A DNA stretch of 46,173 bases. Source: Clostridia bacterium. Lineage in GTDB: Bacteria > Bacillota > Clostridia > Christensenellales > QALW01. The stretch spans positions 1-46,173 of the forward strand of contig JAFVVO010000001.1 of NCBI GenBank assembly GCA_017502165.1, written 5' to 3'. Below, piece after piece: positions 1 to 46,173 of the stretch (its first letter is position 1; every line of letters starts with the position of its first letter). Position numbers and translations under genes: made by a program. The notes under the pieces were generated by a model, which searched no databases, was not told where the DNA came from, and saw nothing but the letters and a program-made list of their open reading frames with translations.

Positions 1-756
1 GTCGTATCCCTCTTGCCCAATCAACTCTATTGCCAGTTCCTTACCCAAAGAACCCAAATCACCCGTAATAATAAGGTCATAATCTTCAGGTTTCGTTTCC
101 GTTTCACGCAAAAACGCGCAGATGGTATCTGCTGCAGCAGGTGCCATTGCCGCACCCATATTGTTGGCATCCTTGATACCAAGATCGATGATTTTGCCTG
201 CGGTGGCGGCACGGACGCAAATGTCTGAGGGCGTGCTTGAGATCAGGCTGCTGCCTGCGCCCGTTACTGTCCACTGGCTTGTTGGCGTCGGCTGACTGCC
301 ATATTCAAGGGGAAATCTGTACTGGCGTTCTGCCGTTGAAAAGTGAGAGCTGGCGCCGCAAAGAACATTGTTTGCAAAGCCTCCGTCAATAAGGCAGGAC
401 GCCAGCAAAATTGATTCGCAAATGGTTGAGCAGGCGCCGTAAACACCTAAAAATGCCGTTTGCAGCTCTCTTGCGGCAAAGGTGGCGGAAATAATCTGAT
501 TAAGCAAATCACCGCCTATTACAAGGTCAATATCGTCGTTCGTCAGCTTAGCATTCAGCTTTGCGGTTTCAAGGGCCGTTCGGAACATCTTTCGCTCTGC
601 CTTTTCAAAGCTGTCCTCGCCCCAGGAGTCCTCCTGAAGAACAACGTCAAAATAATTTTTCAGCGGTCCCTGCCCCTCCTTTTCTCCTACTATGGAGGCG
701 CCGCTTAAAAGATATACCCCGTTTTCAAAAACGTAGGTTTGCTTGCCTTTTCTCAT
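1..756 (-). CDS. spoVAD: Stage V sporulation protein AD (SpoVAD), 3' end outside the window
   Basis: The complement from 756 stays open to base 1 and gives 252 residues beginning MRKGKQTYVFENGVYLLSGA; the C-terminal quarter lies beyond the window (the family is about 340 residues). SpoVAD is a thiolase-fold protein of the SpoVA channel that moves dipicolinic acid into the forespore and binds it. Seen here: the family-typical stretch GGDLLNQIISATFAAREL (residues 81-98), VYGACST with the ketosynthase-like Cys at 109, and SSHFSTAERQYRFPLEYGSQ further on. An AAAGGAG-type site lies just upstream of the ATG. The rest of a spoVA operon presumably lies to the left. This gene marks the organism as a spore former. 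Confidence 0.93.
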   Translation of the reverse strand, partial: MRKGKQTYVFENGVYLLSGASIVGEKEGQGPLKNYFDVVLQEDSWGEDSFEKAERKMFRTALETAKLNAKLTNDDIDLVIGGDLLNQIISATFAARELQTAFLGVYGACSTICESILLASCLIDGGFANNVLCGASSHFSTAERQYRFPLEYGSQPTPTSQWTVTGAGSSLISSTPSDICVRAATAGKIIDLGIKDANNMGAAMAPAAADTICAFLRETETKPEDYDLIITGDLGSLGKELAIELIGQEGYD

Positions 757-825
757 ACTGTCTCCTTTTGAATATTTAATTTTCATTAGAATATGCGAAA
801 AATGAAATTTTATTCAAATTTACTA

Positions 826-854
826 TTGACACAGTTGGTCTAACGTGTTAGTAT
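826..854 (+). promoter_or_regulatory. Promoter of the blaI-blaR1-like pair
   Basis: TTGACA at 826-831 is followed after 17 bp by TAGTAT at 849-854. The -10 lies inside the palindrome at 837-878, so a repressor bound there would block the polymerase. Confidence 0.65.
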
Positions 855-878
855 AGTATTGTACTAATGCAATAGACC
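837..878. promoter_or_regulatory. Imperfect 42-bp palindrome, candidate BlaI-type operator
   Basis: GGTCTA at the left end mirrors TAGACC at the right end, with an inner TTAGTA...TACTAA pair. By eye 15 of 21 positions are symmetric. It covers the -10 and the likely transcription start ahead of the repressor gene at 893. BlaI/MecI repressors autoregulate from dyads of this kind; the link to this repressor is inferred from position. Confidence 0.6.
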
Positions 879-892
879 AAAGGAGAGTTAAA

Positions 893-1252
893 ATGAAAAC
901 GCCTAAAATTTTCGAAAGTGAATACCGTTTCTGCCTTATTTTGTGGGAGAACGAGCCTATCAACAGCACCGCTTTAGTAAAATTGTGTAAAGAAAAATTA
1001 GATTGGTCAAAAACCACAACTTACACAGTTATTAAGCGGTTGGCTGACAGAAAGGTGTTGAAGAACGAAAACACCATTGTAACTTCTCTTATTTCAAAGG
1101 ACGAAGCACAGGTATCTGAAATTGACGAGCTTTTAACAAAGAAATTTGAAAATTCTCTTCCTCAATTTATTGCCGCTTTTGCCAAACAACAGAATTTAAG
1201 TGACAGCGAAATTGAAGAAATCTACAAAATCATTCACAAAGAGGTTAAATAA
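893..1252 (+). CDS. blaI: BlaI/MecI/CopY family transcriptional repressor
   Basis: This 119-residue winged-helix protein has the BlaI layout. Its N-terminal half carries ALVKLCKEKLDWSKTTTYTV followed by a KRLADRKVLK wing, and its C-terminal half is helical for dimerisation (LLTKKFENSLPQFIAAF). BlaI-type repressors bind palindromes over their own promoters and are inactivated by proteolysis when the partner membrane protease senses a signal. The partner gene starts on the last base of this stop codon (TAATG), so the two are translationally coupled. AAAGGAG at 879-885 sets the start, and the operator at 837-878 implies autorepression. The target need not be a beta-lactamase: none is present and the partner sensor is unusual. 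Confidence 0.88.
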   Translation: MKTPKIFESEYRFCLILWENEPINSTALVKLCKEKLDWSKTTTYTVIKRLADRKVLKNENTIVTSLISKDEAQVSEIDELLTKKFENSLPQFIAAFAKQQNLSDSEIEEIYKIIHKEVK

Positions 1253-3768
1253 TGCAAGAGCTTTTCATACAAATACTTAATTCGGGAATAATTGCGAGCT
1301 ATATTATTGTTGCGGTTATTCTTATTAGGCTGATATTTAAGAAGCTTCCTAAGCGGACACTTGTATTGTTGTGGGCTCTGGTTGCAATAAAGCTGATTCT
1401 TCCTTTTTCTTTCGAGAGCTCATTGAGCTTGGTGCCTGAAAGCAATCCAATTCCTCAAACAATTATTGCAACCCCTGCCCCCGACGTTAACTCGGACACT
1501 GACGTTCAGCCGATAATTCCGCCGACAGACTTTGAAGACGGGTTTGCGCCGTCAGTACCGAACAATAATGTGACCGTTCCCGATAATAATGTAACCGTTT
1601 CACAGCCAAACTACACTTTCATTGCTTTATGTGTGTGGCTTGCAGGTGTAGGCGTATTGCTTATCTACGGAGCCGTTTCATATGCACTTCTCTATAGGCG
1701 AGTGCTCGGTGCAACACCTCTGTTTGACAACATCCGTCAGCACGAAAAGGTGCACTCCCCCTTTATTTTAGGGTTTATTAAGCCAAAAATTTACGTGCCG
1801 TATAACCTTGACGAAAGCACCCTTAAAAACGTAATTTTGCACGAAAATGCCCATATAAAGTATTGTGACCATTTAATTAAACCCTTTGCTTTTATTTTGC
1901 TTACGGTTTACTGGTTTAATCCTTTGGTTTGGGTTTCATATATTCTTCTGTGCAGAGATATTGAATTTGCCTGCGACGAAAGAGTTGTTGTTCAGCTTCC
2001 TGAAAATGCACGTTCAAATTACGCAGAAGCTCTTGTTAAATGCGGAGTAAACAGATTGCGCATTTCTGCCTGCCCCATTGCCTTTGGCGAAACGGGCATT
2101 AAAGAAAGGGTTAAAAACATAATGAACTACAAAAAGCCTGCATTTTGGATATTGATTACTGCTGTCTTACTCACCATTGCTATTACAGTTTGCTTCTTGA
2201 CCGTAAACCCCGAGGATTCGGCAGATAAAACCACCGACAGTTCCCCCACTCCAACGATTTCGGCATTACCATCGCAAACTCCTTTAACCCCCGAAACGCA
2301 TATGACTCCCGACCCAAGTCCAACGCCCATAAAGCCTAAAAATGATATGGCAAACGAAGAATTGGCGCAAGTTGTAGCAAAGCTTTTGCGTGTGCCGGAC
2401 AAAGAAGGTATAACCCACGATATAAGTGATAAATTCTATTGGGAAGCCGCCGAATCATATTACAAATACGTAGCATTCTATGAAAACGATGAAGTAGTTG
2501 CTAGTGCATGCGTTGACCCACGTGACGGTGAATTATTACGCAATATATTTTTATATTCAGCTCCGGAACCGATAACGCCTACGCCCACCCATACCAATAC
2601 CTCTCTTTCAACAGCTACAGCAACGCCAACCGCAAAGCCCACAGCTACTCCTACCAAAGCTCCCGTAAAGCCCACTCCCACGCCTGTGCCTACGCCTCAA
2701 CCCTTCACCGCAACAACATATGTTCCCCAAGGCGGAGTTTACACGTCAAGGGCTACGGGCAGGGTATATAATAGTGGTGAAAAGTTTCCCACTTTAGCAG
2801 CAGGTGATGTTTTCATCTACGGTGATTATGAATATCGTTATAAAAAGCAATCTCAAGTAGATAGTTGGGAGAATTGTACAGAAGCATATTTTGATTGGGG
2901 TGTACGCGTACTTGACGACAGTAAAACTTCTTACGGCAGAATGCTTGACGAAATAAACGGTGCGCCCGTAAACAACTTATTAAAGGCCTTCCAAGGATGC
3001 AAAAATCTAAAAACAGCGCCTATAATTTCACAAAAAGCCCTAAGTCTTTCCGCGGCTTTTCGCAATTGCTATGCTCTTGAAACCGCACCCGTTATACCTA
3101 ACGGTGTAAAATGGTTAACAAGTTCTTTCCAGGGCACTGCTATTAAAACTCCCCCTGCAATACCAAGCAGCGCAACCGATGTCGCTTATATGTTTGCATT
3201 TTGCGAGTCATTGGAATATGCGCCTGTGTTTCCTGCTGGCATAACTGGTATGACGCGTACTTTTATTGATTGCACTTCATTAACGTACGTACCTGATCTC
3301 CCTAACGGAATAACCGATTTAAGCTATACATTTTCCGGTTGCACTTCCCTTAAAACCGCTCCTAAAATACCTGATAGTGTGACAGTTTTGTGCGAAACCT
3401 TTATGGACTGCACTTCTTTAACCACTGTGCCGAATTTCCCCAAAAACATAGAATTTTTGTCTTCAACATACGCCGGTTGTTCTTCTCTTAAGAGCATTCC
3501 CAGTCATTTGCCGGAAAAAGCAAAATCTATAGACTACGCTTTTGATAAATGCACTTCGCTTAAAAACGCCCCCGTTATACCCAATTCAGTTTTCTCAACG
3601 CAAGGTGTTTTCCGCGGTTGCACGTCTTTAACCGGGAATGTGGTTGTTCATGCAAACCCCACGTATTACAGTAATATGTTTGGAGGCATAAATTTCAAAA
3701 CACAAAATATTACTTTATCAGGTTCATCTACTATGCTTGCTCAATTGCGTGCAACGGGCATAAATTAA
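1252..3768 (+). CDS. M56 (BlaR1-type) membrane metalloprotease with extracellular BspA-like leucine-rich repeats
   Basis: This 838-residue protein starts with BlaR1-type membrane segments (about 13-29, 36-52, 123-145 and 208-232). The gluzincin motif HENAH is at 197-201 and DIEFACDE at 236-243 supplies the third zinc ligand region, so the protease looks active. A last membrane helix (about 297-317) leads outside, where two Pro/Thr-rich linkers flank a small domain (about 365-440). Residues about 576-815 form nine or ten repeats of 22-24 residues of the type F-x-G-C-T-S-L-K-x-A-P-x-I-P, as in BspA/DUF285 surface proteins. A classical BlaR1 carries a penicillin-binding domain there; none is seen. 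It probably senses a ligand or surface through the repeats and relieves repression by the upstream BlaI protein. The substrate and signal are unknown. Confidence 0.85.
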   Translation: MQELFIQILNSGIIASYIIVAVILIRLIFKKLPKRTLVLLWALVAIKLILPFSFESSLSLVPESNPIPQTIIATPAPDVNSDTDVQPIIPPTDFEDGFAPSVPNNNVTVPDNNVTVSQPNYTFIALCVWLAGVGVLLIYGAVSYALLYRRVLGATPLFDNIRQHEKVHSPFILGFIKPKIYVPYNLDESTLKNVILHENAHIKYCDHLIKPFAFILLTVYWFNPLVWVSYILLCRDIEFACDERVVVQLPENARSNYAEALVKCGVNRLRISACPIAFGETGIKERVKNIMNYKKPAFWILITAVLLTIAITVCFLTVNPEDSADKTTDSSPTPTISALPSQTPLTPETHMTPDPSPTPIKPKNDMANEELAQVVAKLLRVPDKEGITHDISDKFYWEAAESYYKYVAFYENDEVVASACVDPRDGELLRNIFLYSAPEPITPTPTHTNTSLSTATATPTAKPTATPTKAPVKPTPTPVPTPQPFTATTYVPQGGVYTSRATGRVYNSGEKFPTLAAGDVFIYGDYEYRYKKQSQVDSWENCTEAYFDWGVRVLDDSKTSYGRMLDEINGAPVNNLLKAFQGCKNLKTAPIISQKALSLSAAFRNCYALETAPVIPNGVKWLTSSFQGTAIKTPPAIPSSATDVAYMFAFCESLEYAPVFPAGITGMTRTFIDCTSLTYVPDLPNGITDLSYTFSGCTSLKTAPKIPDSVTVLCETFMDCTSLTTVPNFPKNIEFLSSTYAGCSSLKSIPSHLPEKAKSIDYAFDKCTSLKNAPVIPNSVFSTQGVFRGCTSLTGNVVVHANPTYYSNMFGGINFKTQNITLSGSSTMLAQLRATGIN

Positions 3769-3777
3769 ACAAACAAT

Positions 3778-3807
3778 AAAAAGACAGTCACTCGACTGTC
3801 TTTTTTT
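3778..3807. terminator. Bidirectional rho-independent terminator
   Basis: AAAAAGACAGTC (3778-3789) pairs with GACTGTCTTTTT (3794-3805) around a 4-base loop, with A and T runs on either side. It serves the M56 gene on the plus strand and the J-domain gene ending at 3806 on the minus strand. Confidence 0.88.
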
Positions 3808-4072
3808 ATACCCTTACCACTATTTCCATATTATCAATAGCGGTGTATATTTTATTTCTTTGCTTAATTTTGGGGCAAGGCGTTTCAGGCATAATGCTTT
3901 TCAGCCTCGAATAAGCAAGGTTTATTCTGTTCAGTTTTTCCCCTGCTTCACGTTTGCATTCTGCAGAAGAAAACTTGTCGGGATGATATTTTTTAACTTG
4001 TTTCAGGTATGCAGCACGTATTTCTTGCACCGTTGCGTCGGGAGTAATATTCAAAACCTCATAATCCGTCAT
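3806..4072 (-). CDS. Small J-domain (DnaJ-like) protein
   Basis: This 88-residue protein is almost entirely a J domain: YEVLNITPDATVQEIRAAY, then KKYHPDKF with the essential HPD at residues 30-32, then the helix that closes the domain. J domains stimulate the ATPase of Hsp70 (DnaK). The Gly/Phe linker, zinc centre and client-binding domains of true DnaJ are absent. A TTG five codons upstream is open, but it lies inside the GGAGGAG ribosome-binding site, so the ATG at 4072 is the likely start. The gene stands alone, with its stop inside a shared terminator. Its partner cannot be told from sequence. Confidence 0.8.
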   Translation of the reverse strand: MTDYEVLNITPDATVQEIRAAYLKQVKKYHPDKFSSAECKREAGEKLNRINLAYSRLKSIMPETPCPKIKQRNKIYTAIDNMEIVVRV

Positions 4073-4206
4073 TTTTCTCTCCTCCAATGGAATTGCTACC
4101 TAATTGTATGCCTGCGTTTTCCCTTTTAACACAAAATTTCCTTTGCGAATATAATACAAGTAGCGGATTTATTTCCGCTCAATTTTAGTTGAAAGGGATT
4201 TTATAT

Positions 4207-4386
4207 ATGCAGAACGATTGCTTACAAGATAATCAGACACAGTGTATAAACTCTTTGCCCTTGGCAAAAGCATACGTTCCCACTCAAAGCTTTTCTGCCC
4301 CCGTTTCTCCCGAAGAAGCGCTAAAAATGGGCACTCTTTGGCGTGAACTTTACCAGCCTTATTTTGTAGGAGGTACTCCAAGATGA
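4207..4386 (+). CDS. cotJA: Spore coat-associated protein CotJA
   Basis: This short protein (59 residues) ends with SPEEALKMGTLWRELYQPYF, the conserved core of CotJA. The start is the ATG at 4207 behind GAAAGGG; an in-frame TTG at 4189 overlaps that site and is less likely. The stop overlaps the cotJB start (ATGA), showing translational coupling. cotJABC is expressed in the mother cell and its products become part of the spore coat. A small hairpin (AGCGGA/TCCGCT, 4162-4179) lies in the leader, and AATACAAG at 4153-4160 is a weak candidate for a sigma-E-type -10. Confidence 0.86.
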   Translation: MQNDCLQDNQTQCINSLPLAKAYVPTQSFSAPVSPEEALKMGTLWRELYQPYFVGGTPR

Positions 4387-4628
4387 CTCAACAGCAAATG
4401 CTTAAAAAGCTTCAGGAGTTAAGCTTTGCACTTGTGGAGCTTAACCTTTTTCTCGATACCCACCCCGACAACGCCCGTGCCCGTGAGCTTTATAACACCT
4501 ATTCAAAGCAAATGCACGATTTGCGCAATGAATACTTTGAAAAATACGGCCCAACTATGAATTTTGGCGTTTGCCCTGCAGGTGACAGTTTCTCATGGAT
4601 AAACTCACCTTGGCCTTGGGAAAATTAA
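4383..4628 (+). CDS. cotJB: Spore coat protein CotJB
   Basis: This 81-residue protein matches CotJB throughout: an N-terminal helix (LLKKLQELSFALVELNLFLD with slight variation), then DTHPDNARARELYN, and the aromatic tail SWINSPWPWEN. The ATG overlaps the cotJA stop by four bases, and cotJC follows after 12 bp. CotJB is a coat-assembly component of the cotJ operon with no known catalytic activity. Confidence 0.93.
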   Translation: MTQQQMLKKLQELSFALVELNLFLDTHPDNARARELYNTYSKQMHDLRNEYFEKYGPTMNFGVCPAGDSFSWINSPWPWEN

Positions 4629-4640
4629 GGAGGTTTATTT

Positions 4641-4838
4641 ATGTGGATTTATGAAAAGAAGCTGCAGTTTCCCGTAAACATTAAAAACGGTGACTTGCAA
4701 ATGGCAAAATTTCTCTTTGCCCAGTACGGCGGACCCGATAGTGAGCTTTCCGCTTCTCAACAATATTTAGCACAGCGCTACACCATGCCCACCCCCGAAA
4801 CAAAGGCTCTTCTTAATGACATCGGTATTGAAGAATAA
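4641..4838 (+). CDS. cotJC: CotJC (manganese-catalase-family coat protein), N-terminal part, interrupted by an inserted element
   Basis: MWIYEKKLQFPV opens a clear CotJC behind an AAGGAGG site, but the frame stops after 65 residues, where the family has about 190. The natural sequence runs ...LLNDIGIEE and then meets a TAA supplied by the inserted element. The remaining 126 residues lie in the same frame at 9949-10329, after 5,113 bp of foreign DNA. Joining the parts at the shared TGAAGAA gives IGIEELAHWEM and a 191-residue protein. This half contains Glu35 and Glu65, expected manganese ligands. As it stands the product should be inactive unless the element is excised. Confidence 0.93.
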   Translation: MWIYEKKLQFPVNIKNGDLQMAKFLFAQYGGPDSELSASQQYLAQRYTMPTPETKALLNDIGIEE

Positions 4839-4856
4839 AATTGTTTATGTTATAAT
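4828..4856 (+). promoter_or_regulatory. Promoter at the left end of the element, -35 inside the junction repeat
   Basis: TTGAAG at 4828-4833 and TATAAT at 4851-4856 are separated by 17 bp, with a TG one base before the -10 (extended -10). The -35 is built from cotJC codons and the junction repeat; the -10 is in the element. It would drive the small gene at 4879 and the serine recombinase. In an excised circle the -35 would become CTGAAG, a poorer match. Confidence 0.6.
4829..4835 (+). repeat. Left junction repeat of the cotJC element (attL core)
   Basis: TGAAGAA here is identical to the right junction copy at 9942-9948. The preceding bases are GGTAT here and GGAAC on the right, so 10 of 12 positions agree. 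Both copies encode the Glu-Glu codons of the CotJC metal-binding motif in the same frame. A short shared core is normal for serine recombinases. Confidence 0.85.
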
Positions 4857-4878
4857 AGTGTTCAAAGGAGGGGTTATT

Positions 4879-5220
4879 ATGAGGACCTACGGATATTATC
4901 ATAACTATGAAGAAAAGATAAGAAACCGATTGCGATACTTTTGTCGCCACAATCTAACATTAGAACAAGCACAAGATTGGCTCTCATTCTTTGACGATAA
5001 CAAAGAGTTATTTTCCCGTCTATGCCAAGCATACAATGAATATAAAGTAAGTTGTGGCAGGGAGTATTTATGTGTGATAACCAATTTGGATGCTTTGTTT
5101 AAAACCCCCGAAGCAGAAGAAAAGTTCATTAAGGAAATCAAAGAGTACATAATGGACGTAATTGGTATCAAGAGAGAGGATGTTAAAAATGGCACAAATA
5201 CAGATAATAGAGCCGAATAA
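4879..5220 (+). CDS. Small protein of unknown function overlapping the serine recombinase
   Basis: This protein has 113 residues from the ATG at 4879, which follows an AAGGAGG site; the frame opens further upstream but without a ribosome site. It is charged and helical (EEKIRNRLRYFCRHN, LTLEQAQDWLSFFDD, EAEEKFIKEIKEYIMDVIGI), with no membrane segment and no recognised domain. It is the first gene inside the left junction and overlaps the recombinase start by 32 bp, so the two are made together. That position fits an accessory recombination factor (a directionality factor), but only by context. Confidence 0.7.
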   Translation: MRTYGYYHNYEEKIRNRLRYFCRHNLTLEQAQDWLSFFDDNKELFSRLCQAYNEYKVSCGREYLCVITNLDALFKTPEAEEKFIKEIKEYIMDVIGIKREDVKNGTNTDNRAE

Positions 5221-6943
5221 AACAACCCTCAAAACCGACGATAATAAACCACATAGGGTTTGTGCATACTGCCGCGTTTCAACCGACGATACCGACCAAA
5301 AGAACTCTCTTGAAACTCAAAAGCAATTTTTTGCGAGGTATTTTAATCTTCACTCTAATTGGACTAATGTCGGCATATTCGCAGATGAGGGCCTTTCGGG
5401 AACGTCGCTTGAAAAACGAGACGATTTCAACCGAATGTTGTTTGAAGCAAGGCACGGCAATATTGACATTATTCTTACAAAAGAAGTTTCCCGTTTTTCC
5501 CGTAATGTTCAACACCTTTTGAATATCGTTGAAGAACTACGAAATAAGGGTGTTTATATTTGGTTTTTATCTGATGACATCAACACCGAGAAAAACGACT
5601 ACCGAGAGAAATTGACGCAGATTGCGACTAATGCCGAACAAGAAAGTTTGAGAACTTCTCGCCGTGTTCGTTGGGGGCAGCAACAACAAATGCAACTCGG
5701 TGTCATTTTCGGTCGTAAAGAAATGTACGGGTATAATATTGTTAAGGATGACAACGGTATACAACACTTTGAAATCATACCCGAAGAAGCTGAAGTCATT
5801 AAAAAGATTTTTGAGTGGTTTGCAAGTGGCGAAGGTACACACCGAATTGGCAGACGATTAGAGCAACAAGGTATTACTACCAAGCGATATAAAAACGGGT
5901 GGAGCAATACTGTTATACTTCGCGTTTTACGGAACGAAAAATATGTGGGCGACTTGGCACAAGGTAAAACCTACACTCCCGACCCACTCACCCACAAAAA
6001 GAAATATAACACGGGGCAATCTTACCGATTTTATATAACAGACCACCACCCCGAAAGCGCTATTATTGACCGAGATTTATGGAATAAGGTGCAAACAATT
6101 TTAGAGGAAAAAGCACCGAGTGAAGAAATCAAGGCAAAGCACTCAAACCGCTATTGGACAAGCGGCAAGGTGTATTGTGGTTTATGTGGTGGCAGATATG
6201 TCAGTTATGTAAAGAAACAAAAGAATGTGCCTTATCGTGCTTGGGTGTGCTTTGAAAATCACCAAAGGGGCAATTACAAGCAAATAACACTTGATACGGG
6301 CGATACTGCCCTTGTGGGTTGTAATGCTCTGCGAGTGAATGACCGAGTGTTGAAAACGGCAGTTCACGATATTATTACGGCATATATCATCCCTTATAGA
6401 GAAACCTTGCTCAATGAAATGAAAAAGGAAATTGCCGAACTTTCAAAGCCAAAGGACAATACCAAGCAGATTAGCAAACTGCAAACGGCACTTGAAAGGA
6501 AACAAGGTGAAATCTCAAAATTGACGCTAGCTTGGTCGGGTGGCTCCGTGCCTGATATTGCCTATTATTCAAGCATAGGAACACTTAACAAGCAATATGA
6601 AGATTTACAAGCAGAACTCCGTAAAATGCAAGAACAAGGCAATTCTGCAAGTGCAGAGATACAAATATATACCGAATATATAGAACAGCTTGAGTCCGTG
6701 CTTTCCCTTTCTGAGAATGATTTAAACGAAGCATTTTATGAAAGGGTTACAAAACAGATTTTTGTTTACCCCCTTAATTTGTTGGAGTTCCGTTTGTCAT
6801 TTATTCCAATGCCTATTTATATGCAATATAAGACATCGGGCAGAGGTAACGACTACACGGCAGAGTTCACTATCCTATCAAAGGAACAGTTTGCAGAACT
6901 GCTTGAAAAAGCACCTAAAAACGAAGTCGCACAGTCTATTTGA
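5189..6943 (+). CDS. Large serine recombinase (site-specific integrase/excisionase)
   Basis: From the ATG at 5189, nine bases after GAGAGAGG, the protein has 584 residues. The resolvase domain opens with VCAYCRVSTDDTDQ, nucleophile Ser31, and continues through DEGLSGTSLEKRDDFNRML and LTKEVSRFSRN. A recombinase domain follows (about 185-290, FGRKEMYGYNIV to LRNEKYVGDLAQGKT). A zinc ribbon comes next (CGLCGG, later VCFENH and GCNA), then a coiled coil (about 405-500), the parts large serine integrases use for site choice and synapsis. The gene sits about 350 bp inside the left junction, as expected for the enzyme that put the element into cotJC. Upstream in-frame starts overlap the ribosome site. 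All core motifs are intact. Confidence 0.93.
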   Translation: MAQIQIIEPNKTTLKTDDNKPHRVCAYCRVSTDDTDQKNSLETQKQFFARYFNLHSNWTNVGIFADEGLSGTSLEKRDDFNRMLFEARHGNIDIILTKEVSRFSRNVQHLLNIVEELRNKGVYIWFLSDDINTEKNDYREKLTQIATNAEQESLRTSRRVRWGQQQQMQLGVIFGRKEMYGYNIVKDDNGIQHFEIIPEEAEVIKKIFEWFASGEGTHRIGRRLEQQGITTKRYKNGWSNTVILRVLRNEKYVGDLAQGKTYTPDPLTHKKKYNTGQSYRFYITDHHPESAIIDRDLWNKVQTILEEKAPSEEIKAKHSNRYWTSGKVYCGLCGGRYVSYVKKQKNVPYRAWVCFENHQRGNYKQITLDTGDTALVGCNALRVNDRVLKTAVHDIITAYIIPYRETLLNEMKKEIAELSKPKDNTKQISKLQTALERKQGEISKLTLAWSGGSVPDIAYYSSIGTLNKQYEDLQAELRKMQEQGNSASAEIQIYTEYIEQLESVLSLSENDLNEAFYERVTKQIFVYPLNLLEFRLSFIPMPIYMQYKTSGRGNDYTAEFTILSKEQFAELLEKAPKNEVAQSI

Positions 6944-6949
6944 TATCTA

Positions 6950-6977
6950 TTGATTTTTTATCAAAATATGTTATAAT
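6950..6977 (+). promoter_or_regulatory. Promoter of the nitroreductase-like gene
   Basis: TTGATT at 6950-6955 and TATAAT at 6972-6977 with a 16-bp spacer lie just after the recombinase stop. AAAGGAG at 7006-7012 then precedes the ATG. Confidence 0.6.
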
Positions 6978-7019
6978 ATAATCAGTTTGATAAACTTGAA
7001 TTTGTAAAGGAGTGGTTCA

Positions 7020-7676
7020 ATGACTATTAAAGAAGCTATGAAAGAAAGACATATGGTAAGAAAATATGTTGATAAGAAAATACCAGAGGATTTGGTATCA
7101 AAATTAAATGAAAGAATAGAAGAAAATAATAAAAAATATGATTTATCAATCAAATTGATGCTTGATAATGATAAAGCAGTAAATAGTATTATTAAATTAT
7201 TACTAGCAAAGGGTGTTAAAAATTATATTATTTTAGCAGGAAACGATACTGATGATTTAGCAGAAAAACTAGGATATTCAAGTGCTGATATAATGTTATA
7301 TGCACAAACACTAGGATTAAACACTTGGTATGTTGGTGGCACTTTTAATCGTGGAGTATCAAAATATGTTCCAAATAAAAAAGTAATTGGAATAGTAGCA
7401 ATTGGATATGGAATAAATAATGGTGTAGCACATAAATCCAAAACTTTAGAAGAAGTATCAAGTTATGATGGAACTATGCCTGAGTGGTTTAAAAACGGAA
7501 TCCTAGCATCATTACTTGCTCCGACAGCTCTTAATAAACAAGATTATAGAATCGTTGGCAAGGGTAATAAAGTAAAAATAGAAATAGATAATGGAATATT
7601 TACAGGAGCAAATAAAGGTCTGATTAAATATCATTTTGAATTAGGTGCAGGTAAAGAATCCTTTGAATGGGAGTAA
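7020..7676 (+). CDS. Nitroreductase-family protein (TM1586-like), cargo of the element
   Basis: This 218-residue protein starts with the nitroreductase opening TIKEAMKERHMVRKYVDKKIP and later carries a duplicated half-domain (SLLAPTALNKQDYRIV), as in the putative TM-nitroreductase subfamily of flavin-dependent oxidoreductases. The probable cofactor is FMN with NAD(P)H; the substrate is unknown. Its codons are far more A/T-biased (AAA, ATA, GAA, AGA, TTA) than those of the recombinases on either side, suggesting separate, recent acquisition. It has its own promoter and is followed by two strong hairpins, so it is an independent unit. No role in spores or recombination is evident. Confidence 0.8.
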   Translation: MTIKEAMKERHMVRKYVDKKIPEDLVSKLNERIEENNKKYDLSIKLMLDNDKAVNSIIKLLLAKGVKNYIILAGNDTDDLAEKLGYSSADIMLYAQTLGLNTWYVGGTFNRGVSKYVPNKKVIGIVAIGYGINNGVAHKSKTLEEVSSYDGTMPEWFKNGILASLLAPTALNKQDYRIVGKGNKVKIEIDNGIFTGANKGLIKYHFELGAGKESFEWE

Positions 7677-7715
7677 TACAAATTACAATTTGTCGGTCAG
7701 TTTAATAAATATACG

Positions 7716-7750
7716 AACACCTTATGACTTTGGTCATAGGGTGTTTTTGT
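7716..7750 (+). terminator. Terminator after the nitroreductase-like gene
   Basis: AACACCTTATGAC (7716-7728) pairs with GTCATAGGGTGTT (7733-7745) with one G-T pair, followed by a T run. Confidence 0.85.
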
Positions 7751-7753
7751 TTA

Positions 7754-7786
7754 TGGTCGGGACCTTTTGGGTCCCGACCAATTTTA
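7754..7786 (+). terminator. Second hairpin in tandem, possible backup terminator
   Basis: TGGTCGGGACC (7754-7764) and GGTCCCGACCA (7770-7780) form a perfect 11-bp stem with a 5-base loop, followed by ATTTTAT. Confidence 0.65.
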
Positions 7787-8275
7787 TACCTTTTCTTGAT
7801 TTTTATTTAAAACTTTGTCATGCTATATTTGTATTCAATAATACAACGAAGGAGCAATATTAGAGAAAAAATGGAGGAGGAATATTTATATCTTTGAAAA
7901 TCACACAAAAAAGAAAACTACACACATTGAAACCCAATCATGTGTTGTGTGCCGCCGCTTGACTGCAAACGAAATCTCAAAGGCACACCACCATGATGTT
8001 CAATCTTAAAAATGTATATCGGCATTTTTGGTTGAACACCCCAACCGACAATATAAGGTCGGTTTATCGGCGATACGATATATCGCTGTTTTGGGAAAAC
8101 GGAGCGACGGCACCGTTTTCTTTCATCTGAACAAATACGATACATATATTATTTTAGGGTGTCGGTCAATGGGTCGGCACCTTAAAAATTACATAAATTA
8201 TGTCGCCATTAACGGCGCGACGTTTACGATCGCGACGACAATGGCGACAAATACAACGAAAGGAGCGACAAAACA
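7787..8275 (+). other. Non-coding, hairpin-rich leader upstream of the tyrosine recombinase
   Basis: No convincing gene lies here. A possible promoter (TTGTCA near 7815 with an AATAAT-like box near 7837) is followed by consecutive inverted repeats. GGTTG/CAACC (8030-8034/8042-8046) competes with AACCGAC/GTCGGTT (8043-8049/8058-8064). Then come GCGATA/TATCGC (8070-8086), GAAAACGG/CCGTTTTC (8095-8120, then TTTC), a GGTG...CACC stem at 8159-8182, and TGTCGCCATT/AATGGCGACA (8201-8210/8240-8249). ATACAACGAA followed by GGAGC occurs at 7841 and again at 8251. One reading frame is open on both sides of a TAA at 8007, so a decayed small gene is also possible. Mutually exclusive stems ending near a terminator-like hairpin suggest attenuation of recombinase expression. 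Confidence 0.5.
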
Positions 8276-9163
8276 ATGTCAAAATCATTATTCTATCAAT
8301 TCAATTCTGCATTAGATATGTGCTTTGTTTTGCACTTTGACAAGCATAGCGACAAGCACAACCCACAAGCAGATAGCGAACATATAATAAAATCATTATC
8401 GGCAAAGGGCAACCTTAAAGACTTTGCTCACGATTTCGCCGCTTTTATAAAAAACGAGTACGGAGTTAAGCAAGTAAAGGAAATAACCTCCGATATGTGT
8501 CAATCGTATATTGAGAAAAAGACGTCTGAGGGTTGCTCTTTGAAAACGATTAAGACATATCAAAGCAATCTGCTTAAAATCTCAAAGTGTGCAAACAAAG
8601 CTTTCAATATCCGTACTGATTATTCAGTATCGGTTGACGAAAGCAAGATTGAGAAAACCGAAACGATAAAGCAATACTCTTTTACCCGTGCAGAAATGGA
8701 AAAGATACTTGCTGCACCTCGTTCTTGCGATAGCCTTACTGCCTTAAAATTCGCTTACCAAACGGGTGTTAGGGTAAATACTCTTGAACGACTTGAAGTA
8801 CGTCATATAGACTTTAAGAACGGCGAAATCACCATTTACAAGGACAAAGGAAATAGAACAAGGGTTTTGCCTATGAGCGAAGAAACGGCGAAGCTGCTCC
8901 GTGAACAAATAAAAGGCAAGAACCCACAAGACCGAGTTTTTGCGGTCCGCAAAGGGTCGGTCAATCGTTATCTTCGTCGCCGTTGCGAAAAGTTGAATAT
9001 ACGAACACCGAACGGCGAAGTCAAGAGTGGGGTTCACTCTATCCGTAAGTTATGGGCTGAAGAAAATGCCGAGCGACATGGAACGGCAAAAACGATGGTC
9101 GCGCTCGGTCACGGCGAAGATAGAAAAGACCTTGAAGATACATACCTGCATAGTAAAAAATGA
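8276..9163 (+). CDS. Tyrosine recombinase (phage integrase family)
   Basis: This 295-residue protein has an N-terminal SAM-like DNA-binding domain (about 40-110) and a catalytic domain with every key residue present: Arg166 in TGVRVNTL, Lys191 in the beta-hairpin (YKDKGNRT), His254 and Arg257 in VHSIRK, His279 in LGHGED, and the nucleophile Tyr290 in LEDTYLHS. AAAGGAG at 8259-8265 sets the start. It is shorter than many phage integrases, which usually have an extra arm-binding domain. It is the second recombinase of the element. It could act on another site, resolve circular forms, or be left from an earlier nested insertion. The stop codon lies inside the terminator stem. Confidence 0.92.
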   Translation: MSKSLFYQFNSALDMCFVLHFDKHSDKHNPQADSEHIIKSLSAKGNLKDFAHDFAAFIKNEYGVKQVKEITSDMCQSYIEKKTSEGCSLKTIKTYQSNLLKISKCANKAFNIRTDYSVSVDESKIEKTETIKQYSFTRAEMEKILAAPRSCDSLTALKFAYQTGVRVNTLERLEVRHIDFKNGEITIYKDKGNRTRVLPMSEETAKLLREQIKGKNPQDRVFAVRKGSVNRYLRRRCEKLNIRTPNGEVKSGVHSIRKLWAEENAERHGTAKTMVALGHGEDRKDLEDTYLHSKK

Positions 9164-9189
9164 GGACTTGAAAAAAGTTCTCATTTTTT
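9158..9189 (+). terminator. Terminator of the tyrosine recombinase gene
   Basis: AAATGAGGACTT pairs with AAGTTCTCATTT (one G-T pair) around a GAAA-type loop, then a T run. The stem begins within the last codons of the gene. Confidence 0.82.
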
Positions 9190-9534
9190 CTTGACAAATA
9201 AAAAATAATAAGTTATTAATTTAAATACTTACTACAAAGTAATAAATTAGTTACTTATATATTAAGTAATAGATTTAAATACCTATATTAAGTTTTAAAG
9301 TTATTCACTTATATTAAGGTATTAAATTATACTGTCTTAAACAAGGTTAAACTTACGGACTTAAAGAAAAATGAATTATCATACTTAACTGAAAAAACTT
9401 TGTAATAAGTAAGATGCTTAAATGTTAGGAGTGATAGAAAAAACAATTAGTATAGTAAAACCTTTGAATACAACAACACGCATATTAAAGAGTTATATGG
9501 AAACCACTAAATTCTTTAACAAGGAGGTTTCTAT
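9190..9534 (+). other. AT-rich intergenic tract with repeats, no gene seen
   Basis: About 345 bp, strongly AT-rich over its first 200 bp, lie between the integrase terminator and the next gene. Beyond the TATATTAAG repeats (separate entry), AAGTAA...TTACTT forms a palindrome near 9237-9256 and AAGTAATA recurs twice. Only an AAGGAGG site at the right edge, for the gene at 9535, is clearly functional. Confidence 0.5.
9258..9318 (+). repeat. Three direct repeats of TATATTAAG with 26-bp spacing (iteron-like)
   Basis: Exact copies begin at 9258, 9284 and 9310, a constant step of 26 bp. Sequence between copies is AT-rich and only partly alike. Regular spacing suggests a bound protein array such as recombinase or replication-initiator sites; function is unknown. 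Confidence 0.6.
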
Positions 9535-9864
9535 ATGAAATCTAATAAATTATCAAACGAAAAAAACAATAACTTTTTAGGTGGTTATATTACCTACCTT
9601 AAACGATATGACGGTACTGACGGCGACGAAAGAAAATACATATCAATAAAAATGAAAGACGGCGACGACACTATTGATATAATGATTTTCAAACAAAGTG
9701 GTTATAAAAAGAAATATCCTAACCCATTGGTAAAACTCGTCATTGATGCCTACGAACAAAAAATACCGATTGCCTGTGTCTATAACGAGCAACACGAAAG
9801 CAATGTAATGGAGTGTGTTTATACAAACTTTTCCGTTAATGCTTCCGTAGCTGAAGAAGTGTAA
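9535..9864 (+). CDS. Unknown small protein at the right end of the element
   Basis: This 109-residue protein starts behind AAGGAGG. The middle looks beta-rich (GGYITYLKRYDG, KYISIKMKDGDDTIDIMIF), then PNPLVKLVIDAYEQKIPIACVYN, which could suggest a small OB-like or binding fold, but no family is recognised. There are no membrane segments or cysteine clusters. It is the last gene before the right junction and has its own terminator, so it is a clear expressed unit. A role in DNA binding at the adjacent repeats would be guesswork. Confidence 0.72.
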   Translation: MKSNKLSNEKNNNFLGGYITYLKRYDGTDGDERKYISIKMKDGDDTIDIMIFKQSGYKKKYPNPLVKLVIDAYEQKIPIACVYNEQHESNVMECVYTNFSVNASVAEEV

Positions 9865-9871
9865 ACCAAAG

Positions 9872-9908
9872 AAAGACTGTGCGAAAATGCACAGTCTTTT
9901 ATTATTTT
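9872..9908 (+). terminator. Terminator at the right end of the element
   Basis: AAAGACTGTGC (9872-9882) pairs with GCACAGTCTTT (9889-9899), followed by TTATTATTTT. It ends 34 bp before the right junction repeat and would stop element transcripts from entering cotJC. Confidence 0.87.
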
Positions 9909-9941
9909 GCTATATGCACAATAAAAATCTTATTTAGGAAC

Positions 9942-9948
9942 TGAAGAA
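9942..9948 (+). repeat. Right junction repeat of the cotJC element (attR core)
   Basis: This second TGAAGAA is preceded by GGAAC. It is read Glu-Glu in the cotJC frame and followed at once by CTCGCCCATTGG (Leu-Ala-His-Trp), which continues the family motif. Confidence 0.85.
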
Positions 9949-10329
9949 CTCGCCCATTGGGAAATGCTGGGCACAATGATCTATCAGCTTACCAAGGATG
10001 CAACCCCTGAAGAAATGCGCGCCGCAGGTCTTGGCGACTATTACGCAACCCGCGGTAAAGGTGTGTTCCAGTCAAGCCCCTCAGGCGAACCCTGGTCAAG
10101 CGCATATATTCAGGTGCTTGACGATCCAATCGCCAACCTTACCAACGATATGGCGGCAGAACAAAAAGCCCGCGCCGCCTACGAGCGCTTAATGATGATG
10201 ACTCGTGACCAAAGCGTCATCGAACCTCTCGCCCTTCTCCGCGAACGTGAAATAGTCCACTTCCAACGGTTTGGCGAAGCACTTATGAGCTTACAAAACA
10301 ACTGTATGAAAGGTTATGCAAAGGGATAA
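9949..10329 (+). CDS. cotJC: CotJC (manganese-catalase-family coat protein), C-terminal part after the element
   Basis: The segment supplies the missing 126 residues of CotJC: LAHWEMLGTMIYQLTKDATP, AAGLGDYYA, DPIANLTNDMAAEQKARAAYE and LREREIVHFQRFGEAL. There is no ribosome site before it; the first ATG in frame is at 9964, so any product made without excision would lack the His68 region. After rejoining to 4641-4835 the protein has Glu35, Glu65, His68, Glu136 and His169. The 33-residue gap between the last two equals that between the Glu148 and His181 ligands known for Lactobacillus plantarum manganese catalase. No frameshift or stop is present, so this half is kept under selection or was interrupted recently. 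Confidence 0.92.
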   Translation, partial: LAHWEMLGTMIYQLTKDATPEEMRAAGLGDYYATRGKGVFQSSPSGEPWSSAYIQVLDDPIANLTNDMAAEQKARAAYERLMMMTRDQSVIEPLALLREREIVHFQRFGEALMSLQNNCMKGYAKG

Positions 10330-10342
10330 AGGGAAAAATAGC

Positions 10343-10375
10343 AAAAAAAGGTAGCGATATTCGTTACCTTTTTTG
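10343..10375 (+). terminator. Terminator of the cotJ operon
   Basis: GGTAGCG pairs with CGTTACC around a short loop, with A7 before and T6 after. Confidence 0.8.
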
Positions 10376-10419
10376 TTTATTATTTATAAGTTAAGTGGTG
10401 AGAAGTTGTTTTCTTCAAT

Positions 10420-11178
10420 TTAGTACTTTGACGGCGCTTTGCCTGTATGAGTTTTGAAATCCCGCGAAAAATCATAGAGATTTGCATATCCTAAAGATTG
10501 AGCAATATCGGATAAGGTTCCGTAATCACTTTTAAGCATTTCCTTTGCTTTTTCGATTCGCATCTGTTTTGTATATGCAATAGGAGATATGCCCATTACT
10601 TCCGTAAACAATTTTCGAAAATATATAGTGGAAAGCCCGGCAACGTTCGCGAGAATATCATTGGTAATGCGCTTATCAAAGTTTTGAGAAACGTATTCTA
10701 TTGCCGGCTGAATCTTTTGCATTTTACTGTTTGGCGTGTATTTATCAATGCTTTGAGATGTGATGCTTAATATAATTGAGTAAACGTCACGAATACTTTC
10801 CATTTCAAACATAGGGTTTTTAAGATTTCGTTTATATTCTATCTCCTTGAACTGCTTTAATACTTTTTCACTATACTTTATAGGAATAGGAATAGGTTCA
10901 TGAAAGGTTTGTTCACTTTCAAATTCAATAATCGCAAAATGTCCGGGTTGAGTGCATTCCCAATCATACAAGCAACCGTTAGGTAGAATAACAACGTGGT
11001 TAGCATCAGACAAAAAACGTTTACCGTTTGAAATATAAAAGGTCTCCCCTTCATACTTAATAACAACCGCCCATCTTTTACGATGGGTTCTTTTGATTTT
11101 AACTTTTTCAGGGGTATATAAAGTTGACGCCGCAAGCACTTTTGTTATTACCAAATTTGATAATATATCTGTTTTCAT
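10420..11178 (-). CDS. AraC-family transcriptional regulator
   Basis: This 252-residue protein has an N-terminal cupin-like sensing half (about 20-140, including ISNGKRFLSDANHVVILPNG) and a C-terminal AraC double helix-turn-helix (about 155-252): ILANVAGLSTIYFRKLFTEV, then GISPIAYTKQMRIEKAKEML, and SDIAQSLGYANLYDFSRDFK. Such proteins usually activate sugar genes on binding a sugar. It is transcribed away from the operon starting at 11343, and the shared 164-bp gap holds both promoters and a perfect palindrome, so it probably controls that operon. The first ATG is used; the promoter at 11213-11240 fits it. Confidence 0.9.
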   Translation of the reverse strand: MKTDILSNLVITKVLAASTLYTPEKVKIKRTHRKRWAVVIKYEGETFYISNGKRFLSDANHVVILPNGCLYDWECTQPGHFAIIEFESEQTFHEPIPIPIKYSEKVLKQFKEIEYKRNLKNPMFEMESIRDVYSIILSITSQSIDKYTPNSKMQKIQPAIEYVSQNFDKRITNDILANVAGLSTIYFRKLFTEVMGISPIAYTKQMRIEKAKEMLKSDYGTLSDIAQSLGYANLYDFSRDFKTHTGKAPSKY

Positions 11179-11212
11179 ATTTTTTGAGTATTCTCCCTTA
11201 TTTATTGAGATT

Positions 11213-11240
11213 ATTATACCATAAATTTAAAATCATTCAA
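11213..11240 (-). promoter_or_regulatory. Promoter of the AraC-family gene
   Basis: Read on the minus strand, TTGAAT (11235-11240) and TATAAT (11213-11218) are 16 bp apart, about 35 bp before the start codon. Confidence 0.6.
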
Positions 11241-11250
11241 CATTTTTTGT

Positions 11251-11262
11251 ATCAAATTTGAT
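11251..11262. promoter_or_regulatory. Perfect 12-bp palindrome, candidate regulator site
   Basis: ATCAAATTTGAT lies between the divergent promoters. A 12-bp core of it with flank (CAAATTTGATAA) recurs at 11152-11163 in the start of the AraC-type gene, 101 bp away. This fits a paired or looped regulator site. Confidence 0.45.
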
Positions 11263-11282
11263 AAATTTATGCAGATTTGACA

Positions 11283-11311
11283 TTTACCCAATAAAAAACC
11301 AATGATATAAT
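11283..11311 (+). promoter_or_regulatory. Promoter of the dehydroquinase-like/GH20 operon
   Basis: TATAAT at 11306-11311 has only TTTACC at the proper -35 distance (11283-11288); a perfect TTGACA sits 6 bp too far upstream (11277-11282). A weak -35 is normal for promoters that need an AraC-type activator. Confidence 0.5.
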
Positions 11312-11342
11312 CACATTATAAACTGAAAGGAAGTATAAATTT

Positions 11343-12158
11343 ATGATAAAATTATCAAAAATACCCGCCCCGGCTCTTGCAGGCGTTGTAAGAGAGAAAA
11401 CTCCTATGTCTGCCATAGCAGAGATTAAAAATTGCCTTTATGACGGCGCTGATATGATTGATTTACATATGTCTTGCTTGGAAAAGTATGACGTTGACAC
11501 TCTCAAGCAAATTATTGGATCATCTCGCTTGCCTGTATTGGCACTTAATTATAACTCTGTAATGGATTGGTCTCCTCTTAATCTTTCCGAAGAAGAAAGA
11601 GTGCAGACGTTCTTGAACGCAGTAGAAGCAGGTGCCGCAGGCATTGATATGCAGGGCTATACCTTCCACGCTCCTTCAAAAGAAGGCTTCTGCGGTGAAG
11701 ACAAATACTCATTTACTAAGGGAAATCCCAAAGAAATCGTTACTGATTCTGAAATTATTTCAAAACAGTGCGCACTTATAGACGAGGTTCATTCCAAAGG
11801 CGCGGAGGTATTACTTTCTTGCCACCCCGGAATTCCTATGACAAGCACTCAGGTAGTAGAGCTTGCTTTATTTTTAGAAAAGCGCAATCCCGATATAATT
11901 AAAATTGTGACCTCTGCCACTAACGAAGATGAAATGCTTGAGAGCGTAAAGGCTATGACCTTGCTTAAAAAGGAAGTTAAAACACCCGTAAGCTATCACG
12001 CAAACGGAGCCTTTGGAGGACTTTCAAGAATCCTGAATCCCATTTTAGGCGGTCAAATTGCTTTCTGCGTTGACAGATTTGCCGCAAGTTCAACTATGGA
12101 ACAGTTGGACCTTAAAACCGCAAAACTTGTAGTTGAAAATATGAAGAAGCTTTTGTAA
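11343..12158 (+). CDS. Type I 3-dehydroquinate dehydratase-like (AroD-family) protein, probably catabolic
   Basis: This 271-residue TIM-barrel protein resembles type I dehydroquinases: GADMIDLHMSC near the start, His161 in LLSCHPG and Lys187 in DIIKIVTSA, 26 residues apart (27 in the enterobacterial enzymes, His143 and Lys170). Near the end GAFGGLSRI corresponds to the G-x-x-G-x-x-SR loop. The usual FR...EGG segment with the third catalytic residue is replaced by ALNYNSVMDW, so activity on dehydroquinate is doubtful. It opens an operon with a hydrolase, a glycosidase and oxidoreductases, not shikimate genes, pointing to Schiff-base chemistry on a sugar-derived acid. The substrate is unknown. 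Confidence 0.78.
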   Translation: MIKLSKIPAPALAGVVREKTPMSAIAEIKNCLYDGADMIDLHMSCLEKYDVDTLKQIIGSSRLPVLALNYNSVMDWSPLNLSEEERVQTFLNAVEAGAAGIDMQGYTFHAPSKEGFCGEDKYSFTKGNPKEIVTDSEIISKQCALIDEVHSKGAEVLLSCHPGIPMTSTQVVELALFLEKRNPDIIKIVTSATNEDEMLESVKAMTLLKKEVKTPVSYHANGAFGGLSRILNPILGGQIAFCVDRFAASSTMEQLDLKTAKLVVENMKKLL

Positions 12159-12159
12159 T

Positions 12160-13218
12160 ATGGATAAGTTTTTAATTAAAAACGGTATGCTTTGGAACGG
12201 AAACGGTTTTAGTAAAAAAGACGTTCTGTTTGAAGGCAAGCACGTAACAAAAATTGACGATAATATTGAAGCAGATACTTTAAGAAAATTTGACGCAAGC
12301 GGTTTAATTGTTATGCCCGGTCTAATTGATATTCATATGCATATGCGCAACGTATCAATCGATGCCTTCGGCACCGACGTTTCTGCCGGTTGTTTCCCTA
12401 ACGGTGTAACCTGCGCGGTTGATGCTTCTGCCGTAAGCGGTGACAAAGAGTTTTTAGACACCTTTGCCGTAAAAAATGCAGTATTTGTTTCTCCGACGTT
12501 TAACAACGGCAATTACAACTTTGATAATTTTGAGCAATACAATAAAAGCTACGGTGACAAGCTTTTAGGCTTTAAGCTTTTCTATGACGGAGACAATTTT
12601 GACGGTGTAACTCCCTTAAAGGAGGTATGCGCTTTTGCAAAGGACAAAGGCTTAAAAGTTATGGTGCATACGAACAATTCTCCCGTAAGTATGATGGATA
12701 TTGCAAAAACGTTAAATAGCGGAGATATAATTACCCATGCTTTCCACGGTGGAAGAAACAATGCGGCGGAAGATAATTTTGAATGCCTTAAATTCGCAAG
12801 AGAAAAAGGCATCGTAATAGATACGGGCTTTGCGGGTCACGTTCACACAGATTTTACCGTACTTAAAAAAGCTATGGACGCTAAATTCTATCCCGACACA
12901 ATAAGCTCAGATTTAACAAGAGCAAGCGCATTTATTCGGTTCGGCAGATACGGGCTGAATTACTGTATGAGCATTATGCGCACTCTCGGTATGCCGGAAG
13001 AAGAAATATTTTTGTCCGTTACAAAAAATGCCGCCAAGGCGGTAGGAAAAGAAAACGATTGGGGCACCCTCGAAATTGGTAGCACAGCCGTTACCGTGTT
13101 AGGTTTAAGCAACGAGCCTTATTCCATAACCGATAAAATGGGCAAAACCGTTAGTGATAATAAAAGTTACAGAACTTATCTTACAGTCGTAAATGGAGAT
13201 GCCGTTTACAGTTATTAA
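12160..13218 (+). CDS. Amidohydrolase-superfamily metal hydrolase (dihydroorotase/deacetylase-like)
   Basis: This 352-residue protein begins FLIKNGMLWNGNGF, a typical composite-domain strand of amidohydrolases. It has PGLIDIHMHM with metal ligands His59 and His61, a Lys in LLGFKLFYDG that could be the carboxylated bridging residue, His in VMVHTNNSP and THAFHGG, and Asp in TISSDLT. It starts one base after the preceding stop, so it is cotranscribed. The closest pattern I recognise is the predicted deacetylase/amidohydrolase group often found with unusual sugar catabolism. It could remove an acyl group or open a cyclic amide. It is cytoplasmic. Confidence 0.82.
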   Translation: MDKFLIKNGMLWNGNGFSKKDVLFEGKHVTKIDDNIEADTLRKFDASGLIVMPGLIDIHMHMRNVSIDAFGTDVSAGCFPNGVTCAVDASAVSGDKEFLDTFAVKNAVFVSPTFNNGNYNFDNFEQYNKSYGDKLLGFKLFYDGDNFDGVTPLKEVCAFAKDKGLKVMVHTNNSPVSMMDIAKTLNSGDIITHAFHGGRNNAAEDNFECLKFAREKGIVIDTGFAGHVHTDFTVLKKAMDAKFYPDTISSDLTRASAFIRFGRYGLNYCMSIMRTLGMPEEEIFLSVTKNAAKAVGKENDWGTLEIGSTAVTVLGLSNEPYSITDKMGKTVSDNKSYRTYLTVVNGDAVYSY

Positions 13219-13233
13219 AGAAAGGATAACATT

Positions 13234-15582
13234 ATGATTGCAGGTAAACTTAATAATTTGATAAACTCTTCCGTTACTGTTACAGGGTTAGATAATCAGA
13301 CAAGAATCGAACCCTTGGAAAACGGAAACCCAATAAAAAATCAGCGTCTTAAACTTTGGTGGACTCAGGTTCATTCTATGCGCGGAATAGACGTTCATTT
13401 ATATTTAGACGGAAATTACTGGATAAACAGTCTGGTTCTTAATTTAAGTGACGATTGCGAAGCAGAAAGAATATGTGCCTACAACAAGACCAAAGAAGCG
13501 CTTTTGTGCCAATATTCAGGTGAAACGGGTAAATTTATTTCCGATAGAAAGGTGATTCTTCCGGTTGAGTGCGAAGAAGACGAAATAATTCTTTCATTTG
13601 AAGCTACTGAAGCAAACATCGTAAGCATTGAAAATATCGACGTTTACGGTTTCAAATCCGCAGGCAACTTCCTTTACCCGCAGGTTAACGAATTTAATCT
13701 TTGCGGTGACGGAAGCATTTCGCCCGAAATTTTACAATCCGTTTCTGCTGATTGCGAAACAGCCAATAAAGCCGTGAACGTGCTTAAAGAGAAGTTCTCT
13801 GAGTTAACGAATAAAGAATTAGCGCAAAATGCTTGCGGTGATATTAAGTTCAACTTCGACAACAACGTTGAAACCCAAGGATATACTCTAACCATTGATA
13901 AAAGCGGTGTAAAAATATGCGCTTCTGACGAACGCGGTTTCGTTTATGGAGCTGAAGTTTTCTTAAAGCTTATGCGTTGGGGTGAAATTCCTTTTGTAAG
14001 CATCAAAGATAAACCCAATACTAAGTTGCGCGGAATCCATATGTATTTGCCTCCAATGAACGAAATAGATTTCTTTAAGCGTTTTATCAAGTACATTGCG
14101 TCTCCTTTAGGCTATAACACAATCATTATTGAACTCGGCGGCGCTTTTGAATTCAAAAGGCATCCTGAAATTAACGAAGGCTTTGAAATGGCCAACGAAA
14201 AAGCGGCAAAGGGCGAATGGCCTCCTTTCCCCCACGGTGGCGTTGGTGGTAAAAAAACCATTAAGCAAGAGGTTGTCCGCGACCTCGTTGAATATATCCA
14301 AAGTTTCGGTATGGAAGCAGTGCCTGAGGTTCAAAGTTTCAGCCATGTAGAATACCTTACCGTAACCTATCCCGAGATTGCAGAAGTAAGTGACGAAGCA
14401 ATTTCCACAATATTAAAGGACGGCAGAAGTGATTTCTATAATCACGATTATTGTCCTTCCAACCCCAAAACGTACGAAATTATGTTTGACCTTCTCGAAG
14501 AAGTTCTTGAAGTGTTTGCACCTTGTAAATTAGTGCACATGGGGCACGACGAATTAAAAAAGGTCGGCGTTTGCCCTCTTTGTAAAGGCAAGGATCCTGC
14601 TGAAATTTACGCCCAAGATATTTGGAAATATCGCAATTTCCTTGCCGAGCGCGGTGCCAAAATGATGTTCTGGGCTGACGCCGTTTCAAGCATAAGCCGA
14701 ATCATTCCCTTTGCAAAAGAGGCAATTAAAAAGATACCTAAAGATGTTATTCTTTTAGATTTTATCTGGTACGTTTATCCTTGTGAAACGGAAGATGCTC
14801 TTCTTGCCCACGATATGACCGTTGCTATCGGCAACTTCTATTCAAGCCATCATCAGCGTTCTGCTGAGCGCCTTGCAAAGCCCGGAATGATAGGTGGTGA
14901 AATCTCAACTTGGACAGTCACAAAGGAACAGTCCATTGCCGCAGAAGGAAAAATGTACGATATTTTCTATTTATCGCAAATTCTTTGGTCTAAGGACTAT
15001 AATCCTCTGCTCAGATACGCCTATGACCGCGTGATTCAGAAGGAAATTGCATCTGCCCGCGAAAAAATACAGAACAAAGAATATCCTTCACTGCATAAAA
15101 ATTATTCACAAAAAATCATAGAAGATAAGGGTGCTTTTAACCCCGAAAATACAACGGGCGGAGCTTTTGAAATCAACGACGTTGCCTCAAGCCTTGTTTT
15201 TGAGCATACCGCAACCGATTACGTATTCAGAACTCCTTGGACACCTTTTGAGAACGTAGGCAAGTACGTGATTTCTTACGCAGACGGAAAGCGTGAAGAA
15301 ATAGAGTTAACCTACACCGGCAACATCAGTTATTGGAACAGACGGTTTGGGGAACCTTTCAAGGGAAGATATTACCGCCATAACGGTTATATCGGTGCTA
15401 TGTGGTACACCTCCGGTATAGAAGGCAGATTGCCCGACGGCAAAGTTTACACCCTTTACCGTTACGAATGGATAAACCCTAACCCACAATCAAAAATTTT
15501 AAGCGTTGAATTCGTGCATAACGACAGCGCAAAAACAAACGTAATTATTAACAAGCTTATTGCTTGTAAAAAGGAGATATAA
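13234..15582 (+). CDS. GH20-like glycoside hydrolase (beta-N-acetylhexosaminidase family), intracellular
   Basis: This 782-residue protein has no signal peptide. After an N-terminal beta-rich region (1-160) comes a GH20b-like domain (SGVKICASDERGFVYGAEVFL), then a TIM barrel starting TKLRGIHMYLPP. HMGHDE at 435-440 places the Asp-Glu pair of GH20 enzymes (usually HxGGDE), so the catalytic pair is kept, with a His replacing a Gly. A Cys pair (CPLCKG) follows. The C-terminal 160 residues form a beta domain. GH20 enzymes release terminal N-acetylhexosamines using the substrate acetamido group. AAAGGATAA precedes the ATG, 15 bp after the amidohydrolase gene. Confidence 0.82.
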   Translation: MIAGKLNNLINSSVTVTGLDNQTRIEPLENGNPIKNQRLKLWWTQVHSMRGIDVHLYLDGNYWINSLVLNLSDDCEAERICAYNKTKEALLCQYSGETGKFISDRKVILPVECEEDEIILSFEATEANIVSIENIDVYGFKSAGNFLYPQVNEFNLCGDGSISPEILQSVSADCETANKAVNVLKEKFSELTNKELAQNACGDIKFNFDNNVETQGYTLTIDKSGVKICASDERGFVYGAEVFLKLMRWGEIPFVSIKDKPNTKLRGIHMYLPPMNEIDFFKRFIKYIASPLGYNTIIIELGGAFEFKRHPEINEGFEMANEKAAKGEWPPFPHGGVGGKKTIKQEVVRDLVEYIQSFGMEAVPEVQSFSHVEYLTVTYPEIAEVSDEAISTILKDGRSDFYNHDYCPSNPKTYEIMFDLLEEVLEVFAPCKLVHMGHDELKKVGVCPLCKGKDPAEIYAQDIWKYRNFLAERGAKMMFWADAVSSISRIIPFAKEAIKKIPKDVILLDFIWYVYPCETEDALLAHDMTVAIGNFYSSHHQRSAERLAKPGMIGGEISTWTVTKEQSIAAEGKMYDIFYLSQILWSKDYNPLLRYAYDRVIQKEIASAREKIQNKEYPSLHKNYSQKIIEDKGAFNPENTTGGAFEINDVASSLVFEHTATDYVFRTPWTPFENVGKYVISYADGKREEIELTYTGNISYWNRRFGEPFKGRYYRHNGYIGAMWYTSGIEGRLPDGKVYTLYRYEWINPNPQSKILSVEFVHNDSAKTNVIINKLIACKKEI

Positions 15583-15583
15583 A

Positions 15584-16360
15584 ATGAGAAAAGTAGCATT
15601 TATTACAGGAGCAGGCGGATTTTTAGGAAGTGAGTCTGCCAGGTCATTAGCAAGACAAGGTATTGCAGTTGCAGTTTGCGACATTAATCCTGACACAGTT
15701 AAAGCCACAGTTGACAGCATAAAAGCTTTCGGCGGAGAAGCCTTCGGTATGGTTTTTGACGTTTCTGAATCTAAAGAAGTTGATGCCGCAGTTGAAGAAA
15801 CCGTAAAAAGATACGGCAGACTTGATATTATGATTCATATGGCAGGCGGTAGCGCAAGAATTGCAGGAAAGGACGCAAAATATTTACCTCTTGCCGAGCA
15901 AGAAGACTACGTTATTGACAGAGTTCTTAAAGTAAACCTTTACGGCGCTTTCTGGGCAACCCGTGCCGCCGCAAGACAGATGATAAAGCAAGGCGAAGGC
16001 GGAAAAATTATTAACGTTTCTTCAACAGTAGGTGTTAACGGTCTTGCATGGTCATCAGATTACGCCGCTTCAAAGGGTGGCATTATGTCAATGACAAAAG
16101 CTCTTGCAAAGGAATTAGGACCTCACAAAATCAACATTAACTCTGTTGCTCCCGGCGTTGTTTGCCGTGATACAGTTGATACTTCAACTCCCGAAGGTCG
16201 CGCTTATGCTTATGACACAAACTTATTCGGCGACAAATGCACCGCTGAAGATATTGCAAATCTTGTTGATTTCCTTGTTTCAGATAAAGCACGATTCATC
16301 ACCGGTCAGACTTATATTTGCGACGGTGGCCGCGCACTTTCTATGAAAGGAACAGACTAA
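15584..16360 (+). CDS. Short-chain dehydrogenase/reductase (SDR)
   Basis: This 258-residue protein has TGAGGFLG at 9-16 for NAD(P) binding, the HMAGG variant of NNAG at 85-89, Ser146/147, and YAASK with Tyr160 and Lys164 as the catalytic pair. The ending GQTYICDGGRALS is typical of the family. The start used is the ATG at 15584, behind AAAAGGAGAT; an upstream TTG in frame lies inside the preceding gene. It probably oxidises or reduces a hydroxyl of the sugar derivative handled by this operon. Confidence 0.9.
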   Translation: MRKVAFITGAGGFLGSESARSLARQGIAVAVCDINPDTVKATVDSIKAFGGEAFGMVFDVSESKEVDAAVEETVKRYGRLDIMIHMAGGSARIAGKDAKYLPLAEQEDYVIDRVLKVNLYGAFWATRAAARQMIKQGEGGKIINVSSTVGVNGLAWSSDYAASKGGIMSMTKALAKELGPHKININSVAPGVVCRDTVDTSTPEGRAYAYDTNLFGDKCTAEDIANLVDFLVSDKARFITGQTYICDGGRALSMKGTD

Positions 16361-16361
16361 T

Positions 16362-17336
16362 ATGAAGGCAATGCTTGTAAACGACAACAAAGACCTTGTT
16401 TGGTCCGACGTTGCCGATCCTATACTTAAAGACGACGAGGTTCTTGTAAAAGTTAAAGCTGCGGCGCTTAACCGTGCCGACCTGCTTCAAAGACAAGGTA
16501 AATACCCCTCCCCTCCCGGTTGCCCCGAATGGATGGGCCTTGAAATTGCAGGTATAATTACAGAAGTTGGCAAAAACGTTACTTCTTGGCGCGTTGGCGA
16601 CGAGGTTTGCGCTCTTTTAGGCGGCGGCGGTTACGCTGAATACGTTGCCGTTAAGTTTGATATGCTTATGCCTATTCCTAAGGGACTTTCTTTTGTGGAA
16701 GCCTCTGCTATTCCCGAAGCTTATGCAACCTCATACCTTAATCTTTTTATTGAAGGTCACCTTGAAGCAGGACAGACTGCATTTATTCCCGCAGGCGCAA
16801 GCGGACTTGCTTCAGTTGCAATTCCTATGGCAAAAGCCTTTGGCGCAAGAGTTATAACAAGCGTTTTAACCGACGAAATTCGTGAAAAGGTTCGTTCAAC
16901 GGGCGCTGATATTATTATCAATTCCACTACTGAGGACGTTGCTGAAATACTTAAAAACGAAGAAGCAAACGGTCATCCCGTAAACGTTTCAATGGACTGT
17001 CTTTCAGGTGAAACCTTAGGCAAGAGTCTTCCCTTTATGGCCCGCGGCGGTTACTGGGTAGTAATATCTACTTTGGCAGGAATTACTACAGAAATTCAGC
17101 TTCGTCCTTTGCTTACAAAGGGCTTGCATTTAGTTGGAAGTATGCTTCGCAACCGCACACCTGAATTTAAGGCAGAATTATTAAAGCAGTTAGTTGATAA
17201 CGTTTTCCCAAAAATTGAAAAAGGTCTTATTAAACCCAACATTTACAGGGTACTTCCTATGGCTCAGGCGGAAGATGCACACGCCATTTTAGAGCGTGGT
17301 GAAAACATCGGTAAGGTTGTGCTTACTCTTGATTGA
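16362..17336 (+). CDS. Quinone-oxidoreductase-like medium-chain dehydrogenase (NADPH type)
   Basis: This 324-residue protein belongs to the MDR superfamily, quinone oxidoreductase/PIG3-like branch. The start MKAMLVNDNKDLVWSDVADP is followed by LNRADLLQRQGKYPSPPG, where alcohol dehydrogenases carry zinc-binding Cys, so this is a zinc-free enzyme. A Rossmann segment around 140-170 (FIPAGASGLASVAIPMAKAF) has the relaxed glycine motif seen in this branch. It begins one base after the SDR stop and is clearly part of the operon. The true substrate is probably an enone or carbonyl made from the operon's sugar substrate. Confidence 0.87.
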   Translation: MKAMLVNDNKDLVWSDVADPILKDDEVLVKVKAAALNRADLLQRQGKYPSPPGCPEWMGLEIAGIITEVGKNVTSWRVGDEVCALLGGGGYAEYVAVKFDMLMPIPKGLSFVEASAIPEAYATSYLNLFIEGHLEAGQTAFIPAGASGLASVAIPMAKAFGARVITSVLTDEIREKVRSTGADIIINSTTEDVAEILKNEEANGHPVNVSMDCLSGETLGKSLPFMARGGYWVVISTLAGITTEIQLRPLLTKGLHLVGSMLRNRTPEFKAELLKQLVDNVFPKIEKGLIKPNIYRVLPMAQAEDAHAILERGENIGKVVLTLD

Positions 17337-18294
17337 TACTTTATTTTTAACCTTGCAAAAAATATTTATGTTGTGCACGTTTATTTTGATTGGATATTTT
17401 CTTGCAAGAAAAAACATCATACCTAAAGAAAGCGCCAAAACTCTTTCCTACTTAGGAGCGAATATTATTTATCCTGCGTACTTAATTAAAAATCTTTCCG
17501 CAAGCTTCACAAAGGAAAACTTAACGGAAAATCTTCCTTTCTTTTTCTGGGGTTGTGTTTTCCTTGTATGTGTGCTCGCTATAGGATTTGTGCTATCCTT
17601 ATTTTTCAAAAAAAGCAGTATTCCAAGAAACACCTTTATTTACATATTTGCTTTTGCAAATTACGGATACTTCGGTTATCCCGTTATTGAAGGCGTTTTA
17701 GGCGGAGCATTCTTAGCAAAAACAATGGTTTTCGCGATTCCTCTTTCTATCGCCATTGGGTCAATAGGTTATTTCCTTTTAATGGGCAAAGGCAAAAGCA
17801 TAAAGAGCATCATACTTTCCCCCGGTGTTATTGCTATTTTTATCGGTTGCGCTCTCGGTCTTTTAGGAATAAGCTTTCCCTACAAAAGCACGGAAATCAA
17901 TTTTGGCTCAACCGTTATGAGCTTTATAAGTGATACGATTTCAACCGCAGGCAACAGTATGAGCTTTGTTACTATGCTTTTAACGGGCTTCGTTTTAGGA
18001 AAATTTTCGCTAAAAGAGCTTTTCAAAAGCCCCTTGGCATACGTTGTAGCGCTTGTACGTTTAACCGCAATTTCCATTTTATGCGCAGGCTTGTTATACG
18101 CTTTAGGTGTGCGCGGAATGCTTTTTGCAATCCCCGTAATAATCTGCGGTATGCCCGTTGGAATGAATACCGTATTATTTGCTGAATCAGCAGGAAAAGA
18201 TTCTTCTGAAAGCGCGCGCATTTACTTTATGTCTAACATTTTAGGCGTTATTACCATACCTCTCGTTTTCTCTTTGGTAACGCTGATAATGTGA
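17329..18294 (+). CDS. AEC-family (auxin efflux carrier-like) membrane transporter
   Basis: The protein has about 321 residues and nine to ten membrane helices, with the AEC look: short helices, ANIIYPAYLIKNLSAS early, FANYGYFGYPVIEGVLGG and ICGMPVGMNTVLFAE near the end. Starts GTG 17296, TTG 17329 and ATG 17368 are open. The ATG would cut the first helix, so TTG 17329, overlapping the previous gene by 8 bp, is preferred with moderate certainty. AEC carriers move organic acids (malate, malonate). As the last gene it may import or export the acid handled by the operon. Confidence 0.85.
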   Translation: MIDTLFLTLQKIFMLCTFILIGYFLARKNIIPKESAKTLSYLGANIIYPAYLIKNLSASFTKENLTENLPFFFWGCVFLVCVLAIGFVLSLFFKKSSIPRNTFIYIFAFANYGYFGYPVIEGVLGGAFLAKTMVFAIPLSIAIGSIGYFLLMGKGKSIKSIILSPGVIAIFIGCALGLLGISFPYKSTEINFGSTVMSFISDTISTAGNSMSFVTMLLTGFVLGKFSLKELFKSPLAYVVALVRLTAISILCAGLLYALGVRGMLFAIPVIICGMPVGMNTVLFAESAGKDSSESARIYFMSNILGVITIPLVFSLVTLIM

Positions 18295-18312
18295 TAAAAA
18301 ATTTATCAAAAA

Positions 18313-18346
18313 CAAAAAAGGTAACGTTAATCGTTGCCTTTTTTTG
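18313..18346 (+). terminator. Terminator of the AraC-linked operon
   Basis: AAAAAAGGTAACG pairs with CGTTGCCTTTTTTT (one G-T pair). This stem looks like the one closing the cotJ operon (10343-10375). Confidence 0.85.
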
Positions 18347-18351
18347 TTTAC

Positions 18352-18388
18352 AAAAAATGCTATGAGAATTTCTCATAGCATTTTTTAT
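18352..18388. terminator. Bidirectional terminator before the lipoprotein gene
   Basis: AAAAAATGCTATGAGA pairs perfectly with TCTCATAGCATTTTTT around ATT. It ends the minus-strand lipoprotein gene and backs up the plus-strand stop. Confidence 0.88.
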
Positions 18389-18403
18389 TTAACAATATTT
18401 ACT

Positions 18404-19198
18404 TTACTCTACCCCTTCAACACTTGTTAACGTCATTACGGATGCGTCGTGCTGGACCTTAATAAGTATTCCCGTTGCGGAATCATACCAGATTTTTGCG
18501 CTGTTAACGCTAAAGACTGTATTGGGACGGAGAAGTACTACCTTGCAATCAAAAGCCTTGCCGTTTATATCAAGTGTTTCGTTGTTCATATATTCATATT
18601 TGACTGTTTGGAGCTTATCGCGGTTACCTGAGGATACTTTTATAACGCCTTCAGAGTCTGTAAAGGAGGCGATAACAAAGGGAAGCGTATCCTTATCAAA
18701 ATATTGGTCTGCCAAGGCAACGGCGTAGTTATTTTCCTTAAAACCCGTTTCGGAATTTGCATCGTATTCCTTGGTTTTTATAAGTCCGCTTTTAAGGGCG
18801 TGGTCGTGTTCAAAGGTAAAGTGCGTGTAATAGGCTTTATCAATGGTTACCTTAAATTCTTCTTCTGTAAAAATCGGAGCGAAAACAGATGCGTTTTCCC
18901 GTTCATTCAAAACAAGACGTGAGGCGGTAGTTATAATCTGCCTGCCCTCTTCCCCTTTTTGATTTTCCCAAGGCTCGTCCACCAGAGAAGAAATAATCAG
19001 CTCGGTTTTATCCTCGCTTTCCGTAACGGTATATTTATTGGTGTATTCAAAGCCGTTGGCCTTTACCAAATAAGACGCCTCATAGTTTGTGGGCACCTTA
19101 GTTTTATCTACCGCAACTTCTTCTGTTGGCGCGCATCCGCAAAGGAAGAGAATTGCCGTTAAAGCCGTAATGGCTGCTACTTTTTTTACTTTTGACAT
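18404..19198 (-). CDS. Predicted lipoprotein of unknown function
   Basis: The 264-residue protein has a lipoprotein signal: positive start MSKVKKV, hydrophobic core, and the lipobox LCGC with Cys22 as the lipid-modified residue. The mature part is charged and beta-rich (YEASYLVKANGFEYTNKYTV, KVEYEY-like strands, AKIWYDSATGILIKVQ). This resembles the beta-sheet lipid-carrier-like folds of DUF3108-type proteins, but only loosely. It stands alone, with its own terminator, divergent from transketolase. It sits on the outer face of the cell membrane; its role is unknown. Confidence 0.82.
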   Translation of the reverse strand: MSKVKKVAAITALTAILFLCGCAPTEEVAVDKTKVPTNYEASYLVKANGFEYTNKYTVTESEDKTELIISSLVDEPWENQKGEEGRQIITTASRLVLNERENASVFAPIFTEEEFKVTIDKAYYTHFTFEHDHALKSGLIKTKEYDANSETGFKENNYAVALADQYFDKDTLPFVIASFTDSEGVIKVSSGNRDKLQTVKYEYMNNETLDINGKAFDCKVVLLRPNTVFSVNSAKIWYDSATGILIKVQHDASVMTLTSVEGVE

Positions 19199-19292
19199 TT
19201 TTTGTTCATTCCCCTATTATTTGTTGCTATCATTATACCACCCTTTTGGGCAAATGAAAAGGAAAACTTTTGTGAAGTCTCCTTGAAAACGC

Positions 19293-19321
19293 TTGCAAAA
19301 AGAAATACTCTATTATATAAT
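19293..19321 (+). promoter_or_regulatory. Promoter of the transketolase gene
   Basis: TTGCAA (19293-19298) and TATAAT (19316-19321) with a 17-bp spacer. A tiny hairpin GCGG-TTTA-CCGC then precedes the ACGGAGGA ribosome site. Confidence 0.75.
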
Positions 19322-19361
19322 ATAGTAAAAAATTGCGGTTTACCGCTTACGGAGGAAAATT

Positions 19362-21347
19362 ATGAAACCGATTGAAACAAAAACAGTCAACGCTATCAGA
19401 ATTCTTTCTGCCGAAGGTGTTCAAAAGGCTAACAGCGGACATCCCGGCCTTCCTATGGGTTCTGCCCCCCTTGCATTTGCACTTTGGGCAAACCATCTTA
19501 CCTTCAATCCTAAAAATTGTGATTTTGCTAACCGCGACCGCTTTATTCTTTCTGCAGGTCACGGCTCAATGCTTCTTTATTCACTTATGCACTTGTTTGG
19601 CTATCCCCTTACTATTGACGATCTTAAGGCATTTCGTCAGTGGGGAAGCAAAACTCCCGGACATCCCGAATACGGTCACACAAAGGGTGTTGAAACCTCA
19701 ACAGGTCCTTTAGGTCAGGGCTTTGCTAACGCAGTTGGTATGGCTATGGCCGAAAAGCATCTTGCGGCTAAATTCAACCGCGAAGGCTTTGACATTGTTG
19801 ACCATTATACCTACGTTTTAGTTGGTGACGGTTGCCTTCAGGAGGGTATTCAGTACGAAGCCGCTTCCTTGGCAGGCACCTTAAAATTAGGCAAGCTTAT
19901 CTGCATTTACGATAAGAACGATATTACCATCGAAGGTAACATTAACGTTGCATTCTCCGAGGACGTTGCTGCTCGCCACGAGGCTCTCGGCTGGCACGTT
20001 GTTAAGGTTGAAGACGGCACTGATACTGACGCTGTTTCTGCCGCAATCGCAGAGGCTAAGGCAGTTACCGACAAGCCTTCTATCATCATCTGCCGTACCG
20101 AAATCGGTTACGGTTGCCCCGCAAAGCAGGGTAAGGCTTCTGCCCACGGTGAGCCTTTAGGTGAAGAAAACCTTGCACTGACCAAGGAAAATCTTGGCTG
20201 GACATACGGTCCCTTTGAAGTTCCTGAAGACGTTCGTGCTTTCACAAGTGAAATTGCCGCAAAGGGCGCAGTTGTTGAAGAAAAATGGAACGCTCTTGTT
20301 AAGGAATACGCCGCAAAGTATCCTGAGCTTTACGAAGAATATCTCTTATGGAACAAGCGCGAATTCCCCGTTGATTTAGAGAATAACGAAGATTTCTGGA
20401 CCTTTGAAAATAAACCCAACGCCACACGCGCTATTTCAGGTGACGTGCTTAACCGCCTTGCAAAGCTTCAGCCCAACCTCTTTGGCGGAAGTGCTGACCT
20501 TGCTCCCTCAAACAAATCCGAGCTTAAGGGACAGGCTTTCTTCTCAAACGAAACTCCCGAAGGCGCTAACATTCACTTCGGTATCCGTGAGCACGCCATG
20601 GCCGCTATTGTAAACGGTATGTACCTCCACGGCGGTGTTACTCCCTTCTGTGCAACCTTCTTCGTATTTACCGACTATATGAAGAACGCTATGCGTATGG
20701 CCGCTTTAATGAAGCTTCCCGTAACATACGTTCTTACTCACGACTCCATCGGTGTTGGTGAGGACGGTCCTACCCACGAGCCCGTTGAGCATCTTGCAGG
20801 TATCCGCACAATTCCTAATATGACAGTTTTCCGTCCTGCTGACGCAAATGAAACTGCCGCAGCTTACACCGTTGCTATGAATAACGACGGCCCCACCGCT
20901 ATCGTGCTTACACGTCAGAATCTTCCCTATTACGAAGGAAGCGGAAAGGATGCTCTTAAGGGCGGCTACGTTCTTAAGGCTTCCAAGAACGCTACTCCCG
21001 ACGTTATTTTGATGGCTTCAGGCTCCGAGGTTGAGCAGGCTATGCAGGCTTCCGACCTTCTTGCCGCCGAAGGCATTGACGCCAGTGTTGTTTCAATTCC
21101 TTCAATGGAACTGTTTGACAAGCAGAGCGACGAATACAAGGAAAGCGTGCTTCCTAAAGCAGTACGCGCCCGTGTTGCAGTTGAAGCCGCATCTTCAATG
21201 TGCTGGTACAAGTACGTTGGTCTTGACGGCGCTTGCGTTTGTCTTGATCACTTCGGTGCATCTGCTCCTGCAAAGACTCTGTTTACCGAGTTCGGCTTTA
21301 CCGCTGAAAACGTTGCAGCAACAGCAAAGAAAGTTTTAGGAAAGTAA
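19362..21347 (+). CDS. tkt: Transketolase
   Basis: This full-length 661-residue transketolase has the substrate loop [19 protein letters not shown] (about 24-42), [15 protein letters not shown], the thiamine-diphosphate motif GDGCLQEG...YDKND (about 155-187), the pyrimidine domain ([31 protein letters not shown] with the catalytic Glu) and the C-terminal domain. It transfers two-carbon units between sugar phosphates in the non-oxidative pentose phosphate pathway. It is a single gene with its own promoter. Its G/C-rich codon choice (GGC, GAC, AAG) compared with neighbours fits high expression. Confidence 0.97.
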
Positions 21348-21351
21348 TTAA

Positions 21352-21378
21352 AAGGGGCTTTAATCAGCCCCTTAACTT
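21352..21378 (+). terminator. Weak terminator or attenuator after transketolase
   Basis: AAGGGGCT (21352-21359) pairs with AGCCCCTT (21366-21373). The T run is broken (AACTTTTATT), so some read-through into the next gene is likely. Confidence 0.6.
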
Positions 21379-21383
21379 TTATT

Positions 21384-21875
21384 ATGAAATATTATTTTGA
21401 ACAAATTTCCTCCTCTGACGTCTCACTTCAAGGCGTTATACTTGCAAAAAGGCTGATAAAGGATTTTCTCGGCACTGAGGCTGACATCGTTTACGATAAA
21501 AACGGCAAGCCGAGAATCAAAGATTCCCACTGCGGAATAAGCATAAGCCATAGCTTTGATATGGTTTTTTGCGGTATTGCAGGCGGTGAAATCGGTGTTG
21601 ATACAGAAAAAATCCGCGATTTTGACGAAAGAATTTCCAGCCGCTTCTTTACTCTTTCCGAAAAGGAATTTGCAAGAAAAAGCAAGGAAAATTTCTTTAA
21701 GGTCTGGACTGTTAAGGAAGCCATAGTAAAGTTTACGGGTGAAGGCTTAAAAGCCTTAACGAGAGTTTGCGCAGTAGAAAACGGGAATATTATTTCCTCT
21801 TGGCGCGATTGCAAGGTTAAAAGCTTTATTGAAAACGGCTATGCCTTTGCTGTTGTGTGGGAAGAAAAAGAATAA
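21384..21875 (+). CDS. 4'-phosphopantetheinyl transferase (Sfp type)
   Basis: The 163-residue protein is a short member of the Sfp superfamily. GEIGVDTEKIRDF holds the magnesium-binding Asp and KVWTVKEAIVKFTGEG the conserved WTxKEA with Lys and Glu. ISISHSFDMVFCG matches the CoA-binding SxSHS segment. It attaches phosphopantetheine to a serine of acyl or peptidyl carrier proteins. No obvious ribosome site precedes the ATG, and the gene lies 36 bp behind transketolase, so expression may depend on read-through. No carrier protein gene is in the window. Confidence 0.9.
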   Translation: MKYYFEQISSSDVSLQGVILAKRLIKDFLGTEADIVYDKNGKPRIKDSHCGISISHSFDMVFCGIAGGEIGVDTEKIRDFDERISSRFFTLSEKEFARKSKENFFKVWTVKEAIVKFTGEGLKALTRVCAVENGNIISSWRDCKVKSFIENGYAFAVVWEEKE

Positions 21876-21894
21876 TTCATAAATTAACAAAATT

Positions 21895-21931
21895 AAAACC
21901 GCTATCGTTTGATAGCGGTTTTGTTTTGTTT
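21895..21931. terminator. Bidirectional terminator
   Basis: AAAACCGCTATC (21895-21906) pairs with GATAGCGGTTTT (21911-21922) around GTTT. It serves the gene on the left and the minus-strand rhamnosidase on the right. Confidence 0.88.
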
Positions 21932-24212
21932 AATAAGTTGTAAGAGTAAATTCTGCGTTTTCGGGAATTATGCTTTCAACCTTAATTCCTTCAGGCACAA
22001 GCAACTCAAAGTGCTTTTTGCCCTCAACTGTGGAACATTTTGAAACCATAAGTCCTTTAGGCGTAGGTGTTACGCAAGTAAAGCGTTCCATATTGCCGTA
22101 AGGCTGATATAAAATGCTTTCAAAGCCCTTGCCGTTAGTTCTGATACCGCCTACGTAAGCGCTGAGAAGATACGTGCAGCCTGCGCTCCAAGCGTGAGCA
22201 GGAACTCTCCAACGAACAGTATCGTTGTTATTCATAAACTCCCAGAAGGTTTGGGCGCCCATTTTAAGCATAGTGCCCCAAACTCTGCGGATAAGCTCCA
22301 TGGCGCTGTCTGCTTCGCCTAAAAGGAAACGTGCTTCTGCTTCGTAGGTGCACATTAAAGGTGAAATAGTGGTGTTACCGCCACGAGTGTGGCTGATATG
22401 CTTGCTTAAAATTGCAGAGCCGTAGGGTGACCAGTTTTCTCTCTCTAAGGTGCGCATAACCTTTGTCGCTCTATCGCCCTCTGCTATACCGAACAAAAGT
22501 GCCAATGCGTTACCGTCCTGGGGAATAAAGCTTGTATCGTAAGAATCAAGATATGCTCCAACCTCTTCGGACCAAAGGTGCTCGTTAATAGCCGTTTTTA
22601 TCTTTTCGGCAAGAGCACGCCAAGCTTCAGGCTTGCCTTTGCCTAATGCTTCGCCCATTTCAGCCATACAAATAAGACTTCTATATAAAAGAGCGTTAAC
22701 CAAGGGTTTTTCGCCTAAGCGGTCACAGGAACAAGTATATTCAACTGAACCGCTTACATTATAGAATGCGCCGCCAAAGATGGGGAACTGATAAACAAGG
22801 TTTTTACTATTTAACTTACCGATAGTCCAATCAAGACAGATAGTAAGTTCATCAAAATACTTATCAGCAAGTTTAAGGTCGTTATTATAAACAAAATAAT
22901 TGTGAGCAGTTATAATTCTCCATGCAGGATATTCCCACAAGCCTACGTTACGGGCAATTTTATCAAACACAATGCCACCGTTATCTGCAATCTCGGTATG
23001 TGAAAGCGATGAATCGGTTATTGACATATCACCAAAGGCATATTGGTCAATAAGCGCCGCAATAATGCCGTCGCCCGAGAAGAACTTCATTTCAGTTCTT
23101 GGACAGCTTTCATATTCCTCGTGCTTATTAACGTGAAGAGTATATTTACCTACCTCCCAAGCCTTGTTGAGCATTTTATCTTCGCAGTTGAACCAGCCTG
23201 CCTGGGAATAAGGCATTAAGCTTAAACGAACGCGGACTGAAAGCAGGTGAACCGTTGTAAACTGACCTTCAAAATGCAAACGCAGGAAGCGGAATGCTCT
23301 TCTGTGGTTAAGCATTACCGTGTGACGTCCTTTTTTAAGGGGAGTTCTGATTTGAAGATTCGTTACCCAGCCTTTGTGACGGTTTTCAAGGAAAAGGTCT
23401 TCCGCATGCTCGGAATAATCAAAACGCGCTTCAAAGGCGGTGTCCTTATCAGCCTCATATTCAATTTCAAGGTAGCCTACTTGAATTCTTCCAAAATCAA
23501 AGAACGCGGTGGGAAGAGCGCTGTCATCAAAAAGCCAAACTGCACCCATATCGCTGATTCGGCTCGTTAAGGTGCCGTCAGGAAGAGTGTACATATTGGA
23601 ATTGAAAACCTTTTTGGGGTACGCGTACTTTGCATAGCAATTCTTTGTGTAATTAACATAATCTTCACCTGCAAAAGAAGCAACTGCCTCGGGAATATCA
23701 AAGCCCTTATACTCGTGCCAGATTGCCGCCGATTTCCACAAACGGTCATATTCAGCTACGGTTATATCCGAGAAGTAAATAGTTTCGGTCTGACCGTCGT
23801 CTGAAGTAAGTGCCCAGCTTTCGTCGGTAACAAGAGTAGTTCTCTCATTGCCTGAAATAAACTCCATTTCTGCCGCAACGGAAGAAATGATTGCGCCGCG
23901 GCGAGCGCGGATTTCCTCACCTATTATCTGATGATAATGGTCGCCAAGCTTAATGGTAATTTCATTTTCTCCCTTTTTTATTAAAGAAGTACATTCAAAA
24001 TATGCAACTCTGCCTGCGTATCTGCCGGTAGTACCTTCCAAAAACTCACCGTTGATATATACGCCGCAAACGCCCATAGCTTCAAAGCGGATTGCCGCAA
24101 GCTCGGGAAGTACATCAATATTAAATTTTTTAGTGTATTGTGACCATTGGTCACCTGTTCTTTTTACTATACCGATTCTTTTAATATCGGTTAACTGTTT
24201 AATTGCTTCCAT
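21930..24212 (-). CDS. GH78-like alpha-L-rhamnosidase, downstream copy of a tandem pair
   Basis: This 760-residue protein counts from the ATG at 24212 (AGGAG upstream), matching the neighbour's start; longer frames run into that neighbour. N-terminal beta-sandwich domains (YINGEFLEGTTGRYAGRVAYF and GYLEIEYEADKDTAF) lead to an (alpha/alpha)6 barrel. CPRTEMKFFSGDG resembles the CPxRExxGWxGD motif that carries catalytic acids of GH78, and GAQTFWEF matches its TxWE box. No signal peptide is seen, so it acts on imported rhamnosides. It follows its paralogue by 25 bp in one transcript. Confidence 0.85.
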   Translation of the reverse strand: MEAIKQLTDIKRIGIVKRTGDQWSQYTKKFNIDVLPELAAIRFEAMGVCGVYINGEFLEGTTGRYAGRVAYFECTSLIKKGENEITIKLGDHYHQIIGEEIRARRGAIISSVAAEMEFISGNERTTLVTDESWALTSDDGQTETIYFSDITVAEYDRLWKSAAIWHEYKGFDIPEAVASFAGEDYVNYTKNCYAKYAYPKKVFNSNMYTLPDGTLTSRISDMGAVWLFDDSALPTAFFDFGRIQVGYLEIEYEADKDTAFEARFDYSEHAEDLFLENRHKGWVTNLQIRTPLKKGRHTVMLNHRRAFRFLRLHFEGQFTTVHLLSVRVRLSLMPYSQAGWFNCEDKMLNKAWEVGKYTLHVNKHEEYESCPRTEMKFFSGDGIIAALIDQYAFGDMSITDSSLSHTEIADNGGIVFDKIARNVGLWEYPAWRIITAHNYFVYNNDLKLADKYFDELTICLDWTIGKLNSKNLVYQFPIFGGAFYNVSGSVEYTCSCDRLGEKPLVNALLYRSLICMAEMGEALGKGKPEAWRALAEKIKTAINEHLWSEEVGAYLDSYDTSFIPQDGNALALLFGIAEGDRATKVMRTLERENWSPYGSAILSKHISHTRGGNTTISPLMCTYEAEARFLLGEADSAMELIRRVWGTMLKMGAQTFWEFMNNNDTVRWRVPAHAWSAGCTYLLSAYVGGIRTNGKGFESILYQPYGNMERFTCVTPTPKGLMVSKCSTVEGKKHFELLVPEGIKVESIIPENAEFTLTTY

Positions 24213-24237
24213 TTTAACTCCTACCCTTTCCACCAAA

Positions 24238-26520
24238 TCAATATTCAGTAATTTCAAGGGTTGCGCCCTCGGGCAAATATGCGTTAACAAGCGTGTTTTT
24301 AGGAACTAACAGCTCAAACTGCTTCTTTCCGCCAACAGTTTTGCATTTTGAAACGGCAAAACCGCGGGGCAAGGGAACTACGCAGGTAAAGAAATCCATT
24401 TTATCGTAGGGCTCATAATGAATCGTGTCAAAGCCGATGCTTTCGGGGCGTACACCTGCAACGTATGCGCTTAACAAATAAGTACAGCCGCCTGCCCAGG
24501 CGTGAGCGGGAATAGGCCAGGTTTCATTACCGTTATTTGCAGTAAACTCCCAGAAGGTTTTTGCGCCTTTTTTAATCATTGTGCCCCAGGTTCTGCGGAT
24601 AAGCTCAACGGCTGAATCCTCCTTACCTAAAAGGAAGCGTGCCTCAGCCTCGTACATATTCATTACGGGAGAGATGCAACGCACACCGCCTCTGGTGTGG
24701 TCAACCTCTTTGCTTAAAATTGCAGAGCCGTAAGGTGACCAGTTTTCTCTTTCCAAGGTTTCCATAATAGTGTTGGCTCTCTCTTTATCGGCAACACCAA
24801 ACAAAAGTGCCAAGGCGTTACCGTCCTGGGGAACGAAGCCGGTATCGTAAGAATCAAGATATGCGCCGTCCTTTTCGGACCAGAGATTCTCGTTGATGGC
24901 AATCTTTACCTTTTCGGCGAGCTTACCCCAAGCGTCTGCTCTTTCATCTCCCATTATCTTGCCCATTTCCTGCATACACAATAAGCTCTTATATAAAAGC
25001 GCATTGTTCATGGGTTTTTCGCCAAGGCGGTCAAATGAAGAGTTATATTCTATCGATGCGCTGCCGATATGGAATGCACCACATAAAACGGGGTCCTGAT
25101 AAATAAGCTCGCGGCTGTTGGAGCGTTCAATCTGCCAAACAATACATTCAACAAGCTCATCAAAATAACGCTTAATAAGCTCAACATCACCGCTGAATTT
25201 ATAGTAGTTATGAACGGTTATGATTCTCCATGCAGGATAATCCCACAAGCCGCAATGACGCTCAAATTTATCGTGGGCATCACCGCCTGCGCCATCGGGC
25301 TCAGTATGGGAAAGTGAAGTGTTTACCAGAGAATTTTCGCCAAAAACATACTGGTCAATCAGCGCATCAATAACACCGTCGCCTGCAAAGAACTTCATTT
25401 CGTTTCTGGGACAGCTTTCATACTCCTCGTGCTTGTTAATGTGAAGAGTATATTTGCCCATTTCCCAGGCAGTGTTAAGAATTTCTTCGTTGCAGTTAAA
25501 CCAGCCCGTGCGCTCGTGCGCCATCATACGCACCTTATAACGAACGCTGATAACACGCACCGCAATATCGTTTTCAAATCGAAGCTTTAAGTATCTGCCT
25601 GCTCTTCTGTGGTTCAGGCGGATAGTATGTCTGCCCTTTTTAATTGGGGTTGTAATATCAAGATGGCGGAGCCAGTATTCATATCTATTCCCCTCTACCA
25701 AATCGTCAGCCGATTCTGAATAGTCGGTACGCATATAAACCGCGTTATCCTCTTCAGATTCATATTCAAGCTCAATATAGCCTACGTAAAGTCTGTCAAA
25801 GGCGTAGCAAACGTAGGGTCTGGCATCGTCAACGTCATAAAGCCAGGCGTTTTTAGAATTGATTTCACTGCTTGTCAGAGTTCCGTCGGCAAGAGTAATC
25901 ATATTGGTATCAATAACCTTTTCGGGATATGCGTACTCAAGAGGCGGTTGTTTTGCATAATCAACGTAATCCTTTCCTGCAAAGGAGGCAACGGCTTCGG
26001 GAATAACTATTTCCTTTTGCTCCGGCCAAAGAGTTGCCGCCGTCCAGAGACGATCGTATTCTGCAACGGTGACCTCCGAGAAAAATTCAGGCTTGGTCTG
26101 ACCGTCGTCAGAGGTAACCTCCCAGCTTTCGTCGGAAACGATAGTTGTTCTTTTGCCGTTATTTATAAGCTCGATTTCTACTGCAAAAGCAGAAAAATTA
26201 GCGCCTCTGCGGGCGAAAATATTGTCCTTGGTTAAGGGATAATAGTGATTGCCTAATTTAATTTCAATTTTATTCTCGCCCTTTTTAAGACGTGAAGTAA
26301 ATTCAAAGTATCCGATTCTGCCGGGATAACGTCCGGTTATACCTTCAATGAATTCACCGTTAACGTATATGCCGATTACACCCATAGAATCAACTCTCAC
26401 CGCCGCAAAGCAGGGAATCGCTTCAAGGTTGAACGTTTTTCTGTAATAGGACCATTCGTCGCCCGTGCGTTTTACAAGACCGATTCTTTTAATGTCGGTC
26501 AGCTGTACTAACTGTTCCAT
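24238..26520 (-). CDS. GH78-like alpha-L-rhamnosidase, upstream copy of a tandem pair
   Basis: This protein is also exactly 760 residues from the ATG at 26520 behind AAAGGAG. It aligns with the downstream copy almost without gaps (LTDIKRIGLVKRTGDEWS against LTDIKRIGIVKRTGDQWS; ESCPRNEMKFFAGDG; GAKTFWEF). Differences are scattered over the whole length, so the duplication is old and both copies appear functional. The copies may cleave different linkages or aglycones. Transcription starts from the promoter at 26571-26599. Cytoplasmic, with no transporter beside it. Confidence 0.86.
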   Translation of the reverse strand: MEQLVQLTDIKRIGLVKRTGDEWSYYRKTFNLEAIPCFAAVRVDSMGVIGIYVNGEFIEGITGRYPGRIGYFEFTSRLKKGENKIEIKLGNHYYPLTKDNIFARRGANFSAFAVEIELINNGKRTTIVSDESWEVTSDDGQTKPEFFSEVTVAEYDRLWTAATLWPEQKEIVIPEAVASFAGKDYVDYAKQPPLEYAYPEKVIDTNMITLADGTLTSSEINSKNAWLYDVDDARPYVCYAFDRLYVGYIELEYESEEDNAVYMRTDYSESADDLVEGNRYEYWLRHLDITTPIKKGRHTIRLNHRRAGRYLKLRFENDIAVRVISVRYKVRMMAHERTGWFNCNEEILNTAWEMGKYTLHINKHEEYESCPRNEMKFFAGDGVIDALIDQYVFGENSLVNTSLSHTEPDGAGGDAHDKFERHCGLWDYPAWRIITVHNYYKFSGDVELIKRYFDELVECIVWQIERSNSRELIYQDPVLCGAFHIGSASIEYNSSFDRLGEKPMNNALLYKSLLCMQEMGKIMGDERADAWGKLAEKVKIAINENLWSEKDGAYLDSYDTGFVPQDGNALALLFGVADKERANTIMETLERENWSPYGSAILSKEVDHTRGGVRCISPVMNMYEAEARFLLGKEDSAVELIRRTWGTMIKKGAKTFWEFTANNGNETWPIPAHAWAGGCTYLLSAYVAGVRPESIGFDTIHYEPYDKMDFFTCVVPLPRGFAVSKCKTVGGKKQFELLVPKNTLVNAYLPEGATLEITEY

Positions 26521-26570
26521 TTTTTGCTCCTTTTTTGTTTTTGCAAATCCTTTTGCCATAATATAATAGG

Positions 26571-26599
26571 ATTATACCATACCCATTTAGGTATTTCAA
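26571..26599 (-). promoter_or_regulatory. Promoter of the tandem rhamnosidase operon
   Basis: On the minus strand TTGAAA (26594-26599) and TATAAT (26571-26576) are 17 bp apart. The -35 lies inside one arm of the 12-bp inverted repeat. Confidence 0.7.
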
Positions 26600-26653
26600 T
26601 AGATTTTATTTGATTTTTCTGTTAATTTGGTTCATATTTTAATTGAAATACCT
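26589..26653. repeat. 12-bp inverted repeat around the rhamnosidase promoter
   Basis: AGGTATTTCAAT (26589-26600) and ATTGAAATACCT (26642-26653) are perfect complements separated by 41 bp. One arm covers the -35, the other lies upstream, about five helical turns between centres, suggesting a regulator with two sites. Confidence 0.6.
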
Positions 26654-26665
26654 TATTTGATAAAC

Positions 26666-26699
26666 AAAAACACTCTGCAAAAAAGCAGAGTGCTTTTTG
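26666..26699. terminator. Bidirectional terminator after the LacI-family gene
   Basis: CACTCTGC (26671-26678) and GCAGAGTG (26685-26692) form the stem, with A5 and T5 on the two sides. It ends the minus-strand LacI gene before the rhamnosidase promoter. Confidence 0.88.
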
Positions 26700-27719
26700 T
26701 TATTTAATTTCCTTTACCGAATCTCTCTCAATAATATACGGGCGCAAAATAATCTGTCGTGGACTTTGGGTTTTCGTTCTTCCTATATTCTCAATGAGCC
26801 GTGAAATTGCAAGATCCGCAAGTTCAGAAATAGGATGGGCAACGCTATCAAAACGGGGATTCGATATGGCGCCTAAATCGTACCCGTCGGAGCTTATAAT
26901 TGATATATCCTCGGGAATTGTAAAGCCTTTATTTTTCAGTGCATTTATAACGCCCGTTGTCATAATGTCGCTCTGGACATAAATGGCAGTGACATCTTTG
27001 AAAAGCTTTTCGTTTTTGCAAATGGTATCAAACGCACTTTGATAAGAGCATTCACCCATTAGAACAAAATCATTTCTCGGTGTAATTCCTGCCTCCTCCA
27101 AAGCATGAACGTAACCGTTTGTTCTGTCTTCAAACTCGCGCCAGGGGCTTGTTAAAGTAATGATATTTCTGTGTCCCTTATCAAGTAAATGCTTTGTTGC
27201 CAAATATCCTCCCGCATAGTTATCCGTATCAATCATATCAACCGCTTCAAAGGAATTGCGCGAGCAATGCAGCAGATAAATATGCGGTATTCCCATTTCA
27301 CTTAAATATTGATTTATCGCATCGTCAAAATGACGGTGCATAATAATAAACCCATCGATAAAATTCAGTTTTAGAAATTCGCGAAGTCTGTCCATACTTC
27401 CCACTTCCTGCGATGAAATGGGAAGCCTGATGGTATAATAATTTTTCTTTGATGCTTTGCTTATAAGTTTGCCTATTGTGTAGTTAATAAAAAGGTCGTC
27501 AAAAAACGGTCGGTCTTCTACCAGAATTCCTATAACCTTGTGTTCTCCTGAGAAGAAAGTCTTTCTTCCTTTTTTATGCTCCACGTATCCGTATTGAAGC
27601 GCTAACTTCCGTATTTTTTCCTTAGTTTCAAAGGAAATAGACGGATGGTCGCTCAAGCTGCGTGAAATCGTTGATTGGCTGACTCCCGCCAGCCTTGCCA
27701 ATTCGCTTGTAGTTATCAT
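26700..27719 (-). CDS. LacI/GalR-family transcriptional regulator, likely of the inositol operon
   Basis: This 339-residue protein begins ITTSELARLAGVSQSTISRSLSDHPSIS, the LacI helix-turn-helix and hinge (1-60), followed by a periplasmic-binding-like sensor domain (VIGILVEDRP, then DNYAGGYLATKHLLDKGHRN, and ISIISSDGYDLG). These repressors let go of DNA on binding a sugar. It is transcribed away from the iol operon with 211 bp between them, and a palindrome lies just downstream of the iol -10. It could also act on the rhamnosidase operon behind it. Classical iol regulators (IolR) are often DeoR-type, so a LacI type is a variation. Confidence 0.9.
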   Translation of the reverse strand: MITTSELARLAGVSQSTISRSLSDHPSISFETKEKIRKLALQYGYVEHKKGRKTFFSGEHKVIGILVEDRPFFDDLFINYTIGKLISKASKKNYYTIRLPISSQEVGSMDRLREFLKLNFIDGFIIMHRHFDDAINQYLSEMGIPHIYLLHCSRNSFEAVDMIDTDNYAGGYLATKHLLDKGHRNIITLTSPWREFEDRTNGYVHALEEAGITPRNDFVLMGECSYQSAFDTICKNEKLFKDVTAIYVQSDIMTTGVINALKNKGFTIPEDISIISSDGYDLGAISNPRFDSVAHPISELADLAISRLIENIGRTKTQSPRQIILRPYIIERDSVKEIK

Positions 27720-27756
27720 TTTTCCTCCCCAAAGTCTATTTTGTTTTCTTACCTAT

Positions 27757-27785
27757 ATTAAAGCAGATTTTTGCATAAAAGGCAA
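27757..27785 (-). promoter_or_regulatory. Promoter of the LacI-family gene
   Basis: On the minus strand TTGCCT (27780-27785) and TTTAAT (27757-27762) are 17 bp apart. GCATAAAA and TTTTATGC (27773-27797) form a nearby dyad over the -35. Confidence 0.5.
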
Positions 27786-27813
27786 GCATTTTATGCGTAA
27801 ATTATGCACAACT

Positions 27814-27842
27814 TTGCATTGATTTTTGCGCTAATTTATGAT
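27814..27842 (+). promoter_or_regulatory. Promoter of the iol operon
   Basis: TTGCAT (27814-27819) and TATGAT (27837-27842) with a 17-bp spacer, about 90 bp before the first gene. Confidence 0.55.
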
Positions 27843-27847
27843 TAAAT

Positions 27848-27863
27848 AAAATCAAGTGATTTT
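27848..27863. promoter_or_regulatory. Palindrome downstream of the iol -10, candidate LacI-type operator
   Basis: AAAATCA-AG-TGATTTT has 7-bp arms in perfect symmetry and starts 6 bp after the -10. This is the classical place for a repressor of the divergent LacI-family type. Confidence 0.5.
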
Positions 27864-27930
27864 TGCGGATTTTCACGCATAAAAACCGCTTCTCAACAGT
27901 AAAAAAATTTCCATCTAAGGAGGAAAATTT

Positions 27931-29100
27931 ATGGCAAAAACAGTTAACGCCGCAGTTCTTACTGCACCGGGTTGTGTTGAAATTCAACAGTTCCCCTATC
28001 CTGACGTTCTTCCCGAAGGCGGAGCCATTATCCGTACGGAACTTTCCGGCATTTGCGGAACTGACAAGCACACCTTTAAGGGTGAAATCCGTCAGTACGC
28101 AGGCACCGCCCAGGAAATCTCAACACCCTTCCCTATTATTCAGGGACATGAGAACGTTGGTATTATTGAAGAAATTACTAAAGAAGGCAGCAAAAAACTT
28201 GACTTTGACGGCAACGAGCTTAAAGTTGGCGACAGAGTTGTTATGTGCCCCGACACCTCTTGCGGAGAATGCTGGTTCTGTAAGCACATTCCCGACTATC
28301 CTTGGTGTAACGACATCCGTTCCTACGGCAACTCCTTCTCTTGTGCAAATCCCCCTCATCTTTTCGGCGGATTTTCAGAGTATATGGCAATAACAAATAA
28401 AGTTAAACTTTATAAAGTTCCTGAAGGAATGCCCCCCGAGATCGCAGTTTTTGCAGAGCTTTTTGACGTAACATACAGCCTTGACAAAGCAAAAGAGCTT
28501 TATGCCTTTGACGGTGAAGGCTTTGCCTTTGGCGACACCGTTGCAATTTTAGGTGCAGGTCCTTTAGGCATTATGCATATGATTAAGGCTCGTATGCTTG
28601 GCGCCGATAAAATTATTATGACCGACACAAGCCAATTCCGTCTTGATATTGCAAAGCAGTTTGGTGCTGACGTTACCCTTTGTCTTGCAAACACCACCGA
28701 AGACGAGCGTGTTGACCTTGTTAAACAGTTAACCGGTGGCAGAGGTGCTGACGTGGTTGTTGAATGCGCCGGCGAACCCGAGGCATTCCCTGAAGCATTA
28801 CGCATGGTACGTAAGGCAGGTACTATTTTAGTTGTTGGTAACTTCGTTGACGTTGGCCGTGACGTTGTTCTTAAGCCCCACGAAATCTGCGCTAAGAACG
28901 TTCGTATTTTAGGTATGAGCAACCACTCAATTTCAGGCTACAATCCTTCAATGCGTATGATGCAGCGATATCAGAACCAATTCCCCTTTGAAAAATTGAT
29001 CACCCATCGTTACGCTCTTAAAGATGCAAAGGAAGCTATCCTTAAATCAATGGATTACAGTCAGTGTATGAAGATCGTTATCGATCCCTGGAAAAAATAA
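27931..29100 (+). CDS. Zinc-dependent medium-chain dehydrogenase, first gene of the inositol operon
   Basis: This 389-residue protein has the zinc alcohol dehydrogenase pattern: SGICGTDKH (catalytic Cys), QGHENVG (His-Glu), the four structural-zinc cysteines between CGECWFCKH and YPWC, and the Rossmann motif AILGAGPLGIMHM near residue 210. AAGGAGG precedes the ATG. It probably oxidises a polyol or inositol isomer to a ketone with NAD+ and so may feed IolE from an isomer other than myo-inositol. It starts the operon, with iolC 19 bp after its stop. Confidence 0.88.
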   Translation: MAKTVNAAVLTAPGCVEIQQFPYPDVLPEGGAIIRTELSGICGTDKHTFKGEIRQYAGTAQEISTPFPIIQGHENVGIIEEITKEGSKKLDFDGNELKVGDRVVMCPDTSCGECWFCKHIPDYPWCNDIRSYGNSFSCANPPHLFGGFSEYMAITNKVKLYKVPEGMPPEIAVFAELFDVTYSLDKAKELYAFDGEGFAFGDTVAILGAGPLGIMHMIKARMLGADKIIMTDTSQFRLDIAKQFGADVTLCLANTTEDERVDLVKQLTGGRGADVVVECAGEPEAFPEALRMVRKAGTILVVGNFVDVGRDVVLKPHEICAKNVRILGMSNHSISGYNPSMRMMQRYQNQFPFEKLITHRYALKDAKEAILKSMDYSQCMKIVIDPWKK

Positions 29101-29119
29101 TTCTTTAGAGGTGAAAAAT

Positions 29120-30154
29120 ATGAAATATATTGAGTTTGACTCAAGCCGCCCATTTGACCTTGTACTTTTAGGCAGAGTTGCTATTGACTTTAACCCCGCT
29201 TATAACGATCAGGTAAAAGAAGAATTCAAACCCCTTAAAGACGTTCACGTTTTTGAAAAGTTTGTTGGCGGGTCTCCTGCAAACATTGCAGTAGGCGTTA
29301 ATAAGCACGGTCTTAAAACAGGTTTCATCGGTAGAGTTTCCGACGACCAGTTTGGTGACTTCGTTACTGAATATTTTGCCGTGCGCGGTATTGACGTTTC
29401 ACAGATCACCCGTTGCGTGAACGGTGAAAAGTTAGGTTTAACCTTTACCGAAATGCTTTCACCTAAAGAAAGCAGCATCTTAATGTACCGCAACTGCATT
29501 GCCGATCTTCAGCTCTCAGTTGAAGACATTAACGAAGACTACATTAAAAATACAAAAGCACTTTTAATTTCAGGTACTTCTTTGGCGGAAAGCCCCTCAA
29601 GAGAAGCTGCTATCAAAGCCGCTATGCTTGCAAAGAAAAACGGCACAAAGCTTATTTTTGATATTGACTACAGAGCTTATAATTGGAAAAATGACGATGA
29701 AATCTCCGTTTACTATTCCATTATTGCAAAAGAAGCCGATATTATTATGGGTTCCCGTGAAGAGTTCGATTTAACCGAGAAGCTTATCCGTCCCGGTATG
29801 ACCGACGAAGAAAGCGCTGCTTATTGGCAGAGCAAAAATGCAAAAATCGTTGTTATTAAGCACGGTATGAAAGGTTCTACTGCATATACCTGCGACGGAC
29901 AAAAGTTCTCTATTAAGCCCTTCCCCGTTGTAGCAAGAAAAGGCTTTGGCGGAGGCGACGGTTATGCTGCAGGTTTCTTGTTCGGTTTATTCAACGGTTG
30001 GGAAATTTCCGATTGCCTTGAATTCGGTTCTGCTGAAGCATCTATGATGGTGCGTAGCAACAACTGCTCCGATGACCTTCCTACTGAAGCAGAAGTCAGG
30101 GCATTTATTGCCGAAGAAAAAGAGCTCTATGGCGAAATGATTGCCAAAGTTTAA
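29120..30154 (+). CDS. iolC: 5-dehydro-2-deoxygluconokinase (IolC)
   Basis: This 344-residue PfkB-fold kinase uses the ATG at 29120 (GAGGTG upstream); a GTG three codons earlier sits on that site. It shows RPFDLVLLGRVAIDFNP, FVGGSPANIAVGVNKHGLKTG, and the ATP/catalytic segment FGGGDGYAAGFLFGL near 275-290. IolC phosphorylates 2-deoxy-5-keto-D-gluconate at position 6. Gene order with iolD and iolB directly downstream supports this over other sugar kinases. The aldolase that should split its product is not in the window. Confidence 0.92.
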   Translation: MKYIEFDSSRPFDLVLLGRVAIDFNPAYNDQVKEEFKPLKDVHVFEKFVGGSPANIAVGVNKHGLKTGFIGRVSDDQFGDFVTEYFAVRGIDVSQITRCVNGEKLGLTFTEMLSPKESSILMYRNCIADLQLSVEDINEDYIKNTKALLISGTSLAESPSREAAIKAAMLAKKNGTKLIFDIDYRAYNWKNDDEISVYYSIIAKEADIIMGSREEFDLTEKLIRPGMTDEESAAYWQSKNAKIVVIKHGMKGSTAYTCDGQKFSIKPFPVVARKGFGGGDGYAAGFLFGLFNGWEISDCLEFGSAEASMMVRSNNCSDDLPTEAEVRAFIAEEKELYGEMIAKV

Positions 30155-30170
30155 TTTTAGAGGTGGTAAA

Positions 30171-32102
30171 ATGGAAAAAACAATTAGATTAACAGTAGCT
30201 CAGGCTATTGTAAAATTCCTTGATAATCAATTTGTTTCCCAGGATAATGTGGAAACAAAATTCGTTGAAGGCTTTTATACTCTTTTCGGCCACGGTATTG
30301 CCGTTGGTTTAGGTGAAGCGCTTGACACTAACCCCGGCGGATTGAAAGTTTTTCAAGGCAGAAACGAGCAGGGTATGTGCCACAGCGCCATCGCTTTTGC
30401 AAAACAGCATAACCGCAAGAAAATTATTCCTTGCGCTTCATCTATCGGTCCCGGCGCGGCAAATATGGTTTGCGCTTGTGCAACGGCCACGGTAAACAAT
30501 ATTCCGTTACTTGTTTTCCCTGCCGACACCTTTGCTTCCCGCCAGCCTGACCCTGTACTTCAGCAGCTCGAAAAATTTGATAGTCTTGCAACTACCACAA
30601 ACGACGCTTTTAAGCCCGTGTGCAAGTATTGGGATAGAATTTCCCGTCCCGAAATGATTATGACTGCGCTCATTAACGCCATGCGCGTGCTTACCGACCC
30701 TGCTGAAACGGGTGCTTGCTGTATTGCACTTTGCCAGGACGTAGAGGGAGAATCCTTTGATTTCCCTGAATACTTCTTCAAAAAGCGCGTTCACCGCATC
30801 GCAAGAGTTGTTGCAGATTGCGATGAGTTGCAGGATGTAGCAGAGGTTATTCTTGCTTCCAAAAAGCCCCTTATTATCGTAGGCGGTGGAGTTAAATATT
30901 CCTGTGCAGGCGAAGTGGTTGAAGATTTCTGTTCAGAATTCAATATTCCCTTTGGCGAAACTCAAGCAGGTAAAAGCGCTTGTATTTCAAGTCATCCCAT
31001 GTGCCTTGGCGGCATCGGTGTAACGGGCACAAGTGCCGCTAACACCATTGCCCGCGATGCTGACGCAGTTATTGCAATCGGCAGCAGAATGTCCGACTTT
31101 GCAACGGGTTCAAAGGAATTATATCAAAACGAAAACGTAAAATTCGTTACAATTAACAACAGTCGCTTCCACGCATATAAATTAGATGCTACTAAGGCTG
31201 TTGGCGATGCTAAAGTTACTTTGGAAGCTTTGGCGGAAATACTTCGCAAGAACAATTACCGTTCTGCTTACACTGACCAAATCAAGCTTGCCAAAGCTGA
31301 TTGGGATAAAGAGATGGAACGTCTTTCATCATATTGCTACACAAAGGAAGGATTTGAGCCTAACATCAAGGCAAGAGATGAACGTACAGTACCTGAATTT
31401 GTTGAGCTTACTAAAGGCGAATTAACTCAAACGGGTGCTATTGCGGCAGTTAGAAAAACTATTGCCGATGATGCGGTTATTATTACCGCAGGCGGTTCAC
31501 TTCCCAGCTGCTTGCAGAGAATGTGGACTACCGACAAGCGCGGCGCATATCACGCTGAATATGGATATTCCTGCATGGGATATGAAGTTGCCGCAACTCT
31601 CGGTGTTAAAATGGCTGACCCCGAAAGTGAAGTTTACGCTTTCGTTGGTGACGGTAGCTTCCAGATGATGCACAGTGAAATTATGACCATTATGCAGGAA
31701 AAACAAAAAGTAAACATTCTTGTTTTTGATAACTGCGGTTTCGGTTGCATAAACAATCTTGAAATGAATCACGGTATCGGCAGTTTAGCTACGGAATTTC
31801 GCTTTACCACGGGCAAAAAGCCTGACGGTGCGCTTATCCCCGTTGATTACGCTAAAATTGCTGAAGGTTACGGCTTAAAATCCTACACCTGCCGCACAAT
31901 CGAAGAACTTGTTAATGCTCTTGAAGATGCAAAATCACAAACTGTTGCCTGCCTATTCGACTTAAAGGTTATCCCCAAAACTATGACTGACGGTTACGGT
32001 GCTTGGTGGAACGTAGGTATTGCAACAACATCAGAAAAAGAAAGCGTTATTTCTGCTTGCGAAGGCGTTATGAACGGCAGACAAAACGCAAGAAAATATT
32101 AA
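30171..32102 (+). CDS. iolD: 3D-(3,5/4)-trihydroxycyclohexane-1,2-dione hydrolase (IolD)
   Basis: This 643-residue thiamine-diphosphate enzyme has the IolD look: IRLTVAQAIVKFLDNQFVSQ at the start, GHGIAVGLGEAL, the NEQGMCHSAIAFAKQ segment with the activating acidic residue, and the cofactor motif FVGDGSFQMMHSE...FDNCG (about 500-535). The ATG at 30171 follows GAGGTGG; a frame running further up overlaps iolC. It opens the ring of the diketo inositol derivative to 5-deoxy-glucuronate. It lies 16 bp after iolC and 12 bp before iolB. Confidence 0.95.
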   Translation: MEKTIRLTVAQAIVKFLDNQFVSQDNVETKFVEGFYTLFGHGIAVGLGEALDTNPGGLKVFQGRNEQGMCHSAIAFAKQHNRKKIIPCASSIGPGAANMVCACATATVNNIPLLVFPADTFASRQPDPVLQQLEKFDSLATTTNDAFKPVCKYWDRISRPEMIMTALINAMRVLTDPAETGACCIALCQDVEGESFDFPEYFFKKRVHRIARVVADCDELQDVAEVILASKKPLIIVGGGVKYSCAGEVVEDFCSEFNIPFGETQAGKSACISSHPMCLGGIGVTGTSAANTIARDADAVIAIGSRMSDFATGSKELYQNENVKFVTINNSRFHAYKLDATKAVGDAKVTLEALAEILRKNNYRSAYTDQIKLAKADWDKEMERLSSYCYTKEGFEPNIKARDERTVPEFVELTKGELTQTGAIAAVRKTIADDAVIITAGGSLPSCLQRMWTTDKRGAYHAEYGYSCMGYEVAATLGVKMADPESEVYAFVGDGSFQMMHSEIMTIMQEKQKVNILVFDNCGFGCINNLEMNHGIGSLATEFRFTTGKKPDGALIPVDYAKIAEGYGLKSYTCRTIEELVNALEDAKSQTVACLFDLKVIPKTMTDGYGAWWNVGIATTSEKESVISACEGVMNGRQNARKY

Positions 32103-32114
32103 AGGAGGGCTTTT

Positions 32115-32900
32115 ATGCAAAAGGTATTTGGATATCCCGAATTTAATGAAAACGGTGAAAAGGTTTTAACCACATACTGCAACGATTACAGTGATATGAT
32201 GATGGATATCCGCATCTACAGAATTAAAGCAGGTGAAAGCAAAACCTTCACCCGTGCAGAAGAAGAAACGGCTGTTCTTTTACTTAAAGGTGCTGTTGAG
32301 CTTTCAGCACAAGATAAAACCGTAGCTTGCTCAAGAAAAGACGTGTTTACGGAAGGTCCTTACTGCGTTCACGGTTGCAAAAACACTACCATTACCGTTA
32401 AAGCAACAAGCGATTGCGAAATTTTAGTTCAAAGCACTAAAAACGATAATGAATTTGAAGCTAAATTTTACGCACCGGAAGATGCTCCATGGAAGTATTC
32501 CTGCCTCGGCAAATTCGGTAACACCGCAAAACGCAGAGTTAACACGATTTTTGATGCAGACATTGCCCCCTACTCCAATATGGTTTTAGGCGAAGTTCTC
32601 AATGACCCGGGCAACTGGTCGGGTTATCTTCCCCACCGCCACGTTCAGCCTGAAGTGTACTACTTCTTGTTTGACCGTCCCGAAGGCTTTGGTGCAAGCT
32701 TTATAGACGATCAGGTTTATAAAAGCACCGACGGTAGTTTTTCCGCCATCCCCGGTGGAGCTCTTCACCCACAGGTAGTAGCTCCCGGATTCCAAATGTA
32801 TACCTGCTGGATGATTCGTCATCTGCAAGATAAAAAATGGCTTCAAACCGACCGCAACGAAGATGAACGTTACCTTTGGTTGCACGATGCCCAATTTTAA
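32115..32900 (+). CDS. iolB: 5-deoxy-glucuronate isomerase (IolB)
   Basis: The protein has 261 residues and two cupin halves. YLPHRHVQPEVYYFLFDRPEGF carries the metal-binding His-x-His and Glu of IolB, and GALHPQVVAPGFQMYTCWMIRHL carries the last His. It converts 5-deoxy-glucuronate into 2-deoxy-5-keto-gluconate, the substrate of IolC. AAAGGAGGG precedes the ATG. Length and order match the standard operon. Confidence 0.93.
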   Translation: MQKVFGYPEFNENGEKVLTTYCNDYSDMMMDIRIYRIKAGESKTFTRAEEETAVLLLKGAVELSAQDKTVACSRKDVFTEGPYCVHGCKNTTITVKATSDCEILVQSTKNDNEFEAKFYAPEDAPWKYSCLGKFGNTAKRRVNTIFDADIAPYSNMVLGEVLNDPGNWSGYLPHRHVQPEVYYFLFDRPEGFGASFIDDQVYKSTDGSFSAIPGGALHPQVVAPGFQMYTCWMIRHLQDKKWLQTDRNEDERYLWLHDAQF

Positions 32901-32918
32901 TGAAAGGAAGTAAAAATT

Positions 32919-33818
32919 ATGTTTGACAAAAACAAAGTAAAATTAGGCATTGCACCTATTGCCTGGACAAATGACGATTTGCCCGATTTAGGCGCAGAAA
33001 ACACCTTTGAACAGTGCGTTAGCGAAATGGCTCTCGCTGGCTTTACCGGTTCTGAAATCGGTAACAAATATCCTAAAAATCCCGAGGTTTTGAAAAAGGC
33101 ACTGAATCTTCGCGGTATGCAGATTTGCAACGCCTGGTTCTCAACCTTCTTAACCACAAAACCCTTTGAAGAAACTGAAGTTGAATTCAGAAAGCACGTT
33201 GCCTTCCTTCGTGAAATGGGTGCAAAGGTTGTGGGTGTTTCCGAGCAGGGACACAGCATTCAGGGTTTCCAGGACGTTGCTGTTTTCGACAACAAATACA
33301 TCCTTAACGATGATGAATGGAAATTATTAACCGACGGTCTTAACCGCTTAGGTAAGATTTCTCTTGAAGAATACGGAATTACCCTTACTTTCCATCATCA
33401 CATGGGCACAGTTGTTCAGACTGCCGCTGAAGTTAAGCGTTTAATGGACGAAACTGATCCTGCATACGTTAACCTATTGTTTGATACAGGTCACTTCGCT
33501 TATTGCGGCGAAGATCCTTTAGAAATGGTTAAAACCCATATTGCAAGAATTAAGCACGTTCATCTTAAGGACATTCGCCCCGATGTTGTTGCAAAAGTTA
33601 AAGCAGAGCATTTAAGTTTCCTTGAGGGTGTTCGTCTTGGTACCTTTACCGTTCCCGGCGACGGCTGCATTTCCTTTGACGAAATCTTCGAAGTATTAAA
33701 AGCAAACGATTATCAGGGCTATATGCTTGTTGAAGCAGAACAGGATCCTGCAAAGGCAAACCCCTTGGAATACGCATTAAAGGCTCGCGCCTTCATTAAA
33801 GAAAAAACAGGTTTATAA
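32919..33818 (+). CDS. iolE: Inosose dehydratase (IolE)
   Basis: This 299-residue TIM barrel of the xylose-isomerase-like fold starts [19 protein letters not shown], a near-signature of IolE. It contains [32 protein letters not shown] and [11 protein letters not shown] with the metal ligands expected for the manganese- or cobalt-dependent enzyme, and ends [15 protein letters not shown]. It removes water from scyllo-inosose to give the diketone used by IolD. It lies 18 bp after iolB behind AAAGGAAG. Confidence 0.95.
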
Positions 33819-33831
33819 GGAGAGAAAAATT

Positions 33832-34848
33832 ATGGTAAACGTTGGAATTATCGGTGCCGGAAGAATCGGCAAAGTACATACTCAAGGTATCATCACAGGT
33901 GTTCGCGCAGCTAAAATCAAAACCGTTGCCGATCCCTTTATGAATGAAGAAACTGAGGCTTGGCTTAAGAGCTGGGATGAAAACATTAAGGTAACGAAGG
34001 ATTACAAGGAAATCCTTGCTGACGAGAGCATTGATGCAGTAATTATATGTTCATCAACTAACACCCACTCCCCCATTTCCATTGAGGCTATTAAGGCAGG
34101 CAAACACGTTTTCTGTGAAAAACCCATCGACCACGACGTTGAAAAGATTAAAGAAGTTATTGAAGCACTTAAAGACTCAAAGGTAAAATATCAGGTTGGC
34201 TTTAACCGTCGTTTTGACCACAACTTTAAGGCTGTTCGCGATGCAGTTGCTGCAGGCAAAATCGGTCAGCCCCATATTATTAAAATTACTTCAAGAGACC
34301 CCGAGCCTCCGAACCCCGCATACGTCGCAGTTTCAGGCGGTATGTTCTTGGATATGACCATTCACGATTTTGATATGGTACGTTTCCTTGCAGGCTGTGA
34401 CGCAGAAGAAGTTTATGTTCAATCAGCAGTTTTAGTTGATAAGGGCATCGGCGAAGCCGGTGACGTTGATACTGCAGTTATTACCTTAAAAATGGAAAAC
34501 GGTGCTATTGCAGTTATTGATAACTCCCGTAAGGCAGTTTACGGCTATGACCAGAGAGCAGAAGTTTTTGGCTCCGGCGGTATGGTTGCAACAAAGAACG
34601 ATTCTCTTTCAACCGCAGTTATCAGCAACGAAAACGGCGTAACCGGCGAAAAGCCCCTTTACTTCTTCCTTGAACGTTATATGGATTCCTTCAGAGATGA
34701 AATGAATCAGTTTATTAGCGCTATCGAAAACGATACCGATACTCCTTTAGGCGTTATTGACGGCTTAAAGCCCGTTTTAATGGGCCTTGCCGCAAAAAAA
34801 TCCGTTGAAGAACATAGACCTGTAAAAATCAGCGAAATCTTAATATAA
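33832..34848 (+). CDS. iolG: Inositol 2-dehydrogenase (IolG)
   Basis: The 338-residue Gfo/Idh/MocA oxidoreductase opens with VNVGIIGAGRIGKVHTQGI for NAD binding, has HVFCEKPIDHD with the catalytic Lys of the EKP motif, and GGMFLDMTIHDFDMVRFL with the Asp-x-x-x-His pair. It oxidises myo-inositol to scyllo-inosose, the first step. AAGGAGA precedes the ATG, 13 bp after iolE. Related proteins act on other inositol isomers, but context favours myo-inositol. Confidence 0.92.
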   Translation: MVNVGIIGAGRIGKVHTQGIITGVRAAKIKTVADPFMNEETEAWLKSWDENIKVTKDYKEILADESIDAVIICSSTNTHSPISIEAIKAGKHVFCEKPIDHDVEKIKEVIEALKDSKVKYQVGFNRRFDHNFKAVRDAVAAGKIGQPHIIKITSRDPEPPNPAYVAVSGGMFLDMTIHDFDMVRFLAGCDAEEVYVQSAVLVDKGIGEAGDVDTAVITLKMENGAIAVIDNSRKAVYGYDQRAEVFGSGGMVATKNDSLSTAVISNENGVTGEKPLYFFLERYMDSFRDEMNQFISAIENDTDTPLGVIDGLKPVLMGLAAKKSVEEHRPVKISEILI

Positions 34849-34864
34849 TCAAGGAGTAAACATT

Positions 34865-36376
34865 ATGGCAGAAATCATTAAATTAAAACCTTATATCAAC
34901 GGTCAATTTGTTGAATCAAAAACAGAAAAATACACTGACGCTCTCAACCCCAGCACAGGCGAAGTTGTTGCAAAGGTTCCTTGCTGCACACAAGAAGAGG
35001 TTGAAGCCGCTATTGCCGCAGCAAAGGCAGCATTCCCCGGTTGGTCATCAACCCCCGTACTGAAGAGAGTGCAAATTCTCTACAAGGTACGCGACCTTTT
35101 AATTGAGCATATGGACGAGCTTACCGAGCTTGTAGCTCTTGAAAACGGCAAGGCTTGGGCAGATGCTAAGGGCGATGTATTAAAGGCAAAGGAAGGTACT
35201 GAGCAGGCAATTTCCGCTCCTTCTCTGATGATGGGTGAAAGCCTTATGGACGCTTCCGCAGGTTACGATACCGTTCTTTACCGTGAGCCTCTGGGCGTTT
35301 TTGCGGGTATCGTTCCCTTTAACTTCCCTGCTATGATTCCTATGGGTTGGATGACTCCTATGTGTATTGCTTGCGGTAATACCATTGTACTTAAAGCAGC
35401 AAGTTTTACTCCCAGAACAGCTTTCCGTATTGCTGAGCTTTATAAGGAAGCAGGTCTTCCTGACGGTGTTATCAACATCGTTACCTGCTCAAGAAACGAA
35501 GCAGAAATCTTCCTCCGTCACCCCGACGTTAAAGGTATTACCTTTGTAGGTTCCACCTCAGTAGGTCTTCACATTTACGCAGAAGGAGCTAAAAACGGTA
35601 AACGCGTGCAGGCTCTTTGCGAAGCCAAAAACCACGCTTTAGTTCTTAACGATGCCGCTATTGACAGAACTGCCGCAGGTATTATCAACTCCGCATTCGG
35701 TTGCGCCGGTGAGCGTTGTATGGCTCTTCCCGTAGTTGTTGCTCAAGAAGAAATCGCCGACAGACTTGTTGCTAAAATTGCAGAGCTTGCAAAAGGACTT
35801 AAAATCGGTCCCGCATACGATAAAGAAACAAAGCTTGGTCCCGTTGTAAACCACGCACATAAGCAGTCGGTTATCAATTGGATTAACAAGGGTATTGAAG
35901 AAGGCGCAACTCTCGTGTTAGACGGACGTGACGTTAAGGTTGAAGGTTTTGAAAACGGTTGCTACGTTGGACCTACAATTCTTGATAACGTTACTGAAGA
36001 TATGACCGTAGGCACTCAGGAAATTTTTGGCCCCGTACTTTGCATTAAGCGCGTAAAAACCTTTGAAGAGGGTCTTCGTATTATGAACAACAATCCCTTT
36101 GCAAACGGAAGCGTTATCTATACCCAGAGCGGTTATTATGCAAGAGAATTTGCACGCCACACCGACGGTGGTATGGTTGGTGTAAACGTTGGTATTCCCG
36201 TACCCGTTGGAATGTTCCCCTTCTCCGGTCACAAGAACTCCTTTATCGGTGATCTTCACTGCTTAGGTAAAGACGGTTACCGCTTCTATACAGAAACCAA
36301 GGTTGTGACTCAGCACTGGTTTGACGAAGAAGAAGCAAAGAAAACAGAAACTTCTTCCTGGGACGGCACAATCTGA
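34865..36376 (+). CDS. iolA: CoA-acylating (methyl)malonate-semialdehyde dehydrogenase (IolA/MmsA)
   Basis: The 503-residue aldehyde dehydrogenase has VPFNFPAMIPMGWMTPMCIACGNTIVLK (cofactor cleft, about 155-182), FVGSTSVG, and the active-site Cys in FGCAGERCMAL near residue 285. The C at GERCMA is the form seen in MmsA-type, CoA-dependent enzymes. It turns malonate semialdehyde into acetyl-CoA, NADH and CO2, the last step of inositol breakdown. It is the final gene and is closed by the hairpin at 36395-36430. AAGGAGTAA precedes the ATG. Confidence 0.93.
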   Translation: MAEIIKLKPYINGQFVESKTEKYTDALNPSTGEVVAKVPCCTQEEVEAAIAAAKAAFPGWSSTPVLKRVQILYKVRDLLIEHMDELTELVALENGKAWADAKGDVLKAKEGTEQAISAPSLMMGESLMDASAGYDTVLYREPLGVFAGIVPFNFPAMIPMGWMTPMCIACGNTIVLKAASFTPRTAFRIAELYKEAGLPDGVINIVTCSRNEAEIFLRHPDVKGITFVGSTSVGLHIYAEGAKNGKRVQALCEAKNHALVLNDAAIDRTAAGIINSAFGCAGERCMALPVVVAQEEIADRLVAKIAELAKGLKIGPAYDKETKLGPVVNHAHKQSVINWINKGIEEGATLVLDGRDVKVEGFENGCYVGPTILDNVTEDMTVGTQEIFGPVLCIKRVKTFEEGLRIMNNNPFANGSVIYTQSGYYAREFARHTDGGMVGVNVGIPVPVGMFPFSGHKNSFIGDLHCLGKDGYRFYTETKVVTQHWFDEEEAKKTETSSWDGTI

Positions 36377-36394
36377 TCTAAAATCCATATACAC

Positions 36395-36430
36395 AAAAAA
36401 CCATCTGCCATTGCAGATGGTTTTCTTTTT
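36395..36430. terminator. Bidirectional terminator of the iol operon and the PfkB gene
   Basis: AAAAAACCATCTGC (36395-36408) pairs with GCAGATGGTTTT (36413-36424) and a T-rich tail follows. The minus-strand kinase ends 14 bp to the right. Confidence 0.88.
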
Positions 36431-36437
36431 TTTATTT

Positions 36438-37304
36438 TTAATATTCTAAATTCTCATATTCAGGCACCGCATCGGTTTTTGAGACAACGAATGCGCTTAC
36501 CTTTGTTGCTGATTTCAGACAATCCTCTATTGAATTACCTGATAAAAATTTATTAAGGAACGTTGCTGAAAAGCTATCCCCTGCGCCTACGGTGGACGCA
36601 ACCTTAACCTTTTGAGCTTTAATTGAATAAAGAACGTCTTTTTTGCAATCGTATGCAACAGAGCCTTCAGAACCTAAAGTAATAATAATTATTCTCAAAT
36701 TCTTAAACGCCTTTGCAATTTCCTTTGCGGCCTCAATCGTTTCATAGCTTGTGCCGAAAAGCACGTCCTGAACGAAGGGCAGCTCCTCATCGCTTATCTT
36801 GATAATGGTAGCGGTATTGAATGCAAGTTTCATTGCCTCACCGGTTGCATAGGGCTTTCGTATATTAATATCCACGAATATTTCATTAAAGGTATTGTTT
36901 TTAATTATTTTTTCAATCTGAGCTCTGTTGTGCTCGTGGCGCAACGCCAACGTGCCGAAGTAAAAGGCATTGAATTTTTCTTCAAACACCTTTGGTGACT
37001 CAATAAAATCGTAGGCAACGTTGTCTAAAAGGTCGTAGGAGGGAATACCTTTTTCGTCTAAGGTTACAACACAAGCGCCCGTCTGATGCTCGTTGCTTAA
37101 CGAAACGTATTTTACGTTCAATCCCCACTCTTGCGTTACGGCAAGCGCTTCTGCGCCCAATCCGTCGTTTCCAAGTGCAGAAAGCATATATGCCTCTCCT
37201 CCCTGCTTTGCAACGTGGGCTCCAAAGTTTAGTGATGCGCCACCTAAATATTTTGCATCGGGATAAACGTCCCACAGAATTTCTCCAAAGGATAATAATT
37301 TCAT
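36438..37304 (-). CDS. PfkB-family sugar kinase (fructokinase-like)
   Basis: From the ATG at 37304 (AGAGGAGAT upstream) the protein has 288 residues. The start KLLSFGEILWDVYPDAKYLGGASLNFGAH is typical of bacterial fructokinases, and VGAGDSFSATFLNKFL near 235-250 holds the catalytic Asp and anion hole. It phosphorylates a free sugar, probably fructose or a related hexose, with ATP. It lies downstream of the nucleotidyltransferase gene but behind that gene's terminator, so it is likely a separate unit. Confidence 0.86.
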   Translation of the reverse strand: MKLLSFGEILWDVYPDAKYLGGASLNFGAHVAKQGGEAYMLSALGNDGLGAEALAVTQEWGLNVKYVSLSNEHQTGACVVTLDEKGIPSYDLLDNVAYDFIESPKVFEEKFNAFYFGTLALRHEHNRAQIEKIIKNNTFNEIFVDINIRKPYATGEAMKLAFNTATIIKISDEELPFVQDVLFGTSYETIEAAKEIAKAFKNLRIIIITLGSEGSVAYDCKKDVLYSIKAQKVKVASTVGAGDSFSATFLNKFLSGNSIEDCLKSATKVSAFVVSKTDAVPEYENLEY

Positions 37305-37334
37305 AGTATCTCCTCTAACCTTACTCTTTCTTTT

Positions 37335-37370
37335 TGTAAAAAAAGAACCGTGGCTTACCACCGTTCTTTT
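37335..37370 (-). terminator. Terminator of the kinase-nucleotidyltransferase operon
   Basis: AAAAGAACCGTGG (37341-37353) pairs with CCACCGTTCTTTT (37358-37370) with one mismatch; on the minus strand a T run follows. Confidence 0.8.
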
Positions 37371-37380
37371 ATCTTATTTT

Positions 37381-38136
37381 TCAAACGTCAGCATTGCGCT
37401 TAAGAAGTATTTCCTTGCAAACGTCCAAATCTTCGGGAGTATTGATTCCGCGAAGATCGTCACCGTCTTCAATAAAGTATGTTTCAACCTTCATACCCTG
37501 TTTCACCATAAGCTCGGGAACCTCAGTAACGTAATACTCGTTTTGCACGTTAGCGCATCCCACAAGAGGAAGAACAGAGAACAAGGATTTACTGTTAAAT
37601 ACCATTACACCTGAGAACAGCTCCTTTATCTTTGCCTGCTCCTCATTGCAATCCTTACCTTCAACTATTGCCGCAAACCTGCCGTTTTCGTCACGAACAA
37701 CGCGAGCCCATAATTTAAGGTCGGGATTTTCAGCGGTCATTAGGGTGCAATCCGCCTGATTTTCTTCGTGCTGACGGCACATTTTTATAAAGTCCTCTTT
37801 TTTGAACAGAGGCATATCACCAAAGGTTATCAAAACTGTTCCGTCAAAATCTTCAAAATAAGGTGCGCATTCCATAACCGCATGGCCTGTGCCAAGCTGT
37901 TGAGTCTGCTCAACGTAATTAAGTCTGTCCTTGAAATATTCAATGATCTTTTCCTTGCAGTATCCAACTACTATGTATATATCTTTATCATCAATAAAAT
38001 CCACGTTGTCTAAAACTATCTCAAGCATAGGCTTATTGACAATTTTATACATAGCCTTGGGACAGTCGTCGCAAATTGCGCGCAATCTTTTTCCTCTGCC
38101 TGCCGCGGGAATAATAGCTCTGATCTGCTTCATCAT
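37381..38136 (-). CDS. Sugar-1-phosphate nucleotidyltransferase (GlmU N-terminal-like)
   Basis: This 251-residue protein has the nucleotidyltransferase signature IRAIIPAAGRGKRLR at its start, the QQLGTGHAVMECAPYF uridine-binding segment close to that of GlmU, LITFGDMPLF with the metal-binding Asp, and NEYYVTEVPELMVKQG near the end. It lacks the left-handed-helix acetyltransferase half of GlmU. The likely reaction is UTP plus N-acetylhexosamine-1-phosphate to the UDP-sugar. It lies 24 bp downstream of a NahK-like kinase that would make the sugar-1-phosphate, so the two form a salvage pathway. Two adjacent ATGs make the start uncertain by one codon. Confidence 0.87.
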   Translation of the reverse strand: MMKQIRAIIPAAGRGKRLRAICDDCPKAMYKIVNKPMLEIVLDNVDFIDDKDIYIVVGYCKEKIIEYFKDRLNYVEQTQQLGTGHAVMECAPYFEDFDGTVLITFGDMPLFKKEDFIKMCRQHEENQADCTLMTAENPDLKLWARVVRDENGRFAAIVEGKDCNEEQAKIKELFSGVMVFNSKSLFSVLPLVGCANVQNEYYVTEVPELMVKQGMKVETYFIEDGDDLRGINTPEDLDVCKEILLKRNADV

Positions 38137-38160
38137 CAAATCTCTTTTCTTATAATTTTT

Positions 38161-39843
38161 CTATTCAATATTAGCTTCGAGGCCGAATTCGGCATAAATC
38201 TTTCTTAAAATCTGCTTAATTTGCGGAAGCTTCTTTTCCATATCCTCCACAAGCTTAAGCTGTGTGCGTGATCTGTCAAGATTCTGTCCGGGATAGTAAA
38301 TATTGTAGTACGTATCACCGTCGATATGGTCCATCAAGAATCTTATACCGTCTTCCATAGTGATAATCAGGGAAGCGTAAGGCAAAAGTTCCAGCTCTTC
38401 CTTTGTTAAAACATCTCCGCAAGCCTCAAGGTATCCGCGGGCATACTGTTCGTACAAACCTAAATCACAGGAAACCTTTGACAGATCCTTTTCGTCGTCC
38501 TTAGCGGTATTTGTACCTATACGCATACTGTCACCGTAATCGTATAAAGGTGACGAGGGCATAACGGTATCAAGGTCAATAACCGCAATGGGAAGATGCG
38601 TTTCGTTGTCAAAGAGAACGTTGTTAAGGTTGCAGTCGTTATGGCAAATTCGCGTGGGAATTTTTCCGCTTGCAAGTGCATCGCTTATTAAGCTGAATTT
38701 ATCTGCACGGTCGCGGATAAATTGAATTTCCTTTGTTACGTCCTTAACTCTGTCCTTAGGATTGGCTTCAATGGATTTTTCAAGATCCAGATATCTGCTC
38801 TTGGTGTTATGAAAATTGGGAATTACTTCTTTGATGTCGTTAATATCAACGTCCTGCATTTCCTTCAAGAAGCTGCCAAATGCAACGCCCGCATAATAGA
38901 AGGTTTCGGGCTTATCCGGTATATCAAGAGAATACGCCTCATCAAAGTAGGTAAGCATTCTCCAGCAGCCGGAATCATCCTTAAGGAACGCGCAACCGTC
39001 CTTAGTGGAACGGATCGTTGCTACGGAGCCCATTTTGCGACCGCCCGGAAGCGTAAGCCTACCGTGAAGATGGTCGGTGGTTATTTTGAAATTATTCATC
39101 AGCGCATCAACGTCGGGAAAAACGTTGGTGTTAATTCTCTGCAACGTATACCGATGCACGTGGCCCGTATCGGACAGAGTTTCGATTTTATATGTCTGAT
39201 TTATGTATCCCTTTTTAATCTGGGTAATCTTCTTAACGTCACCGCGGATAGCAAACTTATCAATAATATTCTGTATCTGATTAATTGGGTGAGTTGACTG
39301 CACGTCAGGCTGAAGCGCCAAGCGAAGTATTGCTCCGGGCTCCTTAGAAGAAAAGTCAACGAAAGCAAGCACCTCAAGAATTTTTTTGATAAGCTTAGCA
39401 AAGGCTGTTTTTCCTGCAGTTATTCTGAACATCAAATGATAGATAACTCTTATCAAAAGGCTGATTAACGCGTACGCAACCGAAAATCCTACAAGAAGCA
39501 CAACAGATACTGTATAATCGTCTGAGAAGGTGCCGAAAAACGTTCCTGCAATAGAAAAAGCTATGATTCCTACTCCGTCTGCCAGAGCTTCACGCAAAAA
39601 TGCGTATCTTGAGCCGTAACGGAATATCTGCTTGTACGCCCTTAAGGCGAGTCGGCTTCCGAAAAATGCTAAGTATCCAAGCACAAAATATGAAAATACC
39701 GCAATTGTAGGTATGTCCACAAACCAACCTGAAAGAAATGTCATTGCCCAACAAAGCGCAAAGACTATACTGTCATATAAAAACATATGCCAGCGTATAT
39801 TTGCTCGTTCTATTCTCCCAAGGGATCTTGCTTTATCTGTCAT
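38161..39843 (-). CDS. Membrane-anchored N-acetylhexosamine 1-kinase-like protein (TM domain fused to a NahK-type kinase)
   Basis: The protein has 560 residues. The first 160 form four membrane helices (about 25-45, 47-65, 90-110, 115-140) that resemble the N-terminal membrane part of CapD/WbpM-type sugar-nucleotide enzymes (RALRAYKQIFRYGSRYAFLRE-like segment). From about 185 the chain is a phosphotransferase of the NahK/APH type: KKGYINQTYKIE, YTLQRINTNVFPDVDALMNN, the Brenner motif ICHNDCNLNNVLF near residue 400 and VIDLDTVMPSSP. NahK makes N-acetylhexosamine-1-phosphate from GlcNAc or GalNAc. I know of no standard form with this anchor. It precedes the nucleotidyltransferase in the operon. 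Confidence 0.85.
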   Translation of the reverse strand: MTDKARSLGRIERANIRWHMFLYDSIVFALCWAMTFLSGWFVDIPTIAVFSYFVLGYLAFFGSRLALRAYKQIFRYGSRYAFLREALADGVGIIAFSIAGTFFGTFSDDYTVSVVLLVGFSVAYALISLLIRVIYHLMFRITAGKTAFAKLIKKILEVLAFVDFSSKEPGAILRLALQPDVQSTHPINQIQNIIDKFAIRGDVKKITQIKKGYINQTYKIETLSDTGHVHRYTLQRINTNVFPDVDALMNNFKITTDHLHGRLTLPGGRKMGSVATIRSTKDGCAFLKDDSGCWRMLTYFDEAYSLDIPDKPETFYYAGVAFGSFLKEMQDVDINDIKEVIPNFHNTKSRYLDLEKSIEANPKDRVKDVTKEIQFIRDRADKFSLISDALASGKIPTRICHNDCNLNNVLFDNETHLPIAVIDLDTVMPSSPLYDYGDSMRIGTNTAKDDEKDLSKVSCDLGLYEQYARGYLEACGDVLTKEELELLPYASLIITMEDGIRFLMDHIDGDTYYNIYYPGQNLDRSRTQLKLVEDMEKKLPQIKQILRKIYAEFGLEANIE

Positions 39844-39898
39844 TACAACTAATTCCTTTTTCTTTTTGATAAACCAAAGCGTTATGATTTAGTTAATA

Positions 39899-39964
39899 TG
39901 GCACAATATGCCAAGTTTACATAACATACATTATAATATTAACATATTGCTCGCATTTTTGCAA
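39899..39964 (-). promoter_or_regulatory. Promoter region of the NahK-like operon with a palindrome
   Basis: On the minus strand TTGCAA (39959-39964) and TAATAT (39936-39941) are 17 bp apart. TGGCA-CAATA-TGCCA (39899-39913) downstream of the -10 is a perfect 5-bp dyad and a possible operator. The rest of 39844-40053 shows no gene. Confidence 0.45.
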
Positions 39965-40053
39965 TACTTTTTTCAATTTTGTTAACAAATGCCCTTTTTT
40001 GTCCGTCTATTTGGTTGTTTTTGATATTTTTTGTCGAGCGCCTTGTTTTATGC

Positions 40054-40082
40054 AAAAAAAGAACCGCAGTTGCCTGCAGCTC
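40054..40082 (-). terminator. Terminator of the EamA/VanZ-acetyltransferase operon
   Basis: On the minus strand GAGCTGCAG pairs with CTGCGGTTC (40061-40082, two G-T pairs) and seven T residues follow. Confidence 0.72.
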
Positions 40083-40085
40083 TCA

Positions 40086-41108
40086 TTATTTTCGCAATTT
40101 TTTCTGCCGAAGAGTGCCCTTATAAGCGCCGTCAACGCAGGAGCCTACCGCCACGTACCCCCGTGAAGAATAATACTTTTCAAGCTTGCGGTTGTCCTTG
40201 TCCGAATCGAGACGCATAAATTCTTTACCTGCATTGCGTGTGTACTCCTCTGCGCGCTTAAGAAAGACGTCTCCTACGCCCCTTTCCGAAATATCGGAAG
40301 CAAAATTATGCAAATACAGTGCGGAAGCCTCCTGCTTCCATCTGGCGTCCTTATCCATCAGAACTGCGCCGCAAACGATTTTATTCTTCTTTTTGTCTTC
40401 TAAAACGAAAACCTGACCTAAACGGAACTTCTCCTCGTAATATTCCATGGGATACACCGTAAGATATTCAGTTGTGTTCCACTGTTTGATTCCTACCTGA
40501 TCCATCCAGGAAACTCTGCTTGCGATGATTTCAAACAAACGTGGAATTTCCTGTTCTTCTATTTTGCGGAACAGATATCTGCGCCTTTTTTTAGTAGCTA
40601 AGAGATAAATTCCGTATCCTAAAATAAACCCTGCGGAATTAAGAATTAAATCGTCAATATCCGTCACTCTTTCAAAGAAGGGTAACTGAAATACTTCGAT
40701 TAAAACGGTAAATCCAACGCCTGCAAGAACCACCTTCCAATGAGCGTCAAGCTTCTTAAATACGCTTGGCCAAACTATCCCAAGAGGCACAAACATAAGG
40801 ATATTGCCCACAAGATTAATCATCGCAAGAAGCATATTCTCATAATCAAAAAGATATACGAAAGGCACAAAATTAAGTCTCGGTGCAAGCTGTGCGGTAT
40901 CTAACAAAAGAGGTTGAATTCTGCCGTCAACCCTGAAAGCAGGGAAACACGTAATTCGCACCACAACGGCAACACATACGTACACAAGCAACATTTGCTC
41001 TTCACGTTTTAAGTTTATTCTCTTATTTTTCAGCCAGACTGCACCACGGCAAACGAGCCACAAAAGGCTTATTACCGCCATAAGTTGTAAAAACGTAATT
41101 TCTATCAT
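40086..41108 (-). CDS. VanZ-like membrane domain fused to a GNAT acetyltransferase domain
   Basis: The protein has 340 residues. About 1-170 is a VanZ-like membrane domain with LNFVPF, the NLVGNILMFVPLGIVWP helix, the LIEVFQLPFFERVTDIDDLILNSAGFILGY core and four to five helices. About 185-330 is a GNAT fold: FVLEDKKKNKIVCGAVLMD, the acetyl-CoA loop region SERGVGDVFLKRAEEYTRNAG, and KLEKYYSSRGYVAVG. VanZ domains occur in glycopeptide-resistance and cell-envelope proteins, while GNAT enzymes acetylate amines. The substrate is unknown; membrane attachment suggests an envelope component. It lies 13 bp after an EamA transporter gene. Confidence 0.85.
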   Translation of the reverse strand: MIEITFLQLMAVISLLWLVCRGAVWLKNKRINLKREEQMLLVYVCVAVVVRITCFPAFRVDGRIQPLLLDTAQLAPRLNFVPFVYLFDYENMLLAMINLVGNILMFVPLGIVWPSVFKKLDAHWKVVLAGVGFTVLIEVFQLPFFERVTDIDDLILNSAGFILGYGIYLLATKKRRRYLFRKIEEQEIPRLFEIIASRVSWMDQVGIKQWNTTEYLTVYPMEYYEEKFRLGQVFVLEDKKKNKIVCGAVLMDKDARWKQEASALYLHNFASDISERGVGDVFLKRAEEYTRNAGKEFMRLDSDKDNRKLEKYYSSRGYVAVGSCVDGAYKGTLRQKKLRK

Positions 41109-41121
41109 TTTATTCCCTTAA

Positions 41122-41991
41122 TTACTTAAAAAACGCCATAAGAAGTGTGCCTGCAACCATTAAAAGCAATCCGATAAACGCCTTTTTAGAAAGTTTTTCC
41201 TTAAACACAACGAAAGAAAAAAGCACCGTAACAACTATGCTCAGCTTGTCAATAGGCACTACAACACTTACGTCACCTTCTTGAATTGCATAATAGTAGC
41301 AAAGCCATGAAGCGCCCGTTGCTATACCCGAAAGTCCAATAAAACCAAGCTCTTTTTTATCAATTTCCTTTATCTTATGATGCTTTCCGCGAGCAAACAC
41401 TATGCCCCAAGACAACACAAGCACAACGGCCGTGCGGATTGCCGTACCGAGATTTGATTCAACTCCCGTAATACCCACTTTTGCCAAAATAGACGTAAGC
41501 GCCGCAAAAACAGCCGCCAATATGGCATAAATCATCCAACTTTTGCCTTCTGCCTTCTGCTCAGTTTTCTTCTTTTCTACCATCAAAAAAATACCAACTG
41601 CAAGAATTACGGTTGCAATCAGTTTAACCCACAAATTAGAAGTTTCACCGAAGCAAATTATTGCAAGAAGCACAGTTAAAATTGTACTTGATTTATCAAT
41701 AGGCACTACCTTGTTAATATCGCCCATAGAAAGCGCCTTAAAATAGCAAATCCACGATGCGCCCGTTGCTATACCCGATAACACAAGAAAAATCAGCGAA
41801 GTTGTTCCAATACCGGTAATGGTGTTTTGCGAACTAACCACAAAAACCATTATCCACGAAAATATCAAAACCACTATGGTGCGAAGCGCCGTAGCCAAAT
41901 CGGAATCCGTTTTTTTAATTCCACATTTAGCAAAAATTGAGGTCAGACCTGCAAAAACTGCCGAAAACACAGCGGCTATTATCCAAAGCAT
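41122..41991 (-). CDS. EamA-family transporter (drug/metabolite transporter superfamily)
   Basis: This 289-residue protein has ten membrane helices in two tandem five-helix repeats. The halves are easily matched: VFAGLTSIFAKCGIKKTDSDLATALRTIVVLI against VFAALTSILAKVGITGVESNLGTAIRTAVVLV, and LSGIATGASWICYFKAL against LSGIATGASWLCYYYAI. EamA carriers move small metabolites such as amino acids or sugars across the membrane. AAGGAG precedes the ATG. It is cotranscribed with the VanZ-acetyltransferase gene. Confidence 0.92.
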   Translation of the reverse strand: MLWIIAAVFSAVFAGLTSIFAKCGIKKTDSDLATALRTIVVLIFSWIMVFVVSSQNTITGIGTTSLIFLVLSGIATGASWICYFKALSMGDINKVVPIDKSSTILTVLLAIICFGETSNLWVKLIATVILAVGIFLMVEKKKTEQKAEGKSWMIYAILAAVFAALTSILAKVGITGVESNLGTAIRTAVVLVLSWGIVFARGKHHKIKEIDKKELGFIGLSGIATGASWLCYYYAIQEGDVSVVVPIDKLSIVVTVLFSFVVFKEKLSKKAFIGLLLMVAGTLLMAFFK

Positions 41992-42022
41992 AAATTTTCT
42001 CCTTAGTAAAAGTTACACAGAT

Positions 42023-42051
42023 ATTATACGGCACTATCAAAACAAAAGCAA
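42023..42051 (-). promoter_or_regulatory. Promoter of the EamA transporter operon
   Basis: On the minus strand TTGCTT (42046-42051) and TATAAT (42023-42028) are 17 bp apart, about 30 bp before the start codon. Confidence 0.68.
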
Positions 42052-42091
42052 CAGGTTTATGGTGTTTTTGCAAACAACACAAGTATGAATC

Positions 42092-42120
42092 TTGAGTTTT
42101 TACTTTTTTTATGCTATAAT
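42092..42120 (+). promoter_or_regulatory. Promoter of the XRE-family gene
   Basis: TTGAGT (42092-42097) and TATAAT (42115-42120) with a 17-bp spacer. Confidence 0.7.
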
Positions 42121-42161
42121 CTAACAAAAGTTAAAAATCACCCCTATGAAAGAGCGTTATT

Positions 42162-42767
42162 ATGGAATTTAATGAAAAATTACAGGAATTAAGAAAACAG
42201 AAAAACTTAACTCAAGAAGAGCTTGCAAAGGCTCTGTTTGTTTCGCGCACAGCCGTTTCCAAGTGGGAATCAGGTAAGGGATATCCCGGTATTGATTCCC
42301 TGAGAGCTATAGCAGCTTTTTTTGACGTAACGGTTGACCAATTACTTTCAAGCGAACAGGTGCTTACCATCGCCAAAGAAGAACAAAATAAAAAAGAAAA
42401 ACACGTATGCGATTTAGTTTACGGCTTTCTTGATTGCTGCGTCCTTTCGTTTCTTTTTCTGCCTCTGTTTGCACAGAAGACAAACGGAATAATTCAAGAA
42501 GTTTCCCTTATATCTCTTACAGAAATTTCTCTTCACTCAAAAGCAGCATTTTATTTTGTTGTTCTTGGGATGATTGTTTGGGGAATTTTAACTCTTGCTC
42601 TGCAGAACTGCTCTAAGCCCCTCTGGATAAAAAACAAAAGCAACGTATCGCTGCTTTTCAACTCTGCCGGAATAATTTTATTCATTGCCAGTCTTCAACC
42701 CTATGCGGCAGTACTTCTGTTCATATTTTTAATGATTAAGTTTTTAATCCGTTCAAAAAAGCAATGA
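42162..42767 (+). CDS. XRE-family regulator with C-terminal membrane helices
   Basis: This 201-residue protein starts with a Cro/C1-type helix-turn-helix (LQELRKQKNLTQEELAKALF, then VSRTAVSKWESGKGYPGIDS), followed by a short linker and three to four hydrophobic helices (about 85-105, 125-145, 160-195). Membrane-tethered XRE regulators are common in Clostridia and often control a nearby transport or envelope gene. The PAP2 gene downstream is the obvious candidate. The ribosome site (AAAGAGCG) is weak. The signal is unknown. Confidence 0.87.
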   Translation: MEFNEKLQELRKQKNLTQEELAKALFVSRTAVSKWESGKGYPGIDSLRAIAAFFDVTVDQLLSSEQVLTIAKEEQNKKEKHVCDLVYGFLDCCVLSFLFLPLFAQKTNGIIQEVSLISLTEISLHSKAAFYFVVLGMIVWGILTLALQNCSKPLWIKNKSNVSLLFNSAGIILFIASLQPYAAVLLFIFLMIKFLIRSKKQ

Positions 42768-42861
42768 CACGAAAAGTGTCATTAAAGTTACATAGGGTTT
42801 CTTGCAAAATTTGCCGTTTTATTTTAAAGTTTTTTTAACAAATAAATGGATGGTGATATTT

Positions 42862-43512
42862 TTGAAAAGAACTTTAATTGTTGCATTGTGCTTTCTTCTT
42901 GGATTTATTCTTTGGACGGTTTGCCTTTTCTTTATTGACGTTTCCCCTCTTACCCCCAACGGAACAAACGTGGGTTTTTCTACCCTAAACGCTTATATGC
43001 ACAACTTAACAGATGTGCATTATTCCCTTTATATCCTTACTGATTGGCTCGGATTAGTTCCTTTTGCCTTTGCAATAGGCTTTGCCGTTTTAGGTTTAAT
43101 TCAATGGTGCAAACGCAAAAACTTTCTGAAAGTTGACGTTGATATTCTGCTTCTGGGTGCCTTTTACACCGTTGTTATCGGATTTTATCTTTTCTTTGAA
43201 GAGTTTGTAGTAAACTACCGCCCCATTTTGATTAGCGGTGTCGCCGAAGTTTCTTACCCATCTTCAACCACTATGCTGACGCTATGCGTTATGCCCACGG
43301 CAATAATGCAATTCAATACCCGAATAAAAAATAACGTCTTAAAAATTTGCGTTGCCTTTTTACTTTCCGCCTTTACCGCCTTTATGGTAATAGGCAGGCT
43401 TATCTCCGGAGTCCATTGGTTTACCGATATTGTTGGTGGCGCCCTATTAAGCGCAGGACTCGTGTTGCTCTACAGATATTTTGTTGCTCTGCTTTTAAGC
43501 CGCAAGTCGTAA
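42862..43512 (+). CDS. PAP2-superfamily membrane protein (divergent phosphatase)
   Basis: From the TTG at 42862, eight bases after GGTGAT, the protein has 216 residues and six membrane helices. YRPILISG, SYPSSTTMLTL and IGRLISGVHWFTDIVGG line up with the three PAP2 motifs. The second motif is PSST where the family has PSGH, so the catalytic His is missing; the third keeps Arg, His and Asp. It may be a lipid phosphatase with altered chemistry or an inactive relative. An ATG at 42850 lacks a ribosome site and is the alternative start. About 95 bp separate it from the XRE gene. Confidence 0.8.
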   Translation: MKRTLIVALCFLLGFILWTVCLFFIDVSPLTPNGTNVGFSTLNAYMHNLTDVHYSLYILTDWLGLVPFAFAIGFAVLGLIQWCKRKNFLKVDVDILLLGAFYTVVIGFYLFFEEFVVNYRPILISGVAEVSYPSSTTMLTLCVMPTAIMQFNTRIKNNVLKICVAFLLSAFTAFMVIGRLISGVHWFTDIVGGALLSAGLVLLYRYFVALLLSRKS

Positions 43513-43543
43513 TGTTTGTGTAATCACGAAGATTGCGGAAATA

Positions 43544-43572
43544 TTGAAAATTTAACATTTGTATGCTATAAT
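43544..43572 (+). promoter_or_regulatory. Promoter of the two-gene unknown operon
   Basis: TTGAAA (43544-43549) and TATAAT (43567-43572) with a 17-bp spacer; GGAG at 43587 then sets the ATG at 43599. Confidence 0.72.
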
Positions 43573-43598
43573 AACAAAAAATGCTCGGAGTTGATTAT

Positions 43599-44051
43599 AT
43601 GGAAAACAAAATCTATTATCTGCCGATTGAAACCCCTAACGGAATTGTTAATTTAGAAATCAATCATACTATGGTTAATAACGATGAAGCGGATATGAGC
43701 GTAACTCTTTCAACAACTATCAAAGGTACACCCGTTTCCTATCAAACCGAAACAACCGAAAAGGCACTAATTTTGCTTGCAAAAAACCTGCCAAAAAATT
43801 GGCACATAAAATCCTGTATTTCCTGCCGTTATGGCCATTTCTGTCCCGTAGGTAATTCTGACAATGAACTGTTTTGTGTGACAGACTTTGCTCCAAAAGA
43901 ACCCCGTGATTTATGGCAGGTTACAGAGAACGAGGGAGAACGAAAAAGCAGAAGTCGCACGCTATTCGATTGTTGTGATTACTACAAAGCACAGTCTAAA
44001 GATTATTTTACATATAGTGACTACTATTACGAGGTGACGAAATGCAAATAG
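43599..44051 (+). CDS. Unknown protein with a cysteine cluster
   Basis: This 150-residue protein starts at the ATG at 43599, eight bases after GGAG; an earlier in-frame ATG overlaps that site. I do not recognise the family. The first half is beta-rich (YYLPIETPNGIVNLEINHT). The middle holds CISCRYGHFC and then FC, with a CC pair near the end, so a zinc or iron-sulfur site is possible. It ends in an aromatic stretch (SDYYYEVTK). It overlaps the next gene by 10 bp, so the two probably work together. No membrane segment. Confidence 0.75.
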   Translation: MENKIYYLPIETPNGIVNLEINHTMVNNDEADMSVTLSTTIKGTPVSYQTETTEKALILLAKNLPKNWHIKSCISCRYGHFCPVGNSDNELFCVTDFAPKEPRDLWQVTENEGERKSRSRTLFDCCDYYKAQSKDYFTYSDYYYEVTKCK

Positions 44052-44518
44052 AAAGATTTGATTTCTTAAGAAAAGAATTTTCGTCTTATGGAATAAAATT
44101 TTCAGAAGACGGCAATATGGTGGAAATAGTCAATCCGTTCGGTAACGAAAATGTTAGGGTAGAATATGTACCAGAAGACGACTTCACTCCATACATCGTG
44201 TTCTTTGCATTCCAACATTGTCATATGTGTGATAAGGAGGATATAATTAACTATATCAACAATATTATCAACGGAAACGTTTTCTCGATAGAGTACTTTA
44301 ATAATGGCTCACGGTGTTTCGGCGGCGACATAACCGCAGAAGAATTGAAAGACCTTTCTTATGACACATTAGAGCAAAACACAGGATATTATGGAATCAC
44401 CAAGTTAAAAGATTGTGCCGACTCGTTTGCATTGCGCGGTTGGCACAGTGACCACAATTTTGATGCAGTATTTGTTACCGACGAAGACTGCTCTATCACA
44501 ATAAAGAAACTAAATTAA
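44042..44518 (+). CDS. Unknown protein paired with the cysteine-cluster protein
   Basis: The protein has 158 residues and is acidic (many Asp and Glu), without membrane helices. An N-terminal segment reads IERFDFLRKEFSSYGIKFSE, followed by FAFQHCHMCDKEDIINYINN with a CHMC motif, and a C-terminal GWHSDHNFDAVF. No family is recognised. The length and acidity would fit an immunity-type or adaptor protein, but nothing shows this. The start overlaps the previous gene. A strong terminator follows. Confidence 0.72.
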   Translation: MQIERFDFLRKEFSSYGIKFSEDGNMVEIVNPFGNENVRVEYVPEDDFTPYIVFFAFQHCHMCDKEDIINYINNIINGNVFSIEYFNNGSRCFGGDITAEELKDLSYDTLEQNTGYYGITKLKDCADSFALRGWHSDHNFDAVFVTDEDCSITIKKLN

Positions 44519-44534
44519 TATCATTACAAGTAAA

Positions 44535-44579
44535 AAGGACTATGACATTTTTGGTGTCATAGTCCTTCTTCATTTTTTC
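44535..44579 (+). terminator. Terminator of the two-gene unknown operon
   Basis: AAGGACTATGACA (44535-44547) pairs perfectly with TGTCATAGTCCTT (44555-44567), then a T-rich tail. Confidence 0.88.
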
Positions 44580-44905
44580 ATTTGTCGTAAATGTGTCGTA
44601 AATCGGTTTTTGTTTGGTTTCAAAAACCCTGTAATACCGCTATTTTACGGCATTTTCTTAATCGATTGGCTTAATTGTGGGGATTTCTCGTGAATACTCA
44701 AGATAAGTTAAGCTCACTTGAGATAACCTCCGATTTCACCCATTAACTAATCTTTTGTAGTTTCGATAAGTTCCGCTAAGTTCAGATAGCGGAAATATTT
44801 GTGGTTTAACTTGTGGCTTAAATTGGTATACGATTTTCATTGTTTCTCGAACCGAGCCATACAAACACAAGCGATTTACCGTAGTGCATTATATCATAGA
44901 AAACC
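44580..44905. other. Intergenic stretch with several short repeats, no gene seen
   Basis: The sequence opens with a tandem repeat of TGTCGTAAAT (44583-44592 and 44594-44603). It continues with a perfect stem GGTTTTTG/CAAAAACC (44605-44628), an inverted pair CTCAAG/CTTGAG near 44698-44723, GATAAGTT at about 44702 and 44765, and TTCCGCTA/TAGCGGAA (44771-44794). Such a density of repeats suggests protein-binding or recombination sites, perhaps the scar of a mobile element. No RNA gene or reading frame is convincing. Confidence 0.45.
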
Positions 44906-44948
44906 TAAAAAATCAACCTCTACCGACAAACTCGTGGGCAGAGGTTGA
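44906..44948 (-). terminator. Terminator of the zinc-ribbon repeat gene
   Basis: TCAACCTCT (44913-44921) and AGAGGTTGA (44940-44948) enclose an 18-base loop; on the minus strand ATTTTTT follows. Confidence 0.75.
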
Positions 44949-44954
44949 AACTTT

Positions 44955-46173
44955 TTAACTTTGTTTTCGCCAATTCAGGAACCTTTTTCTTAACAATTCT
45001 ATATCTTCATCATCGTTTGAAGCAAAGAAGGTGTGGCACTTTCTAAAGGCTTCCTTAATCGCTTGAGCTGTCTTAATCAGGTCAGGAGAATGCTTTACTT
45101 TCACATATCTTATCCGATTACATTCACATATATGCTCTTTAACTAATTGATACCGTTGTTCAGTGACTGTGGTAGCTTCGGCTTCAATGGCTAATCTCAA
45201 TTCGGGCATATAGGAATCCAAGTTTATACCTATTATACTATCTGTGTCTGTGACAACTTTCAGACCGTTACGAACTGCATAAAGCATAATAAGCAGTTGT
45301 GGAAAAACGCTCTGAAATTCTCTCTCACAGAGATAGCAGCCTTTCCCCTCAAGAGTTCTATCTGAGATCTTTGCTCTCCAAGAATGACCGCTTCCACACT
45401 TCCACCAAACTATCTTCATTGAGTTCCGTGAAATTGCAGTTGGTAGGAGTTCGCCGTTTTTTTCAAAGTCCCATTCATTAAGCAATTCAGGATCGGTAGT
45501 CGCAAGGTCGTTGTGTCCTTCAAGCACAGCTCTATCAGCACAGACGGGACACATTGAGCCTTTGGCTCTTGACTTTACAACGGACTTCCATTCATACCCA
45601 CAGGTCTTACATTTCCACCAAACATTCTTTGTAGACTTCTCATTTACCATATCGGGAGTCAATGGCAAATTACGTTCCGACCATTCCTTTGCAAGTAAAG
45701 GGTGCTTTGTTGCAAAATCGTTAAAGCCTTTCAGGAGCTTGATCCCGCTACAATATGGGCATTGACTTCCGCCGGAACGAGTAGAAATAAGCGTGTACCA
45801 CTCGTGTCCTAAACTGCATTTCCACCATACTCTCGTATTCTTAAATGCAGTAACCTTATCAGGGGTTAGAGGTAGATTTCGTTCCGACCATTCGGCAGCA
45901 ATTTCAGGGAAACGACTTGCCAAGTCATTAAAACCTGACAACACCAAGTTGTGAGAACAATACGGACAACCACTTCCTTGAACTCTGCTTTTTACTGAAG
46001 CAGTCCATTCGTGTCCGTGCCTATCTACCCATATTACCTTTTTGTGTGATCCTGCACTCACCATTGTCGGTTTGAGTGGTAAGTTTTTATGCGACCATTC
46101 AACAGCTATATCAGGATACTTTGTCGCAAGGTCATTGATACCTTCAATTACTCTTGCACCCGAACATATAGGA
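44955..46173 (-). CDS. Tandem zinc-ribbon (treble-clef) repeat protein with a nuclease-like C-terminus, 5' end outside the window
   Basis: The frame is open from 44955 to the window edge (405 residues seen). An ATG at 46064 lies inside a repeat unit, so the true start lies further right. Five repeats of about 65-70 residues read GxNDLAxxxPxxAxEWSxxNLPLxP, then WWKCxxGHEWxxxIxxR, then GCPYC; two Cys pairs (or Cys-His) per unit fit the zinc-ribbon family DUF4379. The most N-terminal complete unit has WVDRHGHEW in place of WWKCxxGHEW. After about residue 280, INLDSYMPELRLAIEAEATT resembles the Asp...Glu-x-Glu core of small Vsr/DUF559-like endonucleases. It may read DNA and cut it, as in restriction or repair. 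It is preceded by a repeat-rich gap and unknown genes, typical of an accessory island. Confidence 0.82.
   Translation of the reverse strand, partial: PICSGARVIEGINDLATKYPDIAVEWSHKNLPLKPTMVSAGSHKKVIWVDRHGHEWTASVKSRVQGSGCPYCSHNLVLSGFNDLASRFPEIAAEWSERNLPLTPDKVTAFKNTRVWWKCSLGHEWYTLISTRSGGSQCPYCSGIKLLKGFNDFATKHPLLAKEWSERNLPLTPDMVNEKSTKNVWWKCKTCGYEWKSVVKSRAKGSMCPVCADRAVLEGHNDLATTDPELLNEWDFEKNGELLPTAISRNSMKIVWWKCGSGHSWRAKISDRTLEGKGCYLCEREFQSVFPQLLIMLYAVRNGLKVVTDTDSIIGINLDSYMPELRLAIEAEATTVTEQRYQLVKEHICECNRIRYVKVKHSPDLIKTAQAIKEAFRKCHTFFASNDDEDIELLRKRFLNWRKQS

Follow-up and report, generated by a model that had tools for sequence, protein, structure and literature searches.

Programmed excision of DNA from sporulation genes is known for a handful of genes, and each case was found singly. 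The skin element of Bacillus subtilis and Clostridioides difficile interrupts the mother-cell gene sigK, carries a serine recombinase at its end, and is removed with exact rejoining of the gene. SPbeta, in spsM of B. subtilis, is an element encoding a large serine recombinase (LSR) and resides in a mother-cell envelope gene, not in a regulator (PMC4191935). The non-phage element gin lies in the mother-cell gene gerE of B. cereus ATCC 10987 and encodes serine recombinases (PMC5595907). In the clostridial yin element, found in yabG of C. botulinum V73, the recombinase gene lies downstream of the 5′ piece, immediately within the element, and has the orientation of that piece (PMC10747680). For vfbin in spoVFB of B. 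weihenstephanensis, the citation in PMC10747680 describes an excisable element in a sporulation gene. Each of these features has its counterpart, with excision and exact rejoining predicted, in the cotJC gene of an uncultured gut bacterium, which is present as two pieces parted by a 5,113-bp mobile element carrying its own recombinase.

The interrupted gene and its element

The window, the whole stretch of 46,173 nucleotides that was analysed, contains the features listed in Table 1. Both halves of cotJC, as claimed in the original prediction from this DNA, were recovered by Pfam profile search: the sequence 4641-4835 matched positions 1-66 of the Mn_catalase profile PF05067 (E 1.1e-15), and the sequence 9946-10326 matched positions 66-197 (E 1.4e-26). 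By these profile positions the split is exact and contiguous. At its native frame start, the 3′ piece lacks a start codon. The interruption lies within an otherwise intact cotJABC order, and from this order, the Mn_catalase domain, and the length of about 190 aa, the product would be classed as CotJC. Pfam Coat_F, which was also tried, is the wrong family for CotJC and gave no match. No uncut cotJC copy was found in the same assembly. The cotJC gene is used in the mother cell only, and both Spo0A and SpoIVA are encoded in the host genome, in agreement with the predicted residence of a serine-recombinase element in a mother-cell gene.

Table 1. Features of the split cotJC locus (positions in the window)
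Feature	Position	Strand	Evidence
cotJA	4207..4386	+	Pfam CotJA PF11007, E 6.3e-13
cotJB	4383..4628	+	Pfam CotJB PF12652, E 2.1e-28
cotJC 5′ piece, codons 1 to 62, ending at crossover GG	4641..4825	+	Mn_catalase profile 1-66; attP symmetry
Inserted element, 5,113 bp, between two GG dinucleotides	4824..9936	.	attL/attR comparison; attP inverted repeat
Sigma-A-like promoter (TTGAAG-17-TATAAT) next to attL within the element, directed into the recombinase operon	4828..4856	+	consensus scan
113-aa ORF directly before the LSR	4879..5220	+	relatives beside LSR in other loci
Large serine recombinase (LSR), 584 aa	5189..6943	+	Pfam Resolvase E 1e-28, Recombinase E 1.6e-22
TM1586-type nitroreductase-like cargo gene	7020..7676	+	Pfam PF14512, E 2.4e-57
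Tyrosine recombinase (295 aa), cargo or second recombinase	8276..9163	+	Pfam Phage_integrase E 3.6e-18
109-aa ORF	9535..9864	+	no Pfam or PHROG family
Terminator-like hairpin next to attR within the element	9871..9900	+	13-pair stem, T-rich tail
cotJC 3′ piece, codon 62 (GG) to stop	9937..10329	+	Mn_catalase profile 66-197; open to stop

The predicted size of the element and the presence of an LSR inside its left end were both borne out. The LSR starts about 365 bp from attL and has the domain order Resolvase, Recombinase, zinc ribbon, the last scoring 24.4 bits, just under the cut-off of 25.3. Its N-terminal YCRVSTD motif is invariant across six aligned LSRs, and the serine therein is, from knowledge of the family, presumably the catalytic one. 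The 113-aa ORF is conserved in this position before the LSR in related elements (relatives adjoin an LSR in loci L081, L082, L084, L085, L087, and L089), and it is a possible recombination directionality factor. As its promoter looks vegetative, the ORF may not be the timed factor; the promoter shows 10 of 12 consensus matches, such sites in the region being no commoner than in shuffles. The 109-aa ORF had no counterpart in the other loci compared. Transcription from the element would be kept out of the cotJC 3′ piece by the hairpin. Among the five element ORFs tested with Pfam and PHROG, no phage structural family was found, integrase families alone being matched; judged by structural, packaging, or lysis genes, the element is not a prophage.

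Crossover point and predicted products of excision

The TGAAGAA sequence proposed as the common core of both junctions is indeed repeated at 4829-4835 and 9942-9948. As the crossover point, however, it was ruled out, because both the symmetry of attP and a conserved Thr codon place the exchange at GG (4824-4825 and 9937-9938), which forms positions 1 and 2 of the Gly62 codon and lies 5 bp to the left of this repeat. The arms of attP form inverted repeats centred on GG, with 11 of 18 matched and only 8 of 18 at the next best offset. An inverted repeat at the same offset was detected in all 14 other two-ended elements at the Gly62 site (10-15 of 18 matched).

Since attL and attR match, exact excision would restore an open cotJC, as was predicted. 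The joint at Gly62 would read DIG-TEELAH, the conserved motif, as is found in intact relatives. The predicted joint encodes DIG-TEELAHWEM within 191 aa. Thus the length and the open frame of the original prediction stand, but the residue next to Gly62 is Thr and not Ile (DIG-IEELAH). The predicted joint DNA consists of GACATCGG followed by AACTGAAGAACTC, the predicted circle junction of TTATTTAGG followed by TATTGAAGAATAA, and the predicted joint-spanning peptide of CotJC is NDIGTEELAHWEM.

No excised joint or circle was found: the own assembly has no uncut cotJC, and attP patterns of one common element family, distinct from the attP of the window's own element, were found neither in IMG/VR nor in 18 host genomes, where the pattern matches represented attR or near misses. 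Some hosts carry a second, uncut cotJC; these copies were considered as excised joints within the same genome, but proved to be paralogues.

Recurrence of the insertions and state of the gene pieces

Dozens of other Clostridia likewise have an interrupted cotJC, with elements that may be related or unrelated. Among the 80 closest relatives of the LSR in GTDB genomes, 68 are located near a cut cotJC, most within a few hundred bases, and roughly 20 of 80 cotJC-bearing genomes of the host's order have a cut copy. The insertions fall on four sites, each of which belongs to a conserved motif and is close to a putative Mn-ligand codon. The elements range from 2.4 to 55 kb and belong to at least five LSR families, which share only 20-30% identity. 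In a species of the same genus (G001), the Gly62 codon of cotJC is also interrupted, there by another element, of 13.4 kb. Some cotJC genes carry two or three elements, and that of Intestinibacillus massiliensis, with three elements, is divided into four pieces, all intact. Some elements are reduced to 2.4-3.3 kb with the full-length recombinase frame retained. One contig break inside cotJC (G082) was excluded from the count of insertions, because the sequence shows no divergence at the break. In its spread over dozens of genomes, at least five LSR families, and four sites, the pattern is far wider than the original prediction proposed.

The window and many of these loci are from metagenome assemblies, and the split could be an artefact of assembly or binning. 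The same structure, with lawful att sites, is, however, observed in independent assemblies and in named cultured strains such as Lactonifactor longoviformis DSM 17459, whose cotJC carries one 9.0-kb element, and I. massiliensis Marseille-P3216T. Because of this independent recurrence, an artefact is refuted in substance and its probability is negligible.

Decayed C-terminal halves in relatives, singled out beforehand as evidence against the prediction, were looked for and none was found. Every 3′ piece found, nearly 50 in number, is open and retains the conserved motifs, a count to be read with the fact that a decayed half would be harder to find by similarity. The tally includes sets of 31, 3, and 20 (7 of the 20 being repeats), together with the pieces from Intestinibacillus and COE1 and four tails at site B. 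Where an internal piece of about 32 codons is flanked by two elements, its frame is open and its conserved motifs are kept, in all 13 pieces read. When 21 genomes were chosen by a 5′ or internal piece only, an intact 3′ piece was present elsewhere in 16; the genomes lacking a clear one are MAGs or a draft, and in the named cultured strains that were examined it is present. For the missing second cotJC piece of G180, a back-translated pattern gave no match. The dN/dS ratio for the cotJC 3′ half between G000 and G001 was 0.05, in line with retention of the interrupted gene by selection.

Copies of the LSR often resemble each other far more closely than the host genes do, and therefore the insertions can be recent and the intactness of the pieces could partly reflect youth. 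For G213 and G063, which share the same element, the dS value was 0.045 for the LSR and 1.02 for the cotJC 5′ piece. A dN/dS test of long residence on this pair was unusable, because the hosts diverged long before the LSR copies did. This result cautions against over-reading of intact pieces; some elements are recent horizontal arrivals.

Such mobility between species agrees with cotJC being a plain integration hot spot, in which conserved motif codons offer an attB predictable in many hosts, a dispensable coat gene is inactivated, excision serves transfer of the element only, and fast turnover keeps the pieces intact-looking. The second uncut copies in some hosts, and the lack of excised forms in the searches above, also agree with this explanation. 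In contrast, the absence of decay among nearly 50 3′ pieces and 13 internal pieces, the stacking of two or three elements in genes with all pieces intact, the use of one gene by at least five LSR families, and the shrinkage of elements to little more than the recombinase, which would be expected under selection for excision, argue against it. We consider a plain hot spot unlikely. The intact pieces rather support routine rejoining of the gene, for which excision in the mother cell, known from sigK, spsM, gerE, and yabG, would be the simplest route.

Proposed excision and comparison with known systems

That cotJC is cut while all its remaining pieces stay intact suggests removal of the inserted DNA and rejoining of the gene at spore formation. 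We propose that the LSR-encoding element enters at GG of the conserved Gly62 codon by recombination between attP and attB. In the mother cell at sporulation, the LSR and a directionality factor would recombine attL and attR, the element would be released as a circle, and the exact gene for the 191-aa CotJC would be regained, while the forespore would retain the integrated copy. In Clostridia, cotJC might serve as a general docking gene, with unrelated LSR families using four conserved-motif sites near putative Mn-ligand codons; where two or three elements are present, all must go before the coat enzyme could be made. Mother-cell excision restoring cotJC at sporulation, with cotJC as a general docking gene, is in our judgement probable.

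The sigma-A-like promoter directly before the 113-aa ORF and LSR could instead point to random excision in a fraction of cells, as phase variation or bet-hedging, independent of sporulation control; the yin element of C. botulinum was excised at all time points (PMC10747680). Known elements of the same kind are, however, timed to sporulation, and cotJC would be useful in the mother cell only, as judged from the cotJ operon. Random excision is thus very improbable. Returning to mother-cell excision, we slightly favour its extended form, that cotJC is a DNA-level multi-exon gene in many Clostridia, with unrelated elements at up to three of the four fixed sites near putative Mn-ligand codons, and that the mother cell must remove all of them to splice the gene together before spore completion.

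If this is true, mobile DNA in gut Clostridia would have a common docking site in one coat gene, on which several recombinase families converge; in one order, about a quarter of the genomes that have cotJC would be affected, and as many as three elements would have to leave a single gene. The apparently broken cotJC of many genomes would be explained, natural sets of LSRs with known attB and attP would become available, and the question would arise why mobile elements prefer genes of a cell without descendants. The cultured strains named above make excision from cotJC testable now.

In our literature searches, cotJC did not come up as an insertion target in any paper. The LSR catalogue of Durrant et al. 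(PMC10083194) is alike in that diverse LSRs converge on one target gene; its searched text makes no mention of cotJ, catalase, or spores. With a mother-cell target, a recombinase at the element end, a restorable gene, and a distal half without decay, the cotJC element would belong to the sporulation gene-intervening elements. It differs from skin in that the target encodes a coat enzyme and not a sigma factor, that the 5.1-kb element has no phage structural gene, that several insertion sites and stacked elements are found in cotJC, and that its excision is a prediction. SPbeta is a full prophage (PMC4191935), whereas the cotJC element is 5.1 kb without recognised phage structural genes. The gin element is 28.6 kb long with three serine recombinases (PMC5595907), compared with one LSR and one tyrosine recombinase within 5.1 kb in cotJC, and has another target. 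As cited, vfbin is a single case in another gene. The yin element was reported from one strain alone (PMC10747680), whereas the elements in cotJC recur across Clostridia.

Organization of the split cotJC gene

Both halves of cotJC, the spore-coat Mn catalase gene, were found in the window as originally predicted, matching positions 1-66 and 66-197 of the Mn_catalase profile (PF05067). No start codon is present where the native frame of the 3' piece begins, and the hairpin ahead of this piece would shield it from upstream transcription. None of the five element ORFs matched a phage structural family. The genome (1.83 Mb, 96% complete) carries both Spo0A and SpoIVA, and uncut cotJC was not found in its assembly.

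No counterpart of the tyrosine recombinase inside the element was seen at the other cotJC loci compared; it may have arrived as cargo of a second mobile element, one that inserted within that of the large serine recombinase (LSR). The TM1586-type nitroreductase-like gene is AT-rich and followed by two terminator-like hairpins; it seems to have been acquired by the element separately. By inspection, an 838-aa protein encoded ahead of the cotJ operon resembles a fusion of a BlaR1-type M56 peptidase with leucine-rich-repeat-like sequence.

Features of the cotJ locus and its inserted element in the window
Feature	Position	Remark
838-aa protein	1252-3768	upstream of cotJ operon
cotJA	4207-4386	first of cotJA-cotJB-cotJC
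cotJB	4383-4628	between cotJA and cotJC 5' piece
cotJC 5' piece	from 4641	
Left crossover GG	4824-4825	
Sigma-A-like promoter	4828-4856	ahead of 113-aa ORF
113-aa ORF		directly before LSR
LSR		
Nitroreductase-like gene	7020-7676	TM1586-type
Tyrosine recombinase	8276-9163	
109-aa ORF		
Hairpin terminator	9871-9900	near cotJC 3' piece
Right crossover GG	9937-9938	
cotJC 3' piece		5.1 kb downstream of 5' piece, same strand

Crossover site and recombinase family

The original prediction placed the crossover at a TGAAGAA core, which is part of a longer imperfect repeat, GGnAnTGAAGAA. To locate it, 15 site-A elements with both ends on one locus were compared. In these, the GG of the Gly62 codon is the dinucleotide common to both ends and lies at the centre of the inverted repeat of attP, the reconstructed element site; its arms match at 10-15 of 18 positions, against 8 or fewer for any other shared dinucleotide. 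This symmetry moves the crossover to Gly62, and the spacing of the two GGs leaves the proposed element length of 5,113 bp unchanged. The rejoined gene would read DIG-TEELAHWEM, the motif of the uncut relatives (G002-G004), instead of the DIG-IEELAH first proposed. E65 and H68 of this motif are presumably metal ligands.

Six site-A LSRs were used as queries against GTDB, one genome per species, and the best 80 loci were kept. For 68 of these a cotJC piece lies in the same locus, in most cases no more than a few hundred bases away from the LSR; in at least four of the other 12, a contig end lies close to the LSR. Most loci compared come from metagenome assemblies; cultured strains with names are also represented, among them Lactonifactor longoviformis DSM 17459, Ruminiclostridium papyrosolvens C7, Roseburia sp. 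1XD42-69 and Lachnospiraceae COE1. Intestinibacillus massiliensis Marseille-P3216T belongs to the 12 without a nearby piece, yet its own cotJC is in four pieces. The nearest relative of the window LSR among the 80 (locus L081, 85% identity) has the same location in a host that is only distantly related.

Insertion sites and integrity of the pieces

Within the genus of the window, cotJC is uncut in G002; in G001 it is cut at Gly62, as in the window, by another element, of 13.4 kb, whose LSR is related to that of the window (47% identity). Translations inspected by eye showed, at 3968-6692 and 9077-15016 of this locus (L009, G001:C20), cargo that resembles a response regulator, a sensor kinase and AgrB, together with a 1979-aa protein with RHS-like repeats; as judged from such contents, the cargo of cotJC elements can include genes for signalling and possibly for competition. 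The order was represented by 396 genomes; of about 80 with a cotJC-type gene, roughly 20 have one or more cut copies by a hand count.

The gene is cut at four places: site C, after GGP at codon 32; site A, in the Gly62 codon, with a variant (A2) a few codons downstream in TEE/LAH; site B, in the Glu136 codon (LAAE/QKAR), where attP symmetry was highest with GA in each of the five elements tested; and site D, in the Glu175 codon (HFQRFGE/AL), where GA was best or tied-best in three of three, the symmetry being weak. All four lie near codons that we take to specify Mn ligands. The LSR groups A, A2, B, C and a B-like one in G321 share only 20-30% identity.

Rejoining is best supported by the short internal pieces being intact, by the stacking of elements in one gene, and by minimal elements still having their recombinase. 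Between C and A, 13 loci hold a short internal piece (about 32 codons), which is open and conserved in every case. Elements at A and B occur together on one contig (L087), three cotJC pieces lie on one contig of G414, and in I. massiliensis a single contig carries the four pieces in their order, split by elements of 24 kb (C), 43 kb (A) and 7.3 kb (D). The smallest elements, of 2.4 kb (L116), 2.9 kb (G005 and L097) and 3.3 kb (L112), each retain a full-length LSR frame. In G180 (L044, L045) cotJC is apparently cut at three sites; a back-translated pattern for its codons 36-61 gave no match.

Decayed C-terminal halves in relatives, which would have spoken against the original prediction, were not found: every 3' piece examined (sets of 31, 3 and 20, the last with 7 repeats, four site-B tails, and the Intestinibacillus and COE1 pieces) was open as far as its stop or another insertion and kept its conserved motifs. 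Against detection bias, 21 genomes were chosen by LSR or 5' piece and the 3' piece was then sought; it was intact elsewhere in 16, fragmentary in one, and absent from four MAGs. Between G000 and G001, dN/dS was 0.05 for the 3' half and 0.085 for the 5' half, ratios that include the time before insertion. The LSRs often differ far less than the host genes do, indicating that many insertions are recent.

Several Lachnospiraceae carry two cotJC paralogues (L244-L250 and split partners), either of which may be the cut copy; the split piece of L093 resembles the paralogue uncut in L134. In G082, two long contigs (L068, L069) both end within cotJC near site B with an apparent overlap of about 27 codons, as expected of assembly from coexisting cells with and without the element, which is suggestive only.

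Proposed excision and relation to known elements

In the proposed mechanism, the LSR would integrate the element by recombining attP with attB, the uncut host site, at GG, and excision would join attL and attR, the element ends, with a directionality factor. A candidate for this factor is the 113-aa ORF, whose position is kept in six related elements. Ahead of this ORF the one good promoter is sigma-A-like, and a timed directionality factor may therefore lie elsewhere. Neither rejoined cotJC nor a circle was seen in the window genome, or with attP of one element family against IMG/VR and 18 host genomes.

The cotJC gene is generally known as a mother-cell gene. From this role, and by analogy with sigK, spsM, gerE, spoVFB and yabG (PMC4191935, PMC5595907, PMC10747680, PMC6957869), we infer that excision would be timed there. 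No report of cotJC as an insertion target was found in the literature searched, which excluded subscription papers, supplements and preprints; what is new is cotJC as a target, how widely it is cut across Clostridia, the placement of its four sites close to putative Mn-ligand codons, and the stacking of elements. The cotJC element would act as the sporulation gene-intervening elements do, and its membership in that class is probable, not proven, because the excision step rests on prediction. For the directionality factor there is a candidate; the other tested sequence features of the class were found except prophage genes, which are likewise absent from gin, the element in gerE.
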